In this document: in pieces, positions 1 to 64,000 of the stretch | How the letters are laid out: every line of letters starts with the position of its first letter | How positions within the stretch are numbered: the first letter of the stretch is position 1 | DNA from: Anaerolineaceae bacterium oral taxon 439 | GTDB lineage: Bacteria; Chloroflexota; Anaerolineae; Anaerolineales; Anaerolineaceae | DNA: 64,000 bases | Direction of reading: 5' to 3' | Assembly: GCA_001717545.1 (NCBI GenBank) | Contig: CP017039.1 | Span: 2,852,001 to 2,916,000, forward strand | The notes under the pieces: model-generated | The model's database searches: none | The model's input: only the letters and a program-made list of their open reading frames with translations | What the model was told of the DNA's origin: nothing | Position numbers and translations under genes: made by a program

Positions 1-565
1 ACGTCACGATAAACAGGTCGCTCGCCGCCGCCAGCGCCAGTAGCGCGAAATACAGCGCCGCCGCGCGCTTCGAAATCCGTTCCTCCCGTCGAAGCCGTTC
101 CGCGAGCGCGATCAGCGGGAAAAACAGGATAAACACGCCGACATGCGCCCGCAGCGTTTTCAACAGCGGCAGCGTCGGGATCCCGGTCAGCGCCGTGTAG
201 AAAAAAAACGAGATCCAGAACGAATCGCCCGATAATCCGCGGCGGAGGAGAAAAAAACCGGCGAAAAAAATCAGCGTCCCGCCCAGCGCAATCGCCAGAA
301 GGACGGACGCCGTCGAAACGCCGAAAAGCGCCGCCCCGGGAAGATACAGCGGGAGCTCGGTAAACAGGAACGTCGCGCCGGTAAAATTCCAGCCGCGCAG
401 CAGCACGTTCCCGGACAGAATGTCCGCCGCTTCGAGGTTCAGCGACGCCCAATCGGAATCGATCGGGATCGCGGAAAACGCGAAATAAAGGTAAAGAAAA
501 TAGACGGCCGCGAAAACCGCGAGAAACCCGCCGCGAACAATCTTCCTCTCAGATAAACGCTTCAA
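1..565 (-). CDS. Polytopic membrane protein, partial (runs off left edge)
   Basis: An uninterrupted reading frame enters from the left edge and covers 188 codons of the amino-terminal part of a membrane protein. The start is a TTG at 565 with GAGG six bases upstream. The protein opens with a basic stretch (LKRLSERK) and one hydrophobic helix. A loop with acidic and aromatic residues follows (PIDSDWASLN), then several more hydrophobic helices. This resembles the start of integral-membrane GT-C type glycosyltransferases, in which an acidic residue in the first extracytoplasmic loop is typical. The family is an inference, because the rest of the gene is outside the window. It begins 19 bases after the stop of the PH-like membrane protein gene and is probably in the same operon. 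Confidence 0.65.
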   Translation of the reverse strand, partial: MKRLSERKIVRGGFLAVFAAVYFLYLYFAFSAIPIDSDWASLNLEAADILSGNVLLRGWNFTGATFLFTELPLYLPGAALFGVSTASVLLAIALGGTLIFFAGFFLLRRGLSGDSFWISFFFYTALTGIPTLPLLKTLRAHVGVFILFFPLIALAERLRREERISKRAAALYFALLALAAASDLFIVT

Positions 566-584
566 GCCTACCCTCGCTCCGTCC

Positions 585-1517
585 TCAGACGATAAAAAAC
601 CCCGACAGCAGGAAAACAGCGCAGACGAGAACCGACGCGCCCCAGATCATCTCCGCCGTCCGCTTCAGCTTATCAAACCGGTACAGCCGCACCCCTGCGA
701 CAAAATTCACCGCCCAGCAGACCCCCGACAGGATCGGCAGGATCATCGCGTTCCCCGCCGGGACCGGATCGTGCAGCGTTCCCTCCGCCGTCCAGCCAAA
801 CCGAACGAATTGCGCATGGTTCAGGCGGAACCCGAGCCATAACGCCAGCAGCGCGATCATCAGCAGCGACGCGGGAGCCGAAAACCGGGCGATCCGATTC
901 TTGAACGACGCGACGAACCAATCCGCCGGGCGAACCGTCTGCCGCTCTGCTTCGGTCAGGATCCCCAGCTGGAGCATGCGCTCGTAAGCGGTCATGAACA
1001 GCGACGGGAGCCGCGGCGAAATCCCGTAAATCGTCGACGGCGTCCCAACAAACAGCATCGTTTTCAGGCTGGACGCCATGAACTCGACCTCGTCCCCATT
1101 GCCCAGCGTCACCTTCCCGGCGTAAGCGCCGGGCGTCGGTAAAAAAGGCCAGGGGATGTCCTGGTTCAGATCCGCCGGCGTCTTGATCCAGCTGATATCT
1201 GTCAACGGAATCGTCTCGCTGCGCAGCCCCCAGCGCAGCCGCAGGCTGTTCCGGGTCAGAACGTAGGAAGCGGTCGTCAGCGCGTACAGCCGGTACGCGA
1301 AAAACCCGATCGGTAAAAACAGCGATATCGCGACTAAAAACGACAGGAAAAACAACGGACCTGGCTGCTGCGCTGAAAAAAAGCTGAAACAGAACGCCAT
1401 CGCCGCCAGGCAGACGCCTGAAAAAACAAGATTCAGCGCCCATCCTTCGAATAGCGCCGGACGAAAAAGCAGCCTGTCGCTTCGTTTTTTCGGTTTCGCC
1501 GCCGCGCCGCCAATCAT
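585..1517 (-). CDS. PH-like domain membrane protein
   Basis: 310-residue integral membrane protein. Two hydrophobic helices (about residues 28-48 and 54-75) are followed by a soluble segment of about 100 residues. That segment begins YVLTRNSLRLRWGLRSETIP, the pattern of bacterial PH (bPH) domains in which a beta-strand follows a transmembrane hairpin. Further helices lie near residues 214-232, 258-280 and at the C terminus (about 290-310). Bacterial proteins of this layout are usually annotated only as PH domain-containing, and no enzymatic motif is visible. The gene starts seven bases after the DegT aminotransferase stop and is followed closely by the partial membrane protein gene, so it sits in a surface-related operon. 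Its role is unknown; membrane-associated binding or assembly is a guess. Confidence 0.6.
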   Translation of the reverse strand: MIGGAAAKPKKRSDRLLFRPALFEGWALNLVFSGVCLAAMAFCFSFFSAQQPGPLFFLSFLVAISLFLPIGFFAYRLYALTTASYVLTRNSLRLRWGLRSETIPLTDISWIKTPADLNQDIPWPFLPTPGAYAGKVTLGNGDEVEFMASSLKTMLFVGTPSTIYGISPRLPSLFMTAYERMLQLGILTEAERQTVRPADWFVASFKNRIARFSAPASLLMIALLALWLGFRLNHAQFVRFGWTAEGTLHDPVPAGNAMILPILSGVCWAVNFVAGVRLYRFDKLKRTAEMIWGASVLVCAVFLLSGFFIV

Positions 1518-1524
1518 CGCCGCC

Positions 1525-2721
1525 TCACCCGCCCTTTCGAAGGACCTGCCGCAGCGCAGCGCCGACCATCGCGACCTGTTCCCGCGTCATGACGCCGGAG
1601 AAAGGAATCGCCAGACCGCGCCGGCCTGAATCGACGGCGACCGGAAATCGTTCGGACGCATACCCGAACAGGCCGCGGATATAGGGCTGGTCCGTAATCG
1701 GGGCGAAATAAGGCCGAACCGGAATCCCCAGCGCGTTGAGCTGATGGATCGCGCGGTCGCGGTCGATCCCGCGAGCCAACCGGACGACGAAAACGAACCA
1801 GCTGTCCCGCGTCGTCGTCGCCGCTTTCGCCGGCAGCGTTATTTCATCCAGGTCCGCCAGCTCCTCGAAATACCAGCCGGCGACGCGTTCCCGATTCGCC
1901 AGCAGCGTTTCAATCCGGCTCATCTGCGCGGCGCCCAGCGCGGCGTTCAGCTCGCTCATCCGATAATTAAACCCCAGATACGTATGCTCCAGCCAGGTAT
2001 CGCCCGGCGCGCGTCCCTGATTGCGCATGGCGCTCATTTTCATCGCCAGCTCGCCGTCGTTAGTAACGATCATGCCGCCTTCGCCGGTCGTCATCTGCTT
2101 ATTCGGGTAAAACGCGAAAACGCCCGCCGCCCCTTCCAGCCCGGCTGGACGTCCCTTATATCCCGCGCCCAGCGCCTCGCAGGAGTCCTCGATCACCGAT
2201 AATCCGGATTCTGCCGCAATCGTATTCAGCGCGTCATAGTCAGCGGGCTGCCCAAAAACATCGACCGCAAGGATCCCTTTCAGTTTCCCGTCCGCGCGAT
2301 AACCGCGTTCCGGGAGCCATCGCGCCCGACGGCGTCCGCCCGCGTTAAAATCCGCCGCCGCTTCGGCGACCAGCGCCGGATCGATATTCCCGACCTGAGG
2401 ATCGACGTCGACGAAAATCGGCGTGATCCGCTCGTAAAGAAGAACGTTCGTCGAGGCCACGAACGAAAACGGCGTCGTAATCACGAAATCCCCGTCGCTC
2501 CATCCGCAGGCGCGCACGGCCAGATGCAGCCCCGAGGTCCCCGAATTCACCGCAATCGCATGTTTCGCGCCGCAGAATTCCCGGATCGCCGCTTCAAAAC
2601 GCAGCTGAAACGGCCCCATACTGAGCGCATTGCCGCGCATCACCTCGTTCACCGCCGCGCGTTCCGCCTCGCTGATATCCGGCGATGACATCGGCACTTC
2701 AAAATTCATGCGAAAATCCAT
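1525..2721 (-). CDS. DegT/DnrJ/EryC1/StrS family PLP-dependent sugar aminotransferase
   Basis: 398-residue fold-type I PLP enzyme of the sugar aminotransferase family, which transfers an amino group from glutamate to a nucleotide-linked keto-sugar. Visible landmarks are NSGTSGLHLAV near residue 60 (cofactor phosphate pocket), IEDSCEALGA near 178 (PLP-ring Asp), and FAFYPNKQMTTGEGG near 203, whose lysine at about 208 should form the internal aldimine. I chose the ATG at 2721 because AGGAGT lies just upstream and the family start motif (VPMSSPDISEAE) follows. A TTG at 2805 overlapping the bactofilin stop would add 28 low-complexity residues. A PglD/NeuD-type acyltransferase two genes upstream suggests a PglE-like step making an acetamido sugar, but no 4,6-dehydratase is visible nearby. 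The exact sugar is unknown. Confidence 0.85.
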   Translation of the reverse strand: MDFRMNFEVPMSSPDISEAERAAVNEVMRGNALSMGPFQLRFEAAIREFCGAKHAIAVNSGTSGLHLAVRACGWSDGDFVITTPFSFVASTNVLLYERITPIFVDVDPQVGNIDPALVAEAAADFNAGGRRRARWLPERGYRADGKLKGILAVDVFGQPADYDALNTIAAESGLSVIEDSCEALGAGYKGRPAGLEGAAGVFAFYPNKQMTTGEGGMIVTNDGELAMKMSAMRNQGRAPGDTWLEHTYLGFNYRMSELNAALGAAQMSRIETLLANRERVAGWYFEELADLDEITLPAKAATTTRDSWFVFVVRLARGIDRDRAIHQLNALGIPVRPYFAPITDQPYIRGLFGYASERFPVAVDSGRRGLAIPFSGVMTREQVAMVGAALRQVLRKGG

Positions 2722-2801
2722 CTGCGCAACTCCTGATTCCTCTCGATTTACGGACGCTTCCGCCGCTTTTCCGCTCGATTTTCTACTTCCTGATTTTCCA
2801 C

Positions 2802-3242
2802 TCAATACATACTCACGGAATTCGGATTATACGGCGCCGGCGGCGGCTGGCTCGGATCGAGAACGAACTTCTCCTCCATCCGAACCGACCCGCGCAAAAA
2901 AGCGCCTTCTTCCGTCGAGAATCCGACGACGTAAACGTCGCCCCAAACCCGGCCCGTCGATCGGATTTCGAGCTTTTCCGCCGAGATATTCCCGCGGACG
3001 GTCCCCGCGACGACGACCGTATTGGCGCGAATATTGTTGCAAAATACCCTCCCGGTCTCGCCGACAACGATAATCCCCTGAACCTGAATCTCGCCTTCGA
3101 ACGTTCCCTCGATCCGGATCCCGCCGCTTCCGCGCAGGTTTCCGCGCCAATTAATCCCCGCGCCTAAAATCGAAGTGACCCGGTCGCTCGACGCGGCCTG
3201 CTGCTGGTTGGTATTCTGCGCCTGCGGATTGCGCCGGAACAT
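2802..3242 (-). CDS. Bactofilin family cytoskeletal protein
   Basis: 146-residue protein with the bactofilin (DUF583) pattern. A short polar tail of about 25 residues is followed by a run of beta-helix turns of hydrophobic-Gly-hydrophobic type, for example INWRGNLRGSGGIRIEG, VVVAGTVRGNISA and GRVWGDVYV. A proline-rich C-terminal tail (PPPAPYNPN) ends the protein. Bactofilins polymerise without nucleotide into filaments at the membrane and act in cell shape or in localising wall and envelope enzymes. GAGGGG-like purine-rich sequence precedes the ATG. The gene lies between the acyltransferase and aminotransferase genes of a sugar pathway, all on the same strand, which suggests a link with surface polymer assembly. 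Confidence 0.88.
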   Translation of the reverse strand: MFRRNPQAQNTNQQQAASSDRVTSILGAGINWRGNLRGSGGIRIEGTFEGEIQVQGIIVVGETGRVFCNNIRANTVVVAGTVRGNISAEKLEIRSTGRVWGDVYVVGFSTEEGAFLRGSVRMEEKFVLDPSQPPPAPYNPNSVSMY

Positions 3243-3337
3243 TCGCTCATTCCCCTCACTTCATTGATTTCAGCCCAAAAGCCGACCGCCGGACCTGACG
3301 CAAAAAAACGCTGTCCAAACGGAAAGCCCGCCCATAT

Positions 3338-4018
3338 TCAGGCGATTTTTCGATATGTCTTCCATCCGGCGTCCCGACCCGCTCGATCGGGCCAGACCGC
3401 CCCGGCGAAAATTCGCGTTCCGTCCGGAACGTCGTCTTTCACAGTCGCGCCGTTGCCGATCCGGACGCTGCGACCAACCGTCACGCCCAAATTGATCGTC
3501 GCGCGCATTCCGACCTGCGTAAAATCGCCGATTCGGACCGCTCCGCCCAGCGCAGCGCCCGGCGACAAGTTCACACAGCGGCCCAGCCGATCGTCATGCG
3601 ACAGGATCACACCCGCGTTCAGGAGCGTTCCGAAGCCGACGCGCGAATCCGAGCTGATATACGTTCCGGCAAGAACCTGAACCGCGTCGTCGATCACCGC
3701 CGAAGGCTCGATCACCGCCGAAGGATGAACCAGCGCAGGCTGGTCAAAGTCCGCCTCGATCAGGCGCTCAAAAACGGCCCAGCGCACGGAAGGGTTCCCG
3801 ATTCCGCCGACCGCGTTCACGGCGCAGCGCACGCCTTGGCCGCGGAGCCGGACAAGATCGGATGACGCGCCGATAACCGGGACCCCCATGACCTCCGTCC
3901 CCAAAGCCATCTCATCGTCGATAATCCCGACGATTTCGTACCGTCCGATCGCGCGGATCAGGTCGATCACGGTCTTCGCGTGACCGCCGCCGCCGTACAC
4001 GATCATTTTTTCAATCAT
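3338..4018 (-). CDS. PglD/NeuD-type sugar O/N-acyltransferase with left-handed beta-helix
   Basis: 226-residue acetyltransferase of the sialic acid O-acetyltransferase NeuD / PglD family. The N terminus carries a Rossmann-like nucleotide-sugar binding half with MIVYGGGGHAKTVID, the hallmark of the family, and IVGIIDD. From about residue 95 imperfect hexapeptide repeats form a left-handed beta-helix (for example VHPSAVIEPSAVIDDAVQV). The His in ILSHDDRLG near residue 140 matches the catalytic base of PglD. It would acetylate an amino sugar, possibly the product of the DegT aminotransferase two genes downstream. No clear ribosome binding site precedes the ATG; a TAAAAT box at 4025-4030 lies only six bases upstream, which would allow a leaderless transcript. 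Confidence 0.82.
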   Translation of the reverse strand: MIEKMIVYGGGGHAKTVIDLIRAIGRYEIVGIIDDEMALGTEVMGVPVIGASSDLVRLRGQGVRCAVNAVGGIGNPSVRWAVFERLIEADFDQPALVHPSAVIEPSAVIDDAVQVLAGTYISSDSRVGFGTLLNAGVILSHDDRLGRCVNLSPGAALGGAVRIGDFTQVGMRATINLGVTVGRSVRIGNGATVKDDVPDGTRIFAGAVWPDRAGRDAGWKTYRKIA

Positions 4019-4041
4019 ACGACTATTTTACACGATTCCCG

Positions 4042-4497
4042 CTATTTCTTCGCCGCCGACCGGGACGCCGCGACCGCCAACTCGTCGCAGCGGTTATTCA
4101 TCGGGTTGGACGCGTGGCCTTTGACCCAGACGAATCTGACTTCATGCCGCTGGAGAAGCGCCCAGAGCCGTTCGAGAAGGTCTGCGTTTTTCGCCGCTTC
4201 CGTTTTCGACCGTCTCCATCCGTTGGCCCGCCAGCGTTTCATCCAGCCCTGCTCGACCATGTCGACGACATACTTCGAATCCGAATACAGCGTTACAACG
4301 CAGCGCCGTTTCAACGCCTCCAGGCCAACGATAACCGCCGTCAGCTCCATCCGGTTATTCGTCGTCTCCGCCTCGCCGCCCGAAAGCTCCTTTCGGTTCG
4401 TTCCTGAAATTAAAAGTACGCCGTACCCGCCCGGGCCCGGATTCCCGGAGCAGGCGCCGTCCGTATAAATCGTAACCTCTGTCAATCCGTCCGCCAC
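4042..4497 (-). CDS. rnhA: Ribonuclease HI
   Basis: 151-residue RNase HI, which cleaves the RNA strand of RNA-DNA hybrids during replication and repair in the cytoplasm. All acidic active-site positions can be read: [13 protein letters not shown] (Asp), [12 protein letters not shown] (Glu), [11 protein letters not shown] (Asp) and NNRCDELA near the C terminus (Asp). The [17 protein letters not shown] segment also carries the conserved His loop. [13 protein letters not shown] matches the basic substrate-handle region of the bacterial type I enzymes. Length is normal. The start is a GTG at 4497 with GGAAGG upstream. It is divergently arranged relative to the large membrane protein gene starting at 4712, and the 214 bases between must hold both promoters, though none has a clear consensus. 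Confidence 0.95.
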
Positions 4498-4711
4498 TGT
4501 TTTCCTTCCCCGCTCGTTTCAACGCAGACCTTCCGCCGCCGGGCGGGAAATCCGTCCGCGATTCGGTTAGAATTGATGGAATGAAACAAAGATATTTTCA
4601 TTTAGTCCCTGACCGTCAATCCGCCGGAACGTCCCGCGCGAACCCCGCCACAAATTCTATCATTTTTCCTGAGCCGCGCGCTTCCGCCGCGGGAAAAGGA
4701 CGGACGGCGCA

Positions 4712-6775
4712 ATGAACAAACCGGACGGACAGCAACCCATTCCGCTCCTAACAGGGCTCAGCGCGATCTGGCTGACGCTCGCCGGACTGGCGTCGCGCGC
4801 GGTTCTTCTCCGCTACGCCGAATTTCTCGCGAAAGGACGGATCGTCCCCTCGTTCCTCGCGATCGGCGCCGCGCTTCTCCTCGGGACGCTCTTCGTATTT
4901 TTCCTGATCTGGGCCCCCGGACGGATCGCGCCGCTGAAAGAGAAAGCGCCGATATTGAGCCGCGGTTTTGCCGCGCTGATAACGGCTGCTCCGCTCGTCC
5001 TTTACGGCTTTCTCCCATGGAGCGAGCCGTTCGGCGCGTTCTGGATCCGCGCGTACCTTTTCGCGCTGGCGATCCTCGCCGCGACCTGGCTTTCGGATCG
5101 CGAAAAACGATTCACCGCCGCCGCGCTCGTCCGGATTTCGCTGATTTTCTCGGTTTCCGCGCTCGTCGCGGAACGGCTCCAAACGATTAATAACTATCCG
5201 TTCAGCGTCGGCTGGTCCGAAGGGAACCGCTTCTGGGATTATTCCGTCCTGTTCGGACGCCGCCTGTACGACTGGCGAAGCGACGGTCCGATTCCGGCGT
5301 ATATCGACTTGGGACGGCAGGGGTTATGGGGCGCGATTTTCCTGCTTCCGAAGGTCACAATTACGATGATGCGCGCGTGGAACGCGGTCCTGTTTACCGT
5401 GCCGTACCTGCTCCTTGGCTGGGCGCTCCTCCGAAAACAGGGAAATCCGGAATCGTGGGAACGAAACGCCGCGCTCCCGCCGATCGTTTTCACGATGCTC
5501 TTCCTGAATCAGGGCCCTATCTATACGCCGCTCGTTCTCGCGATTGCGCTCACCGCCGCCGCACGAAAAACCCCGCGCTGGGTTCAGCTTCCGCTTCTCA
5601 TGGCCGCCGGCGCGTTCGCCGTCCTGTCGCGCTCGACCTGGATTATCGCGCCGCCCGTCCTGGCGGCGGCGATCGATTTCGTCGAGTCCAGGAAGCCAGT
5701 CCGAACGCGCTGGCTGACGGCGTTCCTGCTCGCCGCCGCCGCGCTCCTCGGCGCGGCGCTGTACCTGAGCCATGATAACTTCCTTCCCCGTAGCGAACCG
5801 TCCGCCGCGCCCGGAGCCGCCGTTTCATCGGCGCCGCCCGGATCCGCTCCGGCGGAGACGCAGACGGAACCGAACGGCGAAGAAGCGCCGCCGATGTTCA
5901 CGCGGGAATGGGTCGTATATTCGCTGACCCGCCAGCCTCTGATCCTGAGCCGGCTTTTCCCGAACGAAACGTTCGCGCCGGGAATCCTGCTCGCGTTGTT
6001 GATCGCCGTTCTCCCGCTGATCGCGCTGCTAACCGTCTGGGACCGGGAACGGCGCTGGCGGATCGATCGGTTAACGCGCGGTTTAATCGCGTTAATGCTG
6101 ACTGGATTCTGCGCCGTCGGGCTGCTGATTTCGGTAAAGATCGGCGGCGGATCCAATCTGCATAACCTCGACATGTTCCTGATCGCGCTGCTCGTCGTCG
6201 CTGCGTTAGCCTGGAACGACGGCTTCGGCGGCTGGGCGCGCGGCTGCGTCCGGGGGAACCGCCCCGTTTCGCTCCTGATCGCGGCGACAATCCTGATCCC
6301 AACCGTGTCGATCGTGTTTTCGCTGACGCCGAAGCGCTATCCAGACGCCGAAACGACGCGGGACGCGCTCGAAAAAATTCAGGCAGCGATCGAAGCTGCG
6401 GACGGCGAAGACGTCCTGTTTATCGACCAGCGACAGCTGCTGACGTTCGGTTCTGTCCCCAGAACCGAGCTGATCGCGGACTATGAGAAGAAATGGATGA
6501 TGGACGAGGCGATGGCGAATAACGCCGAATGGTTCGCGCCATACTATATGGACCTGAAAGCCCGGCGCTTCCGCGCGATTATCAGCGAACCGCTTCAGGT
6601 TAAATTCCAGGGCGCCGACCTGAACTTCAGTGAAGAAAACGACCTGTTCGTCCGCTACGTTTCCGTCCCGACGCTCTGCTACTATGAGCCGGCCGAAACC
6701 TTCCCGGAACAGGGCGTGCAGATCCTGATTCCCCGTGCTGAACCGATTGAAATCGACGGCTTCGCCTGCCCATAA
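4712..6775 (+). CDS. Large polytopic membrane protein, possibly a GT-C type glycosyltransferase
   Basis: 687-residue protein with about a dozen hydrophobic helices over residues 10-520 and a soluble C-terminal region of about 160 residues. A low-complexity loop near residues 360-395, rich in Ala, Pro, Ser and Glu, interrupts the membrane part. The loop near residue 165 carries WSEGNRFWDYS, and the helices alternate with short loops as in lipid-carrier-dependent mannosyl/arabinosyl transferases. I do not recognise a signature that fixes the family, and the catalytic acidic motif is not certain. The gene stands alone between rnhA (divergent) and a binding protein gene with its own promoter. A role in surface polymer glycosylation is an inference from topology and the glycan-rich surroundings. 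Confidence 0.6.
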   Translation: MNKPDGQQPIPLLTGLSAIWLTLAGLASRAVLLRYAEFLAKGRIVPSFLAIGAALLLGTLFVFFLIWAPGRIAPLKEKAPILSRGFAALITAAPLVLYGFLPWSEPFGAFWIRAYLFALAILAATWLSDREKRFTAAALVRISLIFSVSALVAERLQTINNYPFSVGWSEGNRFWDYSVLFGRRLYDWRSDGPIPAYIDLGRQGLWGAIFLLPKVTITMMRAWNAVLFTVPYLLLGWALLRKQGNPESWERNAALPPIVFTMLFLNQGPIYTPLVLAIALTAAARKTPRWVQLPLLMAAGAFAVLSRSTWIIAPPVLAAAIDFVESRKPVRTRWLTAFLLAAAALLGAALYLSHDNFLPRSEPSAAPGAAVSSAPPGSAPAETQTEPNGEEAPPMFTREWVVYSLTRQPLILSRLFPNETFAPGILLALLIAVLPLIALLTVWDRERRWRIDRLTRGLIALMLTGFCAVGLLISVKIGGGSNLHNLDMFLIALLVVAALAWNDGFGGWARGCVRGNRPVSLLIAATILIPTVSIVFSLTPKRYPDAETTRDALEKIQAAIEAADGEDVLFIDQRQLLTFGSVPRTELIADYEKKWMMDEAMANNAEWFAPYYMDLKARRFRAIISEPLQVKFQGADLNFSEENDLFVRYVSVPTLCYYEPAETFPEQGVQILIPRAEPIEIDGFACP

Positions 6776-6811
6776 ATTTCTCGAATCGACGAAAATCCCG
6801 TATCCAATGAA

Positions 6812-6839
6812 TTGACAGATTCGCTATTCAGAGTATACT
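6812..6839 (+). promoter_or_regulatory. Sigma70-type promoter of the binding protein gene
   Basis: TTGACA (6812-6817) and TATACT (6834-6839) are separated by 16 bases. A leader of about 45 bases follows with AAGGCCTCC before the ATG at 6891. This is one of the best consensus matches in the window. Confidence 0.75.
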
Positions 6840-6890
6840 TACTTCAAACTTCGCTTATTCAATAAGTATTCATTCTAAGAAAGGCCTCCT

Positions 6891-7976
6891 ATGAAACACA
6901 TTTATCGCAGTCTGATTTTCACGTTAATCCTTGCGCTCTGCTTCGGCGTTTTCGCCGTCGCCGCGCAGGAAATCGCCGCCGACGCCGTTACGGTCGTCGA
7001 GCAGGAAGAAGCTACGCTGACCGACGTCCTTGGCCGCGAAGTTACCTTCAATGCCCCGGCCGCTTCGGCCGTCATCGCCGGAAAGAAAACCGGGACGATC
7101 GTCGAATTACCGTTCATGTTCGAAAGCGGGCGAACGTCCGTTATTACCGGGCGCGGCGGGCAGGATAAAGGGAAATTCATGTCGCTCCTGGATATCCAGA
7201 CGCCGGAGTTAGAGGACGGAAGCGTCGAAACCGTTGCCGCGATGAAGCCTGACGTCATCTTCCTGAAGAGCTATACCCGCGAAGACGCAGGCATCGCTTT
7301 CGAAGAAACCGGGATCCCGGTCATCTACCTGAGCCTTGAATCCCCGGCCGACTACGTCGTCGACGTCGCCGCCGTTGGAAAGGTTTTCGGCGAAGAGGAA
7401 CGCGCCGCTGAAATTCTTGCCTATTACGCCGAGATCGAAGAACGCGTCGCGAAAATCGCCGCCGGAGTTGAGACGAAGAAAAAGGTCCTCCTGCTTCAGT
7501 TCGCGGAAGCCGACGGCGCGTACGCGCTGAAAATCGCCCCGGCGAACTGGTTCCAGACTTCCATGGTCGAGGACGCGGGCGGCGATCCGGTCTGGAAAGC
7601 CGACGCCGAGAATACGAATAAATGGATGGACGTCAACTTTGAGCAGATCGCCGCGTATGATCCCGACGTCCTGCTGATCGTCAATTACTTCGACGACCCG
7701 AAAGCCAACGTCGCCATGCTGAAGGAAGACGAGGCCTGGAAAGAGCTCCGCGCGGTTAAGGACGGCGAAATTTACCCGTTCGGAAAGGATACCCTCTCCT
7801 GGGACAGCGCCGGTCCGCGCCGCGGGCTGGGCTTGCTTTGGACCGTCAAAACGCTCTATCCGGAGCTCAGCGAGGATATCGACCTCGAAGCCGAAATGCA
7901 GAAGTTTTACAGCTGGTTCGGACTCGAGCCGGACGTGATCGAAGCCGAACTGATTTCCGCTTATCTGGCTGAGTAA
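6891..7976 (+). CDS. ABC transporter substrate-binding protein, iron-siderophore/cobalamin type
   Basis: 361-residue exported protein with a signal peptide at residues 1-25 (basic start, hydrophobic core, AVAAQE cleavage region) and no lipobox cysteine. The mature part follows the class III periplasmic-binding fold of BtuF/FhuD/FepB-like proteins: TDVLGREVTFNAPA at the start, then MKPDVIFLKSYT, GIPVIYLSLESPADY, a long linking helix, and YDPDVLLIVNYF. It should bind a metal chelate such as a siderophore, heme or corrinoid outside the membrane and deliver it to an ABC importer. No permease or ATPase gene is adjacent: the gene has its own promoter and is followed directly by a terminator. The partner transporter must lie elsewhere, so the ligand cannot be named. 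Confidence 0.8.
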   Translation: MKHIYRSLIFTLILALCFGVFAVAAQEIAADAVTVVEQEEATLTDVLGREVTFNAPAASAVIAGKKTGTIVELPFMFESGRTSVITGRGGQDKGKFMSLLDIQTPELEDGSVETVAAMKPDVIFLKSYTREDAGIAFEETGIPVIYLSLESPADYVVDVAAVGKVFGEEERAAEILAYYAEIEERVAKIAAGVETKKKVLLLQFAEADGAYALKIAPANWFQTSMVEDAGGDPVWKADAENTNKWMDVNFEQIAAYDPDVLLIVNYFDDPKANVAMLKEDEAWKELRAVKDGEIYPFGKDTLSWDSAGPRRGLGLLWTVKTLYPELSEDIDLEAEMQKFYSWFGLEPDVIEAELISAYLAE

Positions 7977-7998
7977 AACCGATCGATTGTATAAAGAA

Positions 7999-8032
7999 AC
8001 CCCGGGTAATTCATTTATCCCGGGGTCTTTTT
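7999..8032. terminator. Bidirectional rho-independent terminator
   Basis: The stem ACCCCGGGTAA pairs with TTATCCCGGGGT with one bulge across a short loop. A T-rich run (TCTTTTT) follows on the plus strand, and an A-rich run precedes it, giving Ts on the minus strand. It lies between the convergent binding protein and galactokinase genes and can serve both. Confidence 0.85.
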
Positions 8033-8047
8033 ATTCAGAAGCGCGCG

Positions 8048-9184
8048 TTAATTCAGCTCAAACGAGGTTCCTTTACAGGGCCGCGTCGCGAAAACGGTCG
8101 GCTGGATGCCCGTCCGCGCCTGATATCCGGCCGCTGCCCCCGCCATCATCTCCCCGGCAGCGTCCGCGCGGACAAGCGCAACGACGCTCCCGCCAAAGCC
8201 TCCGCCGGTCATGCGCGCCCCGTAACAGCCAAGCTGCCGCCGCGCTTCCTCGCTCATGATATCCAGCTCAGCGCAGGAAACTTCAAAATCAACGCGCAGG
8301 CTTTCATGACTTTCGTTCATCAGCAGCCCAAGACGCTCCGGCTGATTCGCCGCCATGGCTTTCGCCGCCTCCAGCGTCCGAAGATTTTCGCTTAAAACAT
8401 GCCGGACGCGGCGGCGCACGACCGGATCGAGCGCCGGGGCTTCCGCCTCAAAGCGCTCCAGCGACAGATCGCGCAGCGACGCCAGCCCGAACGCCTCCGC
8501 CCCGCGGAGGCATTCCGCATGCCGATCGTTATATTCCGATCCGACAAGCGAATGCCTGACGTTTGTATTCAGGATAACGATAACGGTTTCGCCCGGGAGC
8601 GAAAACGTCTCGGTACTCAGGTCGCGGCAATCGATCAGCGTCGCTTTTCCTTCCTCCGCGATCGCGGAGATCAGCTGATCCATGATCCCGTTGTTTAATC
8701 CGATCCAGCGATTGTCGCAGGCTTTACTGACCTTCGCCATCGCGACCGGGTCCCAGTCAAACCCCGCCGCCCGCGAAAACGCGGCGCAGCTGACCAAATC
8801 AAGCGCCGCCGACGACGAAAGCCCGGAACCGATCGGAATCGTCCCCATCGAATAACCGTCAAATCCGGCTAACGGATAACCCTGTTCGCGGAGCGCCCAG
8901 GCGACGCCCTGCGGGAATTGGATCCAGGACCGTTTCTTCTTCGAAAAGTCGCGAATCGAAAACGCGTCCTTCGAATCCACGTCGCGCGAATACCAGCGGA
9001 CTTCGTCGCGACCGTTTTTCCGGAGCGCCAGCCACTGATCATAAACGATCCCCATCGGGAAAACGAAACCTTCGTTATAATCCGTATGCTCGCCGATCAG
9101 GTTGACACGTCCCGGCGAACGAACGACATAATCCGGCGCAGTGCCGTAGGCTTCCCTGAAAGCTTCAATAATACGATTCAGCAT
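8048..9184 (-). CDS. galK: Galactokinase
   Basis: 378-residue GHMP-family galactokinase, phosphorylating alpha-D-galactose with ATP in the Leloir pathway. The galactokinase signature GRVNLIGEHTDYNEGFVFPM lies near residue 25. The GHMP ATP-loop PIGSGLSSSAALDL lies near residue 117, and the C-terminal glycine motif MTGGGFGGSVVAL near residue 335. The catalytic Asp is expected in GIMDQLISA near residue 168. Length matches the bacterial enzymes. The start ATG at 9184 is followed by LNRIIEAFREAYG and preceded by GAAAGGAA; an AGGAGG also occurs about 24 bases upstream. No galT or galE gene is next to it, so it forms a single-gene unit between a bidirectional terminator and a divergent plus-strand operon. 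Confidence 0.95.
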   Translation of the reverse strand: MLNRIIEAFREAYGTAPDYVVRSPGRVNLIGEHTDYNEGFVFPMGIVYDQWLALRKNGRDEVRWYSRDVDSKDAFSIRDFSKKKRSWIQFPQGVAWALREQGYPLAGFDGYSMGTIPIGSGLSSSAALDLVSCAAFSRAAGFDWDPVAMAKVSKACDNRWIGLNNGIMDQLISAIAEEGKATLIDCRDLSTETFSLPGETVIVILNTNVRHSLVGSEYNDRHAECLRGAEAFGLASLRDLSLERFEAEAPALDPVVRRRVRHVLSENLRTLEAAKAMAANQPERLGLLMNESHESLRVDFEVSCAELDIMSEEARRQLGCYGARMTGGGFGGSVVALVRADAAGEMMAGAAAGYQARTGIQPTVFATRPCKGTSFELN

Positions 9185-9286
9185 GTCCGATTTCCTTTCA
9201 TTCCGGCGAACCTCCTGATCATTCTTAAATTCATTTTATCATCACGCGAGGGTTCAGGCGTAAATCTACTCCTCTCCGCGATCGAT

Positions 9287-9295
9287 TGGTACAAT
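9287..9295 (+). promoter_or_regulatory. Extended -10 element before the Hsp70-like gene
   Basis: TGGTACAAT is a TGn-type extended -10 box (TACAAT). It lies 50 bases before the ATG at 9345, with no recognisable -35. The same nine bases recur at 11789-11797 before the next plus-strand transcription unit. Confidence 0.45.
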
Positions 9296-9344
9296 TGCAG
9301 GAAAATCTTGAACGAGCGAAAGCGAAAGGAGAATTAAACCGGGC

Positions 9345-10898
9345 ATGCGCATCGCTATCGACTTTGGCAGCACGCATACGGTCGCCGCCGTAGAAGCCGC
9401 GGACGGGACGATCGCGCCGCTCCCGATTCCGCGGCTGTCGCTTCCGGGAACGTTCCTGATCCCGTCGGTTATTTCGTTCGCGAATTCAGGCACGCCGCTC
9501 GCCGGTTATCCGGTCGAGCGGGCCGGCCTGCTGACCGCGCCGGGGACGTTCCGCTGGATGAAACGGTATATCGCGCTGAACAGCCCGGTCCGCGTCCGCG
9601 CCGGCGGCGAACGCGTCACGGCGCAAGAGGCGGCGGTCCGCTTTCTTCGACAAACGCTCATCGAAATCGAGGCTGCGCTCGCGCCCGGGACCGTCTCCGA
9701 ACTCATCTTCACCGCCCCAACCGACAGTTTCGACTTTTACCGCGACTGGCTGAAGCGTTCGTTCGAGGCTCCCAATCTCGCCGTCCGCGTTCTTGACGAA
9801 GCCGGCGCGGCGGCGGCGGACGCGGGGATCCGCCTTGAATCCGGGGAACCGTTTTTCGTCCTCGACGTCGGCGGAACGACGCAGCAGGCTCTCGTCGCCG
9901 CGCACGATTCAAGCGGAACGATACGCGTCAGGGGCAAAGACGGCCGGTCGACCGGCGGCGCAGATATCGATCGCTGGATCCTCGAAGAACTCTGCGGCCG
10001 GATCGGGATCCCGCTTCAGGACGCCCGCCTCCGCCCGCAGGGAGCCGCGCTGCTGCGCGGCTGCGAACGGCTGAAAATCGCGCTGAGCGAGCGGGAGACG
10101 GCGCGGTTCGAGCCGGAAGACGATCCCGGCGGGCTAACCTTCGGCGGAATGGAGCTGACGCGCGAGGAGCTGGAAACAATCCTCAGGCGCCACGATTTCC
10201 TTCTGAATCTTGAACGCATGATCCGCGACGTTCGGAACGCGGCCGCCGCGAACGGCGTCGACTCGTCCGCGCTCCGAAAACTTTTCGCGATCGGCGGCTC
10301 GGTCCGGATCCCTGCGATCCGCGCGGCGATCCGGTCTGTCTTTCCGGAATCATCGTTCGTCGAAACCGACCCGACGACGTCCGTCGCGATCGGGGCGCTT
10401 CGGGCGGCCACATCCGGGGTGACGCCGCTCCGCGATATCCTGACGCATTCCTACGCGATCCGCTACCGCGACGGACAGAGCGGCGAAGCCAAATTTGAGA
10501 CAATCGTCCCGTCCGGCGCCGTTTTCCCAAGCGCGGGCGTCGTGAAAACGCTGCGGCTGAAAGCGACGCGCCCGGGCCAGCGGCTTTTCGGTCTGTCGAT
10601 CTATGAACGGAGCCTGACGCCGGGCGCGACTGCGACCGACCCATATGAACTGCTGTTTGATGAGAACGGAGAAGTCCGGATCCTGAACCGGGTTCAGCCG
10701 TCCGAAGCGTTCGAATCCGTCTTCCTCAACGCGCGCGCCGCGCAATTCCTTGAAGCCGACCCGCCGGCAAGCCGCGGCGAAGCGCGGTTTTCCGTCGATT
10801 TCGCGATCGACGCAGACCGCTTCCTGATCGTCAGCGCGATCGACCTGCGTAGCGGACGCCGCGTCCTGAATCGGGAGCCGGTCGTCCGCTTATCCTGA
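9345..10898 (+). CDS. Hsp70/DnaK-like protein without the alpha-helical lid
   Basis: 517-residue actin/Hsp70-fold ATPase. Phosphate-1 motif MRIAIDFGSTHTV is at the N terminus. The Hsp70 lysine region is seen as FRWMKRYI near residue 68. Phosphate-2 is FVLDVGGTTQQAL near residue 168, with GGTT where DnaK has GGGT. The adenosine motif AIGGSVRIPAIR lies near residue 308. About 150 residues follow (residues 365-517) that could form a beta-type substrate domain (TIVPSGAVFPSAG is similar to the DnaK linker and sheet). The long helical lid of DnaK is absent. It is followed at once by a DUF2997 protein and a radical-SAM protein on the same strand. It is therefore probably a dedicated chaperone-like partner rather than the housekeeping DnaK; the client is unknown. 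Confidence 0.82.
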   Translation: MRIAIDFGSTHTVAAVEAADGTIAPLPIPRLSLPGTFLIPSVISFANSGTPLAGYPVERAGLLTAPGTFRWMKRYIALNSPVRVRAGGERVTAQEAAVRFLRQTLIEIEAALAPGTVSELIFTAPTDSFDFYRDWLKRSFEAPNLAVRVLDEAGAAAADAGIRLESGEPFFVLDVGGTTQQALVAAHDSSGTIRVRGKDGRSTGGADIDRWILEELCGRIGIPLQDARLRPQGAALLRGCERLKIALSERETARFEPEDDPGGLTFGGMELTREELETILRRHDFLLNLERMIRDVRNAAAANGVDSSALRKLFAIGGSVRIPAIRAAIRSVFPESSFVETDPTTSVAIGALRAATSGVTPLRDILTHSYAIRYRDGQSGEAKFETIVPSGAVFPSAGVVKTLRLKATRPGQRLFGLSIYERSLTPGATATDPYELLFDENGEVRILNRVQPSEAFESVFLNARAAQFLEADPPASRGEARFSVDFAIDADRFLIVSAIDLRSGRRVLNREPVVRLS

Positions 10899-10977
10899 AA
10901 ATCAAATAGCGCCGAACGATCTGGTCCAACGATTCTGAGGACGAAGTCCCGAAATAATGAACAGGAGGAAAACCCGC

Positions 10978-11193
10978 ATGACAAATCTCGAAGAAATCGA
11001 AATCACGATCGACCCTGACGGAAGAACCCGCGTTCAGGTCCGCGGCGTCCCGGGAGCGGACTGCGTCGCGCTGACCGCCGCGCTCGAAGAGAAAATCGGC
11101 GCGCTTTCCGGCGAGCGCGTCAAAACCTCCGAATTTTACGACGCGCCGCGGACGCCGCGAACGGTCCGGATCCGATCCGAACGCGGGGAATGA
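10978..11193 (+). CDS. DUF2997 family small protein
   Basis: 71-residue protein matching the DUF2997 pattern. A first strand pair (IEITIDPDGRTRVQVRGVPG) is followed by a conserved Cys (ADCVALTAALEEKIG) and a short acidic/aromatic tail (KTSEFYD). The ATG at 10978 has AGGAGG eight bases upstream, which decides against an ATG 21 bases earlier. The stop overlaps the radical-SAM start by ATGA, so the two are translationally coupled. As I know the family, DUF2997 genes usually stand beside a small radical-SAM protein and a Ycf35/DUF1257 protein, with no assigned function. Ycf35 is not visible here. Confidence 0.75.
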   Translation: MTNLEEIEITIDPDGRTRVQVRGVPGADCVALTAALEEKIGALSGERVKTSEFYDAPRTPRTVRIRSERGE

Positions 11194-11750
11194 CGTTCCG
11201 AGTCGCCGCCGTCCTCGCCGACAGCCGCGCCAACGGACCGGGGACGCGCTATACGCTCTGGCTCCAGGGCTGCGAGCGGCGCTGCGACGGCTGCGCCAAC
11301 GCTGAATTTCAGTCGCGCCTTGGCGGGAAGCTCCGCGCCGTCGCCGCCGTCGCCGAAGAAATCCTCGCCGCGCCCAGGATCGACGGCGTAACGATCAGCG
11401 GAGGCGAACCCTTCGATCAGGCGGACGCGGTTTTCGAACTCATCCGCCGCGTCCGACGTCGGAACGACCGGTTAACCTTTTTTGTTTTCAGCGGTTATAC
11501 CTTCGCCGAACTGGATTCGCGCTATGCAATCGGACGACGCCCCGACCAGCCCGACGCGCTCCTCTGCGGCCCGTTCCGGCGGGAAAATGCGCCGGACTAC
11601 GAACGGTTCCTGCCATCAGCGAATCAGGAACTGATCTCGTTGACCGATCGCCTGAACGCGGACGATTTTCGGGACCTTCCACTTCACGAAGAGATCATCC
11701 GCGCTGACGGGACCGTGCTGCGCAGCGGGATCCTTCGCCAGGCGCGATAA
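11190..11750 (+). CDS. 4Fe-4S single-cluster radical-SAM protein, NrdG-like
   Basis: 186-residue radical-SAM protein. The cluster motif CERRCDGC (CxxxCxxC) occurs near residue 29 in WLQGCERRCDGCANAEFQ. The SAM-binding GGEP motif occurs near residue 71 (ISGGEPFDQA). FFVFSGYTF and LLCGPFRRE follow as in activating enzymes of the NrdG family. Such proteins use reductive cleavage of S-adenosylmethionine to make a radical, often on a partner protein or peptide. It lacks the extended domain of full-size radical-SAM enzymes. It is coupled by an ATGA overlap to the DUF2997 gene and lies behind the Hsp70-like gene. No anaerobic ribonucleotide reductase (nrdD) is adjacent, so its target is more likely something in this operon. 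Confidence 0.83.
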   Translation: MTFRVAAVLADSRANGPGTRYTLWLQGCERRCDGCANAEFQSRLGGKLRAVAAVAEEILAAPRIDGVTISGGEPFDQADAVFELIRRVRRRNDRLTFFVFSGYTFAELDSRYAIGRRPDQPDALLCGPFRRENAPDYERFLPSANQELISLTDRLNADDFRDLPLHEEIIRADGTVLRSGILRQAR

Positions 11751-11788
11751 TCGTTCGAACGCTCGGATAATTAAATCCGATTTAGATT

Positions 11789-11797
11789 TGGTACAAT
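11789..11797 (+). promoter_or_regulatory. Extended -10 element before the thioredoxin-DsbD gene
   Basis: TGGTACAAT, identical to the element at 9287-9295, is 71 bases before the ATG at 11868. Just upstream, 11763-11780 is a perfect inverted repeat (TCGGAT, six bases, ATCCGA) sitting where a -35 box would be. This could be a regulator site or a weak terminator of the preceding operon. Confidence 0.4.
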
Positions 11798-11867
11798 TCA
11801 AGCGTGCGCGGAACTTTTCCGCGACGTTCGGTTGATCCGAAAAACCTACGGAACAGGATAAAAACTA

Positions 11868-13205
11868 ATGAAACCGGGTATTCGAATTATTCTACTGATT
11901 TTCCTGCTGCTGGTCTGCGTTTCGGGGCCGCAATCCGGCGTAAACGCGGAGGAACTGAACCTCGTTAATCTTTATTTCTTTAATGGAGACGGCTGCCCGC
12001 ATTGCGCCGATGAGAACGTTTTTCTTCAGGAGATGAGCGAAGCGTACGGCGACCAGCTCGTTATCCATAGTTTCGAAGTCTGGTACAACGCGGACAACGC
12101 CAAAAAATTTGAGGAGTTCGCCGCCGCTTTTGAGTTTGAACCGACCGGCGTTCCGGTCACGTTTATCGGTAATCAGCACTGGACCGGTTTCAGCTCGGCA
12201 ACGCGCGAATCGATTCAGGCCGCAATCGAAGACGGGATCCAGAACGGCGTCGTCGACGCGCTTCAGATCGTCAACGGCGAAGAACCGGCGATCCCGACGA
12301 TCCCGGGCGATTCCGCGACGTTGATCGACGTCCCGCTTCTCGGGAAAGTCGACCTCGCCGGAAAATCGATCTGGCTCAGCACGCTCCTGATCGGAATCGT
12401 CGACGGAGTCAATCCCTGCTCTCTGTGGGTATTGACAATCCTGTTGGCGATGATCGTCCGGACCGAATCGCGAAAAAAAACGCTGATCATCGGGTTCGTT
12501 TTTCTGACAGTTACGTCGCTGATTTACGCGCTGTTCATTACGGGCGTTTTTACGATCCTGTCCTATATCAGCTTCATGAAATGGATCCAAATCGGCGTCG
12601 CCGTCGTCACGCTCGTCATGGGGCTCATCAATTTTAAAGATTACTTCTTCTTCAAGCAGGGCGTTTCCCTGACGATCGACGAAAAACATAAACCGGGTAT
12701 CTACGAGCGCATCCGCGACGTCATGAACAAGAGCGATAATTTATGGGCGATGATCGGGGCGACGGTTATCCTCGGCGTCGGTGTTTCGCTCGTCGAATTT
12801 TCCTGCACCGCCGCGTTCCCGGTCGTCTGGTCGAACCTGGTCGTCAGCGCCGGCGTATCGACGCCGACGTTTATCGCGCTGCTGGTTTTCTACATGGTTT
12901 TGTACCAGATTGACGAACTGGTAATCTTCCTGATCGCCGTTTTCACGATGCGCTCGAACCGAATGAAAGAGGAGCAGGGCCAGATCCTGAAGCTTTTCAG
13001 TGGAACGCTGATGGTCGTGCTGTCGATCGTGATGATCGTCAATCCCGCCTGGATGAACCGGCTGGGGAATACGCTCCTGACGTTCGCGATCGCGATCGCG
13101 GTAACGGGCTGTATCTACCTGACGGTGGAATGGCTGCTGCCCAAATTCGGCGTATATATCGGGCATAAAAAAGCGCCGAAGAAAAAAGGAAAGAAGAACC
13201 GTTAA
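11868..13205 (+). CDS. Thioredoxin-like domain fused to DsbD/CcdA-type thiol transporter
   Basis: 445-residue membrane protein. A signal helix (residues 8-25) precedes a thioredoxin/glutaredoxin-like domain with YFFNGDGCPHCADE (CPHC redox pair near residue 43) and a cis-Pro region GVPVTFIG. From about residue 165 at least six hydrophobic helices follow as in DsbD/CcdA proteins. One cysteine lies in the first membrane helix within VDGVNPCSLW. A second lies in a later helix within LVEFSCTAAFPVVW, matching the paired cysteines that pass electrons across the membrane. The protein probably carries reducing equivalents from cytoplasmic thioredoxin to an extracytoplasmic target such as cytochrome maturation or disulfide reduction. 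The C terminus is a lysine-rich cytoplasmic tail. It is transcribed alone. Confidence 0.8.
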   Translation: MKPGIRIILLIFLLLVCVSGPQSGVNAEELNLVNLYFFNGDGCPHCADENVFLQEMSEAYGDQLVIHSFEVWYNADNAKKFEEFAAAFEFEPTGVPVTFIGNQHWTGFSSATRESIQAAIEDGIQNGVVDALQIVNGEEPAIPTIPGDSATLIDVPLLGKVDLAGKSIWLSTLLIGIVDGVNPCSLWVLTILLAMIVRTESRKKTLIIGFVFLTVTSLIYALFITGVFTILSYISFMKWIQIGVAVVTLVMGLINFKDYFFFKQGVSLTIDEKHKPGIYERIRDVMNKSDNLWAMIGATVILGVGVSLVEFSCTAAFPVVWSNLVVSAGVSTPTFIALLVFYMVLYQIDELVIFLIAVFTMRSNRMKEEQGQILKLFSGTLMVVLSIVMIVNPAWMNRLGNTLLTFAIAIAVTGCIYLTVEWLLPKFGVYIGHKKAPKKKGKKNR

Positions 13206-13227
13206 AAACGGCGCGATGCATAGCTGA

Positions 13228-13365
13228 AACGTAACTCAACGGGACGGCATATGGATAGCCCGCGTCGCCGGAAAGCGCCAGGACCCCCGACGTCCCGCGT
13301 TCAAAGATTTGGATCGTTTCCGCTTCGGATAAAAGCTGTCTTTTCCTTCGCATCTCTCGAAACAT
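13228..13365 (-). pseudogene. Truncated PPOX/NimA-like flavin-binding gene remnant
   Basis: The ATG at 13365 opens a frame giving MFREMRRKRQLLSEAE, then GTSGVLALSGDAGYPYAVPL and SYV. This is the recognisable amino-terminal third of the pyridoxamine 5'-phosphate oxidase / nitroimidazole reductase (NimA-like) family. After SYV the similarity stops abruptly at about 13228. The frame then runs antisense through the end of the thioredoxin-DsbD gene, giving unrelated arginine- and serine-rich sequence. A family member should have about 150 residues with further FMN-binding and His motifs, all missing. I read this as a 3'-deleted pseudogene. Confidence 0.65.
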
Positions 13366-13399
13366 GTTCAATCTCCAACTGGTGATCATGGGATAAATA

Positions 13400-13422
13400 C
13401 AAAAAAAGCCGTGTCAACGGCT
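13400..13422 (-). terminator. Terminator downstream of the tRNA-Gly/tRNA-Cys pair
   Basis: On the minus strand a stem AGCCGT with loop TGAC and ACGGCT is followed by seven Ts. It lies 26 bases after the tRNA-Cys 3' end, so it probably ends the two-tRNA transcript. Confidence 0.8.
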
Positions 13423-13447
13423 GAAGAATAAAAAAAAACCAGTTCAG

Positions 13448-13518
13448 AGGCGACGACCGGATTTGAACCGGTGATAAGGGTTTTGCAGACCCGCGCCTTA
13501 CCACTTGGCCACGTCGCC
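13448..13518 (-). tRNA. tRNA-Cys (GCA)
   Basis: A 71-base cloverleaf reads on the minus strand. The acceptor stem GGCGACG pairs with CGTCGCC. The anticodon loop CTGCAAA has anticodon GCA, and the T-arm contains GGTTCAAATCC. The CCA end is not encoded. It follows tRNA-Gly by 18 bases. Confidence 0.95.
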
Positions 13519-13536
13519 GGGATGCTTATTAACCTG

Positions 13537-13609
13537 AGCGGGCAACGAGACTCGAACTCGTAACCTTCTCCTTGGCAAGGAGGTGTTCTGCCAATTGAAC
13601 TATGCCCGC
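13537..13609 (-). tRNA. tRNA-Gly (GCC)
   Basis: A 73-base cloverleaf on the minus strand with acceptor GCGGGCA/TGCCCGC, anticodon loop TTGCCAA (anticodon GCC) and T-arm GAGTTCGAGTCTC. The CCA end is not encoded. It is the first of a two-tRNA unit with tRNA-Cys. Confidence 0.96.
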
Positions 13610-13674
13610 TTATTCTCTCGTCGGCACGTGTTTCCGAACCGACTTTTATAATTATATGCAGTTCCGCGGAATCG

Positions 13675-14013
13675 TCAAGCGCGCCGGTTCCGGACGCGGT
13701 TTTCCGTGAGCTTCTCCGCCGACGCGCTGCGCATGATTTCCAGGATCCGGTCGAAATCATCTTCCGGGGCCGCCTTATTCGCCTTCTCATGTCCGCAGCG
13801 TACGCAGCGATGCGTCAGGATCACCTCTCCCCGTTTCAGCGCCACCGCCACCGGCTCCATCAGCCCGCCGCAATCGGCGGCCCGATCCCCCGGCGACCGG
13901 TCGACATGCTTCGAGTAAAGGCAGACCGGACAATGATTCGTGTACCCGTTCCCAACGACGACCGCTCCGCAGTTTTCGCAGATAAAATCCTCCGTCTTCC
14001 GAATAAAAGTCAT
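13675..14013 (-). CDS. RNHCP domain zinc-ribbon-like protein
   Basis: 112-residue protein rich in Cys and His pairs: FICENCGAVV near residue 11, YTNHCPVCLYSKHVD near residue 24, and THRCVRCGHEKANKA near residue 67. This arrangement and the NHCPVC core match the RNHCP family, a small uncharacterised bacterial family expected to bind zinc and perhaps RNA. The C-terminal 30 residues are charged and look helical. It lies upstream of the two tRNA genes on the same strand and 23 bases downstream of the flavodiiron gene stop. No function is established for the family. Confidence 0.75.
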   Translation of the reverse strand: MTFIRKTEDFICENCGAVVVGNGYTNHCPVCLYSKHVDRSPGDRAADCGGLMEPVAVALKRGEVILTHRCVRCGHEKANKAAPEDDFDRILEIMRSASAEKLTENRVRNRRA

Positions 14014-14036
14014 CGCCCGACCCGCCCTATCCGTCG

Positions 14037-15239
14037 TTACGCCGCCGCGCGAATTTCCGCCGCAAACTTTTCAGCGAACGCCGGGAGACGATCGAAGTCA
14101 GTCGTTTTCGGCTTGCCATAGAACTGATAATTATCGACGACGCTCCATTTTAACTCCCCGGCATACGCTTCGAATTGCTTCTTCGCCATTGAGCCCCAGC
14201 CGAACGAGCCAAAATATGCCGACGTCCGACAGAAAACCTTCTTGATTTTCATCATGTTCAAAAAGTTAACCATTTCCGGAAAGAGCGACCCCTCGTACGT
14301 CGGCGCGCAGACGACAATCCCCTGATTCTTCCAGACCGACGCTAAAATTTCGCCGATATCCGTCGTCTGCACATTAAACATCTCAACCGGCAGGCCCTTC
14401 GCCGCGATCGCCTGCTGCGTCATCTCGGCGAAGGAGGCCGTATTCCCGTACATTGTCGCATAAACGAGCGTAACCGCCTTCTCGCGCCCGCTTTCCGCGT
14501 ACTGGACCCATTTTTTATACAGCTCGACGATCCGTTCCGGACGCTTCCGCCAAACGAGACCATGCGACGGAGCGACCACCTCGATCGGATACCCCGATAA
14601 TTTTTCGATCGCTTTTTTCGTATTGGCGCTGAAGCCCGCGACGATATTTGAATAATATCGGAGCGTATCCTGCTCGAACTTTTCAACCTGAGAGCATTCG
14701 TCGTCAAAAACGGTCCCGGGAAGCGCGCCGTACCCGCCGAACGCGTCGCAGGGGAACAGGATCTTTTCTTCAACCAGGTACGTCGCCATCGTTTCCGGCC
14801 AATGCACAAACGGGATCGCCGCAAATTTCAGCGTGAATTCTCCCAGCCTGAGCTCCTCGCCATCCCCGACGATCTGGAAATGATCCCTGATTTCATAGAA
14901 ATTCGCGATAATCTCCGCGGCCTTCTTCGTTCCGATATACGTAATATCCGGGTTCGCCTGACGCAAATACATCAGCGCGCCGGTATGATCCGGTTCAAGA
15001 TGGTTCAGGACGACATAGTCGATCTCCTTCAACGGGACGAGCGACTCAATCATCTGGACATATGGCTCCGTACAGATCTCGCAGGAACAATCGATCAAAA
15101 CTTTCTTTTCGTCCAGAATCACGTAACTGTTGATCGAAACCCCGCTGTCGCGGATCGACCAGAGGCCCTCGAATAACTCGGAGGTCCGATCGTTAACGCC
15201 TGCCCAATAGACGTTTGGGCGTATCATGACTGCCTTCAT
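14037..15239 (-). CDS. A-type flavodiiron protein (FprA family)
   Basis: 400-residue flavodiiron protein, a cytoplasmic four-electron oxygen reductase (and/or NO reductase) that protects anaerobes. The N-terminal metallo-beta-lactamase-like domain carries the di-iron ligand motif YVVLNHLEPDHTGAL near residue 78. Later ligand regions are FVHWPETMATY and PCDAFGGYG near residues 146-166, and VVAPSHGLVWR near residue 225. The C-terminal flavodoxin-like domain begins VTLVYATMYGNTASFAEM near residue 255, the FMN phosphate loop. No rubredoxin domain or gene is attached. Upstream, a perfect 7-bp hairpin lies in the 5' leader. This enzyme fits an oxygen-sensitive host. Confidence 0.93.
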   Translation of the reverse strand: MKAVMIRPNVYWAGVNDRTSELFEGLWSIRDSGVSINSYVILDEKKVLIDCSCEICTEPYVQMIESLVPLKEIDYVVLNHLEPDHTGALMYLRQANPDITYIGTKKAAEIIANFYEIRDHFQIVGDGEELRLGEFTLKFAAIPFVHWPETMATYLVEEKILFPCDAFGGYGALPGTVFDDECSQVEKFEQDTLRYYSNIVAGFSANTKKAIEKLSGYPIEVVAPSHGLVWRKRPERIVELYKKWVQYAESGREKAVTLVYATMYGNTASFAEMTQQAIAAKGLPVEMFNVQTTDIGEILASVWKNQGIVVCAPTYEGSLFPEMVNFLNMMKIKKVFCRTSAYFGSFGWGSMAKKQFEAYAGELKWSVVDNYQFYGKPKTTDFDRLPAFAEKFAAEIRAAA

Positions 15240-15259
15240 ATGAATTTCTCCTATGCTGT

Positions 15260-15277
15260 CTTCCCGTGTCCGGGAAG
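15260..15277 (-). promoter_or_regulatory. Hairpin in the 5' leader of the flavodiiron gene
   Basis: CTTCCCG pairs with CGGGAAG around a four-base loop, about 20 bases before the start codon. There is no T-run after it on the minus strand, so it is not a typical terminator. It may affect mRNA stability or translation. Confidence 0.35.
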
Positions 15278-15307
15278 GGTAAAGTTTTATAACGCGAATC
15301 GCTCAGC

Positions 15308-15676
15308 TCAGATCAATCGTCCGATTATCCAAAGGAAGAGCGAAACCAGACCCAAAATCAAACAGACCAGCGATACCGACGCCGGACGGCGATCCTTCAA
15401 CAGGAGTTCGCCAGCGGCGCCAATTCCAATCAACAGCGCCGTAACGATCAGCCAGATCGCCTCGCCGAACGCGGCCGGAAAATATTGAATCAGTCCGACG
15501 CCTAAAAAAAGAAACAGGAAAAGCGTCAAGGTCAGCAGCGCTGTTATCACGATATAAGTCAGCGCCCGTTCGGCCGCGCTTCCGAGCGGGATCCGCCGCA
15601 GCGCCGCCGGACGCGCCTGATCCACCGCGATAACCAGGACCCCGCCGATCAGGATCAGCAGAATGATCAGCCCCAT
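15308..15676 (-). CDS. Small membrane protein of unknown function
   Basis: 122-residue protein with four predicted hydrophobic segments. The first is at the very start (MGLIILLILIGGVLVIAV). The others are near residues 38-62 (VITALLTLTLFLFLFLGVG), 72-88 and 98-120. No conserved catalytic residues can be seen. I chose the ATG at 15676, which overlaps the endonuclease III stop by 10 bases, over a start 60 bases upstream that would lie inside that gene and add a basic, non-hydrophobic tail. It is likely cotranscribed with nth, with the flavodiiron gene 68 bases downstream. I do not recognise the family. Confidence 0.6.
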   Translation of the reverse strand: MGLIILLILIGGVLVIAVDQARPAALRRIPLGSAAERALTYIVITALLTLTLFLFLFLGVGLIQYFPAAFGEAIWLIVTALLIGIGAAGELLLKDRRPASVSLVCLILGLVSLFLWIIGRLI

Positions 15677-16422
15677 TGCCGCGCCGGTTCCACCCTGCCG
15701 TCGCGGAACGCGTCGCAGAGGTCCTTCAAGATACACAAGCCGCAGGCCGGCTTTCGCGCGCCGCAGGTCTCCCGGCCATGATAAATCAGGTTGACATGCG
15801 CCGCGCGATAGACGCCCGGATCAAATAAACTCGCTAAATGATCATGGGCCGCCTCAACGCTCATCTTTTCCGGACGCAGCCCCAGCCTGCCGCTGACACG
15901 GTAGATATGCGTGTCGACCGGAAACGCCGGCATTCCGAAACTGAAAGCCATCACGATCGACGCCGTCTTAAGCCCGACGCCGTTAAACCGCGTCAGCCAG
16001 CTCCGAGCCTCGATCGGCTTCATCTCGCGAAGAAACGACAGGTCCAACGTCCCACGCTCCGCGGTAATCGCCTTCAGGATCGCCTGGATCCGGGGACCTT
16101 TCTGATTCGCGAGACCCGCCGGCCGGATGCACTCTATGACGGCTCCCGCGTCCGCGTCGCGAACCGCTTCAAACGAGGGGAACCGAGCGGTCAGGTTCGC
16201 GAACGCGATATCGCGGTTCCGGTCGTTGGTATTCTGCGACAGCACGGTATTCACAAGCTCGTCCAAAGGAGGATGAATCGGGACGTCCGGATCGCCATAC
16301 CTCGCGTAAAGCCGGTCGTAAATCTCCCCGGCTTTCGCGACCAGTCCCTGATCAGCGTTCGGCTCGACAATACGATCCGCTTCCAATTCCGTCTTAATCT
16401 GACATGGGCTCACGTTAGTCAT
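15667..16422 (-). CDS. nth: Endonuclease III-like DNA glycosylase/AP lyase
   Basis: 251-residue base-excision repair enzyme. The helix-hairpin-helix region reads FNGVGLKTASIVMAF, with the catalytic lysine in GLKTA. The catalytic aspartate follows in FPVDTHIYRVSGRLG. The C terminus has the 4Fe-4S ligands in CGARKPACGLCILKDLC (C-x6-C-x2-C-x5-C). LVNTVLSQNTNDRN near the N terminus matches the conserved substrate-pocket motif (LSxxTxD). I place the start at the ATG at 16422: a TATAAT at 16433-16438 lies 10 bases upstream, within the longer alternative frame beginning at 16449. Transcription would then start almost at the ATG. Confidence 0.9.
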   Translation of the reverse strand: MTNVSPCQIKTELEADRIVEPNADQGLVAKAGEIYDRLYARYGDPDVPIHPPLDELVNTVLSQNTNDRNRDIAFANLTARFPSFEAVRDADAGAVIECIRPAGLANQKGPRIQAILKAITAERGTLDLSFLREMKPIEARSWLTRFNGVGLKTASIVMAFSFGMPAFPVDTHIYRVSGRLGLRPEKMSVEAAHDHLASLFDPGVYRAAHVNLIYHGRETCGARKPACGLCILKDLCDAFRDGRVEPARQWG

Positions 16423-16551
16423 CGCTCTCTGAATTATACCTGTTCCCATGCGAAAAAAGCGGCGCGCGCCGAAGATCGCTGAAAATCTTTCTTCTCGGAG
16501 AATTAATAAAGTAAATGCACCCTGAGGCGGCAGAGCTGAGAGCCTTCGGAT

Positions 16552-17364
16552 TTATTCCTGCTCCTCAAAGCAATCGTACGGCGCTGTCTTATCGAAGGGA
16601 TTCGCTTTTGAAATGACGGGGATAGTATTCACATGGGCAAAAGCTCCCTTCACGTCTTCTGTCCATCCGTTATGAGAGGTGAAAACGGCCTTCAGGTCAT
16701 AACCAGCCATACGCTCCCCCAGATGCGCCAGAGACTTTTTGTTCAGATCACTGTCCTGATTAAAAATATCGAAGAAGCAGTAACCGCCGGTTTCGTTAAT
16801 AGCAAGCGAATCCCCAGTAAACAGAAGCCTGTCATTTATAAGATAAGCGGTATGCCCGAGAGTATGCCCCGGAACCAGCAGCGACGTGATCTTCAGATCA
16901 CCAAGCGTCACCGTTTCTCCGTCCTCAAGGAGCCGATATTCTTTTGAAATCCGCACAGGGTTTTTCAGTCCGATCGGCCCAATTTTCTTGCGATGCCATG
17001 TGTTTGTCAGATAATTTTCCTCCAGCTTTCCCAGATATATTCTGGCGTTTTTGAACGGATCCACGCACCGCGCATCAAGACCGCCGGCATGGTCGGGATC
17101 CGAATGCGTCAGAAACAGATCCGTCACATCCGCAGGATCGACGCCGATCCTGCGGCATTTCTCCCCCAGCCGCGGGTAGTTTTTATATCCCGCGTCGATG
17201 GCGACAAGATGCCGATCTCCCTGAATAAAGAAGATGTTGACGTCATATTCGCGGACACAACGGACCCCAAAGCCAAGCTCCCCTGTGGCCGCAGGGTGCA
17301 GCGCGCCTTTTCCGCGGTACATTTTCGGCACGACATTCATCGCGAAATAATCTATAATACTCAT
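16552..17364 (-). CDS. MBL-fold metallo-hydrolase
   Basis: 270-residue metallo-beta-lactamase fold protein. The metal-binding motif FLTHSDPDHAGGLD (HxDPDH, near residue 85) is followed by LLVPGHTLGHTAY (His, near 162), LLFTGDSLAI (Asp, near 181) and FTSHNGWTED (His, near 232). These provide the ligands of a two-metal site. The N-terminal part NIFFIQGDRHLVAIDAGY is typical of class B-like hydrolases and lactonase-like members. An AGAAGGAGG ribosome binding site precedes the ATG at 17364. The gene is somewhat less GC-rich than its neighbours. It stands alone between nth and the rRNA operon. The substrate cannot be deduced. Confidence 0.85.
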   Translation of the reverse strand: MSIIDYFAMNVVPKMYRGKGALHPAATGELGFGVRCVREYDVNIFFIQGDRHLVAIDAGYKNYPRLGEKCRRIGVDPADVTDLFLTHSDPDHAGGLDARCVDPFKNARIYLGKLEENYLTNTWHRKKIGPIGLKNPVRISKEYRLLEDGETVTLGDLKITSLLVPGHTLGHTAYLINDRLLFTGDSLAINETGGYCFFDIFNQDSDLNKKSLAHLGERMAGYDLKAVFTSHNGWTEDVKGAFAHVNTIPVISKANPFDKTAPYDCFEEQE

Positions 17365-17670
17365 ATTTGCCTCCTTCTACCTTACTGAAAGTAAAAAACC
17401 TGCCGCATATTTTAACAACGTATATGGAAGTAATATCGGACATCTTTTCATAATATTAATTTTCTGATTTTATCGCCGACCTTCCATTTCTCGCAAGATC
17501 TTTTGTCGACCTTTTCACAGAGAATCCAACGCTTAGTTAGTGAATCCTAACAATCTTATATACCATAGCTTCTGCATATTTGCAAGAATAATCATTATCT
17601 GAATTGTGGTTAGTTTGGTTATGCGGACAAGCAAATTGGCAAATTAACTGCTTCGCACCTGGGACGCCGT
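17365..17670. other. Intergenic spacer between MBL gene and rRNA operon
   Basis: About 300 bases of AT-rich sequence without a supportable gene. The left end must contain the promoter of the MBL gene. A TAAAAT lies near 17415 on the minus strand, but no convincing -35 accompanies it. I see no further repeat or RNA structure. Confidence 0.5.
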
Positions 17671-17688
17671 TAAAACAAAAAAGAAGAC
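17671..17688 (-). terminator. Terminator of the rRNA operon
   Basis: Directly after the 5S 3' end the minus strand reads GTCTTCTTTTTTGTTTT. The GTCTTC can pair with GAAGAT just upstream of the 5S (17805-17810), extending the 5S terminal stem before the T-run. This gives both a processing stem and an intrinsic stop. Confidence 0.6.
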
Positions 17689-17804
17689 GTTGGCGATTTC
17701 CTACTCTCCCAGGAGGTCGCCCTCCAAGTACCATCGGCGTTGACGCGCTTGACTTCCGGGTTCGGGATGTGTCCGGGTATTCCCACGTCGCTTTCGTCAC
17801 CAAC
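17689..17804 (-). rRNA. rrf: 5S ribosomal RNA
   Basis: About 116 bases on the minus strand begin GTTGGTGACGAAAGCGACG. The conserved ACCCGGACACATCCCGAACCC loop and GATGGTACTTGG helix follow, and the end CGCCAAC pairs with the start. It follows the 23S gene by about 70 bases. Ends are set by the terminal stem and may be off by a few bases. Confidence 0.93.
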
Positions 17805-17875
17805 ATCTTCTCAATCGTTTACAGTATGTAGCTCTTCCTTACAGAAGCCCCGAAAAGACCCCTGTTCCTTCCATC

Positions 17876-20790
<2,915 letters not shown>

Positions 20791-20930
20791 TGATGCAAGG
20801 AGCAGGGCTCTTTTCCCTTCCCCTTACTTTCTTCGTTCTCGGTTTTTTTACCTTGACTTTTTTTCTTGGTTACTTTTGTTAAATCTTTCAGATTTCTCTT
20901 CTGTTTGATTTAGCCTACATACTGTATTCG

Positions 20931-20943
20931 ATTGTCAATGTGC
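20931..20943 (-). promoter_or_regulatory. boxA-like element in the 23S leader
   Basis: On the minus strand GCACATTGACAAT lies about 140 bases before the 23S 5' end. It matches 12 of 13 bases of the element in the 16S leader (22885-22899). Its position resembles boxA antitermination sites of other bacterial rRNA operons. Confidence 0.4.
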
Positions 20944-21016
20944 CCGTCTTCCTCTTTGAAAGACTTTTACTAATCGAATCCACAGATTCGCTCAGTAAAA
21001 CTCCCTCAAATCCCTG

Positions 21017-21089
21017 TGGAGATGGGGGGACTCGAACCCCCCGCTTCTGCCTTGCAAAGGCAGCGCTCTCCCGGCTGAGCTACATCCCC
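21017..21089 (-). tRNA. tRNA-Ala (TGC)
   Basis: A 73-base cloverleaf in the 16S-23S spacer. The acceptor GGGGATG pairs with CATCTCC with one G-T pair. The anticodon stem CTGCC/GGCAG encloses TTTGCAA (anticodon TGC). The T-arm contains GGGTTCGAGTCCC. The CCA end is not encoded. Confidence 0.96.
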
Positions 21090-21102
21090 CTCCTCGTCCT
21101 TG

Positions 21103-21176
21103 TGGGCCATTCAGGACTCGAACCTGAGACCTCGCCCTTATCAGAGGCGCGCTCTAACCAGCTGAGCTAATAGCCC
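21103..21176 (-). tRNA. tRNA-Ile (GAT)
   Basis: A 74-base cloverleaf in the 16S-23S spacer, 13 bases upstream of tRNA-Ala. The acceptor GGGCTAT pairs with ATGGCCC. The anticodon loop CTGATAA has anticodon GAT, and the T-arm is CAGGTTCGAGTCCTG. The CCA end is not encoded. Confidence 0.96.
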
Positions 21177-21303
21177 TCCTTTGACAATTCAGAACCAGCA
21201 GAAATACCCCACCAGTCCCCCGTTCGAGACCTGATTCTGCTCCCGCTTCCTCAGGGTTTCTTTCGATCGTCTTCAGCCCTTGGACCTCCGACTCTCTCCA
21301 TTT

Positions 21304-22800
<1,497 letters not shown>

Positions 22801-22884
22801 GATCTTCTTACGGCCTCTCGGCCGCCTTTTCCTTCTCTGCTCTCTCGGAATTTATCTGGTTTCTTCTGTATTTCTGCTGCTTCT

Positions 22885-22899
22885 CAATTGTCAAAGTGC
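22885..22899 (-). promoter_or_regulatory. boxA-like element in the 16S leader
   Basis: Minus-strand GCACTTTGACAATTG lies between the tandem promoters and the 16S 5' end. It is nearly identical to the element before 23S, which suggests a shared antitermination or processing role. The TTGACA inside it has no matching -10 at the right distance. Confidence 0.4.
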
Positions 22900-22940
22900 T
22901 TCCTTACTTCGCCCTTCCTTCCGTCCGAGCGCAAGTAAGT

Positions 22941-22968
22941 ATTATACGGGCTTTTCTTTTCCTGTCAA
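22941..22968 (-). promoter_or_regulatory. rRNA operon promoter, proximal
   Basis: On the minus strand TTGACA (22963-22968) and TATAAT (22941-22946) are perfect consensus boxes with a 16-base spacer. They lie about 140 bases before the 16S 5' end. Confidence 0.88.
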
Positions 22969-23068
22969 GCCCCATCGCTTTTTTCGTGACTTCACCAGCT
23001 CCGCCGCCTGACTGCCCGTATTCCTTTTTTCAATGTCCGCGCTCTTTCCCTCTGCGCAACAGTCCCCT

Positions 23069-23096
23069 ATTATACGCTCTACCTTCTCCCTGTCAA
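23069..23096 (-). promoter_or_regulatory. rRNA operon promoter, distal
   Basis: A second perfect TTGACA (23091-23096) and TATAAT (23069-23074) pair with a 16-base spacer lies 128 bases upstream of the first. Tandem promoters of this kind are usual for strongly growth-regulated rRNA operons. Confidence 0.88.
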
Positions 23097-23146
23097 CCTG
23101 CTCCCTCTTTTTCCGTGACGCTTGTGCCTGCTGATTTCCTCGTTCC

Positions 23147-24403
23147 TCATAGTTCAAGACTGTTCTCATTCAGCAGAAAATCATACACACTCATCGTCAC
23201 GATTCCCCGCTCGTCGCGCTGCGGACGGATAACGTCTTTCACGATGACGATTTTCTTAAAATCGTCATTCGCGCTGATCAGCGGCATTTTCTCCTGCAAA
23301 ACCTTTTCTCTGTCTGGAAGGCTGTACGCGGATTGCAGGTAATAACGTTTACTCCCAAGGTTCGCAAGAAAGTCGATTTCAAGCTGCCTCCGATCAGTTT
23401 TTCCGTCGTCGCCGCGGAAGCTCCTCTGCACGACCCCAACGTCGACCTGATAACCGCGGATTCGCAGCTCATTATAAATAACGTTCTCCATCAGATGCGT
23501 CTCTTCAGTCTGACGAAATCCAAGACGCGCGTTCCGAAGCCCGATATCCTCAAAATAATATTTCAGCGGCGTGCCAATATAGCGGCGTCCCTTAACGTCG
23601 TAACGATGCGCCTCCTCCACAATATACGCGTCTCTCAGATAAGAGAGGTATTTATGAATCGTATTAATACTGATATCTGAATGAAGGACGCTCTTGAACG
23701 TCGCCTGAATCTTCGACGGATTCGTCAGCGACCCCACCCCGGACGCCAGAACGTTGATCAGGTCGTTCATTTCATGAATCTTTTCGATATGATACCTGTC
23801 AAGAATATCTCTTAAATAGGTCTCTTCGAATAAACTTGTCAGGTAACCGATCTTCTGCGCCTCGGTTCGCATGCCCGATACCATCGGCAGCCCGCCATAT
23901 AAGACGTAATCAGCCCAGCCATGATAGACGTCGCCCGTATAAACGCTCATGAACTCGCGAAAACTGAGCGGAAAAAGATGGACCTCGTCTCCGCGACCGC
24001 GGAATTCCGTTATAACGTCCTTTGATAAAAATCTGGAATTACTTCCCGTTACGTACACGTCGACAGTCGGAATATGCAGCAATGAATTCAACACATCCTC
24101 AAATTCGGGCAGCAGCTGAACTTCATCCAGAAAAATATAAGTCCATTGGCCATCGTTGAGAAGAAGCGAACGAATATGAGCCAGAATCGCGTCAGGGTCC
24201 CGAAGAGGGGCGTTCTCCCGAAGATCCAGCGCAACCTGAAGAATATGCGACGGATCAACGCCAATCCCGAAAAGATAATCTCTGAAAATTTTTAATATCA
24301 GATAAGACTTTCCGCAGCGGCGAATTCCGGTAACCACCTTGATCATGCCATTATGCATCCGGTCAATCAGTCTTTGCAAATACAGGTCGCGTTTAATCTC
24401 CAT
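23147..24403 (-). CDS. AAA ATPase of the AAA_14/DUF4143 family
   Basis: 418-residue protein. The N-terminal P-loop reads GIRRCGKSYLIL near residue 28 (Walker A). Walker B is YIFLDEVQLL near residue 103, with DEVQ. VTGSNSRFL and FPLSFREFMSVY near residues 138-170 are characteristic of this ATPase family, in which the second half (DUF4143) includes RRYIGTPLKYYFEDIGLRNA and a PD-(D/E)XK-like stretch ending IDFLANLGSKRYYLQ. Such genes are common, often mobile, and their function is unknown; a toxin-antitoxin or restriction-like role has been suggested for relatives. I chose the ATG at 24403 (MEIKRDLYLQRL), the usual family start, over one 45 bases upstream. It lies between the rRNA promoters and a divergent membrane protein gene. 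Confidence 0.82.
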   Translation of the reverse strand: MEIKRDLYLQRLIDRMHNGMIKVVTGIRRCGKSYLILKIFRDYLFGIGVDPSHILQVALDLRENAPLRDPDAILAHIRSLLLNDGQWTYIFLDEVQLLPEFEDVLNSLLHIPTVDVYVTGSNSRFLSKDVITEFRGRGDEVHLFPLSFREFMSVYTGDVYHGWADYVLYGGLPMVSGMRTEAQKIGYLTSLFEETYLRDILDRYHIEKIHEMNDLINVLASGVGSLTNPSKIQATFKSVLHSDISINTIHKYLSYLRDAYIVEEAHRYDVKGRRYIGTPLKYYFEDIGLRNARLGFRQTEETHLMENVIYNELRIRGYQVDVGVVQRSFRGDDGKTDRRQLEIDFLANLGSKRYYLQSAYSLPDREKVLQEKMPLISANDDFKKIVIVKDVIRPQRDERGIVTMSVYDFLLNENSLEL

Positions 24404-24557
24404 CCTTCTCATCCTCTCAATGAAAAATCGCTGTAAAACTACGCCCATTTTTCATTATACAGCAAGCCGGGAAAAAGTAAGGAACGAACGCCCGTCCCGC
24501 CGCATACTTTCAGGCTATACTTATCCAGAAATTACGTCTACTATCAACGGAGCGCCC

Positions 24558-26159
24558 ATGAACCGACAACAAATTCGCCCGCAGCTCGAAACCCTGACCC
24601 GTTCCCTGCCGGTCCTGATCCTCGCCGCCGCCTGTATTCTGACGATCCATGAAATTCAACCGCTCCTGGCCCGGATTTCCGCCGGCTTCGGCCTGCCGCC
24701 GCGGGCCGCGGAAATCCTGTACGCCGCCGTCTTCCTGATTTCCGTGATTTTTCCGGCTGCGCTGAAACGGGAGTTCCCGGCGTTAAACCGGGCGGCCGTT
24801 CTCGCGGCGGCCGGCGTCATCCTCCTGATCCTTTTCGATATTTCCGCGAAAACGGTCCTGCGCCGCGACGATTACTGGGAAATCTATGAAGCGCGTCACC
24901 GCGGCTTTTTCGACTACCTGCTGTTCATCTTCCTGACGAATTCAGGGCGGTATTCGGCCTTCCTGATCAAGTCGCTGTACGCTGTCCTTCCGCCGCTCCT
25001 CTGGATCCGGATCACGATTTTCCTTTGCGGACTGCTGCTGTTGGGCTGCTGTTTCCGAATCGCGAAACGCCTCGCGGCGGGGCGGACGAACGCTTTTTTC
25101 CTTTCGATCGTCCTTCTTTCAGGTATATACCTGATCCAGACGAAAATCTGGGAATCGTTTTTCTGGGGCGGCGGCGGGCAGATTTACGCCTGGGGGATTG
25201 CCTGCGCCTTGGCGGCATGGATTTTTCTCGGCGACGCGCTGGAAAAACCGACCCGGACAAACCTGACGGCAGCGCTCCTCCTCGCTTTTCTCTCCTCAGG
25301 ATTCGCCCAGCTCATCAACCTGGCGATGCTGATGCTTTCCGGAGCTTTGGCGCTGCGCATCCGGATCGATAAAAAGGCTTACACGCCCCGGCAGGGAAAA
25401 ACAGCGCTCGCTTTTTTCTGCGTCCTGATCCTTTCTACGGCGATCGCCTTCGCCATGCCTGGAAATTACGTTAACGCCTCCCAATTCTTCGACGACGGCC
25501 AGACCAGCGCCGTCTTCGAATCCGCCGCAGAGACGATCGGGAATGCGATTCTTGCTTCGTTTACCGGACTCATCCCGCATCTCCGGTCGCAGCGCCGGAT
25601 CCTGCTCCTGCTCGCCGCGATCTGCTTCCTGACGGGAATTCGAATCTCCGAGGAGGCGGACGCTCCAAAACCGAACCTTGGGAAATCCGCTGCGATCGCT
25701 TTGGCGTTATGGATTTCCGCTTTTTTCTGCCTGATCATCAACGGAGTTCTCGGTTATTATTCATCGCGCGTTTTCTCCGTTCCGCTGACAATGATCTGGA
25801 TCGGGACGGCATATTTTTCGTTGACCGCCGGCGCGATGTTCGCGGTGCGCCTGGTCTCCCATACGAACGCCCGCGGGACAATCCTGACCGGGCTCCTGAT
25901 CGTCGGCTGCCTCTGGCTCAGCTTTTACGTTTCGATCCGGCCGGAGATGAATCGAATTTACCGGACCTGGACCGAACGCGACCGAAGGCTGACCGAAATC
26001 GCCGCGACTGGGGAATTCGACGAAAAAGAAGATTTTATGACCTGCGCGGTTGAGATCAACGGAGCCGGCGTTCCGGATATTCCGTACGGATCGTACGGCT
26101 GGATTATCGGCCGCTACTACGGTCTCCCGCCGCTGACCGCCGAGACGAATTGCCCGTAA
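24558..26159 (+). CDS. Polytopic membrane protein, DUF6056-like
   Basis: 533-residue membrane protein with about twelve hydrophobic helices. After the second or third helix a conserved-looking loop DDYWEIYEARHRGFF occurs near residue 108, an acidic motif in the position expected for GT-C type glycosyltransferases or DUF6056 proteins. WESFFWGGGGQIYAWG near residue 200 is another distinctive loop. The C-terminal 70 residues are soluble. I chose the ATG at 24558 with ACGGAG upstream. An in-frame start 219 bases earlier would overlap the divergent ATPase gene and add polar, non-membrane sequence. It is a single-gene unit; a role in surface glycan assembly is inferred from topology only. Confidence 0.65.
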   Translation: MNRQQIRPQLETLTRSLPVLILAAACILTIHEIQPLLARISAGFGLPPRAAEILYAAVFLISVIFPAALKREFPALNRAAVLAAAGVILLILFDISAKTVLRRDDYWEIYEARHRGFFDYLLFIFLTNSGRYSAFLIKSLYAVLPPLLWIRITIFLCGLLLLGCCFRIAKRLAAGRTNAFFLSIVLLSGIYLIQTKIWESFFWGGGGQIYAWGIACALAAWIFLGDALEKPTRTNLTAALLLAFLSSGFAQLINLAMLMLSGALALRIRIDKKAYTPRQGKTALAFFCVLILSTAIAFAMPGNYVNASQFFDDGQTSAVFESAAETIGNAILASFTGLIPHLRSQRRILLLLAAICFLTGIRISEEADAPKPNLGKSAAIALALWISAFFCLIINGVLGYYSSRVFSVPLTMIWIGTAYFSLTAGAMFAVRLVSHTNARGTILTGLLIVGCLWLSFYVSIRPEMNRIYRTWTERDRRLTEIAATGEFDEKEDFMTCAVEINGAGVPDIPYGSYGWIIGRYYGLPPLTAETNCP

Positions 26160-26207
26160 CCGATCCGACCGACGCAGGGCCAATCCAAACGAATACCGCG
26201 CGTTTCA

Positions 26208-27404
26208 TCAAAATCTCGATGTCTCAAAATCAAATGTTTTGACGTCCCCGTTATGGCTGAAATCAAACCGCGCCGCTCCCCCCGCGCCCCGATTCTGCCA
26301 GGAACAACTCGAATCGTGCCAACTTGCCCAGCCAAATTGCCTTGACGAATTCATCCCATAATTTACCCATCCGCCAAAAGAACTGTTCCAAACAATAGTT
26401 TCGCGACAATACTCGCGAAGTCCTAAGAAATTTCCGCCGATCCGATCGACGTTTTGATTTGTATAACTCCGGGCGGCAGCGTTCAACATATATTGATAAA
26501 TGCTTACATCGATAAACGTACTATAGCCTACACCGCCAACTGAACCTGTCGGACCTGTCGCAATAAACGTTTGCCTTGAAGAAGTCGGCGTTGAATCTGA
26601 ACGATTCCCGGTTTCTAAATTAAGAATCCCGCCGCCGTTTTTCTCGAATTCACGATTCTTCGTTCGCTCTAAATCCTTCTCGACCGATTCCGGAAGACGA
26701 TCCACTCTCCGTTCGATAACTTCTGAAACGCTGCTTGAAAAATCAACCGTTCGATCTTCCATCATCCAATAATGCTCAGAGCCCAGAAAATCGCCTGTCT
26801 CTGAGTCGTACCATCGTCGATCGTAGGGGCCAAGAACGTCCCATCCATTTTGATCGTCAACCATAACCTTAAACTGAGACCCAAGATGGCATACGTTCTC
26901 AATCAGAATTGATTTCTTTCCAATATGCTCGACGTTTTCAACCCTTATTTCAACCTCCTGGCAAAATGGCTCACCCAATTCAGATAATAATCCAATGAAA
27001 TAAAAATCCGCGACATGTTCCCACGGCTTCATAGGAGAACCTTCCCGCTGGTCCTTATACGAATACTCAAAGTCGCTGTTGCCAACAGAAATTAATTTTC
27101 TGCCTTCTTTTTCAGTCCGATAATACCAGATTTCGGTATCCGCAAGTCCTTCCGCATTGATATGCACCCATCTTTCTGAATAATGATCATACGGCAGTTG
27201 GTAACCCTCATTCTTCTCCGCGACGCGCGATCGAACCTGAAAAAAAATCCATCCTTCTTCGCCAATCGGAATCTTTCTCGCCTTTTCGTTCAACTCTTTG
27301 ACGAGCTTCACTGCATCCTCGATCGTGACGCTTTCCGCCAGCGCCGATCCGACCGAAGCCATAACGGCCATCAGAACCAATACGAATATTATTGCGCGTT
27401 TCAT
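26208..27404 (-). CDS. Secreted protein of unknown family, paralogue A
   Basis: 398-residue protein with a clear signal peptide (MKRAIIFVLVLMAVM, cleavage after GSALA) followed by SVTIEDA. The mature part is rich in aromatic and charged residues and has no motif I recognise. Segments shared with the adjacent paralogue B include a Trp/Tyr-Asp-x-Glu-Thr-Gly stretch (RRWYDSETGDFLG), a later LPESVEKDLERTKNREFE, and near the C terminus IGGNFLGLREYC. The start at 27404 has GGAGGAAAAG upstream. The gene is visibly less GC-rich than the flanking glycosyltransferase genes. The signal peptide and upstream DNA are nearly identical to those of paralogue B while the mature parts are strongly diverged. No function can be assigned. 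Confidence 0.7.
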   Translation of the reverse strand: MKRAIIFVLVLMAVMASVGSALAESVTIEDAVKLVKELNEKARKIPIGEEGWIFFQVRSRVAEKNEGYQLPYDHYSERWVHINAEGLADTEIWYYRTEKEGRKLISVGNSDFEYSYKDQREGSPMKPWEHVADFYFIGLLSELGEPFCQEVEIRVENVEHIGKKSILIENVCHLGSQFKVMVDDQNGWDVLGPYDRRWYDSETGDFLGSEHYWMMEDRTVDFSSSVSEVIERRVDRLPESVEKDLERTKNREFEKNGGGILNLETGNRSDSTPTSSRQTFIATGPTGSVGGVGYSTFIDVSIYQYMLNAAARSYTNQNVDRIGGNFLGLREYCRETIVWNSSFGGWVNYGMNSSRQFGWASWHDSSCSWQNRGAGGAARFDFSHNGDVKTFDFETSRF

Positions 27405-27545
27405 CTTTTCCTCCGTTTCCAGGCAAATCAAACGCAGCCAAACGTCATATCCATACGAGAATTATAACTTATCCTGATAAAAATGAACATGAAAAATCCC
27501 AGCCTGCGCGGGGACCAATCGGCTTATTTTCCGGCCAGCCTACGC
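27313..27545 (-). repeat. 233-bp direct repeat, copy 1
   Basis: This copy spans the signal-peptide codons of paralogue A, its whole upstream region, and a fragment that reads RRLAGK-stop, matching the 3' end of the GT2 gene at 28916. It aligns to 28705-28937 without gaps, with 10 differences in 233 bases by hand. Copy 1 lies downstream of paralogue B, so it records a tandem duplication of a unit that began inside the GT2 3' end. Confidence 0.9.
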
Positions 27546-27587
27546 GATCAATTACATAGACATAACCGAAACCCGTTCATACAATCA

Positions 27588-28796
27588 TTATCGCCAGAAT
27601 ACCGGCGATTCCCCAATAATGTCCTCTTCATGATTATAAAAATTAAATACAAATTTACCGCCGATGCCGGATCCAATCGGAAGATTATCCGAGCAGTTAG
27701 GCGACCAATCGATAATAGCGGTTGACGCTGAGGCAGAACTTCCCGGTGAACTGGTCCATCCCGGATAAGGGGTATTACCATGCATGATACCGTTGCAATA
27801 TTCCCTCAGACCAAAATAATATCCGCCTATGGAATTGATTGACTGCGAAGCGACGCTTTTCGCCACGCCGCTGTAACTCTTGGTCCGATTATTCAGCCTG
27901 GCCTCCGCCCAAAAGCGAACGCCATTATACGTTCCCGCCGGACTGAGAAATGTCTGAAACGCCCCTTCCTTTGCGCCGGACGGCTCGATAGATTCGGACG
28001 AATCGATAGAGATAGATTCCGCTCCCCGATACGTCGTCCAGCCTTCAAAATCTTCGCTTCTGACCATTTCGAAATCCTTCAGAACCTTTTCCGGAACCTC
28101 TTTGACGCGCATAAAATAACCATGCGCAGTAGAACCGCCGGGAATCAACGTCCGGTCCGTCTTCATTCTCGCCGAGTCGCATTTGACCATCGCTCCCGTT
28201 TCCGGATCAAACCAGGTCCGAAAATAATCGCCTAAAATCTCTAAACCATTTCGTTCTTTATAGCTTTCCCGATCCTCCGGCGACCAGTAAAACAGCATCT
28301 CGATAAAAATGACTTTCTTTCCCTCAAGCTCCGCGTTCTCGATCCGAATTTCATGTCCGTATCGATTCTCGATTTCATAATCAAGCCTGTCTTTATAAAC
28401 CGAATCGAACTTTAACGGAAACCAATCCGATTCCCTGACAACCAGCTTTTCCGCGATCGAAAAGAAAATCTTCCCGACCGCGACCTCAGATAGAACTTCT
28501 CCGTCTTCAAACGTATCCCGGTAGTTAACCCGCTGATCGACGAACCCCTCGGAATTGATATGGTACCATTGCTTGCTTACATAGTACGTCGGCGTAAGCG
28601 CCTTCGCATCTTCCGGACGCGAAAACTCCTGCGACACGAAGACCCACCCATCAGGCACAAAAAATTCCGACGCCTTCGCCCATAACGCCTCAAAAACCTG
28701 ATACGCATCCTCGATCGTGACGCTTTCCGCCAGCGCCGATCCGACCGAAGCCATAACGACCACCAGAACCAATACGAATATTATTGCGCGTTTCAT
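27588..28796 (-). CDS. Secreted protein of unknown family, paralogue B
   Basis: 402-residue exported protein with signal peptide MKRAIIFVLVLVVVM and cleavage region GSALA-ES, almost identical to paralogue A. The mature domain starts SVTIEDA and keeps scattered identities with A, such as RTWFDPETGAM, VPEKVLKDFEMVRSEDFE and INSIGGYYFGLREYC. Most residues differ. A Cys in LREYC and a late Cys (SPNCSD) are shared in type with A and could form an extracytoplasmic disulfide. The start at 28796 has GGAGGAAAAG. It lies 119 bases downstream of a GT2 gene. I do not recognise the family; a surface-exposed or adhesive role is only a guess. Confidence 0.7.
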   Translation of the reverse strand: MKRAIIFVLVLVVVMASVGSALAESVTIEDAYQVFEALWAKASEFFVPDGWVFVSQEFSRPEDAKALTPTYYVSKQWYHINSEGFVDQRVNYRDTFEDGEVLSEVAVGKIFFSIAEKLVVRESDWFPLKFDSVYKDRLDYEIENRYGHEIRIENAELEGKKVIFIEMLFYWSPEDRESYKERNGLEILGDYFRTWFDPETGAMVKCDSARMKTDRTLIPGGSTAHGYFMRVKEVPEKVLKDFEMVRSEDFEGWTTYRGAESISIDSSESIEPSGAKEGAFQTFLSPAGTYNGVRFWAEARLNNRTKSYSGVAKSVASQSINSIGGYYFGLREYCNGIMHGNTPYPGWTSSPGSSASASTAIIDWSPNCSDNLPIGSGIGGKFVFNFYNHEEDIIGESPVFWR

Positions 28797-28937
28797 CTTT
28801 TCCTCCGTTTCCAGGCAAATCAAACGCAATTAAACGTCATATCCATACGAGAATTATAACTTATCCTGATAAAAATGAATATGAAAAATCCCAGCCTGCG
28901 CGGGGACCAATCGGTTTATTTTCCAGCCAACCTTCGC
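28705..28937 (-). repeat. 233-bp direct repeat, copy 2
   Basis: Matches 27313-27545 at 223 of 233 positions by hand alignment. It covers the last codons of the GT2 gene (stop at 28916), the intergenic region, and the first 30 codons of paralogue B. This is the parental junction, since the GT2 gene is complete here. Confidence 0.9.
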
Positions 28938-29707
28938 CGACGCAGCGTCACCAGCGGCGCCAGCGCCTTCCGGATCCAGTACTTCGCCGTCAGAAGACTG
29001 ACCGCTTTTCCGCCATCACGATAATGGATCGTCAGCATGTCCCGCCAGCAGCGCTCGTCCGCAACGATCGTCTTCGCGTCGGCATGAAGCCGGAAATTCG
29101 CCCATACCGCGCCGGGAAAATAACGGTACGGCGCGATCGCCGCCAGCCGCAGCCACAGGTCGTAATCCATCGCGAACCAGATATCCTGATCGAGCGGCCC
29201 GACCCGCTCCCAGAGCTCGGCGCGGAAGAAAAAGGCCTGCTGCGGGATATGGACCGAGCCGCGCCGAAGCGCGTTCAGGTCAGTCTGCTTCGCGTTGAAG
29301 CGTCCGATAACGCGATCGTCAGCGTCGATAAAGCTGCAATCGCCATACACGAACGAGCAGTCCGGCGCGGCGCGCAGCGCTTCAACCGCGCGGCGAATCG
29401 CCCCCGGCTCATACGTATCATCCGAATTCAGCCAGGCGAAAACTTCGCCCGTCCCGCGGTTGAACCCCTTGTTGATCGCGTGCGTCTGGCCCGCGTCGGG
29501 AACCGATACCCAATACGCGAGCCGATCGGCGTACCGCTCGATCACCTCGCGGCTCCCGTCGGTCGACCCGCCGTCGATAACGATATATTCCAGGTTCGGA
29601 TAATCCTGATCCAGAACCGACCGGATTGTCCGCTCCAGATACGCCGCCTGCTGATACGACGGAGTCACGACCGTCACTTTCGGGAATTCCTGACTAAAAG
29701 GCTTCAT
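28916..29707 (-). CDS. Family 2 glycosyltransferase
   Basis: 263-residue GT-A fold glycosyltransferase. VTVVTPSYQQAAYLERTIRS near residue 10 is the nucleotide-binding start. IVIDGGSTDGSREV near residue 43 carries the first Asp, and WLNSDDTYEPGA near residue 93 is the DxD-type metal motif (NSDD). DYDLWLRLA near residue 162 resembles the ED-type acceptor/catalytic region. It would transfer a sugar from a nucleotide donor at the cytoplasmic face of the membrane to a growing lipid-linked glycan. The ATG at 29707 overlaps the preceding GT39-like stop by 14 bases; an earlier ATG would add a basic tail inside that gene. It is the last gene of the six-gene glycan operon from 35561. Confidence 0.88.
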   Translation of the reverse strand: MKPFSQEFPKVTVVTPSYQQAAYLERTIRSVLDQDYPNLEYIVIDGGSTDGSREVIERYADRLAYWVSVPDAGQTHAINKGFNRGTGEVFAWLNSDDTYEPGAIRRAVEALRAAPDCSFVYGDCSFIDADDRVIGRFNAKQTDLNALRRGSVHIPQQAFFFRAELWERVGPLDQDIWFAMDYDLWLRLAAIAPYRYFPGAVWANFRLHADAKTIVADERCWRDMLTIHYRDGGKAVSLLTAKYWIRKALAPLVTLRRRRLAGK

Positions 29708-31250
29708 TCGTCCGCTCCTCCGGCGCATCGTCGCCATTATCGATCCTGAACACGAGAGCGCCCTCCTCGCGTTCCAATAATTCGCCGTGCGCCTGGAGCC
29801 ACTGCTGGAGACGCGGCTGCTGATAAAACCGCTCCATGTCGGTCGCGATAAAATACTGACGGTTATTCATCGTTTCCCGGAGAACGCGGTCAGCCTCCGC
29901 CGCCGGAAGCGCCTCGACCGACCCGTCCCAGATCATCGCCGTCCGCAGCCCCCAGTACATCAGCCCCGCGCCGTAATCGTCCATCAGGCCGACAATGTTA
30001 ATCTGATTCGGATAAGGATCGTACCGTTCCGCGATCCGCCGGTACCGCTCAGGAGCGTCGCGGAAATCCGTCCGCCCCAGCCGCGTCGCCGTGTCGACGA
30101 TCATCCAGCCGCAGCCAAGCGCGATCGCTCCTGCGATCATCGTCCGCCCCAGCCAGTCCCGCCCGCGCGCCCGCTCGATTCTGGCGGCAACGGTCCCGAC
30201 GCTATCCACGAAAGCCCCGAGCCCAACTGACGCCAGCGGAAAGAGCGGCGTCTGATAATAATCGTGCGTCCCGATATGATGCGGCAGCGCGAAACCATAC
30301 GCTGCGTACCCGACCAGGTACCCGACCCAGATCCATCGCAGACCCGTCCGCCGGATCAGCGCCAGCCCGATCAGCGCGGCCGCGATCAACCCGATGCCAA
30401 AAACCGCGTCGATCTCCCGAAGCCAGCGGATATAAAAACCAATCGAAAACCATTCGCTGAAAACGAATCGCCCCTGGTACTGCTGCCGAAGGAAGCCGTC
30501 GATCCAGACTCCCCAGACATTATACGCCGCGGTCGGACCGACCATCATCAGCGCCATCAGCCAGACCTGCGCCGAAGCGAACGCTTTCCGGATCGACCCA
30601 CACGTCGAAAGGATGGCAAATCCGAGCGCGAACCCGATCGGAAAGATCATGACCTGTTTCACGTAAACCGCCGCGCCGGCGAAGACCGCGGTCAGGATCG
30701 CCGCCCCCCAGCTCCGCCGCTCCGTCCAGCCGCCCAGCGTCGCCAACGCGAAAATCGTCAGCGCCGTCATCAGCGCCTCCGGCTGGAACGAGCGGCTGAC
30801 GAGAACGCCGTACGGAAGGAGGAGATACAGCGCAAACGCGGCCGCCCGCCCCACGTCCGATAACCAGCCGCGGCAAATCCGATTCAGCCCCGCCGCGCCG
30901 ATCAGCCAGAACAGGATCGCCAGCGCCCGCGGCAGGCGCAAATCCGCGTCGCCGGCCAGCGCATACAGCTTGGCCGAAATATACTCCATGACCGGCGGCT
31001 CGATCCAGAGCTCCTGTTCCCCGCGGATCCGCGCCTCTTCGCGCTCCGCCGCCCCCCAGCCCGGAAGCGTTCCGCCGTCGGCGAGATAAAAACCACGCGC
31101 GATCAGCGCCGAATGCAGCTGGCGCGCCGGATGAAAATCCAACGGCGGGTTCGAAAAATCCAGAAAGCGCAGCGCAGCGCCGATCAGGAAAATCAGGATC
31201 AGCGCAGCCCGCCCGGACCGACCGATCGAAAGATGTCGCGTTTCGTTCAT
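29694..31250 (-). CDS. GT39-like membrane glycosyltransferase (first of two paralogues)
   Basis: 518-residue polytopic protein of the ArnT/PMT (GT-C) type. The first helix ends in DFSNPPLDFHPARQLHS near residue 31, where the acidic residue in the first loop is the expected catalytic position. About 10 further hydrophobic helices follow, and a soluble C-terminal domain of about 110 residues with SVEALPAAEADRVLRE and YFIATDMER. Such enzymes use polyprenyl-phosphate sugars to modify proteins or lipids on the outer face of the membrane. It overlaps the next upstream paralogue by four bases (ATGA), so the pair is translationally coupled. The donor and acceptor are unknown. Confidence 0.8.
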   Translation of the reverse strand: MNETRHLSIGRSGRAALILIFLIGAALRFLDFSNPPLDFHPARQLHSALIARGFYLADGGTLPGWGAAEREEARIRGEQELWIEPPVMEYISAKLYALAGDADLRLPRALAILFWLIGAAGLNRICRGWLSDVGRAAAFALYLLLPYGVLVSRSFQPEALMTALTIFALATLGGWTERRSWGAAILTAVFAGAAVYVKQVMIFPIGFALGFAILSTCGSIRKAFASAQVWLMALMMVGPTAAYNVWGVWIDGFLRQQYQGRFVFSEWFSIGFYIRWLREIDAVFGIGLIAAALIGLALIRRTGLRWIWVGYLVGYAAYGFALPHHIGTHDYYQTPLFPLASVGLGAFVDSVGTVAARIERARGRDWLGRTMIAGAIALGCGWMIVDTATRLGRTDFRDAPERYRRIAERYDPYPNQINIVGLMDDYGAGLMYWGLRTAMIWDGSVEALPAAEADRVLRETMNNRQYFIATDMERFYQQPRLQQWLQAHGELLEREEGALVFRIDNGDDAPEERTNEAF

Positions 31251-32788
31251 GGCTCTTTTACCCGGCGCAAGTCGTAAAGAATATAGCCGTTCCCTTCCGC
31301 AGCAATTTCATATCCCTCAAGCCGTTCGAGCAGCTCCGGCTGCGCCGCCAGCTCGTTCAGCGCCGAAACAAAAAAATAATCCTGTCCCGCGGTCAGCGCG
31401 GTAAACAGCGCCTCAAAATCGCTTTCGCCGCGCCCCGCCGCGCTGAACAGCCGTTCATCGCCCGCCGTCCGCCAGCTCAACGCCAACCGCCGCCAGCCGT
31501 AATAATTCAGCCGCATCCCGTAATCGCCGGTCAGCCCGATCAGGCTGGCGTCAGCCGGGACCGCTTCGCCCACCCGTCGCCAGCTCGCCGGCTCGAGGCG
31601 ATAATCCGCCGCGCGGAGCCGCCCCACCGCGACATACCCGCCATAAAACGCCCCGGCGCAGCAGATCGCCGCGGCCGCGCACCGCCGCAGCCGCGATCCC
31701 TCGCCGTATTTCTTCCAGAGAAGCTCGAAAAGCGGCGCGAGCGAAATCGCGCAAAGCGGGTAAATCATCATGCTGTAATACTCGTGCGTCGTTATCTGAT
31801 ACGGAACGGTCAGCCCGTACGCGAGATATCCGGCCCATGCCCCGCCGATCACCAGCGCCTTCCCGCGTTCCGCGCTCAGCAGGCTCAGCCCCGACAGGAA
31901 AATCGCCGGCAGCGTGATCAGCCCTTTCAGCATCGCCAGCCAATCGGCGTAAAAACCCGGATCCAGGATCATCCCGCTCAGCGACACGACCCAGAAAGAC
32001 AGGAAATCCCCCGACCGCCCCGGCGTCAGCGCCGCAGCGTAAATCAGGCTCGGCGCGACCGCGGCCAGCCCGACCCCAACCGTCTCGATCGCGCGCGCGC
32101 GAAATCCGTCCTCGCGGAGCCGGGCGGCGAAGACCCCCAGAAGAATCCCTGCGATAAAAAATCCGGCGAACGCTTTGATCAGCGTTGCGGTCCCGCCGAG
32201 GAGCGCGGTTAAAATCGCGTCGCGCCGGCGCCCGCTTTCGCGCCAACGCAGCCCGGCCCAGATCGACGCCGTGATCCAGGCGCACATCCACGGATCGGGC
32301 TGAATCGACCGGCTCATCACCACGCTCATCGGGAAAAAAAACATGACCGCGAGCGCGGCCCACGCCCCCGCCCGGGCGCCAAGCCGCCTCGCGCAGAGCC
32401 AGACGAAAAATCCTGCGACCGTCCAGAACAGCGCTGAGAAAACGCGCCCTAACCGCCAGTCCTCGCGGCCAATCATCCGGTACCCTGACGCCAGAACACG
32501 TTCGAGGATCGGCGGTTCGTACGTTTCCAACGCGCTAAGGTCCCTCGAAAGCGCGCTCAGCGCCGGATCGGCGTCCGGAAGCGAACGAACATAAAAATCG
32601 CGCGCGAGGATCAACGACCTTAACTGCCGCGTGCCATGAAAATCGAGCGGCGGATCGTCGAAATCCGCAAGCCGAAGCGCAAATCCGACCGACAGGATCA
32701 GGATCAGGCCGACAATCGTCCTGATCCTTTCCGATACCCTGATCTTATTTTCTTCCCGGCCCATCGCGACCGTTTCGCTCGCGGACAA
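31247..32788 (-). CDS. GT39-like membrane glycosyltransferase (second paralogue)
   Basis: 513-residue GT-C type protein sharing the DFDDPPLDFHGTRQLRS loop with its downstream neighbour, as well as the same helix pattern and a later YEPPILERVLASGYR segment (matching EPPVMEYISAKLY there). The C-terminal soluble region contains LIGLTGDYGMRLNYYGWR, paralleling IVGLMDDYGAGLMYWGLR of the neighbour. The two genes therefore arose by tandem duplication. It begins one base after the stop of the GT2 gene upstream. Extracytoplasmic sugar transfer from a lipid carrier is the expected activity; which sugar each paralogue uses cannot be read from sequence. Confidence 0.8.
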   Translation of the reverse strand: MSASETVAMGREENKIRVSERIRTIVGLILILSVGFALRLADFDDPPLDFHGTRQLRSLILARDFYVRSLPDADPALSALSRDLSALETYEPPILERVLASGYRMIGREDWRLGRVFSALFWTVAGFFVWLCARRLGARAGAWAALAVMFFFPMSVVMSRSIQPDPWMCAWITASIWAGLRWRESGRRRDAILTALLGGTATLIKAFAGFFIAGILLGVFAARLREDGFRARAIETVGVGLAAVAPSLIYAAALTPGRSGDFLSFWVVSLSGMILDPGFYADWLAMLKGLITLPAIFLSGLSLLSAERGKALVIGGAWAGYLAYGLTVPYQITTHEYYSMMIYPLCAISLAPLFELLWKKYGEGSRLRRCAAAAICCAGAFYGGYVAVGRLRAADYRLEPASWRRVGEAVPADASLIGLTGDYGMRLNYYGWRRLALSWRTAGDERLFSAAGRGESDFEALFTALTAGQDYFFVSALNELAAQPELLERLEGYEIAAEGNGYILYDLRRVKEP

Positions 32789-32789
32789 C

Positions 32790-33764
32790 TCAGTTCCTCT
32801 CCGGCCCCTGGATCCATGCCTGATACGCGCGCAGTCCCTCCAGTCGTTTCGCGGACTGCCGCTCGAAAATCCGCGCCGCCGCGGACGGCGAAACCAAACC
32901 CAACCCCGTCAGCAGAACTCTCCGCCAATCGTCAATGACCCGCTTCGGCGCGAGCGTAAACGCCTTCGCGTACGCCCGCAGCGCAGCCCCGTTCATTCCC
33001 CCGACCGACAGGTAATTCGCGTCGAGCCAGGCCGCGCCGCCGCGAATCTTTTTCACGATCGGTTCGCTCATCGTCCGAAAGCGTTCGTCAGATAAAAGCC
33101 AACCGACAATCCGGCGCGCTTCTTTCCCGAAATCAGCCGTATTCGCGCGGTTCTTCGCCTCGGAATAAAACCGCGCCGCGGCTAACGGTTCCGGAAGATA
33201 AACGATCCCCGCGTCCGGCGTCATGCGCAGCCACAGATGATGATCCAATAAATAATGATACGTGAGGTCCAGCCCGCCGCTCTTCTCCCAAAGCGAACGG
33301 CGGAAAAAGACCGCCGGCTGGCTGATAATCCGGAATGACGCTAAATCCGCCCATTCGTACGGCGCGAAACGCATAACGTTCACCAGCGCCCCGTCCCGAT
33401 CGACCGACAACGCGTCGCCATAGACGAAATCGATGTCCGGACGCTCGCTGAAAACCCGCGCGACGCGCTCGAACGCCCCGGAAAGATAAAAATCGTCCGA
33501 ATTGATCCAGCCGTAGATATCGCCGCCCGCCCGCGCGAAACCTTTATTGATCGCGTCCGCCTGACCGCGGTCCTTTTCAGAAACCCAGCCGCTCAACTCG
33601 CGCGAATGCGCTTCGAGAATTTTCCGGCTCCCGTCGTCCGACCCGCCGTCGATAACGAAATACTCCGCGGCGGGGTAAGACTGCGTCAGGACGGATTGGA
33701 TCGTCCGCTCCAGAAAAGCGGCCTGCCGGTACGACGGCGTCACGATCGAAAAACGCAGAGCCAT
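32790..33764 (-). CDS. Family 2 glycosyltransferase
   Basis: 324-residue GT2 enzyme. FSIVTPSYRQAAFLERTIQS near residue 5 and FVIDGGSDDGSRKI near residue 36 form the donor site, with GWINSDDFYLSGAF near residue 84 as the metal-binding NSDD motif. LLDHHLWLRM near residue 168 matches the position of DYDLWLRL in the other GT2 gene, with His replacing Asp-Tyr. The extra C-terminal 60 residues include basic helices. It follows the DUF115 gene by four bases and is followed by the two GT39-like genes, a compact glycan assembly operon. It probably adds a sugar on the cytoplasmic side. Confidence 0.87.
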   Translation of the reverse strand: MALRFSIVTPSYRQAAFLERTIQSVLTQSYPAAEYFVIDGGSDDGSRKILEAHSRELSGWVSEKDRGQADAINKGFARAGGDIYGWINSDDFYLSGAFERVARVFSERPDIDFVYGDALSVDRDGALVNVMRFAPYEWADLASFRIISQPAVFFRRSLWEKSGGLDLTYHYLLDHHLWLRMTPDAGIVYLPEPLAAARFYSEAKNRANTADFGKEARRIVGWLLSDERFRTMSEPIVKKIRGGAAWLDANYLSVGGMNGAALRAYAKAFTLAPKRVIDDWRRVLLTGLGLVSPSAAARIFERQSAKRLEGLRAYQAWIQGPERN

Positions 33765-33768
33765 ATCG

Positions 33769-34584
33769 CTAAAACAGGCTTTCGTAATCGGTTTTCGGAA
33801 AAATCGTCAGCTTCCCGCCGACGGTCGCGTCGATGACCCGCCGGCCCGCCGCGCGGTACGTTTCGTTCGCGAGCGCGTACGCTTTCTCCGACGTCTCTAA
33901 ATCCGGGAGCTGCCAGCGGAAACCTTTCCCGAAATAACCGGGGTTGAAATGGTTGGGATCGTCTCCCTGCGAAACGACCGTTTCGTTCGGCTTTCCCTGC
34001 GTTGCGAACGAATGGTCCACGCCGATCAGGATGACTTCGGAAAACCCCAGGTAATACGCCGTCTGAAGCGCCATGTACGTTACCGTCGCCCCCTCCCACA
34101 TCCGGAAGCGGATATCCTTCTGGAACTTCGCGCCGGTATACGTCGCGTACAGGAAATAAAGATCCTCCTCCGGCGAGAGGTACTTCAGCGCCCGCGTCGT
34201 CACGAACCGCGGCATCGTCAGCCGCTGGATATCCGCCGACGTCTGTTCCACGACCAGATCGTTAACGCAAAGATAATACGACGTTTCGAACCCCATCTCC
34301 GGGAACGCCAGATAGATCCGGTTCAGCCCGAACGTCGTTTCGTTCCGCAGCTTCGATAAATCGGTCCGTTTCAGGCTCGGTCCGTTCCCCAGAATAAAAC
34401 AGCGCTCGCCGCGATGTCGGTCGCGGAGCGCGGTCAGCCGCGCGATCGAGTCGCGCCGGGCCGGGTTCAGGTACGCCGCCGGCAGGTTTGGAACGCGTTT
34501 TAAGCCGTCGTAAACCTCCTTTCCGGCGGAAAGGATCGGCGCGGGAACCGTCCGGCTGAGAAAATCCTTAATTTTCGGATTCAT
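33769..34584 (-). CDS. DUF115/MptE-like (Maf-type) putative nonulosonate transferase
   Basis: 271-residue protein with the DUF115 core. RCFILGNGPSLKRTDLSKL near residue 43 is the hallmark, followed by FGLNRIYLAF, YYLCVNDLVVEQ, and WEGATVTYMALQTAYYLGF with ILIGVDHSFAT near residue 183. In motility-associated factor (Maf) proteins this core is thought to transfer pseudaminic or legionaminic acid to flagellin. Here it stands alone, without the flanking Maf domains. A NeuB/NeuA nonulosonic acid set lies a few kilobases upstream on the same strand. A transferase for a CMP-activated nonulosonate is therefore plausible. The archaeal MptE pterin function is an alternative but does not fit the setting. 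The start overlaps the upstream dehydrogenase stop by one base. Confidence 0.75.
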   Translation of the reverse strand: MNPKIKDFLSRTVPAPILSAGKEVYDGLKRVPNLPAAYLNPARRDSIARLTALRDRHRGERCFILGNGPSLKRTDLSKLRNETTFGLNRIYLAFPEMGFETSYYLCVNDLVVEQTSADIQRLTMPRFVTTRALKYLSPEEDLYFLYATYTGAKFQKDIRFRMWEGATVTYMALQTAYYLGFSEVILIGVDHSFATQGKPNETVVSQGDDPNHFNPGYFGKGFRWQLPDLETSEKAYALANETYRAAGRRVIDATVGGKLTIFPKTDYESLF

Positions 34585-35561
34585 TAATATTTCTTTTTGA
34601 GTTCTTCAATATTGCTCGTGTCAAAACCGAGCGCGGCGACGCAGTTCCGGATCGTCGACCAATGCACCCGTTCGCAGGCGATCGGGCTGAAATTCGAGTT
34701 GTGCGGCGCGAGCATGACGTTATCCATCGTCAGCAGCTCCGACGACGCCGGAAGCGGTTCCGTTTCAAAAACGTCGAGCGCCGCGGCGGCGATTGTTCCC
34801 GCTTTCAGCGCTTCGATAAGCGCCGGTTCGTCGACGACCGGCCCGCGCGACAGGTTCAGCAGGATCGCCGTCGGCTTCATCCTTTTCAGCGTTTCCGCGT
34901 TGATCAGGTGATAGCTGGTCGGGTTTAAGTCGACATGGCAGGTCACAATATCCGATTCAGCCAGCAGTTTTTCCAGAGAAACGTTTTCCGCCCGCGTTTC
35001 GAGCATGAAGTCCGGCCGGATTTCGATAATATCGTTGCAGAGGATCCGCGCGCCGAAGCCGCGGAGCCGGCGCGCGACCGCCTGACCGCAATTCCCAACG
35101 CCGATAATCCCCACCGTCGCTTCCGACAGCGTCGAGATCGGCGGCTTATTCCACACCCCCTCGCGCATCGAGGCATCCATCGCCTTCAATCCGCGCACAA
35201 ACGACAGCATGTAGCCGATCGCTGACTCGGCTACCGGGACCGTGAACGCGTTGACCGTGTTGCCGATAACGACGCCGAATTTGGCGCAGGCCGCTTTATC
35301 GATCGCGTCGATCCCGGTTCCCCATTTCGAAACGACCTTAAGCCGTGGGGCGCAGGCCTCGATCACGCGCGCGCTGAACTCGTCGTCGCCGCAGAGAATC
35401 CCGTCAAACTGCCCGGCATATTTCAGGATATCGTCCTCGCGAAGCTTCTGTTTCACTTCCGGGATAATCACTTCCAAACCGTAAACTTCTTCAAGAACGC
35501 GCTTGAACCGTTCCCGCTGAGCCATCATGTACGGCGCCGATAATATAACCGTTTTCTTCAT
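34584..35561 (-). CDS. D-isomer-specific 2-hydroxyacid dehydrogenase
   Basis: 325-residue NAD-dependent dehydrogenase of the phosphoglycerate dehydrogenase-like family. The dinucleotide motif GIIGVGNCGQAVARRLRGFG is near residue 150. The catalytic Arg region is LNLSRGPVVDEPAL near residue 233, the Glu is in DVFETEPLP near 262, and the His is in MLAPHNSNFS near 282. No ACT or other C-terminal regulatory domain is present, so it is not a full-length serine-pathway SerA. It heads the glycan operon with DUF115, GT2 and GT39-like genes. It may make or recycle a hydroxyacid decoration of the glycan, but this is speculative. Confidence 0.85.
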   Translation of the reverse strand: MKKTVILSAPYMMAQRERFKRVLEEVYGLEVIIPEVKQKLREDDILKYAGQFDGILCGDDEFSARVIEACAPRLKVVSKWGTGIDAIDKAACAKFGVVIGNTVNAFTVPVAESAIGYMLSFVRGLKAMDASMREGVWNKPPISTLSEATVGIIGVGNCGQAVARRLRGFGARILCNDIIEIRPDFMLETRAENVSLEKLLAESDIVTCHVDLNPTSYHLINAETLKRMKPTAILLNLSRGPVVDEPALIEALKAGTIAAAALDVFETEPLPASSELLTMDNVMLAPHNSNFSPIACERVHWSTIRNCVAALGFDTSNIEELKKKY

Positions 35562-35594
35562 TTACGTTTCTCCCTTATTATTCCGCTATCCTCT

Positions 35595-35622
35595 ATTTTA
35601 GTCAGCTTTCAGCAGAATGCAA
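35595..35622 (-). promoter_or_regulatory. Probable promoter of the glycan operon
   Basis: On the minus strand TTGCAT (35617-35622) and TAAAAT (35595-35600) are 16 bases apart and lie 34 bases before the dehydrogenase ATG. Both are near-consensus. The rest of the gap up to the ABC gene stop at 35773 shows no clear terminator. Confidence 0.5.
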
Positions 35623-35772
35623 ATCCGAGGAACGATATCCATGGCGGGATGACCTCCGCAGCGGATTACCAAAGGAAACACGGCGCTCAGCGAATTCCGC
35701 GCTTCCCCTTTACCTTGCGTCAAATATAGAATTGGACAGGATACCGGACGCGGATGATCCCCACCGGTCGGC

Positions 35773-36459
35773 TTACGCGACTGCGAAAGCAGCGCGCTCC
35801 GCGATTTCGTAAGGCGCAAGCCTCCCGGCATCCAATTTAAACACCTGATCACAGAGGATCTTCAACTCATCCGGATAGTTGCTCGTCAGGAGAATCGTCT
35901 TCCCTGCCCGATTTAATTCAACGATCAGGTCATAAATTTGCCGCTGCCCATCCACGTCCAGCATATTCGTCGGCTCGTCCAGCAGCAGCAAATCCGGATC
36001 TTCCATCAACGCCTGCGCCAGATATAACCGCTGCATCATGCCGCTCGAATAGCAGCTGACCGGACGGCCGTCCCCGCCGTTCAGGCCGACGACGCTCAGG
36101 ACTTCAAGGATCCTTCCCGTCGGGACCGAACCGCTCACGGCGGCGAGGATCGTCAAATTTTCGAGTGCGCTCGCGCTGCGCAAAAATCCGGGCGAATCAA
36201 TCAGGACGCCCGTATTCGGCGCGAACTCGGCTTCCATGCCGATTTTCTTCCCGAAGACACGGACTTCACCGCGCGTCGGTCGGATGAATCCGCTCAGGCA
36301 GCGCAGCAAAACCGACTTCCCTGCGCCGTTCGCGCCCGTAACGCCGTAGATCCTTCCGCGCGGAAGTTCGAGATTCACGCCGTCCAGAACGGTCTTCTTC
36401 CCAAACGACAGCGCCACGTCTGAGGCGGTCAAAACGTATTTTTCATCCATATTGTTCAT
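35773..36459 (-). CDS. ABC transporter ATP-binding protein (YtrB-like)
   Basis: 228-residue ABC ATPase. Walker A is VTGANGAGKSVLLRC near residue 36, the Q-loop region lies near TGVLIDSPGF, the signature is CYSSGMMQRLYLAQAL near residue 135, and Walker B is LLLLDEPTNMLD near residue 158. The H-loop is unusual: after ILLTSNYPDEL the expected His is replaced by Asn (SN rather than SH), which could reduce hydrolysis. The start overlaps the upstream permease by four bases. It is the last gene of a four-gene operon GntR - permease - permease - ATPase, the arrangement of Bacillus ytrABC-type loci that respond to envelope stress. The substrate is unknown. Confidence 0.85.
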   Translation of the reverse strand: MNNMDEKYVLTASDVALSFGKKTVLDGVNLELPRGRIYGVTGANGAGKSVLLRCLSGFIRPTRGEVRVFGKKIGMEAEFAPNTGVLIDSPGFLRSASALENLTILAAVSGSVPTGRILEVLSVVGLNGGDGRPVSCYSSGMMQRLYLAQALMEDPDLLLLDEPTNMLDVDGQRQIYDLIVELNRAGKTILLTSNYPDELKILCDQVFKLDAGRLAPYEIAERAAFAVA

Positions 36460-37352
36460 GCGCGGCCTTCTTCCTTCGAATCATGTTTTGAGACGAGCGG
36501 AACACATTCGCAGAGCTTCCGCCCAATCAAATTTAGAACTGCAATCCAGATCAGCCAATAGGCAAACGACCACCAGATTGGCCCCTGCCGAAACGGGAAC
36601 GCCCAATAAACCATCGTCAGATTCCGCAGCGGCGATAAAATCGAAATCAGGGACGGAACGTTGATTAACGCGTATTCGAGCGGGAACGTCACGGCGCAGA
36701 GAACCATGACCGCGAGGTACCCCCAGAGCGGTTTCCCAAGCCGCAGCGTCAGAATCATCATCACCATACCGAGCGTCCAGAAACCCAACGTCTGCATCAT
36801 GAAGACAATAAAAGCCAGCCTCATCGGCGCGGTATAACCGAATTTCATCATCGCCGGCGTCAGAATACTCGTTCCGCTCGCTCCAAACGCGCTCCAATTC
36901 AGATCAAACCCGTTGCGGATAACGCCGGCGGCGAAAACGATCGCCATGCACAGCGCAAGATACAGCGCCGCCGCGATCAGCGTCACGGCGCTTTTCACGC
37001 CCCACCACCTCCGCCGCGAGCCAAGCCGGAACAGCGCCAGGTTTCCAAACTCGCTTTCAGGGAGAATATCCGAAACGCAGAGCAGGAAGAGACTCAGCGT
37101 CCCCAAGACAAGATATTCCAGATTTCCAAACGCAATAAAAAAAGCATCCCAGCCGTTGACCTGATTCGTGACCATGCCGAATGCATCCGGCAGCATCGTC
37201 AGATCCATCGGCGGATATTCGTTGCCGACGAGCGCGATGGCGTTCGATGATAAATAGGCGATGAATCCGACGACCGGAAAAATCATCAGCCAGCGCGGAC
37301 GCAGCAGCATCCGTTTCAATTGATATTGAAAATATGCGGACGGTTTCATCAT
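36456..37352 (-). CDS. ABC transporter permease subunit of a GntR-linked exporter
   Basis: 298-residue membrane protein with six or more hydrophobic segments. The first lies after a basic start (KRMLLRPRWLMIFPVVGFIAY). Pairs of helices follow near residues 70-90, 115-140 and 175-200, and a last one near residue 260. The large loop after the first helix (EYPPMDLTMLPDAFG) resembles ABC-2 type permeases. It overlaps the ATPase start by four bases and lies seven bases after the first permease stop. Together with that permease it would form the membrane channel. The second half contains no known substrate motif. Confidence 0.7.
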   Translation of the reverse strand: MMKPSAYFQYQLKRMLLRPRWLMIFPVVGFIAYLSSNAIALVGNEYPPMDLTMLPDAFGMVTNQVNGWDAFFIAFGNLEYLVLGTLSLFLLCVSDILPESEFGNLALFRLGSRRRWWGVKSAVTLIAAALYLALCMAIVFAAGVIRNGFDLNWSAFGASGTSILTPAMMKFGYTAPMRLAFIVFMMQTLGFWTLGMVMMILTLRLGKPLWGYLAVMVLCAVTFPLEYALINVPSLISILSPLRNLTMVYWAFPFRQGPIWWSFAYWLIWIAVLNLIGRKLCECVPLVSKHDSKEEGRA

Positions 37353-37358
37353 TCCTCC

Positions 37359-38177
37359 CTACGATAATACGCGTTCACGCCTGGCGAAAAGAATCAGGAT
37401 CGCCGAAATCAGCGCCGTCAATGCCAGCGGATGCAGAAAAAAGATACGCGCCGATGAGTACTCGTGCCAGAAGTTACAGTAGAGCGGCGCAGTCGGCGAC
37501 CAGTCCGCGCCGAAAAAGTTCGTCTTCACCGCGACGAAATGCGAAAACAGGTAAAACGCGCAAGGAAATCCCAAAATCCAATAACGATTCGTCATGACGA
37601 ACGACAGGCTCATCGCGAACGTCGCATACAGCGCGCTCATCAGCCCGACCATGCCCGAAATAAAAAGGATAAACAGATCCGGAGTGCGCTGAAAAAACGG
37701 CATCAGCAAACCATACGGACGCCCTGCCACCGGCATATCCCAAACGTTAATCGGATACTGCGCCCGTGGGACATACAGGTTCGTAAAGAGATACAGCCCG
37801 GCGAGCGGAAGCATGGCAGCGACGGCAGCCGCGATCGCGTTCACGAAAAACCGCTCCCGAACGTAAGAGCGGAAGCCGCTGCGAAAAACGAGCGGGCGAA
37901 GAAACCCCTCGGATCGCTCGATCGCCAGCGCGTCCGAAAACGGCATGACCGCGAGAATTGGCAGCGCCAGCGTGTAATGGGCGTAGGTATAAACATAAAA
38001 CCAGAGGTCAGCGAACGAGTATTCCTTCGGAAGCGCCTGATTCGAGAAGAGTCGGGTATAGACGCTGACGATCAGGAAGATCAGCCCGAAACCGACCGCG
38101 ATACCGAAACGCCGCGATCGAAAAACGCGGAATAGCGTTTCTTTTGTTGCTCCTTTAGTTAATGTAACTGCTTTCAT
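37359..38177 (-). CDS. ABC transporter permease-like membrane protein
   Basis: 272-residue membrane protein. A basic segment (RVFRSRRFG) precedes the first helix near residue 28. A second helix is near residue 65, and further helices are near 105-130, 165-190, 198-215 and 240-265. Topology matches the partner permease, so the two probably form a heterodimer. It starts five bases after the GntR stop and shares its promoter and operator. The final residues (LFARRERVLS) are cytoplasmic. The substrate is unknown; lipid or peptide export linked to envelope stress is typical of relatives. Confidence 0.65.
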   Translation of the reverse strand: MKAVTLTKGATKETLFRVFRSRRFGIAVGFGLIFLIVSVYTRLFSNQALPKEYSFADLWFYVYTYAHYTLALPILAVMPFSDALAIERSEGFLRPLVFRSGFRSYVRERFFVNAIAAAVAAMLPLAGLYLFTNLYVPRAQYPINVWDMPVAGRPYGLLMPFFQRTPDLFILFISGMVGLMSALYATFAMSLSFVMTNRYWILGFPCAFYLFSHFVAVKTNFFGADWSPTAPLYCNFWHEYSSARIFFLHPLALTALISAILILFARRERVLS

Positions 38178-38182
38178 TGGGT

Positions 38183-38581
38183 TTATCCTTTCTCCCTTTC
38201 CGACGGAGCGTCCGCCTGATCAGACGCCTCCTTCAGGAAAGCGATCATCTCATCGACGGAAATCCCGAGTGCCTGCGACGATTGCAGGAAATCCGTCATC
38301 AGCGCCCGTTTCATCTCGCGCGCCATCCGCTCCAACATTGCCTCGTCCCGGGTAACGAACGTCCCCTCGCCCCGCTGCGTCGCCGCGATCCCCGATCGAA
38401 TCAATTCCGAATACGCTCGCGCGACCGTATTGTGGTTCACTTTGTAAATCATGGCAGCTTCGATCACGGAAGGCAGCTTCCCGCCCGGCGGGTATTCCCC
38501 ACGCAGGATCTTCGCGTTGATCCGCTGCACGATCTGCTGATAGATGGGTTGACTTTCGTCGAAAATATGATCCAGACTCAT
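38183..38581 (-). CDS. GntR family (YtrA-type) transcriptional regulator
   Basis: 132-residue short GntR regulator. The winged helix contains QPIYQQIVQRINAKILRGEY, GGKLPSVIEAAMIYKVNHNT and VARAYSELIRSGIAATQRGE, with GTFV ending the wing. The C-terminal 55 residues are a short helical region and no effector domain is present, as in the YtrA subfamily that controls ABC transporter operons. I chose the ATG at 38581 (MSLDHIFDESQPIYQ) with AGGAGA upstream rather than a start 48 bases earlier. It heads the operon with two permeases and an ATPase. A 16-base palindrome lies 86 bases upstream. Confidence 0.88.
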   Translation of the reverse strand: MSLDHIFDESQPIYQQIVQRINAKILRGEYPPGGKLPSVIEAAMIYKVNHNTVARAYSELIRSGIAATQRGEGTFVTRDEAMLERMAREMKRALMTDFLQSSQALGISVDEMIAFLKEASDQADAPSEREKG

Positions 38582-38666
38582 CGGTTTTCTTTTTCTCCTG
38601 ATGCGGGCATAAAATCCCGCTGTCATCATGAATTCGAATTCTGTCCGGCCAATCTTCTTGACACTA

Positions 38667-38682
38667 TTATAGTATACTATAA
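38667..38682. promoter_or_regulatory. Palindromic operator of the GntR/ABC operon
   Basis: TTATAGTATACTATAA is a perfect 16-base palindrome. The minus-strand TATAAT (38666-38671) overlaps it, and the outer bases extend it as ACACT on one side and ACACT on the other in direct orientation. The overlap suggests that the regulator blocks its own promoter. YtrA-type sites of similar sequence are known. Confidence 0.7.
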
Positions 38683-38770
38683 CACTGGTACGCTAAGACT
38701 CAATGTTACAAAACTCTTAACTCTTTAAGAATTTCGTCCTTTTTAATGATTAGCTAGCAGTGATAGAAGC

Positions 38771-39460
38771 TTAAATCTCCCCCGCCTGACGCAGCTTCAT
38801 CAGCATCTCGGTCACGTTCCATTCCGTCTCATCGTCGATATCCTGCGCTTCGATCGCCGGAATTTCGTACAGCAACGGACGTGAACCGATGCGGTTGCGA
38901 TACGTCAGCAGGATTTCGCGGGTAAACAGGTAGAAGCAGGAATTTTCCTCATAAATCGGCGGCAGATCCTGCGTCCGAAGCAGGATCGCGGCATTGTGAT
39001 TGATCGGACGGGCCAACTCGTCCCAATAACGCTTCTGAACCTTCGTGACGGAGAACATCGAATCGTACAAATAAGATTTCGCCTGGAACGCCTGAATCCC
39101 CTCCGAAATCGTCTCCGCTTTCAGGAGCGGATTCGTGCTATGCGTCTGAAGATAAAAATCGGCTTCAATCTGCGACGTATCGTAAACGAGAATTTCGTTC
39201 ATCGGAACGTCTCCGGCGCGCAGCGCCTCCGGTCGCAGGATCGGCCTGACCATCGGGAAATCCTTGGCCAGGCCCTCGATAACGACAGGGCTATCGGTAT
39301 CGACGACGATCTCGGAAATCTCCGGAACGTTCAGCAACGCGTCCAGGATGTAATGATACAGCGGTTTCCCGGCCAGCATCCGGTAATTTTTCCCCTCGAC
39401 ACGAACCGAATGATGACGCATGGGGACAAATGCCACGATTTTCGCTTTCGCAGAGTCCAT
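38771..39460 (-). CDS. Acylneuraminate cytidylyltransferase-like protein
   Basis: 229-residue nucleotidyltransferase of the CMP-NeuA type. The N terminus has VPMRHHSVRVEGKNYRMLAG, where the family usually has ARGGSKG(I)xxKNI. EIVVDTDSPVV near residue 48, YLQTHSTNPLLKAETI near 105 and IEAQDIDDETEWN near 208 match the donor and metal-binding regions (Asp pair). It follows the KpsC/S-like gene by eight bases and is the last gene of the nonulosonate operon. A second, fused NeuA-type enzyme lies upstream, so this one may activate a different sugar (CTP or another nucleotide). Its substrate is unknown. Confidence 0.78.
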   Translation of the reverse strand: MDSAKAKIVAFVPMRHHSVRVEGKNYRMLAGKPLYHYILDALLNVPEISEIVVDTDSPVVIEGLAKDFPMVRPILRPEALRAGDVPMNEILVYDTSQIEADFYLQTHSTNPLLKAETISEGIQAFQAKSYLYDSMFSVTKVQKRYWDELARPINHNAAILLRTQDLPPIYEENSCFYLFTREILLTYRNRIGSRPLLYEIPAIEAQDIDDETEWNVTEMLMKLRQAGEI

Positions 39461-39468
39461 TTCGTTTT

Positions 39469-41142
39469 CTATTCTCCTTCCGTTTCGCCCGCCGCCTGAT
39501 CGGTCAGCGGCAGCGTGAAATCGCCGCCGCGCAGGATTCCATCCTGAATCACGCGCATCGTTTCGTCCTTTTCGGGCGTCAGCGCGCTCGGGTCAAAATT
39601 CCGGATCCGAACGTACCCGCGCCAGGCCGGGTCCGGCTCGATAAAGCGGCGAAGCGGGAGCGCGACATGAAAGAACTGATAATACATGAATTTTCGCGCC
39701 GTTTCCTGATACAGCGCGGGGACCTGGATCTCGGTCGCGTCGAGATAACGGCCGACCGTTTCCGCGTACGCCTCGCGCGATTTCGGAAATTCGCTGATCG
39801 GGTAGGGCGTAAAGCGCGACGCGCCCCCGGAAATAACGAGCGCGCCCATCGCCGCCGCTTCCAGCCCGATCGTCGAATTATAAACCATGACAAATTTCGC
39901 GATCCGAATCAGGTCATACGACGAAATAAACTGACCCGGCCCGATAAATAAAACGTTATGCAGCAGCGTCAGGCGGTTTCGCTGAGCCCAGTCCGTGACC
40001 GTTTCCTCGGATTCCTTCCCTTTCCGGATTTCGTCCGGATGCGCGCGGATAACGAAAAGCGTGTTAACATGTTTCTCGATAATCTCCTTAACCGCGTCGA
40101 GCCACTGGAACATGTCGTCAAAAACGACGTTCGCATGTTTCTGGCTGGTATCAAAAACGACATTGGTAAAAATCGGGACAACCTGCCGGAATGAACGCGC
40201 GAGGTTCCAGAACGCCGGCGTCAGCCCTTCCATCTCCGGCCAGAACTGAACCCCGGCCGTTTTAAATACGCCCTTCATCCGTGCTTCGAGGTACTCGTCC
40301 AACCGCGCGTTCCGCTCGGGGGTCATCTCCAGATCCGCCGGGAGCGCGATCGGACAGGCGGTCGCTTCCCCCGCCGTAAAAATCGCCGTCTCCGGCATCA
40401 GGCCGACCTCATGCGTAAACGTGGGAATCCCAGCCCGGTCGCCGATCCATTTCACGATCGCTTCCGGATACTGCTGCCCATTAAACACGACGATCGCGCG
40501 CGGTTGGTTCTCCCGGACCCATTCGTCAACCTGGAGATAAACGCTCCAGGCGGACCGGATATACATGCGGTACAGCCGCGCCGCATGCTCAACCGTTTCG
40601 ATATGATGCCGTCGGAGAATCCAGCGCAGCGACGGGAGCGTCAGCTTTCCGAGCGGAACGCCGTCGCGCTCGTACGCCTCCAACCCGCCGAAATCGAGTC
40701 CCTCGACGTCGTTAAAAACCGCCGGGTCGCTCCGATAGTCGAGCGGGACGGCGTCCGCGCCGCGGTAAATCTCCGCCGACAGCCGCATACAGCGGTCGCA
40801 GGGCAGCGCCGCTTTCGGATCGTCGCGGTTCGTTCCCAGAACGCAGGGGTACAGCCCCTTCGCGCAGACCAGGAACGTCACCGGGATGCCGCTCTGCTGA
40901 AGCGAGCTCCCCGCCAGCCAGGCGAACGCAGCGTTCAGGCTCGTCCGATCGATCCGCGTCGACGCATTAAAGAATAAAACCGGGCGCGCGCGGTCCCGTC
41001 CGCCGAACGCGCTTTGAACCGCGCGATTAACCGATTCAAACCGACGCCGGTTATGAGCGTCGGTTTGAATCGTCCGGTTCTTATTCATGAGCCGGTTGAT
41101 CAACGCGCGAATCGATCCGTACCCGGATAAAGAATCGGCCAT
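39469..41142 (-). CDS. Capsule-type (KpsC/S-like) glycan biosynthesis protein
   Basis: 557-residue soluble protein without membrane helices. The C-terminal half carries FVIRAHPDEIRKGK near residue 362 and FVMVYNSTIGLEAAAMG near residue 415. These resemble the RPHP and ST-x-G-x-E-A motifs of capsule biosynthesis transferases of the Wzz/KpsC/KpsS fold. The N-terminal half has a cysteine-rich loop (PCDRCMRLS near residue 118). The likely activity is transfer of a sugar, perhaps the CMP-activated nonulosonate made by the adjacent genes. It lies between NeuB and the second cytidylyltransferase in the same operon. Confidence in the exact family is moderate. Confidence 0.65.
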   Translation of the reverse strand: MADSLSGYGSIRALINRLMNKNRTIQTDAHNRRRFESVNRAVQSAFGGRDRARPVLFFNASTRIDRTSLNAAFAWLAGSSLQQSGIPVTFLVCAKGLYPCVLGTNRDDPKAALPCDRCMRLSAEIYRGADAVPLDYRSDPAVFNDVEGLDFGGLEAYERDGVPLGKLTLPSLRWILRRHHIETVEHAARLYRMYIRSAWSVYLQVDEWVRENQPRAIVVFNGQQYPEAIVKWIGDRAGIPTFTHEVGLMPETAIFTAGEATACPIALPADLEMTPERNARLDEYLEARMKGVFKTAGVQFWPEMEGLTPAFWNLARSFRQVVPIFTNVVFDTSQKHANVVFDDMFQWLDAVKEIIEKHVNTLFVIRAHPDEIRKGKESEETVTDWAQRNRLTLLHNVLFIGPGQFISSYDLIRIAKFVMVYNSTIGLEAAAMGALVISGGASRFTPYPISEFPKSREAYAETVGRYLDATEIQVPALYQETARKFMYYQFFHVALPLRRFIEPDPAWRGYVRIRNFDPSALTPEKDETMRVIQDGILRGGDFTLPLTDQAAGETEGE

Positions 41143-41161
41143 ATTCTGAGATACTTATGAA

Positions 41162-42037
41162 TTACTGAACGCGGCGCAGCTTCGCTAAACTCGGGAGCTC
41201 GTCGTCATAAACGCGCTTCTTCCCATCGCCTAACGCCTGTTCCGTGACGCGGGTATACTTGACCAGCTTCGCCAGCCCCTGCGGCTCGACCGACGCCGCC
41301 TGATCGGTTCCCCACATGGCGCGGTCCAACGTGAAATGCCGCTCGATCATGCAGCTTCCCAGCGCGATCGAAACGACCGACGGGATCAACCCGACTTCAT
41401 GCCCCGAGTAGCCAATCGGGCAGTCAAACTCGGCGATCAGCCGCGGGATAACGCGCAGGTTCAGCTCTGTCGGATCGCAGGGATATGCGCTGGTCGCGTG
41501 CGTAATAATCAGCTTATCCAGATTCTTAAAAACCCTGACCCCGGCCCGAATCTGATCCATTGTCGACATCCCGGTCGACAGGATCACCGGACGTCCCGTC
41601 GCTTCGCATTTCCGCAGCAACGGTAAATCCGTCAGGCCCGCCGACGGGATCTTATAGGCGATCGGATCGAACGCTTCGAGGAAATCGACCGAAACCTCGT
41701 CCCAGACGGACGCGAACCATTCGATCCCCAGCTCGCGGCAAAGCCGATCGATCTCGCGATAATCCGCCTCGCCGAATTCGACATGCCGGCGGTAATCCAG
41801 ATACGTCATGTACCCCCACGGCGTCTCGCGCATTTTCCCCTGTTCCGCCGCCGGAACGCAAATCTCCGGCGTGCGCTTCTGAAACTTGACCGCGTCGACG
41901 CCGGCGGCGGCCGCCCGCCGGATCATTTCTTTCGCGATATTCAAATCGCCGTTATGATTGATCCCAATCTCAGCGATAATATACGTCGGCTGGCCTTCGC
42001 CGACGAGCTTCCGCCCCAGCCTTACCGTTTTTGACAT
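41162..42037 (-). CDS. neuB: N-acetylneuraminate synthase family protein (NeuB)
   Basis: 291-residue nonulosonic acid synthase, which condenses phosphoenolpyruvate with an amino hexose. YIIAEIGINHNGDLNIAKEM near residue 18 is the signature. VDAVKFQKRTPE near 43, YKIPSAGLTDLPLL near 145, VILSTGMSTMDQI near 164 and IGYSGHEVGL near 226 line the TIM-barrel active site. The C-terminal SAF/antifreeze domain found in many NeuB proteins is absent: the enzyme ends after the barrel at residue 291. That is unusual and could affect the substrate (Neu, Pse, Leg or Kdn type). I chose the ATG at 42037 because the family start follows it; the longer frame begins inside the upstream gene. Confidence 0.88.
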   Translation of the reverse strand: MSKTVRLGRKLVGEGQPTYIIAEIGINHNGDLNIAKEMIRRAAAAGVDAVKFQKRTPEICVPAAEQGKMRETPWGYMTYLDYRRHVEFGEADYREIDRLCRELGIEWFASVWDEVSVDFLEAFDPIAYKIPSAGLTDLPLLRKCEATGRPVILSTGMSTMDQIRAGVRVFKNLDKLIITHATSAYPCDPTELNLRVIPRLIAEFDCPIGYSGHEVGLIPSVVSIALGSCMIERHFTLDRAMWGTDQAASVEPQGLAKLVKYTRVTEQALGDGKKRVYDDELPSLAKLRRVQ

Positions 42038-42053
42038 GATACATTCCATCCTT

Positions 42054-43304
42054 TCACGACTGCCCCCGGTCCAGGATCCGGTCGCAGGCTTCCCGAACCG
42101 CGCCATGCCCGCCGGTCCTGGTCAGAACGATATCCGCCGCCGCCAGCGCTTTTTCATGCGCGTCGCTGGGAACCAGCGCGCATCCAACGACCGGGAAGCA
42201 GGCGATATCGTTTACGTCGTTTCCAACGTAAACCGCGTCCGCTGAATCGATCTTTTTCTCCTGACAATATTCCCGGAGTTTTTCCGTCTTCTGCAACGTT
42301 CCCTGAACGAAATCGATCCCCAGCTTCTTACAGCGCGCCGCGACAACCCGGTTCGTTTCGCTCGAAATCACGACGACCGCGATCCCCGCTTCTTTCACGA
42401 GCCGGATCCCCAGCCCGTCCGACCTGCTGCAGCGGACCGACTCCGTCCCATTCTCGTCGACGGTAACCAAATCGTCCGTCATCACGCCGTCAAAATCCAG
42501 CACAATCAGGCGAACGTTCTTCGGAAGCGCCCGCTTCGCTGCGCCCGGCGTAACGACCCTGATTTTTCCGCTCCGTAAAACCGCCTCATACTTTTCCCAG
42601 TCCGACGGATTGTCGATATCGACCTTGATCGCCGGATCCAGAAACAGCGGGAGGATAACCTTCCCGCTCATGCTCTCGCCCGCCATGAACGTTCGTTCCG
42701 GCCGAATCGCGTCGATATGGCCCGTTTGCCAGTATGTTTTCGGGAGCGCCTGACGCGGCGAGTTATACGGTTCGGCGAGACCCTCGACCGGAATCAGCCC
42801 ATACATCCGCCCCGTTTTTTCGTCAACCCGCCACATCTTGAACGGGTTCTCGCCGGACGGCACGACGCCGCGGACCGAATCGGCTTCCGGATGGTCCAGG
42901 AGGAGCCGGATCGCTTCGTCGACCAATCCCGGCGTCCGGAACGGCGACGTCGGACGGAGCTGAATAACGATATCCGAGCGGTACCCCTCGTTCTCCGCCA
43001 GCCACCGAACCGCATGCTGAAACACGGGAAGATCGAGCGCCATGTCGCCGGAAATCTCCGCCGGACGGAGAAACGGCGCTTCCGCTCCCCAATCGCGCGC
43101 AACCGCCGCGATCTCCGGATCGTCCGTCGAAACCAGGATCCGCGAAACGTACTTCGATTCCTTCGCGGCCGCGATCGAATACGCGATCAGCGGGTACCCG
43201 GCGAACGGTTTAATATTTTTATGCGGAATGCCTTTCGATCCGCCGCGAGCGGGAATAATCGCGACAATGTTCAGCCCGCCGGCCGCCGGCGCCGCGCTTA
43301 CCAT
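42054..43304 (-). CDS. CMP-nonulosonate synthetase fused to KdsC-like HAD phosphatase
   Basis: 416-residue two-domain protein. Residues 12-235 are an acylneuraminate cytidylyltransferase: IIPARGGSKGIPHKNIKPFAG, then RILVSTDDPEIA, VIQLRPTSPFRTPGLV and KVDIDNPSDW. Residues 262-410 are a HAD phosphatase of the KdsC type: LIVLDFDGVMTDD (nucleophile Asp), VVISSETN, and VYVGNDVNDIACF (metal site). The phosphatase would remove the 9-phosphate left by a NeuB-type synthase, then the synthetase would activate the free sugar with CTP. The same fusion is known from animal CMAS and some bacterial CMP-Kdn synthetases. It implies that a 9-phosphate precursor (Neu5Ac- or Kdn-type) route is used, not the UDP-sugar route. 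It overlaps the SDR gene by seven bases. Confidence 0.88.
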   Translation of the reverse strand: MVSAAPAAGGLNIVAIIPARGGSKGIPHKNIKPFAGYPLIAYSIAAAKESKYVSRILVSTDDPEIAAVARDWGAEAPFLRPAEISGDMALDLPVFQHAVRWLAENEGYRSDIVIQLRPTSPFRTPGLVDEAIRLLLDHPEADSVRGVVPSGENPFKMWRVDEKTGRMYGLIPVEGLAEPYNSPRQALPKTYWQTGHIDAIRPERTFMAGESMSGKVILPLFLDPAIKVDIDNPSDWEKYEAVLRSGKIRVVTPGAAKRALPKNVRLIVLDFDGVMTDDLVTVDENGTESVRCSRSDGLGIRLVKEAGIAVVVISSETNRVVAARCKKLGIDFVQGTLQKTEKLREYCQEKKIDSADAVYVGNDVNDIACFPVVGCALVPSDAHEKALAAADIVLTRTGGHGAVREACDRILDRGQS

Positions 43305-44125
43305 GCCGTCCAGCCGCCGTCAACGACAAGGTTCGCGCCAGTCATGTACGTCGACGCGTCCGACGCCAGGAACAGCAGCGCCCCGCTCATCTCGTCCTTC
43401 TTCGCCATCCGTCCGAGAACCGCCCGCGCTGAATACTGTGAATTGAAAACGTCGTCATGCCCGTTATAGACGCCTCCCGGCGTCAGGCAGTTCGCCCGGA
43501 TCCCCGTCCCGGCGTAATACGTCGCCAGATATTTCGTCAACCCGACGACGCCCGCTTTCGTTACCGAGTAAAAAACCGGCTTATACTGACGCTCCGACGG
43601 ATCCTGATCCGGGCGTTCATATAAACGCTGGTCCGGACCGACGAGCCCATACGTCGAGCAGATATTGATAATCACGCCGTGATTCTGCGCCTTCATCGGC
43701 CGCGCAGCCGACTGCGCGCAGAGGAACAGCCCGGTCAGATTAACGTCAAGCGCGTCCCGCCACATTTTCAGCGGATAACTCTCGAAATCGTTCAGGTGCT
43801 TCCCCTGCGTCCGATCAAACTTGGGATCGAGCGCCGCGGAACAGACGAGAACGTCCAGCCGTCCCGTCTTTTCGAGGGCAAACCCGGTCATGCGATCGAC
43901 CGACGCCTTGTCCGTCACGTCCACGCCGCAGCCCTGCGCTTTCCCGCCTTCGCCGCGAAGCTCCGCCGCGGTTTCCTCCGCTCCCGCCGCGTTCAGGTCG
44001 GCGACGATGACGTCCGCCCCCGCCTGCGCCAGCGCCCGACTGAATTCTTTTCCCAACAGACCGATCCCGCCGGTTACGACCGCCGTCTTTCCGATCATAC
44101 GAAATTTATCAAAAATTGTCGTCAT
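43298..44125 (-). CDS. Short-chain dehydrogenase/reductase
   Basis: 275-residue SDR. The Rossmann motif reads AVVTGGIGLLGKEFSRAL near residue 15, with VTGGIGLLG where TGxxxGxG is usual. NAG-type residues appear as LVCSAALDP near residue 91. The catalytic Ser is in INICSTYGLVG near 154, and the YxxxK motif is YSVTKAGVVGL near 188. PGGVYNGHDD and FLASDASTYMTGANLVVDGG are typical of the C terminus. It heads the nonulosonate operon ahead of NeuA-KdsC and NeuB. It could form or epimerise a precursor sugar (a related PtmA-type step in legionaminic acid synthesis), but this is an inference. Confidence 0.88.
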   Translation of the reverse strand: MTTIFDKFRMIGKTAVVTGGIGLLGKEFSRALAQAGADVIVADLNAAGAEETAAELRGEGGKAQGCGVDVTDKASVDRMTGFALEKTGRLDVLVCSAALDPKFDRTQGKHLNDFESYPLKMWRDALDVNLTGLFLCAQSAARPMKAQNHGVIINICSTYGLVGPDQRLYERPDQDPSERQYKPVFYSVTKAGVVGLTKYLATYYAGTGIRANCLTPGGVYNGHDDVFNSQYSARAVLGRMAKKDEMSGALLFLASDASTYMTGANLVVDGGWTAW

Positions 44126-44297
44126 TTCTGCGCCTCAATTTCAAAAGTGCTTATCATCCGAATCTATTCTATCAGCGCATTCCGTTCCCGTAAACAGACG
44201 CCCGCCCATTTCGTACGATAACGCAAGGAACAGGTTCCAGGCGTTCCGTTTCTGAATATGAAATTTCGATCCCTGTCAGGTGATCAAGGATGAAAAG

Positions 44298-44435
44298 CAT
44301 CCTTACCGGTATAAACGCCATGCCTCTATCCGCGCCGCGACGCAGTCCCGGACGTAATACCGGTAATGCCGTCCGGCGCGAACGCGCGCACGGATCTCCG
44401 TCGACGATATTTCCAGCAGCGGCGCATCGACAGGA
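44298..44435 (-). pseudogene. Displaced nadD 3' fragment; left direct repeat of the island
   Basis: This 138-base segment matches 58407-58544 with only two differences by hand (at the ATG/ATT and CATC/CGTC positions). It encodes the last 44 or so codons of NadD, including the stop, but the rest of the gene is missing here. The matching segment at the other edge lies inside intact nadD. The placement is that of the old target 3' end pushed aside by an insertion. Confidence 0.92.
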
Positions 44436-44443
44436 CGCCCGAA

Positions 44444-45538
44444 TTATCCGAAATAATCCTCTGCGACTTTAGATATTATTGAATCAAACGTTCCTTCGAA
44501 TATTTTCATAGATGAAGCGAACATAAGATTGATCGGATAATTAAAATTTTCCACATTGCATCCGCAAACATCACGAAACCCATTCGCAGATCCATAATTT
44601 GGGATTCGCTCGCGCATGATTCTTGTATCGTCCATATATGCATACAGCTTCTTTCCAAGTTGATACGCCATTCCGCATTCAAAAGAGGTATCGCTCTCCG
44701 TTTCCCACGCATGAAACATATTAAGATTCGCAATAATCAAATCACAATTTCGAACATGCCGTTGGTTATGATCAAAAATATTGTAAGCTCGTACATATGG
44801 ATCGTCCGAATGAATCCTTTGAATACCAGCCGCGTCGTCAACCGGCGTTATCGCGTCAAAGCCATACCGGTTACAAAGCTTCTTCATACATTCGTATCGA
44901 ATGATATCATCCGCCTCATACCGCTCCGACCCGCTAAGATACGCAATCGGCTTCCTGCTTTTGGGCAACGACATCTCTTCTTTCGCAACATCAGGGATCG
45001 TCCGATCTCTCAATACAGATAGTTTTCGCTCTTCTTCAATGTCTGTCAGCATTGCATCCAGACAAACATTAAAATCGCCTTGAATTATTTTCGTCGATCC
45101 GATTACATTCGGAGAAAATGGAAGATCCTGATACGGTAAAATTCGTCCTTTTCGATCATAAATAACACCGTCCCTTAATTCCCATCCATAATATTTCCAA
45201 ATCATGGGCCTTTTATCACGCGTATATCCATAGCAGCGAATCCCACGGGCATACGCCATGCCGATCTCATAGACGCTTCCCCCATCAACCTCCGGGCCGC
45301 GAAAAAATTCCAAATCGCAGATAATTGCCGTTGATCGATTCAGGCTATTTGCGCAATTCATGAATATAGCGTCAGCGTTCTTCGTTAAATTATCTTGATC
45401 CCAAACAAATTTATGATCATTCGGGAGTGAGACTTCGCATCCGAATGATTCTGCACGCCGACGCATCGCTTCTAAAATCTGATCGCCGCCACGGTAAAAA
45501 CATTCCGGGCCGGCTATATATATACATTCTTTATTCAT
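44444..45538 (-). CDS. Tandem double-domain nucleoside 2-deoxyribosyltransferase-like protein
   Basis: 364-residue protein made of two related domains. The first (residues 5-110) has IYIAGPECFYRGGDQIL, then CDLEFFRGPEVDGGSVYEIGMAYARG. The second (residues 200-310) has IAYLSGSERYEADDIIRYE, a CDLIIANLNMFHAWETESD stretch, then TSFECGMAYQLGKKLYAY. Both keep the Glu of the SxYE/FE-x-GMA motif, the catalytic nucleophile position in nucleoside 2-deoxyribosyltransferases. Known enzymes are single-domain of about 150 residues and exchange bases on deoxynucleosides. A fused double form is unusual. It is the last gene of the island operon, 21 bases after the nucleoside hydrolase stop. The role is probably base exchange or hydrolysis of an imported nucleoside. 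Confidence 0.78.
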   Translation of the reverse strand: MNKECIYIAGPECFYRGGDQILEAMRRRAESFGCEVSLPNDHKFVWDQDNLTKNADAIFMNCANSLNRSTAIICDLEFFRGPEVDGGSVYEIGMAYARGIRCYGYTRDKRPMIWKYYGWELRDGVIYDRKGRILPYQDLPFSPNVIGSTKIIQGDFNVCLDAMLTDIEEERKLSVLRDRTIPDVAKEEMSLPKSRKPIAYLSGSERYEADDIIRYECMKKLCNRYGFDAITPVDDAAGIQRIHSDDPYVRAYNIFDHNQRHVRNCDLIIANLNMFHAWETESDTSFECGMAYQLGKKLYAYMDDTRIMRERIPNYGSANGFRDVCGCNVENFNYPINLMFASSMKIFEGTFDSIISKVAEDYFG

Positions 45539-45559
45539 AGGAACAGTCTCCGCGAAACC

Positions 45560-46531
45560 CTATTGCAGGACAAGTTCGATTAACAATCGCAAAAAGCGCG
45601 TATAATCAACTTCCATGCCAATCTCAATTTCAGGTAATTGATTCCAGACATGATGATGGCGCCGATCAACTACCGTCATGCCCAAAGAGAGAACTCCTTT
45701 CGTTTCGATCCCAACTCTGGCTTTCATTGTTTTTACGAATGTTGGATCGATCGCATAACCAATAGCCAGACAATCGATAATCGTGCAATAAGCGTCAAAT
45801 CCGCGACCCGTTACAAACTGGATCGCGTTGTACAGGAAACGCGCTTCCTTTCGATTACTTTCCTTCAACATATTCAGCTGCGCTTCGGTAAAATTCACGT
45901 CAAAATGAGTCGCTACGTCTAAACCCAACGCGACCAATTTCACACCGGACCTGTAAACAATATCCGCAGCCTCCGGATCGACATATACATTCCACTCGCT
46001 TTGGGGAGTATCACCAGTAGCGTTTTTAAACGCATATTCATTAAGGCCAAACATTCCAGAAATAGCAATGACCGCAGGAATCAATCTGACAATTTCGGGC
46101 GCCTTGATCAAGGCTAACGCTAAATTCGTCATTGGACCGGTACAAAGTATATATACCTCTCCGGGATATCGCTTCACAGTTTGGATAATTAAATCGACCG
46201 CATGCAGTTTAGACACGCCTGAAGCAGGCTCTGGCAGAAAATTTTCAGCCTGTCCATCGATACCGTGCGTAAATGGATCTTTCGGAACTGGACGAATCAT
46301 TGGCTTACCCATTCCGCGTGCGACCGGGATATCGCTACGAGCAATCATCTCTAAAGTTTTCAAAGCATTCTTCGAAGTTGTTTCGATTGAATAATTCCCA
46401 TTCACAGTCGTCACAGCCAGCAATTCGAGCTTCCGTGATTTCGCGGCCATCACGATCGCCATCGAATCATCCATACCAGGATCACAATCCAAAATTACTT
46501 TTTTAGCAATATTTTTTGAATCATCATTCAT
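45560..46531 (-). CDS. Nucleoside hydrolase (inosine-uridine preferring type)
   Basis: 323-residue nucleoside hydrolase, which hydrolyses the N-glycosidic bond of ribonucleosides to ribose and base. The family hallmark VILDCDPGMDDSMAIVMA near residue 12 provides the calcium-binding Asp cluster. TTVNGNYSIETTSKNALKTL near residue 40 and ILCTGPMTNLALAL near residue 123 follow the family. YVDPEAADIVYRSG (usually NxxxDPEAA) and a C-terminal VVDRRHHHVWNQ (HH in the active-site region) are also seen. The start ATG at 46531 overlaps the phosphorylase stop by ATGA. The combination of phosphorylase and hydrolase in the same operon suggests two nucleoside-like intermediates or a broad range of bases. 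Confidence 0.87.
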   Translation of the reverse strand: MNDDSKNIAKKVILDCDPGMDDSMAIVMAAKSRKLELLAVTTVNGNYSIETTSKNALKTLEMIARSDIPVARGMGKPMIRPVPKDPFTHGIDGQAENFLPEPASGVSKLHAVDLIIQTVKRYPGEVYILCTGPMTNLALALIKAPEIVRLIPAVIAISGMFGLNEYAFKNATGDTPQSEWNVYVDPEAADIVYRSGVKLVALGLDVATHFDVNFTEAQLNMLKESNRKEARFLYNAIQFVTGRGFDAYCTIIDCLAIGYAIDPTFVKTMKARVGIETKGVLSLGMTVVDRRHHHVWNQLPEIEIGMEVDYTRFLRLLIELVLQ

Positions 46532-47460
46532 ATCAAATTGCCTCTCTCTTTTGTCAATTCCGGATACCAATATCTTTTTGAAGCCTTCTCATAATCCATT
46601 TGATGCAAAACCGCACAACCTTCTAAAACAAGGTCGATTGCATTTAAATGACCACAGCCAGCCTCGAATTTTTTTCCGGTAATCATATTGTCCGCAACAG
46701 AACAAACCGATCCGCCTCGAAAACCGAATAAGTTCGCTAACGTGACAATCGCGGCGGATTCACGATCCCCATTCAGCACGCCGGCACGATTATAGATCCC
46801 AGGCATTTGAACGTTCCAAGGCTGTAAATAACCGCCGACGCCGGGACGGCCGCAGCCGACAAAGTCGCTCGATACGCTAAGCGTTATACCCACATGATAC
46901 GAACATTTAAGTTCTTCTGCCGCTCGTACCATCGCTAAAACAACTTCATAATTGCAAACCGCCGGAAAAGATTGCGGAATATATGAACTTGTCATACCGT
47001 CTTCCCGAACGACACCACTGCTGATTACGATATCGCCGGGATTAACATCGTCGCCCATGCCCCCGGAACCTCCGACTCGAATATATGTTGTCGCAGCCGA
47101 ATACTCCATATAGTCATAAAGCAGCAGCTCCGCTTCAGCAGCCCCGCTTCCCCCGCTGACGACAGTTATCCTTGCCCCCTTATAAGTTCCGCTATAACTT
47201 GTAAACATTCCCGATAATCCAATCCGTTCGCTTTTTTCAAGCTTCTCAGCAATCAGTTTCGCAGGATCGCATCCATAACTGCAGAGCGGATCGCGGACAG
47301 TTACCAAAACATATTCACCTACCTTCTGCGGATCGATCTGCGTCATGGCAGGACGGTTATCAATAAGTAAGCCGCGCTGCGGGATATTACGGTTATATCG
47401 ATAATCTCTAACGATATCGCGGATTGACTCTTTCCGACGAATTTGCTCACTTTTTAACAT
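46528..47460 (-). CDS. Nucleoside phosphorylase, uridine phosphorylase-like
   Basis: 310-residue phosphorylase of the PNP/UDP-1 family, splitting nucleosides with phosphate to ribose-1-phosphate and base. VLVTVRDPLCSYG and YKGARITVVSGGSGAAEAELLL near residue 95 line the phosphate site, and YIRVGGSGGMGDDVNPGDIVISSGVVRED near residue 125 is the classic GTxG/PGD region (here GGSGGM and NPGD). The residue that binds the ribose 2'-OH usually lies in an NMExA motif. Here that position reads NGDRESAAIVTLA near residue 226, with Glu retained but the context altered, so the substrate may not be plain uridine. It overlaps the kinase gene by 14 bases and the hydrolase gene by four. Confidence 0.82.
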   Translation of the reverse strand: MLKSEQIRRKESIRDIVRDYRYNRNIPQRGLLIDNRPAMTQIDPQKVGEYVLVTVRDPLCSYGCDPAKLIAEKLEKSERIGLSGMFTSYSGTYKGARITVVSGGSGAAEAELLLYDYMEYSAATTYIRVGGSGGMGDDVNPGDIVISSGVVREDGMTSSYIPQSFPAVCNYEVVLAMVRAAEELKCSYHVGITLSVSSDFVGCGRPGVGGYLQPWNVQMPGIYNRAGVLNGDRESAAIVTLANLFGFRGGSVCSVADNMITGKKFEAGCGHLNAIDLVLEGCAVLHQMDYEKASKRYWYPELTKERGNLI

Positions 47461-48373
47461 ACTTCCACTCCTGATCGCTCAGAATCTCATTCATCAGTTC
47501 CTTTGCGCGCATTCTGCATGCCGAATCAATTCGCGGAGGAACGCCGAATTGTTCAATGCAAATAGCTGCAGAAACATTAGCCATTGCACCGATTCTCTCC
47601 AACGAAAGATTTTTGCAGAATCCGATAAAAGCTCCGCCGGTAGAGCTATTTCCTCCTCCGGTAGGGTCAACGACATTGATATTCCTACAGCTTGGGATGA
47701 AACAACATTGCCCATTCGAAATAACGTAACTTCCCATTTTCCCATCTCTCAGAAAACCGGAACAGCAAAAAGTCTCCAAGAAAAAACTGATCGTCTCTTG
47801 AACGGAATCCGCCCCAGAAAGCCTCGCCATCTCAGTGCGATTAATAGAAAAAATGTCTTCCGGAGAAAGGGCCATACGTATTCGATCAAGGTTCTCTTCT
47901 TTCGCAGCATCCGAACTGATTTCCCACATGATCCGAAATCCATATCGTTTTTTAAGATCTCGGATCTGATCCCAAAACGAAGGTCTTGCATTTTGAAAAA
48001 TATAAACGCCCTCCACACCTGAAAGAAACGGGATTAAATCTCTCGGCTGAGGCTCCAGTTTTCGAAAATGTTCGCGCCCATAAAGCGAAATCTCCAATCG
48101 ATCATCATCAGTTTTATATCGGATCATATTCCGAGGCGAATGCGGATCGAGAACGGATAATCCTTCGGTTGAAATTTGATTCCGTTTGTACCAGGAACCG
48201 AAAGCCGACAGATAATCCGCTCCGACGCCAGACACGATCCCGACCGCATCGGTCCAAATCTTCATGCCTGAAAGAGCGTATACGCCGGCTCCGCCTGAAA
48301 CGTCATTTACGATCTTCCCACCGGGTTCAAAGATTGAATCCCATTGGACTATTGACATAACTATATATTTCAT
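47447..48373 (-). CDS. PfkB-family kinase with altered catalytic motif
   Basis: 308-residue ribokinase-fold protein. The N terminus has VQWDSIFEPGG and SGGAGVYALSGMKIW, with GGxG in the substrate region. The anion-hole/catalytic motif reads VVDPTGGGNSSTGGAF near residue 232. Canonical members have GAGD with Asp as catalytic base; here it is GGGN, with Asn in that place. A similar Asn form is known to me from Mak32-like eukaryotic members. Either it phosphorylates a sugar (ribose or nucleoside) with reduced or modified chemistry, or it binds without catalysis. It lies in the middle of the island operon, overlapping the ADP-ribosylglycohydrolase gene by four bases. Confidence 0.8.
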   Translation of the reverse strand: MKYIVMSIVQWDSIFEPGGKIVNDVSGGAGVYALSGMKIWTDAVGIVSGVGADYLSAFGSWYKRNQISTEGLSVLDPHSPRNMIRYKTDDDRLEISLYGREHFRKLEPQPRDLIPFLSGVEGVYIFQNARPSFWDQIRDLKKRYGFRIMWEISSDAAKEENLDRIRMALSPEDIFSINRTEMARLSGADSVQETISFFLETFCCSGFLRDGKMGSYVISNGQCCFIPSCRNINVVDPTGGGNSSTGGAFIGFCKNLSLERIGAMANVSAAICIEQFGVPPRIDSACRMRAKELMNEILSDQEWKYVKK

Positions 48374-50466
48374 TCGCTGACGCCTTCGGATTCTACGGAA
48401 AAGCCGTCAGCCGTCATCGTGCCGCGCTCAACAAGGAATCCGGCGCCGCCTTTTGAATATTGATCGTCCTGAACCGACAGGATCATCGTTCCGTCAATTT
48501 CAGCCTGAATCAGATTCCCCGCAACGCGGAGACAAACGCTGTATAATCTATCTTCCACATAATCAAAATTTGCGGCAGCAATACAGCGGATCTCGTCGTT
48601 CCGGCGGCAGATAATCTTGATTTTTGAATATTCACTGAAGACAAGCGCGTAATACATTCGGTGCCCTGTGCTTCGTGCAACGAGACCGCCATTTTGATGC
48701 AGACTAAAACAGAGCCGGCTTGATACTACATAATCGCACCAATCCTCGGTCCCGATCGTCACGACACCGTTTCCTTCAGGATGCGAAACGCAATAGGTAT
48801 ATTTAAAATCAGCGGCAAAATATTTAGCGCTTGACGCCCATGATTGGAGCCAAGACGGATTTGTATTCCAAATTGAACTCATCAGCATTCCACTCTGCCG
48901 AAAAAACTGCGGCGAGCCATTCCAATCTAACCGCAGCAGAGAGATCTCACCATTAAACCGTTCGAACGATGAGACCCTGAAACCAAGTCGAAAAATCGGC
49001 ATTCCTTCTGTCGAAGGGACCTTCCATGAGAAAAGATTGAGCCCGTTTTTGATATGTTTCGCCTCGCCGATAATTCTGCTGACAACATTTTCTCTGTTGT
49101 AATAAAGAACGTATGGCGCAATCTTCAGCTCCTGGGAATCAAGATATAACATCTCCCATAGGATCGTTTGCGTTTCGTAAAGCGTCGGGGACGCGACCGT
49201 AGAAAAATTCAGAGCAATTTCCGAAAGATCAAGCCATGTCGGCGTTGAAAAATCCGCATTAACCGAACCTCCCACCGAATAACAACAAATATCCAGCTTT
49301 CCGCCATCAGAATTAATCAACCGAAGCGGTACGTTAGGAGCGTCGTTATAAGGACAAACGGAAAAGCCTTGAAGAGCGCCGGGATAGTCAAAAGAGAATC
49401 GTTCTGTCCGTGGATTAAATGGCTTGTCGAAAAGCTTTGCCATCGCGATGCATATTTTTTTTGTTTGAATAACCGCGTCAGAAATAACCGACCCGCCATC
49501 CGAGCTGATAACCAACATCCGATCTGCAACTGGAGTTCTGAAATCAGATTTTTTATCGATTCCTTCCAAGCCGAGGCGAATCCCGTTCAGGCATCCTACG
49601 TTCCCTGCGTTACAGTCAGTATCCCATGCCGCCGACGCCGCGATTTGAATTGACCGTTCAAAATTATCGCCAGCTAAAAGTAAAGAGGCTAAAACCATCG
49701 CATGATTCGGAACGATATGACAACACCCGGGATAAACGTCATAACCATATTTTTCGTCGATCTTAGCGCGCGCCTGACGCCAGTCCGTTACGGCGCCGCA
49801 AATCGTTCGGATATCGTCAATGAGATACAAAAGGGTTTTATCCGAAACATATCGCATCCCAAGGTCAAACAGCTTTTCAAGACATTTCTCTTCAAACGCC
49901 ATCGACTCCATTGCACCTAAGTAGCAAGCTGCATCCAACGCGATACCGTCATGACTCACTGACGCAGCTTTTCGAACCAAATCAACCGCTTTTTCAGGAT
50001 CGCTCGGGCAGGCCATCGCAATTGCGTCCATAAAAATCTGCGCGCCGATCTGTTCCGCCAGAGTTCGCCCATTTACGTCAATCGAACCGCTTTCAGGCGC
50101 CTGAACACCTCGTTTCAGATTGAGATATGCCGTATGTTCGGTCGATCGGCCTGGTCCTCCCCACCAGAGGATCGTTTTATCTTCAATAATATAATTCAGC
50201 CATGCATTTCCAAAATCCGCCGCAGTCAGATAATTCTCTGAATTCGTATCCGCAATCGCACGAAAGAAACTGAACGTCCCGGATATATCGTCGTCCGCGA
50301 CGATTAACGGAACGTTACATTCCTGATGCTTATAATATGAAATCTCGCCGAATTCATCGATTATTCTTTGATAGGGCCAACCCTCGACCGGTCTGCCAAG
50401 ATAAACGCCGATAATTTTCCCTAAAACGCCGGCATAGACTGTTTCTTCATATTTTCGAATATCCAT
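48370..50466 (-). CDS. ADP-ribosylglycohydrolase-family protein with C-terminal beta module, paralogue 2
   Basis: 698-residue protein. The N-terminal half (residues 1-330) is the all-helical ADP-ribosylglycohydrolase fold. VYAGVLGKIIGVYLGRPVEGW is the start motif, PLIVADDDISGTFSFFRA (near 53) the first Mg-binding Asp cluster, VSHDGIALDAACYLG (near 169) the substrate loop, and AAWDTDCNAGNVGCLNG (near 285) the second Asp pair. The C-terminal half (residues about 380-690) is not part of the classical enzyme and ends in a concanavalin-like pattern: ARSTGHRMYYALVF, then QAEIDGTMIL and YSKGGAGFLVERG. This suggests a carbohydrate-binding or jelly-roll module. The family cleaves ribose-N or ribose-O bonds. 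It is 11 bases downstream of its paralogue in the island operon. Confidence 0.85.
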   Translation of the reverse strand: MDIRKYEETVYAGVLGKIIGVYLGRPVEGWPYQRIIDEFGEISYYKHQECNVPLIVADDDISGTFSFFRAIADTNSENYLTAADFGNAWLNYIIEDKTILWWGGPGRSTEHTAYLNLKRGVQAPESGSIDVNGRTLAEQIGAQIFMDAIAMACPSDPEKAVDLVRKAASVSHDGIALDAACYLGAMESMAFEEKCLEKLFDLGMRYVSDKTLLYLIDDIRTICGAVTDWRQARAKIDEKYGYDVYPGCCHIVPNHAMVLASLLLAGDNFERSIQIAASAAWDTDCNAGNVGCLNGIRLGLEGIDKKSDFRTPVADRMLVISSDGGSVISDAVIQTKKICIAMAKLFDKPFNPRTERFSFDYPGALQGFSVCPYNDAPNVPLRLINSDGGKLDICCYSVGGSVNADFSTPTWLDLSEIALNFSTVASPTLYETQTILWEMLYLDSQELKIAPYVLYYNRENVVSRIIGEAKHIKNGLNLFSWKVPSTEGMPIFRLGFRVSSFERFNGEISLLRLDWNGSPQFFRQSGMLMSSIWNTNPSWLQSWASSAKYFAADFKYTYCVSHPEGNGVVTIGTEDWCDYVVSSRLCFSLHQNGGLVARSTGHRMYYALVFSEYSKIKIICRRNDEIRCIAAANFDYVEDRLYSVCLRVAGNLIQAEIDGTMILSVQDDQYSKGGAGFLVERGTMTADGFSVESEGVSE

Positions 50467-50477
50467 CGTTTTCCTTT

Positions 50478-52586
50478 CTATAATTTTTCGATTAGAAAAC
50501 CCTCCGCCAGAATTGCGCCAGACGCAACAATAAAACCGGCCCCGCCACGGGCATAACTTCCGTCTTCACATGTAAGGAGATCGACGCTGTCAATCATGAA
50601 CCTAAGACAGCTTTCCCGGACCTCAAAACGAAGAAGGTGAGTCGAGTCAGTCGCGCAATTGAATGGAATTGAAACGATCGGGTTTAAAATTTCATCTTTG
50701 CGAATCGCAATCATCGCCACACCATTTTTAATTATGGCAGCATAATATCGTCGATGCCCTTTCGCACGGGCAACAATACCGGCGCCCTCATTTTGCGAAA
50801 AGGTAATCCTTGATTCAACCGCATAATCTTTCCAATCCATCGTTCCGGTTGTAACAACGCCGTTTTCTTTAGGATGAGAAATAGAAAAAGTCGTCGCGAA
50901 ATCAGGGAAGAATTGCTCCGCTGAGCTCATAAACGTTTTTAACCACATCGTTTCAGTTGTCCAGGGCGTCAAGTCGGGGCTCAGTTCGATCGAACGGCCC
51001 AAGCGATACGCAATCGGCGCATCACCCCAATCCACAGAAATCAGATGCAGCTCGCCATCCAAACGATTTGAACTTGTAAGCTCAACACCAAATCGAAAAA
51101 TAGCCTGGCTATTAAGTTTCGGAACGACCCAATCAAACTCATTCCTGCCATGAAGAATTGGGTATTGGGGGCTGAAATTATTCTCAACGGCTCCGTCACA
51201 GCTCAGATATTCAACAAAAAAACGCAGTTGAGGATTCGCACACTGATCAGAACGAATCACAACATGTATCTTTTGTGTCGGATAGAGCGTTGGAGAGGAC
51301 AAAACTTCAAAATAACTCGTCCCATCCCGGCCTGACGATTTTTGACCAGGAAACGTTTCAACAGAGTACGCCGCGCTAACGCCCCTCGCTAAATTTGAGT
51401 AATGCAGAACCAAGCCCTGCTTCCCGTCTTCATTCGCCAAGCGCCCATGAGCCGGATTCATCAAACAGCTCGGATGAACACCCCAGCCCTGAAATGATCC
51501 GGGAAATTCGAAAACAAACCTTTCTTCCGGTTGGGCTACCACTTCATCCCGGAGCCTCGCCGCGGCCTTGAAAATCTTACGCGATTCAAGAACTGCGTCC
51601 GAAACGCAGCTACCGCCATCAGACGTAACCACATAAAGACGATCCGCCACAATCGAACGCAAATCTGCGCCGGCATTGATTCCGTGTAAGCCCAACCGAA
51701 TACCATTCAAACATCCAACATTCCCGGCGTTGCAATCCGTATCCCAGCCAGCGCTGCACGCAATAGATATCGACTTTTGAAAATCATCCCGCCCATATCG
51801 CAGCGCCATCAACATGACCAGATGATTTGTAACAATTGGGCAGCTTCCCGAATATTTATCATACCCATGAACATCAGCGATCCAGTCCCGAACCTTTCGC
51901 CAATCATCCTGTTTCTCACACAGTTCACAGACATCTTGAATTAAATTTAACAACGTTGAATTTTTCACATATCGCAGCGAATCGTTCATTAAACGATCGA
52001 TATTGGATTCTGAAAAAGCTGACGATTCCATCGCAGCCCAGTAACAAGCCGCATCGATCGCTACCCCATCATGGCTGACGCTCGCAGCTTCCCGCGCCAT
52101 CCTTACAGCGCTTTCAGCATCATCTGGATTTACCAACGCCCAGGAGTCGATAAAAATCTGAGCGCCGATTTGTTCGGCAATACTCCGCCCATTCCGCGCA
52201 ATCGAACCGCTTTCAGGAGGCCTGATTCCGTTCAATAATCGTAAATAGGCCGTATGCTCCGTGGAACGTCCTAATCCGCCCCACCAAAGAATCGTTTTAT
52301 TTTTGATAATATAATTCAACCAACCGTTGCCAATTTGTGCTGCTGAAATATCGCGCGAATATCCGTTGTCCTCTAAAGCTCGATAAAAAGCGAATGTCCC
52401 GGAGATATCGTCGTCAGGAACAATCAATGGCACGCCGATTTCAAAATTTTTATAATAATCAACATCTCCAAAAGTCCGGCAAATCTTTTCGTAAGACCAA
52501 CCCTCGATCGGTCGCCCTAAATAGACGCCGATAATTTTTCCGAGAACGCCGGCATATATTTTCTCTTTATATCGTTCAATCGCCAT
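50478..52586 (-). CDS. ADP-ribosylglycohydrolase-family protein with C-terminal beta module, paralogue 1
   Basis: 702-residue paralogue of the downstream gene. It shares IYAGVLGKIIGVYLGRPIEGW, PLIVPDDDISGTFAFYRA, WWGGLGRSTEHTAYLRL, VSHDGVAIDAACYW, GWDTDCNAGNVGCLNG, and the C-terminal module VARAKGHRRYYAAI with YARGGAGFIVASG. All metal-binding acidic positions seen in paralogue 2 are conserved, so both are probably active. There is no signal peptide, so the enzymes work inside on an imported substrate. The tandem pair suggests they act on two related linkages or form a heteromer. The start has no strong ribosome binding site; it lies three bases after the permease stop, so translation is probably coupled. 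Confidence 0.85.
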   Translation of the reverse strand: MAIERYKEKIYAGVLGKIIGVYLGRPIEGWSYEKICRTFGDVDYYKNFEIGVPLIVPDDDISGTFAFYRALEDNGYSRDISAAQIGNGWLNYIIKNKTILWWGGLGRSTEHTAYLRLLNGIRPPESGSIARNGRSIAEQIGAQIFIDSWALVNPDDAESAVRMAREAASVSHDGVAIDAACYWAAMESSAFSESNIDRLMNDSLRYVKNSTLLNLIQDVCELCEKQDDWRKVRDWIADVHGYDKYSGSCPIVTNHLVMLMALRYGRDDFQKSISIACSAGWDTDCNAGNVGCLNGIRLGLHGINAGADLRSIVADRLYVVTSDGGSCVSDAVLESRKIFKAAARLRDEVVAQPEERFVFEFPGSFQGWGVHPSCLMNPAHGRLANEDGKQGLVLHYSNLARGVSAAYSVETFPGQKSSGRDGTSYFEVLSSPTLYPTQKIHVVIRSDQCANPQLRFFVEYLSCDGAVENNFSPQYPILHGRNEFDWVVPKLNSQAIFRFGVELTSSNRLDGELHLISVDWGDAPIAYRLGRSIELSPDLTPWTTETMWLKTFMSSAEQFFPDFATTFSISHPKENGVVTTGTMDWKDYAVESRITFSQNEGAGIVARAKGHRRYYAAIIKNGVAMIAIRKDEILNPIVSIPFNCATDSTHLLRFEVRESCLRFMIDSVDLLTCEDGSYARGGAGFIVASGAILAEGFLIEKL

Positions 52587-52588
52587 AC

Positions 52589-53431
52589 TTATCCTTTGAC
52601 CGAACCCGAGACTAAACCGTCAATAAAATATTTCTGAACACTTATGAAAAAAAGAATGACCGGAACAATCATAATAACCGCCCCCGCCATCATGATTCCC
52701 TGATCCGACGTATATGTTCCGTTCATCGAAAGAAAGCCCAAAGTCGCTGTGAAATTTTTCTGACCTTGGAGAAAAGTAGACGTAATCATAAACTCGTTCC
52801 ACGCTTGAAGTCCAACGATTACGGACACAGTAATCAATCCCGGAGAAACGATCGGGCGCATAATATTCCAAAGGACCTGCTTCGTTGAGGCACCATCAAT
52901 TCTCGCCGCTTCTTCCAATTCTTTTGGCACATTTAAAAAATACGTCCGCATCAAAAACACAGCTAACGGCATATTAATCGCTGCAAGAATAAAACTGACG
53001 GCAAAAATATTCCCCAACAGCTTCAGCTTAGCGTAGATAAAATAAAGCGGAAACAGAAAAAGCTGAAGCGGGATCGTCATCGCAACCATGAAATAAAGCG
53101 TGATCAGGTTTGATCGCTTCACACGTTTACCAGCCAGCACATAGCCAGCCAAAGTTGCAGCGATAAGAACGATCAGAATCGTCGATCCGGAAAGCAGGAT
53201 GCTATTGATGAAACCGCGCCCAAACTTACCCGTCTTCCATGCAGTAGTAAAGTTTGTCCAATTTAAAAACGACGGAAGCGCCAACGGATTACGCGTAATC
53301 TCAGCATGGCTTTTGAAACTATTCGTCAATACCAGAAACAAAGGGGCAACTGCTGTTAAAGCAAAACAAACCAAGACAATATAAATAAATATTTTAGAAA
53401 GCGACTGTGATACCCGATAATCAGGTGTCAT
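52589..53431 (-). CDS. Carbohydrate ABC transporter permease (MalG-like)
   Basis: 280-residue permease with six hydrophobic segments. LVCFALTAVAPLFLVLTNSFK is the first helix and loop typical of MalG-like proteins. The cytoplasmic EAA motif is EELEEAARIDGASTKQVLWN near residue 190, the contact with the ATPase. FFISVQKYFIDGLVSGSVKG is the classic family C terminus. The start is the ATG at 53431 with AGAGG upstream. It partners the permease gene before it, nine bases upstream. Import of a sugar-like or glycoside substrate is expected. Confidence 0.9.
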   Translation of the reverse strand: MTPDYRVSQSLSKIFIYIVLVCFALTAVAPLFLVLTNSFKSHAEITRNPLALPSFLNWTNFTTAWKTGKFGRGFINSILLSGSTILIVLIAATLAGYVLAGKRVKRSNLITLYFMVAMTIPLQLFLFPLYFIYAKLKLLGNIFAVSFILAAINMPLAVFLMRTYFLNVPKELEEAARIDGASTKQVLWNIMRPIVSPGLITVSVIVGLQAWNEFMITSTFLQGQKNFTATLGFLSMNGTYTSDQGIMMAGAVIMIVPVILFFISVQKYFIDGLVSGSVKG

Positions 53432-53441
53432 AAAAACCTCT

Positions 53442-54308
53442 TTAACTAAGCGTTTCAGTCCGACTCGCCCGAACATAGAAAACAGCGGCAACAAAGCCAA
53501 AGAAACTCATAAATAAACCAACGGCAGACGCCTTCCCAACTTGCAGCGCGCTGAATGCAAAAGAATAAGCGTACGTACTGAGCATTTCTGTCATATGTGC
53601 AGGCCCGCCATTCGTCAGCAGATAGATATAGTCAAAGGTCAGAAATGAATTAATCGTTATCATAATAAACATGAGAAGAAAAGTAGGAAAAATATTAGGA
53701 AAATACACATATTGAAACATGTGCCAACCGCCGCAGCCTTCCACCTTTGCAGCTTCAATTTGTTCCTCCGGCGTCTGCCTGAGCGCGGCGAAATATACGA
53801 CGGTCAGAAATCCCCAAAAATGCCAGATATCGACAGCGGCAACACCAATCAACGCTGTTTTTAAATTTGAAAGAGGAGAAGCTATTGACCAACCGATTGA
53901 TTTTAAATAACCAAATATACCAGAGCGTGGATTATAAATAATATTCAGCCAAAGCATCGCGTTGGTAACTGGCGCGAGTACATATGGGAACAAATACATC
54001 AGTTGAAAAGCGGTTCGCCCTTTTTTTATTTGAAACAGGAAAACGGAAGTAATCAACCCGATCAACACCGGAATCGTCAAAAATAATAACGTCCATTTTA
54101 TATTATTCGTCATTGAACGCCAAAAATATTTATCGGCAAACAACTCTTGAAAATTTCTAAATCCGATGAAATTCAACTCCGGTTTAATACCGTTCCAATC
54201 CGTCAGCGAAACAACGACCGTCAAAATTCCGGGGATTAGCACAACAAATAAACTAATCAATAATGCAGGGGCTATCAGCAACTTATCAATCCATGTATTT
54301 GTCTTCAT
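53442..54308 (-). CDS. Carbohydrate ABC transporter permease (MalF-like)
   Basis: 288-residue permease with six hydrophobic segments. LLIAPALLISLFVVLIPGI is the first helix. SLTDWNGIKPELNFIGFRNF is a MalF-like loop, and EEQIEAAKVEGCGGWHMFQY is the EAA motif near residue 193, followed by TFDYIYLLTNGGPAHMTE, characteristic of the family. Together with the next gene it forms the membrane channel of the importer. No ATPase gene is in the island, so a shared MsmK/MsiK-type ATPase encoded elsewhere is probably used. Confidence 0.9.
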   Translation of the reverse strand: MKTNTWIDKLLIAPALLISLFVVLIPGILTVVVSLTDWNGIKPELNFIGFRNFQELFADKYFWRSMTNNIKWTLLFLTIPVLIGLITSVFLFQIKKGRTAFQLMYLFPYVLAPVTNAMLWLNIIYNPRSGIFGYLKSIGWSIASPLSNLKTALIGVAAVDIWHFWGFLTVVYFAALRQTPEEQIEAAKVEGCGGWHMFQYVYFPNIFPTFLLMFIMITINSFLTFDYIYLLTNGGPAHMTEMLSTYAYSFAFSALQVGKASAVGLFMSFFGFVAAVFYVRASRTETLS

Positions 54309-54361
54309 ATCGAATTCTCTCCTTCAGAAGATAAAAAGCGAGAAAAAGATTCTGCTCCCTG

Positions 54362-54410
54362 ATTGGAACGAATAACGAAATCAGGTAAGATTCCTGTTAT
54401 TCGTTCCAAT
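54362..54410 (-). promoter_or_regulatory. Long perfect hairpin between binding protein and permease genes
   Basis: ATTGGAACGAATAAC (54362-54376) and GTTATTCGTTCCAAT (54396-54410) form a perfect 15-bp stem around a 19-base loop. No T-run follows it on the minus strand, so it is more likely an mRNA-stabilising or processing hairpin. It would let the binding protein be made in excess of the permeases. Confidence 0.75.
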
Positions 54411-54458
54411 TTCTAAAAGTTAATCGGCTTCGTTAAATAATTTACAGATCAACAGAAC

Positions 54459-55796
54459 TTATTGCTGCGCCGGCTCTGGGATCGGAGGAACCAGACCCTT
54501 TTCAAACTCAACCTGAAACTCTTTATCAACTCTATCAAGAAATTCGCTCACTGTCGCTTCGCCGTACCATACAGTTTCGATATCTATGAACTGAGTTTGG
54601 GTTGCGGCCGGGAAGAAAACATTTGTATAATACCCGAAATTACCGTTATTAATCGCGTCCGAAACGGACCGAACCGCTTCAGTAAAGGATTTGGAAAGCG
54701 GCCCCATATTGCTCGTATCAACAGCAGAAAGGTCTTTCAACGGAACGCCCCAATATCCCGGCCAGGCCTCTGTCATTTTCTGCATAAATTCTGGAGTCAT
54801 CATCATATCCAAAATCGCAGCAGCAGCGTCTTTATGTTCTGAATTCGCGTTAATTGAAAGGGTGCAGGCTACTCCCAACGTATACAATGGATACGGAACG
54901 TCTTTTTCGCCGGCAGGGAACGGCGCGAACCCTAAATCTTCAGCCTTATCATCAACAAAGAAAGAAGCCGCCCACTGGAAACCAATGCTTGGGCCAAAGA
55001 AAAACGGAGATTTCCCATCCGCCAATAGCTGAATTGATTCGCTGAAATTCAGGTTTATATAATCCTCGCCCCCAAGATATCCTTTATTGAACCACTCCGC
55101 AGATTTTTCAATCGCGCTGGCAATACGAGGATTGTTCCATTTTTCTTTCCCGGTCAAGGAATTGTAAACCGCGCGGGGACCGGCAAAATGCGTCAGGAAC
55201 AAAGATGAATAATTTTCGTTGACCGGTTTCCACCCCTTATTTCCGGTAACAGACGCGTACATTCCTTTATCAATAGCTTCATCCATGACCGTTATTAATT
55301 CGTCGATCGTAGTCGGGACCTCCCAACCGTTTTCTGCCAGGACCTTTTTGTTATAGAAGATACCCATTGTACTGACAGAATTCCCCAGACTATATAATAC
55401 GCCGTTGACCGTCCCGGAATCATATAACGGAGAAAGAATTCGATCTTTCCATCCGTATTTTTCCGAATACGTGTCCAACGGAGCTAAAGCGCCGGCGTCC
55501 GCTAACGGCATGACAAATGCAGGCCCTGAACCATAAACAATGTCCGGCCCTTCCCCGGCGGCAAGCGCGACATTAATATCGTTATCAACTGTATTGCGAT
55601 ATTCAATAATCAATTCGTATTCATCCTGCGACGCGTTATATGTGTCAGCAAGAATCGTATTCAGTGCTTCCTGCGAATAAGGCTCCGCGCCCCAAAACCA
55701 TAAACTGATTTGTTGTTTTTCCGCATGAACGGGGAATGCGGCGAATAAGACCACGAACGACAATATTAATACAGATAACATATGGCTTTTCTTCAT
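54459..55796 (-). CDS. ABC transporter substrate-binding protein, sugar type
   Basis: 445-residue extracellular binding protein of the family 1 (MalE-like) type. Signal peptide MKKSHMLSVLILSFVVLF, cleavage near HAEK; no lipobox Cys. The mature part includes QISLWFWGAEPYSQEALN, VALAAGEGPDIVYGSG (near residue 75) and GVLYSLGNSVSTMGIFYNKKVLAENGW, all typical. FPAGEKDVPYPLYTLG and a C-terminal AAAILDMMMTPEFMQKM also fit. It should capture the island's substrate outside the membrane. It is the first transporter gene of the operon, preceded by the YjbQ gene (82 bases apart) and followed by the hairpin. A C-terminal stretch PPIPEPAQQ looks unstructured. Confidence 0.9.
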   Translation of the reverse strand: MKKSHMLSVLILSFVVLFAAFPVHAEKQQISLWFWGAEPYSQEALNTILADTYNASQDEYELIIEYRNTVDNDINVALAAGEGPDIVYGSGPAFVMPLADAGALAPLDTYSEKYGWKDRILSPLYDSGTVNGVLYSLGNSVSTMGIFYNKKVLAENGWEVPTTIDELITVMDEAIDKGMYASVTGNKGWKPVNENYSSLFLTHFAGPRAVYNSLTGKEKWNNPRIASAIEKSAEWFNKGYLGGEDYINLNFSESIQLLADGKSPFFFGPSIGFQWAASFFVDDKAEDLGFAPFPAGEKDVPYPLYTLGVACTLSINANSEHKDAAAAILDMMMTPEFMQKMTEAWPGYWGVPLKDLSAVDTSNMGPLSKSFTEAVRSVSDAINNGNFGYYTNVFFPAATQTQFIDIETVWYGEATVSEFLDRVDKEFQVEFEKGLVPPIPEPAQQ

Positions 55797-55878
55797 TTTT
55801 CTGCTCCTTTTTATCTTTTTGCATCAGGCTTGGTTGATCTGCTGAGACAAAATTCAGCGAAATCCGAACAACTTTCGA

Positions 55879-56289
55879 TTAATCAGAAAAAACTTTTACA
55901 TAAACCTCCCGCTTCCTTGGCCCGTCAAACTCCAGAAAATAAATCCCCTGGGAATGCCCGAGCAGCAACTTTCCTCCCTCAACCATAAGAGATAAAGAAA
56001 CGCCTATTAAAGACGATTTAACATGCCCGGCAGCATCCTGCGGCGTATCATGCTGATGTTTAAAATCAATTCGAGTTGGAATCAAACGACAAATTTCATC
56101 TTGAATATCCTCCAAACCGTTAGGGTCCCAAAAAGATGTAATCGTTATGCCGCCTGTCGTATGCGGCGTATAGACAAGACAAACGCCTGACTCAACCTGA
56201 CTCTCTGCAACAATCTTGTTTACATCTTCAGTCAGTGAGATCATGGCTCGATTTCCGGTCTTAAATTCGATTTTTTTTCTGATTGCCAT
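55879..56289 (-). CDS. YjbQ family protein (secondary thiamine-phosphate synthase type)
   Basis: 136-residue single-domain protein of the YjbQ/UPF0047 family. VCLVYTPHTTGGITITSF near residue 37 and HQHDTPQDAAGHVKSSLIG near residue 77 provide the metal-binding His/Asp residues. The C terminus has LLLGHSQGIYFLEFDGPRKREVYV. The fold resembles a metal-bound hydrolase or isomerase; one family member, YjbQ, is linked to a low thiamine-phosphate synthase activity, and the true role is uncertain. Within an operon with nucleoside and ADP-ribosylglycohydrolase-like enzymes it may process a phosphorylated or glycosidic intermediate. It starts nine bases after the SIS gene stop. Confidence 0.83.
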   Translation of the reverse strand: MAIRKKIEFKTGNRAMISLTEDVNKIVAESQVESGVCLVYTPHTTGGITITSFWDPNGLEDIQDEICRLIPTRIDFKHQHDTPQDAAGHVKSSLIGVSLSLMVEGGKLLLGHSQGIYFLEFDGPRKREVYVKVFSD

Positions 56290-56297
56290 GGTTATCC

Positions 56298-57428
56298 TTA
56301 TAAAAATATTTCGCTATTCTTTACGGCTCCGCCGCCTTCACAAAAAGACCACTTTCCTTCGCAGCCTCGTCCATCTTTTTCGCCAATCATCACGGCAATA
56401 TATCCCATCAGCAAAGCAATCGGACAAAACTGGGTAAGCGGAGACATAAAAGAAAAAGAAGCCGATGGGATACAAATCTTTTCTATCTGCGAGCCTAACC
56501 CATCAAGGTCCCCATCCGTAATCAGAATACTCGGCCGACCAAGTTCAGCAATATGAGTCATCGTTTCTTTTGTTCTGCTCATCGCCGCGTTTTCTGAACC
56601 GGCGATAATTATCGTTCCGATTTGATTGACATCACGCATAAAAACATTCAAGTGCAGCCAATCTTCTGAATTCGCGCACATCGCAAATTTACCAGTTGCT
56701 TCAAAAACTTTAGCATGACCATACCATGCCGTTCCATAATCCGATCCGGAACCGATAAAATCGAAAGCCGGATAGCCCTTCCATTTTGCAGCGACCTGAA
56801 GACAATCCTGATCCATCTTCGGCAGCAGGCTGCGAAGTAAATTCGCCTGCGATCCAAAGTCGTTTCGATATACGTCTGCCATGTCCATCGTTATTTTTCC
56901 CCGTACCTCAGAAAAGCGAACCGCTAATAACAACAACGCCATCAGAGATACCAGATACGTTCGAACCCCTGACGCGCTTTCGAACGTCGGAATCGAAATT
57001 TTCATAATATAGTCAGAATTCTTTCCTAACAACGACTGTTCGTTTGCAGTAACCCCTAAAACCTTTGCTCCGAATTTATGAGCGCGTTGGACGGCCTCGC
57101 CAATCCGCGCAATCTGGCCGGAATTGCTAACCGCAATGACTAAAGAATTATTTGGATAAAAACCCAAGTGAATCTCCGAATAAAACCGACTTAGATCGAT
57201 AGAAGGCACACACTCGGTGGGGATCCCCGCCACAGATTCAAACGCATATTTCGCAGCCATGCCGGCTGCCAATGAGTCGCCGCATCCGGTTAGAATAATC
57301 TTTTGAATCCTGAAAATTTCCGGCGTCGGCAATACTTTCCTGGCTCTGGCCTCTAAATCAAGATATTGACTCTCCATCAGGTCAGGCAGGCTAAGAACCT
57401 GTCGTCTCATCGCATTATCACATTCCAT
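56298..57428 (-). CDS. SIS double-domain protein (sugar isomerase/deaminase-like)
   Basis: 376-residue protein with two SIS (sugar isomerase) domains of the GlmS/AgaS type. The first domain has ILTGCGDSLAAGMAAKYAFE near residue 46 and LVIAVSNSGQIARIGEAVQRA near residue 96. The second has FIGSGSDYGTAWYGHAKVFEATGK near residue 222 and TIIIAGSENAAMSRTKETMTHI near residue 272, with SNS and SEN-type phosphosugar loops. Such proteins bind phosphosugars and isomerise or deaminate them (aldose-ketose steps). It is the first gene of the minus-strand operon of the island, divergent from the GntR gene. Whether it acts on a phosphorylated ribose or amino sugar is unknown. Confidence 0.82.
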   Translation of the reverse strand: MECDNAMRRQVLSLPDLMESQYLDLEARARKVLPTPEIFRIQKIILTGCGDSLAAGMAAKYAFESVAGIPTECVPSIDLSRFYSEIHLGFYPNNSLVIAVSNSGQIARIGEAVQRAHKFGAKVLGVTANEQSLLGKNSDYIMKISIPTFESASGVRTYLVSLMALLLLAVRFSEVRGKITMDMADVYRNDFGSQANLLRSLLPKMDQDCLQVAAKWKGYPAFDFIGSGSDYGTAWYGHAKVFEATGKFAMCANSEDWLHLNVFMRDVNQIGTIIIAGSENAAMSRTKETMTHIAELGRPSILITDGDLDGLGSQIEKICIPSASFSFMSPLTQFCPIALLMGYIAVMIGEKDGRGCEGKWSFCEGGGAVKNSEIFL

Positions 57429-57449
57429 ATCACATTCTCAATTCATCTT

Positions 57450-57478
57450 ATTATATGGTTATCAGTATAACAAGATAA
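57450..57478 (-). promoter_or_regulatory. Promoter with operator-like inverted repeat for the island operon
   Basis: On the minus strand TTATCT (57473-57478) and a perfect TATAAT (57450-57455) are 17 bases apart. The spacer contains GTTAT-ACTG-ATAAC (57458-57471), a 5-bp inverted repeat. It lies 22 bases before the SIS ATG. The divergent GntR regulator is the likely ligand. Confidence 0.6.
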
Positions 57479-57559
57479 GTTAAAACGCTCAACATGCCAA
57501 AAGTCATATTCACAGGAGTTACATTCATCCCAAAGCCCGATGAAAAAAGAATTACTAAT

Positions 57560-57587
57560 TTGACAAAAACTAAAAAAATCGTAAGAT
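57560..57587 (+). promoter_or_regulatory. Promoter of the island GntR gene
   Basis: TTGACA (57560-57565) and TAAGAT (57582-57587) are separated by 16 bases, 38 bases before the ATG at 57625. It diverges from the operon promoter about 80 bases away. Confidence 0.6.
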
Positions 57588-57624
57588 TTTGGTAGCAGGG
57601 ACCTATTAGAAGCGGATTTTCATC

Positions 57625-58392
57625 ATGCCATATATCAGACAGGACACCACATTAATCGATCGGGATTCGCCAATACCCGCCTACCAACAAATCGTAAGAA
57701 GCTTAACCAACCGCATCATCGACGGAGAATGGCAGCCGAACGATAAACTTCCGTCCGAAAACGATTTAGCAAGTGAATATGCCGTTAGTCGCATCACGCT
57801 ACGTCAAGCCCTGAGCATCCTTGAATCCGATAAAATCATCAGAAAAGAACAGGGAAGAGGCGTCTTCGTTCAAAGAAATCCGGACTATGTCGTTCATAAG
57901 CTATTCTTTCCGACCGTGAATAACAATGGTAAAGCACTGCGCGAATCGGAAGTTCATTCAAAAGCGATCGATATATCGCTGACAGATGATGCCGACAATA
58001 AAATATTCAAAAAGCTAAAAATTCCAGCTGGCAGCGAACTTATTTTTTTACAGCGTCTTTTTACAAAGGGCGATAAAATAATCGGATTGAATCGCGCATG
58101 GTTCCCCGCCGAGAAAGTTCCGAACATGCAGAATTTACGTCTGATCAACAATAGCGTGTCTACGACGTTATTACAACGCTATCAAATCGAAGCAGTCAGA
58201 ATTGAAAATTCGATCGAAGCGATAAAAATGGATGCGGTATTAGCGGCGACCGTTGAAGTTCCTTACGACTCTGCTGGATTAAAAATCAATTCAATTCATT
58301 TCGATAAAGAAAATTCTCCATTTGAATTCGCGTCAACGGTTTGGGTAGGGGAGCTGACAAAATTTCAATTAACAATGACGAAAGACAGCTGA
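57625..58392 (+). CDS. GntR-family regulator with UTRA domain (HutC type)
   Basis: 255-residue regulator. The N-terminal winged helix has PIPAYQQIVRSLTNRIIDGE, NDKLPSENDLASEYAVSRIT and LRQALSILESDKIIRKEQGR with GVFV, all standard. Residues 95-250 form a UTRA-like ligand-binding domain (LIFLQRLFTKGDKIIGLNRAWF near residue 145; LTKFQLTM at the end). HutC-type regulators bind a small molecule such as a phosphosugar or nucleotide and come off the operator. It is the only plus-strand gene in the island and lies at its right edge, 14 bases before the direct repeat. The operon promoter with an inverted repeat is 150 bases upstream. Confidence 0.9.
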   Translation: MPYIRQDTTLIDRDSPIPAYQQIVRSLTNRIIDGEWQPNDKLPSENDLASEYAVSRITLRQALSILESDKIIRKEQGRGVFVQRNPDYVVHKLFFPTVNNNGKALRESEVHSKAIDISLTDDADNKIFKKLKIPAGSELIFLQRLFTKGDKIIGLNRAWFPAEKVPNMQNLRLINNSVSTTLLQRYQIEAVRIENSIEAIKMDAVLAATVEVPYDSAGLKINSIHFDKENSPFEFASTVWVGELTKFQLTMTKDS

Positions 58393-58406
58393 TCTCCACG
58401 TTGGCA

Positions 58407-58544
58407 CATCCTTACCGGTATAAACGCCATTCCTCTATCCGCGCCGCGACGCAGTCCCGGACGTAATACCGGTAATGCCGTCCGGCGCGAACGCGCGCAC
58501 GGATCTCCGTCGACGATATTTCCAGCAGCGGCGCGTCGACAGGA
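58407..58544 (-). repeat. Right direct repeat of the island (inside nadD)
   Basis: Copy of the 138-bp sequence at 44298-44435. It covers the last 44 or so codons of the intact nadD gene, its stop (58412-58414) and five bases beyond. Two mismatches were counted. It marks the right boundary of the insertion. Confidence 0.92.
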
Positions 58545-59011
58545 AGGAGCTTTTCAGCCAGCGCCGGAAAACGGGCGAAAAGCGCATCTGTCTCCGACCG
58601 CTCCCCAGGCCGCGCCATGACCCCCAGCCCGTCGATCGCCGCAACGATCCGATCCGGCTCATACCACCCGAATAAATCGTTCAGCGAATCCTGCCCGATC
58701 AGGCAGAACAGCTCGTCGCCGGAATATTTCGCCCGCAGGATCTCCAACGTATCGGCGGTATAATGCGGCCCCGGGCGTTCGTTCTCGATCGTCGAGACCT
58801 CGAAACGCGGCTCACCGGAAATCGCCGCGCGGACCAGCTCCGTCCGCTGCTGAAACGGCGTCGTCGCCCGATCGGCTTTATGCGGCGGGAGCGGCGCAGC
58901 CATCCAGAGAACCGTATCCAGCGCCAGCTGATCCGCGGCCTCCGCCGCCAGGATCATATGCCCCAGATGCGGCGGGTCAAACGTCCCGCCGAAAACCCCG
59001 ACTCGCGCCAT
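58412..59011 (-). CDS. nadD: Nicotinate-nucleotide adenylyltransferase
   Basis: 199-residue NadD, joining nicotinate mononucleotide with ATP to give deamido-NAD in NAD synthesis. The nucleotidyltransferase motif GVFGGTFDPPHLGHMILA is at the N terminus, with the GGTFDPxHxGH signature. The second motif is in LEISSTEIRARVRAG near residue 170 (ISST-x-IR). Length is normal. The gene is intact despite an insertion at its 3' end; the island or recombination kept the reading frame and stop. The start overlaps neither neighbour: obgE ends six bases upstream. Being a housekeeping gene, it must have been restored at insertion. Confidence 0.95.
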   Translation of the reverse strand: MARVGVFGGTFDPPHLGHMILAAEAADQLALDTVLWMAAPLPPHKADRATTPFQQRTELVRAAISGEPRFEVSTIENERPGPHYTADTLEILRAKYSGDELFCLIGQDSLNDLFGWYEPDRIVAAIDGLGVMARPGERSETDALFARFPALAEKLLPVDAPLLEISSTEIRARVRAGRHYRYYVRDCVAARIEEWRLYR

Positions 59012-59016
59012 CCGCC

Positions 59017-60282
59017 CTAATCAACCCATTCCAATTCAAACGCGTCGCCGATCATGACCGTATCGCCGTTCTCAACCCCCGCCCTGCGGAGCGCATCCTC
59101 GATTCCCAGCGCCGCCAGCAGGTTCTGGAAACGACGGACCGATCCGCTATGTTCCCAGTAGGTCATCTTCGCCGCGCGTTCGATCGAAACCCCGCGGACG
59201 ACCCAGTCGCCGTCCTGATCGCGCGAAATTTCAAACCTGCGCGGATCCTCCTTCGGAACGTACAGCGGCAGCGCCTCCGGCTCGATTTCTTCCGGAACCG
59301 ACAGCGCCAGCTCATGCAGCCGCCAGAGAACGGCGCGGACGTTTTCGCCCGCCGCCGCCGAAATCGCGGCCGGCTCGTACCCGCGCGCCTCCAGCTCCGC
59401 TTTCAGCTCGTCCCATCGCTCGCGCACCTCCGGAAGATCCATCTTATTCACCGCAACCAGCATCGGCTTTTCCGCCAGCCTGTCGTCAAACAGCGCCATT
59501 TCCTGATTAATCTGGTCCAAATCCGCGATCGGGTCCTCCGCCGTCCCGTCGAGCAGGTGCAGCAGGACTTTCGTCCGCTGAATATGGCGCAAAAACGAAT
59601 CGCCTAATCCAACGCCTGAATGCGCCCCCTCGATCAGCCCGGGAATATCCGATAAAACGAGCGACGTATCTGAATCCAGCTCTGCGACGCCCAGATTCGG
59701 TTCAATCGTCGTAAACGGATAATCGGCGATCTTCGGCTTCGCGTTCGTAACCGCCGCCAGGAACGACGATTTCCCGGCGTTCGGAACGCCGACAATCCCG
59801 ACGTCCGCGATCAGCTTAAGCTCCAGCTTCAAACGCCGCTCTTCGCAGGGCGCGCCGCGTTCCGCCGTGCGCGGGACCTGATGCGCCGCGGAAACGAAAT
59901 GCGTATTGCCGCGGCCGCCGCGGCCGCCTTTGGCGACGACGAGCTCCTGCCCGTCCTGAACCAGATCGCCAAGCAGCTCGTCCGTATCGGCGTCCCGCAC
60001 GATCGTCCCAGCCGGGACCAGCAGGATCTTCGGCTGCGCCGTTCGACCGGTCATGTTATTCTTGCCGCCGTTTTCTCCGTCCGCGGCGAAAAACCTCCGA
60101 ACGTGCCGATACGGCGTCAGCGTGTTCAGCTTCCGGTCGGCTTTCAGCACGACGTCGCCCCCATGCCCGCCGTCGCCGCCGTCAGGCCCCCCGCGCGCGA
60201 CGAATTTTTCGCGATGAAAATGCATCATCCCGTCGCCGCCCTTTCCCGAACGGACAAAAATCTCAGTCTCGTCTACAAACAT
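59017..60282 (-). CDS. obgE: GTPase Obg/CgtA
   Basis: 421-residue Obg GTPase, linked to 50S ribosome assembly and stringent response. The N-terminal glycine-rich Obg domain reads VDETEIFVRSGKGGDGMMHF, GGPDGGDGGHGGDVVL and AKGGRGGRGNTHF. G1 is GVPNAGKSSFL near residue 167, G3 is DIPGLIEGAHSGVGLGDSF near 213, and G4 is NKMD near 284. A C-terminal OCT-like domain (EIEPEALPLYVPKEDPRRF onwards) completes the protein. Length is close to the Bacillus enzyme. It precedes nadD by six bases and follows rsmD by nine on the minus strand, a conserved housekeeping grouping. Confidence 0.95.
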   Translation of the reverse strand: MFVDETEIFVRSGKGGDGMMHFHREKFVARGGPDGGDGGHGGDVVLKADRKLNTLTPYRHVRRFFAADGENGGKNNMTGRTAQPKILLVPAGTIVRDADTDELLGDLVQDGQELVVAKGGRGGRGNTHFVSAAHQVPRTAERGAPCEERRLKLELKLIADVGIVGVPNAGKSSFLAAVTNAKPKIADYPFTTIEPNLGVAELDSDTSLVLSDIPGLIEGAHSGVGLGDSFLRHIQRTKVLLHLLDGTAEDPIADLDQINQEMALFDDRLAEKPMLVAVNKMDLPEVRERWDELKAELEARGYEPAAISAAAGENVRAVLWRLHELALSVPEEIEPEALPLYVPKEDPRRFEISRDQDGDWVVRGVSIERAAKMTYWEHSGSVRRFQNLLAALGIEDALRRAGVENGDTVMIGDAFELEWVD

Positions 60283-60291
60283 GATCCACCG

Positions 60292-60915
60292 TTACCCTTC
60301 CGACGCGGACGGACCGGCGTCCGTTCCCTCGCCCTCCGCTTCCGACAGGACGCCCTTCCGGCAAAAAAACATCAGCAGCGTCGAACCGTATTTCCGCTCG
60401 TCAAACCGTTCAAAGCAGTTCAACGCCAGCTCTTCCCGCTCGACCGGGTGAATTTGAACGATAATCCAACCGTCGTCGCTCAGCCAGGCGTCGTTATCGT
60501 CAAGGATCCGCATCGCCCGCTGCCACATCTGCTGATACTGCGGCGGGGCGATATAAATATACTCGAACGAACGGTCCGGAATCGAGCGGAGATAGCTGAA
60601 CGCGTCCCCCTGGATAACCTTCGCCTTTTCCTCCGCCCGCGTCAGCCGGACGTTCTCCTGAAGCGTCGCCTGAGCGGCGCGGTTCGCCTCGCAGAAGCGC
60701 ACGACCGACGCGCCGCGGCTCGCGGCCTCCAGACCGATCGACCCCGTCCCGCCGAAGACATCGAAAAACGCCGTATCGACGATATCGCCGCCGATGATAT
60801 TAAAAACCGCCTCCTTGACGCGGTCGGTCACCGGGCGGGTGCTGTCCCCCGGGACCGGTTTCAAAATCATGCCTTTCGCGCCGCCGCTGATAATCCTCGG
60901 ATTGCTCATGCGCAC
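60292..60915 (-). CDS. rsmD: RsmD-like 16S rRNA methyltransferase with APPQY motif
   Basis: 207-residue class I methyltransferase. RIISGGAKGMILKPVPG and STRPVTDRVKEAVFNII at the start match RsmD, which methylates N2 of G966 in 16S rRNA. The SAM motif is FFDVFGGTGSIGLEAASRGA near residue 50. The catalytic NPPY/DPPY-type motif is replaced by IAPPQY near residue 121. I believe that is common in Chloroflexota annotated as RsmD, but it changes the residue thought to contact the target amino group. The C-terminal tail (EAEGEGTDAGPSASEG) is low-complexity. It is four bases downstream of the GtrA-family gene. Confidence 0.82.
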   Translation of the reverse strand: MRMSNPRIISGGAKGMILKPVPGDSTRPVTDRVKEAVFNIIGGDIVDTAFFDVFGGTGSIGLEAASRGASVVRFCEANRAAQATLQENVRLTRAEEKAKVIQGDAFSYLRSIPDRSFEYIYIAPPQYQQMWQRAMRILDDNDAWLSDDGWIIVQIHPVEREELALNCFERFDERKYGSTLLMFFCRKGVLSEAEGEGTDAGPSASEG

Positions 60916-60918
60916 CGT

Positions 60919-61380
60919 CTACTTAACGTCGTTATACGTCCAGAATCGATTCGCCAGAAAATTCCAGATCAGAACGATCACAATCGCGATCACCAGCGTC
61001 AGGTTATGCCCCACGGTTTCCGCGCGGATCGGGAACCCGGACGGAACGACCGCCGCGCTGAGCCGCAGGATCGGCGTCTCGATCGTCAGGAAAAGCAGGT
61101 AACGGATCCCCAGCCCAACCAGGCTGACCAGGACGAATTGAACGAGCTTCTGCGCCAGCGGCTTTTCCCGGGAATCCGGGTACGCCCAGAAATGGTTCCA
61201 GAGGAAATTCGATAAAACCGCAACGATAAAGGAAACCGTACTCGCCGCGCGTGAATTCATCGCCAGAAAGCGCATGCAGAGGTTCATGACGCCAAAGTCG
61301 ACAACCGCGCCGATCACCCCCACCGTACAGAACTTCAGGAACCGGTTTCGCTCAACCGGATTTCTCACAAAATCAATCAT
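60919..61380 (-). CDS. GtrA family membrane protein
   Basis: 153-residue protein with four hydrophobic segments, the typical GtrA/Wzx-like flippase size. FLKFCTVGVIGAVVDFGVMN near residue 15 is the first helix with the conserved G-x-x-x-D/N pattern, and SNFLWNHFWAYPDSREKP near residue 60 is the conserved N-x-x-x-x-x-x-W/Y loop. FVLVSLVGLGIRYLLFLTI and VIVLIWNFLANRFWTYND follow. GtrA proteins are thought to move undecaprenyl-phosphate-sugar across the membrane. I chose the ATG at 61380 (MIDFVRNPVERNRFLKF). Earlier starts would add 40 residues lacking family similarity. The TACAAT box of the repeat at 61387-61432 lies about 40 bases upstream. Confidence 0.85.
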   Translation of the reverse strand: MIDFVRNPVERNRFLKFCTVGVIGAVVDFGVMNLCMRFLAMNSRAASTVSFIVAVLSNFLWNHFWAYPDSREKPLAQKLVQFVLVSLVGLGIRYLLFLTIETPILRLSAAVVPSGFPIRAETVGHNLTLVIAIVIVLIWNFLANRFWTYNDVK

Positions 61381-61386
61381 GCTCCA

Positions 61387-61432
61387 CTGCGACCTGTCTT
61401 TTCTTTTTATTCCGGTGTAAATTGTAACAGAC
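61387..61432 (-). repeat. Promoter-like direct repeat, left copy
   Basis: Plus-strand CTGCGACCTGTCTTTTC and the following bases to AACAGAC correspond to 63052-63094 at about 86 percent, with a three-base gap. On the minus strand it contains TGTTACAAT, an extended -10 box pointing at the gtrA gene. The two copies bracket the frameshifted gene at 61594-63023. Confidence 0.65.
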
Positions 61433-61593
61433 CGAATCAACGTTGGCGGAAGATTCCCGATAATTTTCAAACGCATCCGGTCCGCGCGCCTGAAAAACAA
61501 TCAGGGAATCTGACGCAAGTTGTTTGCCGACAAATCCAGGCTTTGATAAACTTAAAACACAAAAGAAATCGTTTAAAACAGGAAGGAGGCAAT

Positions 61594-63023
61594 TTGAGGT
61601 ATTCAATCGAAGAGCTTCAACATAAAAAAGAAGAGCAGATTTTCGAAAGGAATGACGAATCACATCGTTGCATTCGCTAATGCAGATGGCGGTACTTTAG
61701 GAATCGGAATTGAAGATGACGGAACAATAACCGGGATTGATAATTTCACAGAAAGGATTAATGAAATTTATCGCATCCCCTTTTTGTATACCATCCATTC
61801 CGGTAACGACAGAAAAAGTTGGATGTATCGACAAGGACGGAAAGAAAAATCATATCTTGATACTCACCATCCCTGCGAGTCCGGATCTCCACACAAACCA
61901 TCAGGACGATGCCTACTACCGTATGGGAGATAAATCTCATAAACTATCTTTCTCAGAACGAATGCAGATGCTTTATGCAAAAGGAAGCAGGTATTACGAA
62001 GATGAGCCGGCCACTGACGCGAGCATTATCGACATAGATATGGATTTCGTATCAGAACACACGAAAAGAATCGGATATACCAAGTCTCCCGAAGATTACA
62101 TACGCAACAACCACAATTTCATCATCACAAAATATGGACGCAAAGACGTAAGCAATGCAGCCATTCTCTTGTTCGGAAAAAACCCTCAGCTCTTTTTCCC
62201 AAGAGCGCGCGTTCGCTTTATCCGGTATCAAGGAAAAGAAGCCAAAGTCGGATCAGAGATGAACGTAATTAAAGATATTCATTTTAATGGCCGCATATTA
62301 AACATGCTGCAGGATTCGATTAATTTTGTTCAGACTCAAATCAAGGAACATACATATCTTGGAGAGCAAGGATTATTCGTCACAGAGCAGGAATATCCCG
62401 ATTTTTGTTGGAAGGAATTAATCATCAACGCAATTGCGCATCGAGATTACAGTATAAAAGGAACGGATATCCAAATCAAGATGTTCGATAACCATTTTCT
62501 GGTTGAGAGCCCTGGAAGTCTGCCCGGGATGGTCCGATTGGATAATATTCGTGAGAAACATTTCTCACGAAATCCAAAGATCGCACAATTTCTTCATGAA
62601 TGCGAATATGTCAGAGAATTTGGAGAAGGAATAGATCGGATTTATCTGGAAATGAACAGATCATGTTTACCCGAACCTGAATTCAGAGCCGACCGATTTA
62701 CGGTATTCGCAACGCTTAGAAATAATGAATTCGCCAATCATCCGGCATCCGAACAAACGAAGCTTTTCAAAAGAGGCGAAATAAACGGCGAAATAAACGG
62801 CGAAATAAATCAGGCGCCAGAGCTTGAGAAGCTGACCGAAAATGAAATAAAAATCTATAATACGCTCAAGCGCTCTCCTCGCTCGTCCAGATCAGAGCTC
62901 ATTAGCATAACAAAAATAGCGCCAAGAACCTTAGACCGAACCATAAAAAAAATGATTGAAAAAGGAATTATAGCCCGTATCGGATCAAAAAAGACCGGGT
63001 ACTGGGACATCGTCATTAATTAA
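61594..63023 (+). pseudogene. AlbA/Schlafen-type ATP-binding protein, frameshifted
   Basis: The sequence encodes an AlbA_2-type (Schlafen-like) ATP-binding protein in three frames. A TTG at 61594 after GGAGG opens RYSIEELQHKKEEQIFER, which ends in a stop after 29 codons. A second frame gives MTNHIVAFANADGGTLGIGI, the start of the AlbA core. A third, from about 61780 to the stop at 63021, gives the rest: IAHRDYSIKGTDIQIKMF, then VREFGEGIDRIYLEMN and a C-terminal winged-helix (GSKKTGYWDIVIN). A 12-base unit repeated three times encodes GEINGEINGEIN near 62780. The family is a common, often mobile gene of uncertain function. At least two frame changes make it non-functional. Confidence 0.8.
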
Positions 63024-63051
63024 AGACGCCGATTCATCCAACTGTTTTCTT

Positions 63052-63094
63052 CTGCGACCTGTCTCATTTTATTCCGCTGTGAATTGTAACCGAC
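63052..63094 (-). repeat. Promoter-like direct repeat, right copy
   Basis: Copy of the segment at 61387-61432 (about 86 percent by hand). It also contains TTACAAT on the minus strand but has GG instead of TG before the -10 box. It lies downstream of the frameshifted gene and points into it antisense. Confidence 0.6.
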
Positions 63095-63156
63095 GGAAAT
63101 TTCGGCTCCGCGTTCCTTTCGGGAAAGAAACCAGCGTCTTCAGGAGCGCACCGCAT

Positions 63157-64000
63157 TCACTCCCAACCTGATTGCGATCGCATCGCCGCTTCGAAATACG
63201 GAATCGTCCGCAGCAATCCCTCCCGCAGCGCGACCTTCGGCTCCCAGCCCAGAATCTCCCGCGCGCGGGTAATATCCGGACGGCGGTTCTGCGGATCGCC
63301 GCTGACGCGAAGGTCAGGCTTCATGACGATCCCCGCCGGATTCCCGGTCAGCTCATTAATCACCTCCGCCAGCTCGATCATCGTATTCTCGACCGGATTC
63401 CCGACGTTGACCGGTTCATGCTCCTCCGACATTAACAGGCGGATAAAGCCCTCGACCGTATCCGACACGAAGCAGAAGCTGCGCGTCTGCAAACCGTCGC
63501 CGTAAACCGTCAGCGGCTCTCTGCGGAGCGCCTGCTGAATAAAATTCGGAACGACGCGCCCGTCGTCCAGCCGCATCCGCGTCCCATACGTATTAAAAAT
63601 ACGGACGATCCGCGTATCTAACCCATGGTACCGATGATAAGCCATCGTCAACGCCTCGGAAAATCGTTTCGCCTCGTCGTAAACCGAGCGGATCCCGACC
63701 GGGTTGACGTTCCCGTTATAATCTTCGGGCTGCGGATGGACCATGGGTTTCCCGTAAATCTCCGACGTCGACGCCATGAAAAACCGCGCGTTATTCGCCT
63801 TGGCGACGCCGAGCGCGTTATGCGTCCCGATCGACCCGACTTTCATCGTCTGAATCGGCAGGTTGGTATATCCGTATGGCGAGAGCGGATTCGGGCTGGC
63901 CGGCGACGCAAGGTGCATCACCGCGTCCAGCTTCCCCGGAACGAAGATATAATTTGAAACGTCGTGCCGGATGAACGAAAACCTTTCGTTCGACGCCAGA
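63157..64000 (-). CDS. UDP-glucuronate decarboxylase-type NAD-dependent epimerase, partial
   Basis: At least 280 residues of an SDR-fold nucleotide-sugar enzyme; the amino end, with the Rossmann glycine motif, is beyond the right edge. Visible: [19 protein letters not shown] near the left of the fragment, [36 protein letters not shown] (YxxxK with Tyr and Lys), [21 protein letters not shown] and [13 protein letters not shown]. The motif order, especially SEIYGKPxxHPQ and EAKRFSE, matches UDP-glucuronate decarboxylases (UXS, making UDP-xylose) more than other epimerases. The C-terminal [17 protein letters not shown] is standard. It supplies a sugar nucleotide for glycan synthesis. Its 3' end is followed by about 130 bases with no gene before the pseudogene stop. 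Confidence 0.88.

Follow-up and report, generated by a model that had tools for sequence, protein, structure and literature searches.

Gene content and boundaries of the locus

The window analysed here is a 64,000-nucleotide stretch of the genome of Anaerolineaceae bacterium oral taxon 439, and all coordinates are those of the window. A divergent GntR-UTRA regulator faces eleven tightly packed genes, as an earlier note on this DNA had described, and all twelve genes were confirmed with the coordinates and families given there. The features are as follows.

57625–58392, + strand: GntR-UTRA regulator, divergent from the operon
56298–57428, − strand: double-SIS protein, GlmS-isomerase-like (profile match and alignment with GlmS)
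55879–56289, − strand: YjbQ (UPF0047) protein (family match), mostly adjoining SIS in relatives
54459–55796, − strand: sugar-type (CUT1-like) solute-binding protein, with a Sec-like signal and without a lipobox, both judged by eye
53442–54308, − strand: permease A (BPD_transp_1; profile match)
52589–53500, − strand: permease B (BPD_transp_1; profile match), true start probably slightly downstream of the TTG
50478–52586, − strand: ADP-ribosylglycohydrolase-like protein ARH1, 702 aa, without a signal peptide by eye
48370–50466, − strand: ARH2, 698 aa, a paralogue of ARH1 (47% identical)
47447–48373, − strand: PfkB-fold protein with Asn242 where the catalytic Asp is expected (profile, alignment, predicted structure)
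46528–47460, − strand: nucleoside-phosphorylase-fold (NP) protein with an altered phosphate site (profile and alignment)
45560–46570, − strand: nucleoside-hydrolase-fold (NH) protein, Ile replacing the general-acid His (profile and alignment)
44444–45538, − strand: double nucleoside 2-deoxyribosyltransferase-fold (dNDT) protein (profile and alignment)
44298–44435, − strand: left copy of a 138-bp direct repeat, a truncated nadD 3′ end of 43 codons
58407–58544, − strand: right copy of the repeat, the 3′ end of an intact nadD (58412–59011)

Measured between longest open reading frames, the ten intergenic gaps of the eleven-gene operon ranged from −59 to +150 bp; such calls probably placed the TTG starts of NH (46570) and permease B (53500) too far upstream. 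The number of families acting on ribose bonds, previously put at five, is actually four, represented by five proteins (the two ARHs, the NP-like protein, NH and dNDT). Promoter and terminator scans of the locus were near chance (28 against a shuffle mean of 24.2, and 14 against 17.6), and a convincing operator was not found in the gap between regulator and operon.

The description of the operon as island-borne held, with sharper borders than had been reported. The G+C content of this 14-kb island, positions 44436–58406, was 0.447, compared with 0.566 in the remainder of the window and 0.519–0.597 in 61 equal-length stretches to the left of the island. The flanking repeats were identical at 136 of 138 positions, and a genome search placed them at these two sites only. 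The twelve genes filling the inter-repeat space (shorter overlapping ORFs left out) included no integrase or transposase. The insertion next to nadD looks like a matter of attachment site only. Between the operon flanks of other loci, direct repeats amounted to short matches (18–54 bp) in four loci. Two relatives kept the Obg–NadD pair, but the window ORFs were unmatched downstream of their nadD, so that an empty site could not be shown in a relative.

Conservation and spread of the gene set

We compared loci related to the operon with loci carrying more distant ARHs of about 700 aa, restricting family counts to loci of at least 12 kb (31 of 36 related and 39 of 43 comparison loci) and scoring a family as present when its best BLASTP match reached at least 60 bits. 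Among the 31 related loci, SIS was found in 28, NH in 28, PfkB in 27, YjbQ in 26 and NP in 20, whereas the 39 comparison loci contained one PfkB and no SIS, NH, YjbQ or NP. The families thus occurred together far above chance, in a co-occurrence check that the earlier note had proposed, and these counts ruled out a chance gathering of genes. A relative of the GntR regulator was present in 10 of the 31 related loci. SIS and YjbQ, to which no role had previously been assigned, were conserved like the ARHs.

The operon occurs, nearly intact, across several bacterial phyla and appears to have spread horizontally. Within its own phylum, none of the 201 genomes searched had an NP relative above 41% identity outside the query genome itself. 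Order-level samples around Ruminococcus turbiniformis and Paenibacillus eucommiae, two operon hosts in culture, returned the query genomes alone under strict cut-offs (one genome in 295 and one in 198). Lactonifactor longoviformis DSM 17459 carries three NP genes, each in a separate cluster (L052, L063 and L083). Plasmid searches yielded one Rhizobium record, without annotation, for the NP protein and nine records at 36–39% identity for ARH1.

Genes accompanying the operon in other genomes provided independent support for a riboside substrate. For these counts, one long-branch ARH2-clade locus (L089), placed on the comparison side above, was assigned to the operon side, and a gene was counted when BLASTP aligned it at no less than 30% identity with the single representative of its kind; one or two representatives of each kind were checked by family model. 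Nine of the 37 related loci had a purine-nucleoside phosphorylase gene directly after a gene of the operon, eight times behind dNDT (gaps of −55 to 466 bp) and once behind NH. Phosphopentomutase was found in 4 of the 37 and adenine deaminase in 7; the 42 loci of other clades had none, none and one, respectively. These contrasts are partly taxonomic, because 27 of the 37 operon loci belong to Bacillota and 26 of the 42 comparison loci to Pseudomonadota, and all nine phosphorylases and all four phosphopentomutases came from Bacillota loci. Ribokinase was not significantly enriched (8 of 37 operon against 4 of 42 comparison loci, p 0.12). The twelve genes of the window island include no purine-nucleoside phosphorylase, phosphopentomutase, adenine deaminase or ribokinase; elsewhere in the same genome, two ribokinases exceeded their family cut-offs, and the best adenine deaminase match reached 370 bits, below the cut-off of 472.5. 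The presence of the standard enzymes in some loci points to a purine nucleoside as an intermediate and suggests a riboside pathway. A calcineurin-type phosphoesterase lay near the operon once (L076).

The patchy distribution seen in the order- and phylum-level samples would also fit a non-nutritional role, in which nucleoside antibiotics or other modified nucleosides with toxic effects are broken down or detoxified, and the altered active sites described below would suit non-standard nucleosides. A detoxifier, however, would have no need of an importer, and the phosphopentomutase and ribokinase genes of some loci favour nutrition; we regard detoxification as highly improbable.

Importer, ARH proteins and altered catalytic residues

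The sugar ABC importer named earlier was recovered in part: the binding protein and two permeases are present, but an ABC ATPase is absent from the twelve genes. Elsewhere, the genome encodes one ATPase of the UgpC type that exceeds the family cut-off. CUT1 importers mostly transport sugars, not nucleosides. The same genome has an ARH gene behind an ABC importer of the Bmp/PnrA type; another Bmp-type importer is grouped with two SIS proteins and a second PfkB of the Asn type. For both Bmp proteins, the closest NCBIfam model was that of a putative B6 importer, matched far below its cut-off.

Each ARH scored 171 bits against PF03747 (cut-off 26.2). In the predicted model of ARH1 (pLDDT 92.9), an all-alpha catalytic domain (residues ~1–345) is followed by a middle beta-sandwich (~355–520) and a CBM66-like beta-sandwich (~527–702). 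A sequence search with ARH1 found no solved structure at E 0.001. Residues 3–348 of the model matched MJ1187, ARH3 and DraG with Z scores of 31–33 (33.1 for MJ1187, 32 for ARH3), and a fold search matched the C-terminal module to CBM66 (Z 22.9). The acid and metal residues E28, D58–D60, D282 and D284, which by motif we take to be equivalent to ARH3 E41, D77/D78 and D314/D316, were invariant in 43 of 43 sequences. The operon ARHs thus share fold and acid/metal residues with ARH3, DraG and MJ1187, but are 13–19% identical to them, add two C-terminal modules and read WDTDCN where DTDT is the usual motif. In a tree built by a quick method, with some long branches and ARHs shorter than 520 residues left out, the operon ARHs formed a single clade (59 of 102 rows, SH-aLRT 100) with ARH1 and ARH2 subclades (SH-aLRT 97 and 91) that each contained rows from four phyla. 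ARH1 and ARH2 are old paralogues.

Three other proteins of the operon carry familiar folds with altered catalytic residues. The predicted model of the PfkB-fold protein (pLDDT 94.1) was closest to a nucleoside kinase (3kd6, Foldseek E 2e-16) and to ribokinases. The catalytic-base Asp of GxGD, present in the three solved kinases aligned, was replaced by Asn in 27 of 27 operon PfkBs (26 of 26 excluding that of the window). NP has Gly84, kept in no fewer than 95% of 23 rows, where uridine phosphorylase (UP) has R48′, and all 23 have VRD[PA]L at the GDPxR loop; R128 and S132 are retained. The roles of R48′ and of the other aligned phosphate-site residues are those we presume for UP. In NH, the metal site DxDPGxDD is intact (D28, D30, D34 and D35, each in at least 95% of 33 rows), whereas the position of the general-acid His (H241), occupied by His in both solved structures aligned, holds Ile in 30 of 33 rows, His in two and Phe in one. 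This His is missing from some other NH groups too, so that its loss leaves hydrolysis possible. In dNDT, E91 and E287, one catalytic Glu per domain, were each found in at least 95% of 15 rows; E287 aligned with the Glu of two solved enzymes, and E91 was identified by motif alone. The labels of PfkB kinase, nucleoside phosphorylase and nucleoside hydrolase are accordingly doubtful as sequence-based assignments.

Replacement of the general-acid His in 30 of 33 NH proteins, together with adenine-handling genes near the operon in some loci, could fit salvage or catabolism of NAD or nicotinamide riboside, in which the leaving group needs no general acid. The recurrent neighbours identified (most single neighbours excluded) included no pyrophosphatase, nudix protein or nicotinamidase, and, the nadD-side insertion being apparently a question of attachment, we consider such a pathway very unlikely.

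The residues and modules are also compatible with the utilisation of glycosides or oligosaccharides, in which the ARHs would be ordinary intracellular glycosidases acting on non-ribosides and the nucleoside-type folds would have been co-opted to act on sugar lactones, amino sugars or related compounds. The sugar-type importer, the two beta-sandwich modules and the altered nucleoside-type folds all fit this reading, as does the finding that more distant ARHs often share their locus with genes for a binding protein and permeases, a gene of ATPase type and one of LacI or similar type. One of these distant ARHs adjoins chitin genes on an Enterobacter plasmid. Weighing against it, a single operon unites four separate ribose-bond families, and in some Bacillota the standard purine-nucleoside phosphorylase and phosphopentomutase stand within its gene row. 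Glycoside utilisation is therefore rather unlikely in our estimate, but it is the strongest of the alternatives.

The SIS protein raises a further possibility. Its E243 and H259, 16 residues apart and each in at least 95% of 28 rows, align with a Glu/His pair of GlmS that we take to be E488/H504, with the roles presumed for that enzyme. This pair would suit an Amadori-product (fructosamine or ribulosamine) pathway built on the chassis of Bacillus frl, in which ARH, NH, NP and NDT would trim back the amine or nucleoside portion of the conjugate, and two related SIS proteins of the phylum weakly matched the fructoselysine-6-phosphate deglycase model (E 0.0009 and 0.00035). The deglycating protein of B. 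subtilis frl is likewise of the SIS type. For frlBONMD-frlR-frlP, PMC12632257 describes a deglycating protein, binding protein, two permeases, kinase, a regulator of its own and, as ATPase, the shared MsmX or FrlP, a scaffold that the operon resembles. In the window, however, SIS and PfkB left the NCBIfam models of this deglycase (FrlB) and of fructoselysine 6-kinase (FrlD) unmatched at E 0.001, and membership in the Frl fructosamine operon was rejected. The operon also adds YjbQ, two ARHs, NP, NH and NDT; its kinase for a phosphorylated intermediate would have no catalytic base; and an Amadori pathway would require neither twin ARHs nor a purine-nucleoside phosphorylase or adenine deaminase. 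We judge it unlikely. Elsewhere in the phylum, related SIS proteins also lay beside ECF importers and hydantoinase-like genes, and in one case beside a gene of the GH125 type; the 11 SIS regions inspected were hand-picked from the places listed rather than drawn at random.

Known relatives and a proposed function

The operon belongs to none of the nearest known kinds of system, namely Bacteroides rus, E. coli yegTUV and Bacillus frl. The Bacteroides ribose utilisation system (rus, BT2803–2809) scavenges nucleoside ribose as a nutrient, a role akin to that proposed here, and some rus loci include ARH-family proteins. Around BT2804, a ribokinase, nucleoside hydrolase and permease are listed together, a point of similarity, but with TonB/SusD-type outer-membrane import instead of an ABC importer and, in that account, without SIS, YjbQ, double NDT or twin 700-aa ARHs (PMC10434189). 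No SusC/SusD-type gene is among the island's twelve genes, which excluded membership in rus. In E. coli, a GntR regulator, GgaR (YegW), senses ADP-glucose and forms one unit with an ARH-family protein (YegU), a sugar kinase (YegV) and a nucleoside-type transporter; that three-gene operon differs in its NHS-family symporter, its single ARH and the lack of SIS, YjbQ, NH, NP and NDT, and its enzymes are described as uncharacterised (PMC10819704). Literature searches on the gene set, ribosyl-adenosine and frl, judged on titles and abstract openings, using narrow term combinations and result lists of limited length and with subscription papers mostly absent, returned no account of this operon, in line with the earlier note, whose author knew of no pathway with this gene set.

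We propose that the locus is a horizontally spread catabolic operon for purine-riboside glycoconjugates in which the ARHs act as intracellular alpha-ribosidases with CBM66-like modules, a reading that we hold with slightly better than even confidence. It probably imports a ribose-containing purine compound and cleaves it to base and sugar. Of the riboside import and stepwise cleavage suggested earlier, the single unit, the importer, the ribose-bond families and the horizontal acquisition stand; the named activities cannot be accepted at face value, because PfkB, NP and NH have each lost a central residue.

In the first step, which we infer strongly, the binding protein and two permeases would take up a sugar-bearing compound with a few rings, powered by a shared MsmX/UgpC-type ATPase encoded elsewhere. 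The two cytoplasmic ARHs would then hydrolyse alpha-ribosyl bonds through the metal centre of their family, each on a different linkage and aided by its CBM66-like module. As the accessory genes suggest, a purine nucleoside would be released; the NH-, NP- and NDT-fold proteins may take N-ribosides other than ordinary nucleosides, while enzymes encoded next to the operon or elsewhere would deal with the rest: the standard purine-nucleoside phosphorylase and phosphopentomutase with ordinary nucleosides, ribokinase with free ribose and adenine deaminase with adenine. In the most speculative step, SIS, YjbQ and the PfkB-fold protein may handle a sugar-phosphate or ketosamine remainder. GntR-UTRA would detect an intermediate.

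Several observations count against the purine-riboside reading. SIS and YjbQ would be superfluous in a simple nucleoside pathway, the importer is CUT1-like, the accessory genes are absent from the window island, and the neighbours of SIS elsewhere in the phylum name no riboside. The CBM66 of Bacillus binds fructosyl ends, and the Bmp proteins come closest to a putative B6 importer. The ARH and Asn-type PfkB/SIS genes beside Bmp-type importers in the same genome count in its favour.

As a first guess, and an improbable one, the substrate would be a purine nucleoside ribosylated in the manner of ribosyl-adenosine, as left over from ADP-ribose polymers. Equally doubtful is the broader proposal of an undescribed pathway for disaccharide nucleosides (e.g., ribosyl-adenosine) from poly- or mono-ADP-ribose turnover in dead eukaryotic cells, with the ARHs as nutritional alpha-ribosidases and new chemistry in the PfkB, NP and NH folds.

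Bacteria commonly encode ARH-family proteins, which are generally regarded as de-ADP-ribosylating enzymes. A conserved operon in which two ARHs accompany a sugar-type importer and enzyme families for purine ribosides gives this large group a testable metabolic role. That three standard folds in one operon have consistently lost catalytic residues calls for caution in automatic annotation, and the chemistry can be assayed directly. If the substrate derives from ADP-ribose polymers or similar debris, the operon would identify an unrecognised food source.

Island structure and gene content

As the earlier note had claimed, the operon is island-borne: its region is a genomic island, delimited by a break in G+C content and a flanking direct repeat. 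The G+C content is 0.447 between the repeats versus 0.566 elsewhere in the window, and equal-length stretches to the left of the island (n=61) ranged from 0.519 to 0.597.

44298-44435 and 58407-58544: 138-bp direct repeat, two copies, 136/138 identical
57428 down to 44444, minus strand: eleven close-packed genes
57625-58392, plus strand: GntR-UTRA regulator, facing the operon
58412-59011: intact nadD; the left repeat copy is a truncated nadD end

The repeat spans the final 43 codons of nadD and a few further bases. A search of the genome found no third copy, and the island's twelve genes include no recombinase. The island may have entered through a recombinase acting in trans, with nadD possibly serving as its attachment site, or by recombination of a circle carrying the nadD end. 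Adjoining the island, window 39469-43304 has the composition of the host and, judged by eye, encodes a NeuB-like synthase, a glycosyltransferase-like protein and a NeuA-like CMP transferase to which a HAD-like domain is fused.

The gene content also agreed with the earlier description of an eleven-gene operon facing a GntR-UTRA regulator. The operon encodes, in transcription order, a double-SIS protein, YjbQ, a sugar-type binding protein, two permeases, two ADP-ribosylglycohydrolase-like proteins (ARH1, 702 aa; ARH2, 698 aa), a PfkB-fold protein, nucleoside-phosphorylase-fold (NP) and nucleoside-hydrolase-fold (NH) proteins, and dNDT, with two nucleoside-deoxyribosyltransferase domains. None of the twelve genes encodes an ATPase; the genome has a single UgpC-type ATPase that passes the family cut-off.

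Conservation of the gene set

GTDB contigs were scanned with the ARH pair, and the best 79 of 532 confirmed candidate loci were kept, of which the 36 closest (L051-L086) included 31 of at least 12 kb that were counted. Among these 31, we found SIS in 28, NH in 28, PfkB in 27, YjbQ in 26, NP in 20, dNDT in 14 and GntR in 10, together with ARH2 (26), ARH1 (25), the binding protein (26) and the permeases (27 each). In contrast, where the 700-aa ARHs were more distant (39 loci, again of 12 kb or longer), PfkB occurred once and SIS, YjbQ, NH, NP and dNDT never, with the binding protein in 25 and permeases in 30-31 (Fisher p for SIS, YjbQ, PfkB, NP and NH, 5e-10 to 2e-16). The gene set is thus a real unit, and the co-occurrence that the earlier note had suggested looking for was borne out. 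Because all five enzymes occur together in each of four operon loci of Pseudomonadota (L067, L073-L075) and two of Chloroflexota (L057, L066), phyla that also dominate the comparison loci (26/42 and 10/42), taxonomy does not explain the core pattern.

Linkage of the set outlasts rearrangement of its order: SIS-YjbQ comes first in Bacillales and in the window, Lachnospiraceae have it after PfkB or NP, and in Devosia and Mesorhizobium the genes are divided between two strands. As exceptions, NP and dNDT are missing in the four Bacillales loci, and L064, L082, L085 and L086 hold only parts of the set. In the variant clusters of L082 and L085, an ARH2-type protein is accompanied by genes of the M19 dipeptidase family and of esterase type, with SIS, NH and dNDT on the opposite strand. 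One Lactonifactor longoviformis genome has three operon versions (L052, L063, L083), whose three NP genes show 53-68% identity to the window's NP.

Residue changes and predicted folds

Judged from aligned sequences, the PfkB, NP and NH annotations fail the residue test; for these proteins, SIS and dNDT, we take single-residue roles to be those assigned in the families' literature. PfkB has a clear ribokinase/nucleoside kinase fold with Asn at the catalytic Asp position of kinases in 27/27 operon members. NP carries Gly84 where uridine phosphorylase has its phosphate-binding Arg and VRD[PA]L instead of the GDPxR loop (23/23 rows), and retains the ribose-binding Glu. Since six loci (L052, L058, L068, L072, L077, L083) carry both NP and a DeoD-type gene, NP probably has a role different from that of the DeoD-type phosphorylase. 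NH keeps its metal site, and in 30/33 rows Ile replaces the general-acid His; this His is lost in some other NH groups too, so NH is the weakest of the three cases. Unlike these altered folds, SIS retains the GlmS Glu/His pair, and dNDT retains Glu at both expected places.

In a quick tree of 102 ARHs, which contains long branches, the operon members formed one clade (59 rows, SH-aLRT 100) that split into ARH1 (29 rows, 97) and ARH2 (30 rows, 91), each including Bacillota, Chloroflexota, Pseudomonadota and Spirochaetota. By this topology, the pair is not a recent duplication, and as both are usually retained, they probably do different jobs. Five of the loci that reach 12 kb have ARH1 and lack ARH2 (L061, L062, L063, L067, L083); two of these have a single-domain ARH of 337-340 aa upstream (L062, by family model; L063, by cluster).

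In the predicted ARH1 structure (mean pLDDT 92.9), MJ1187, ARH3 and DraG align structurally with residues 3-348 (Z 31-33), and the Bacillus subtilis CBM66 with residues 527-702 (Z 22.9); a second predicted beta-sandwich separates the two parts. The metal centre looks intact because E28, D58-D60, D282 and D284 are invariant in 43/43 ARH sequences, and no signal peptide was apparent by eye in the ARHs. The likeliest reading is that both ARHs are glycosidases of the cytoplasm that carry modules of a sugar-binding type.

Related systems and candidate substrate

The window's own genome carries an ARH gene directly behind a Bmp/PnrA-type ABC importer (L008 3069-9191), and a second Asn-type PfkB clustered with two SIS proteins, BtpA and another such importer.

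Position of this PfkB cluster: L182 7893-17033 (own genome 1507892-1517032)

For both Bmp proteins, the NCBIfam model that came closest describes a putative B6 importer, and its cut-off lies far above their scores. The L008 ARH is a 533-aa ORF with an extra N-terminal part; its true start is probably later, since the ORF overlaps the permease gene. Also in this genome, L007 10582-17035 holds a 701-aa and a 328-aa ARH of a different type; inspection by eye adds a binding protein, two permeases and, close by, an arabinose-isomerase-like gene. On Enterobacter hormaechei plasmid pMB8072_1 (L133 13948-18407), LacI, a 700-aa ARH and a binding protein are annotated between chitoporin and glnS/nag genes.

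Of 11 regions surrounding SIS relatives in the phylum, chosen from the listed places rather than at random, 7 had a PfkB-family gene, Asp-type outside the window's own genome. Other neighbours were Bmp-type or ECF importers, hydantoinase-like amidohydrolases, AllG (once) and a GH125-type gene (once), contexts that suit N-glycosides or cyclic amides and do not name a compound. L187, from the same family as the window's genome, contains three SIS and two PfkB genes, BtpA, AllG, a CoA-ligase-type protein, a hydantoinase-like amidohydrolase and ABC importer genes, possibly a ureide or purine breakdown cluster.

The nearest nutritional parallel to the operon is rus of Bacteroides. Some rus genes appear in a table of PMC10434189. 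E. coli yegTUV/GgaR has GntR, an ARH and a sugar kinase in common with the operon (PMC10819704), and Bacillus frl shares the chassis (PMC12632257); frl enzyme models do not match the operon proteins at E 0.001. Titles and abstract openings of literature on the gene set yielded no description of the operon, which we file as a variant of the riboside-scavenging kind, so far undescribed in the literature searched.

Accessory genes, counted with one or two representatives of each identified by family, were compared between 37 operon loci and 42 other loci. Purine-nucleoside phosphorylase (9 versus 0; seven DeoD type, two inosine/guanosine type) and phosphopentomutase (4 versus 0) were all in Bacillota, adenine deaminase (7 versus 1) lay in several loci beside the operon and not within it, and ribokinase (8 versus 4) was not significantly enriched (p 0.12). 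The phosphorylase gene lies behind dNDT in eight loci and behind NH in one, with gaps of -55 to 466 bp. These genes suggest that breakdown passes through a purine nucleoside, ribose-1-phosphate and adenine.

The analysis establishes the gene content, its conservation, the island structure, the residue changes and the predicted folds, whereas we infer the substrate, the step order and the roles of SIS, YjbQ and PfkB. A purine-riboside glycoconjugate is slightly favoured as the food of this operon; our single best guess, a ribosyl-adenosine-like compound, is individually improbable. The ARHs would act as alpha-ribosidases, and the accessory enzymes would complete purine and ribose salvage.
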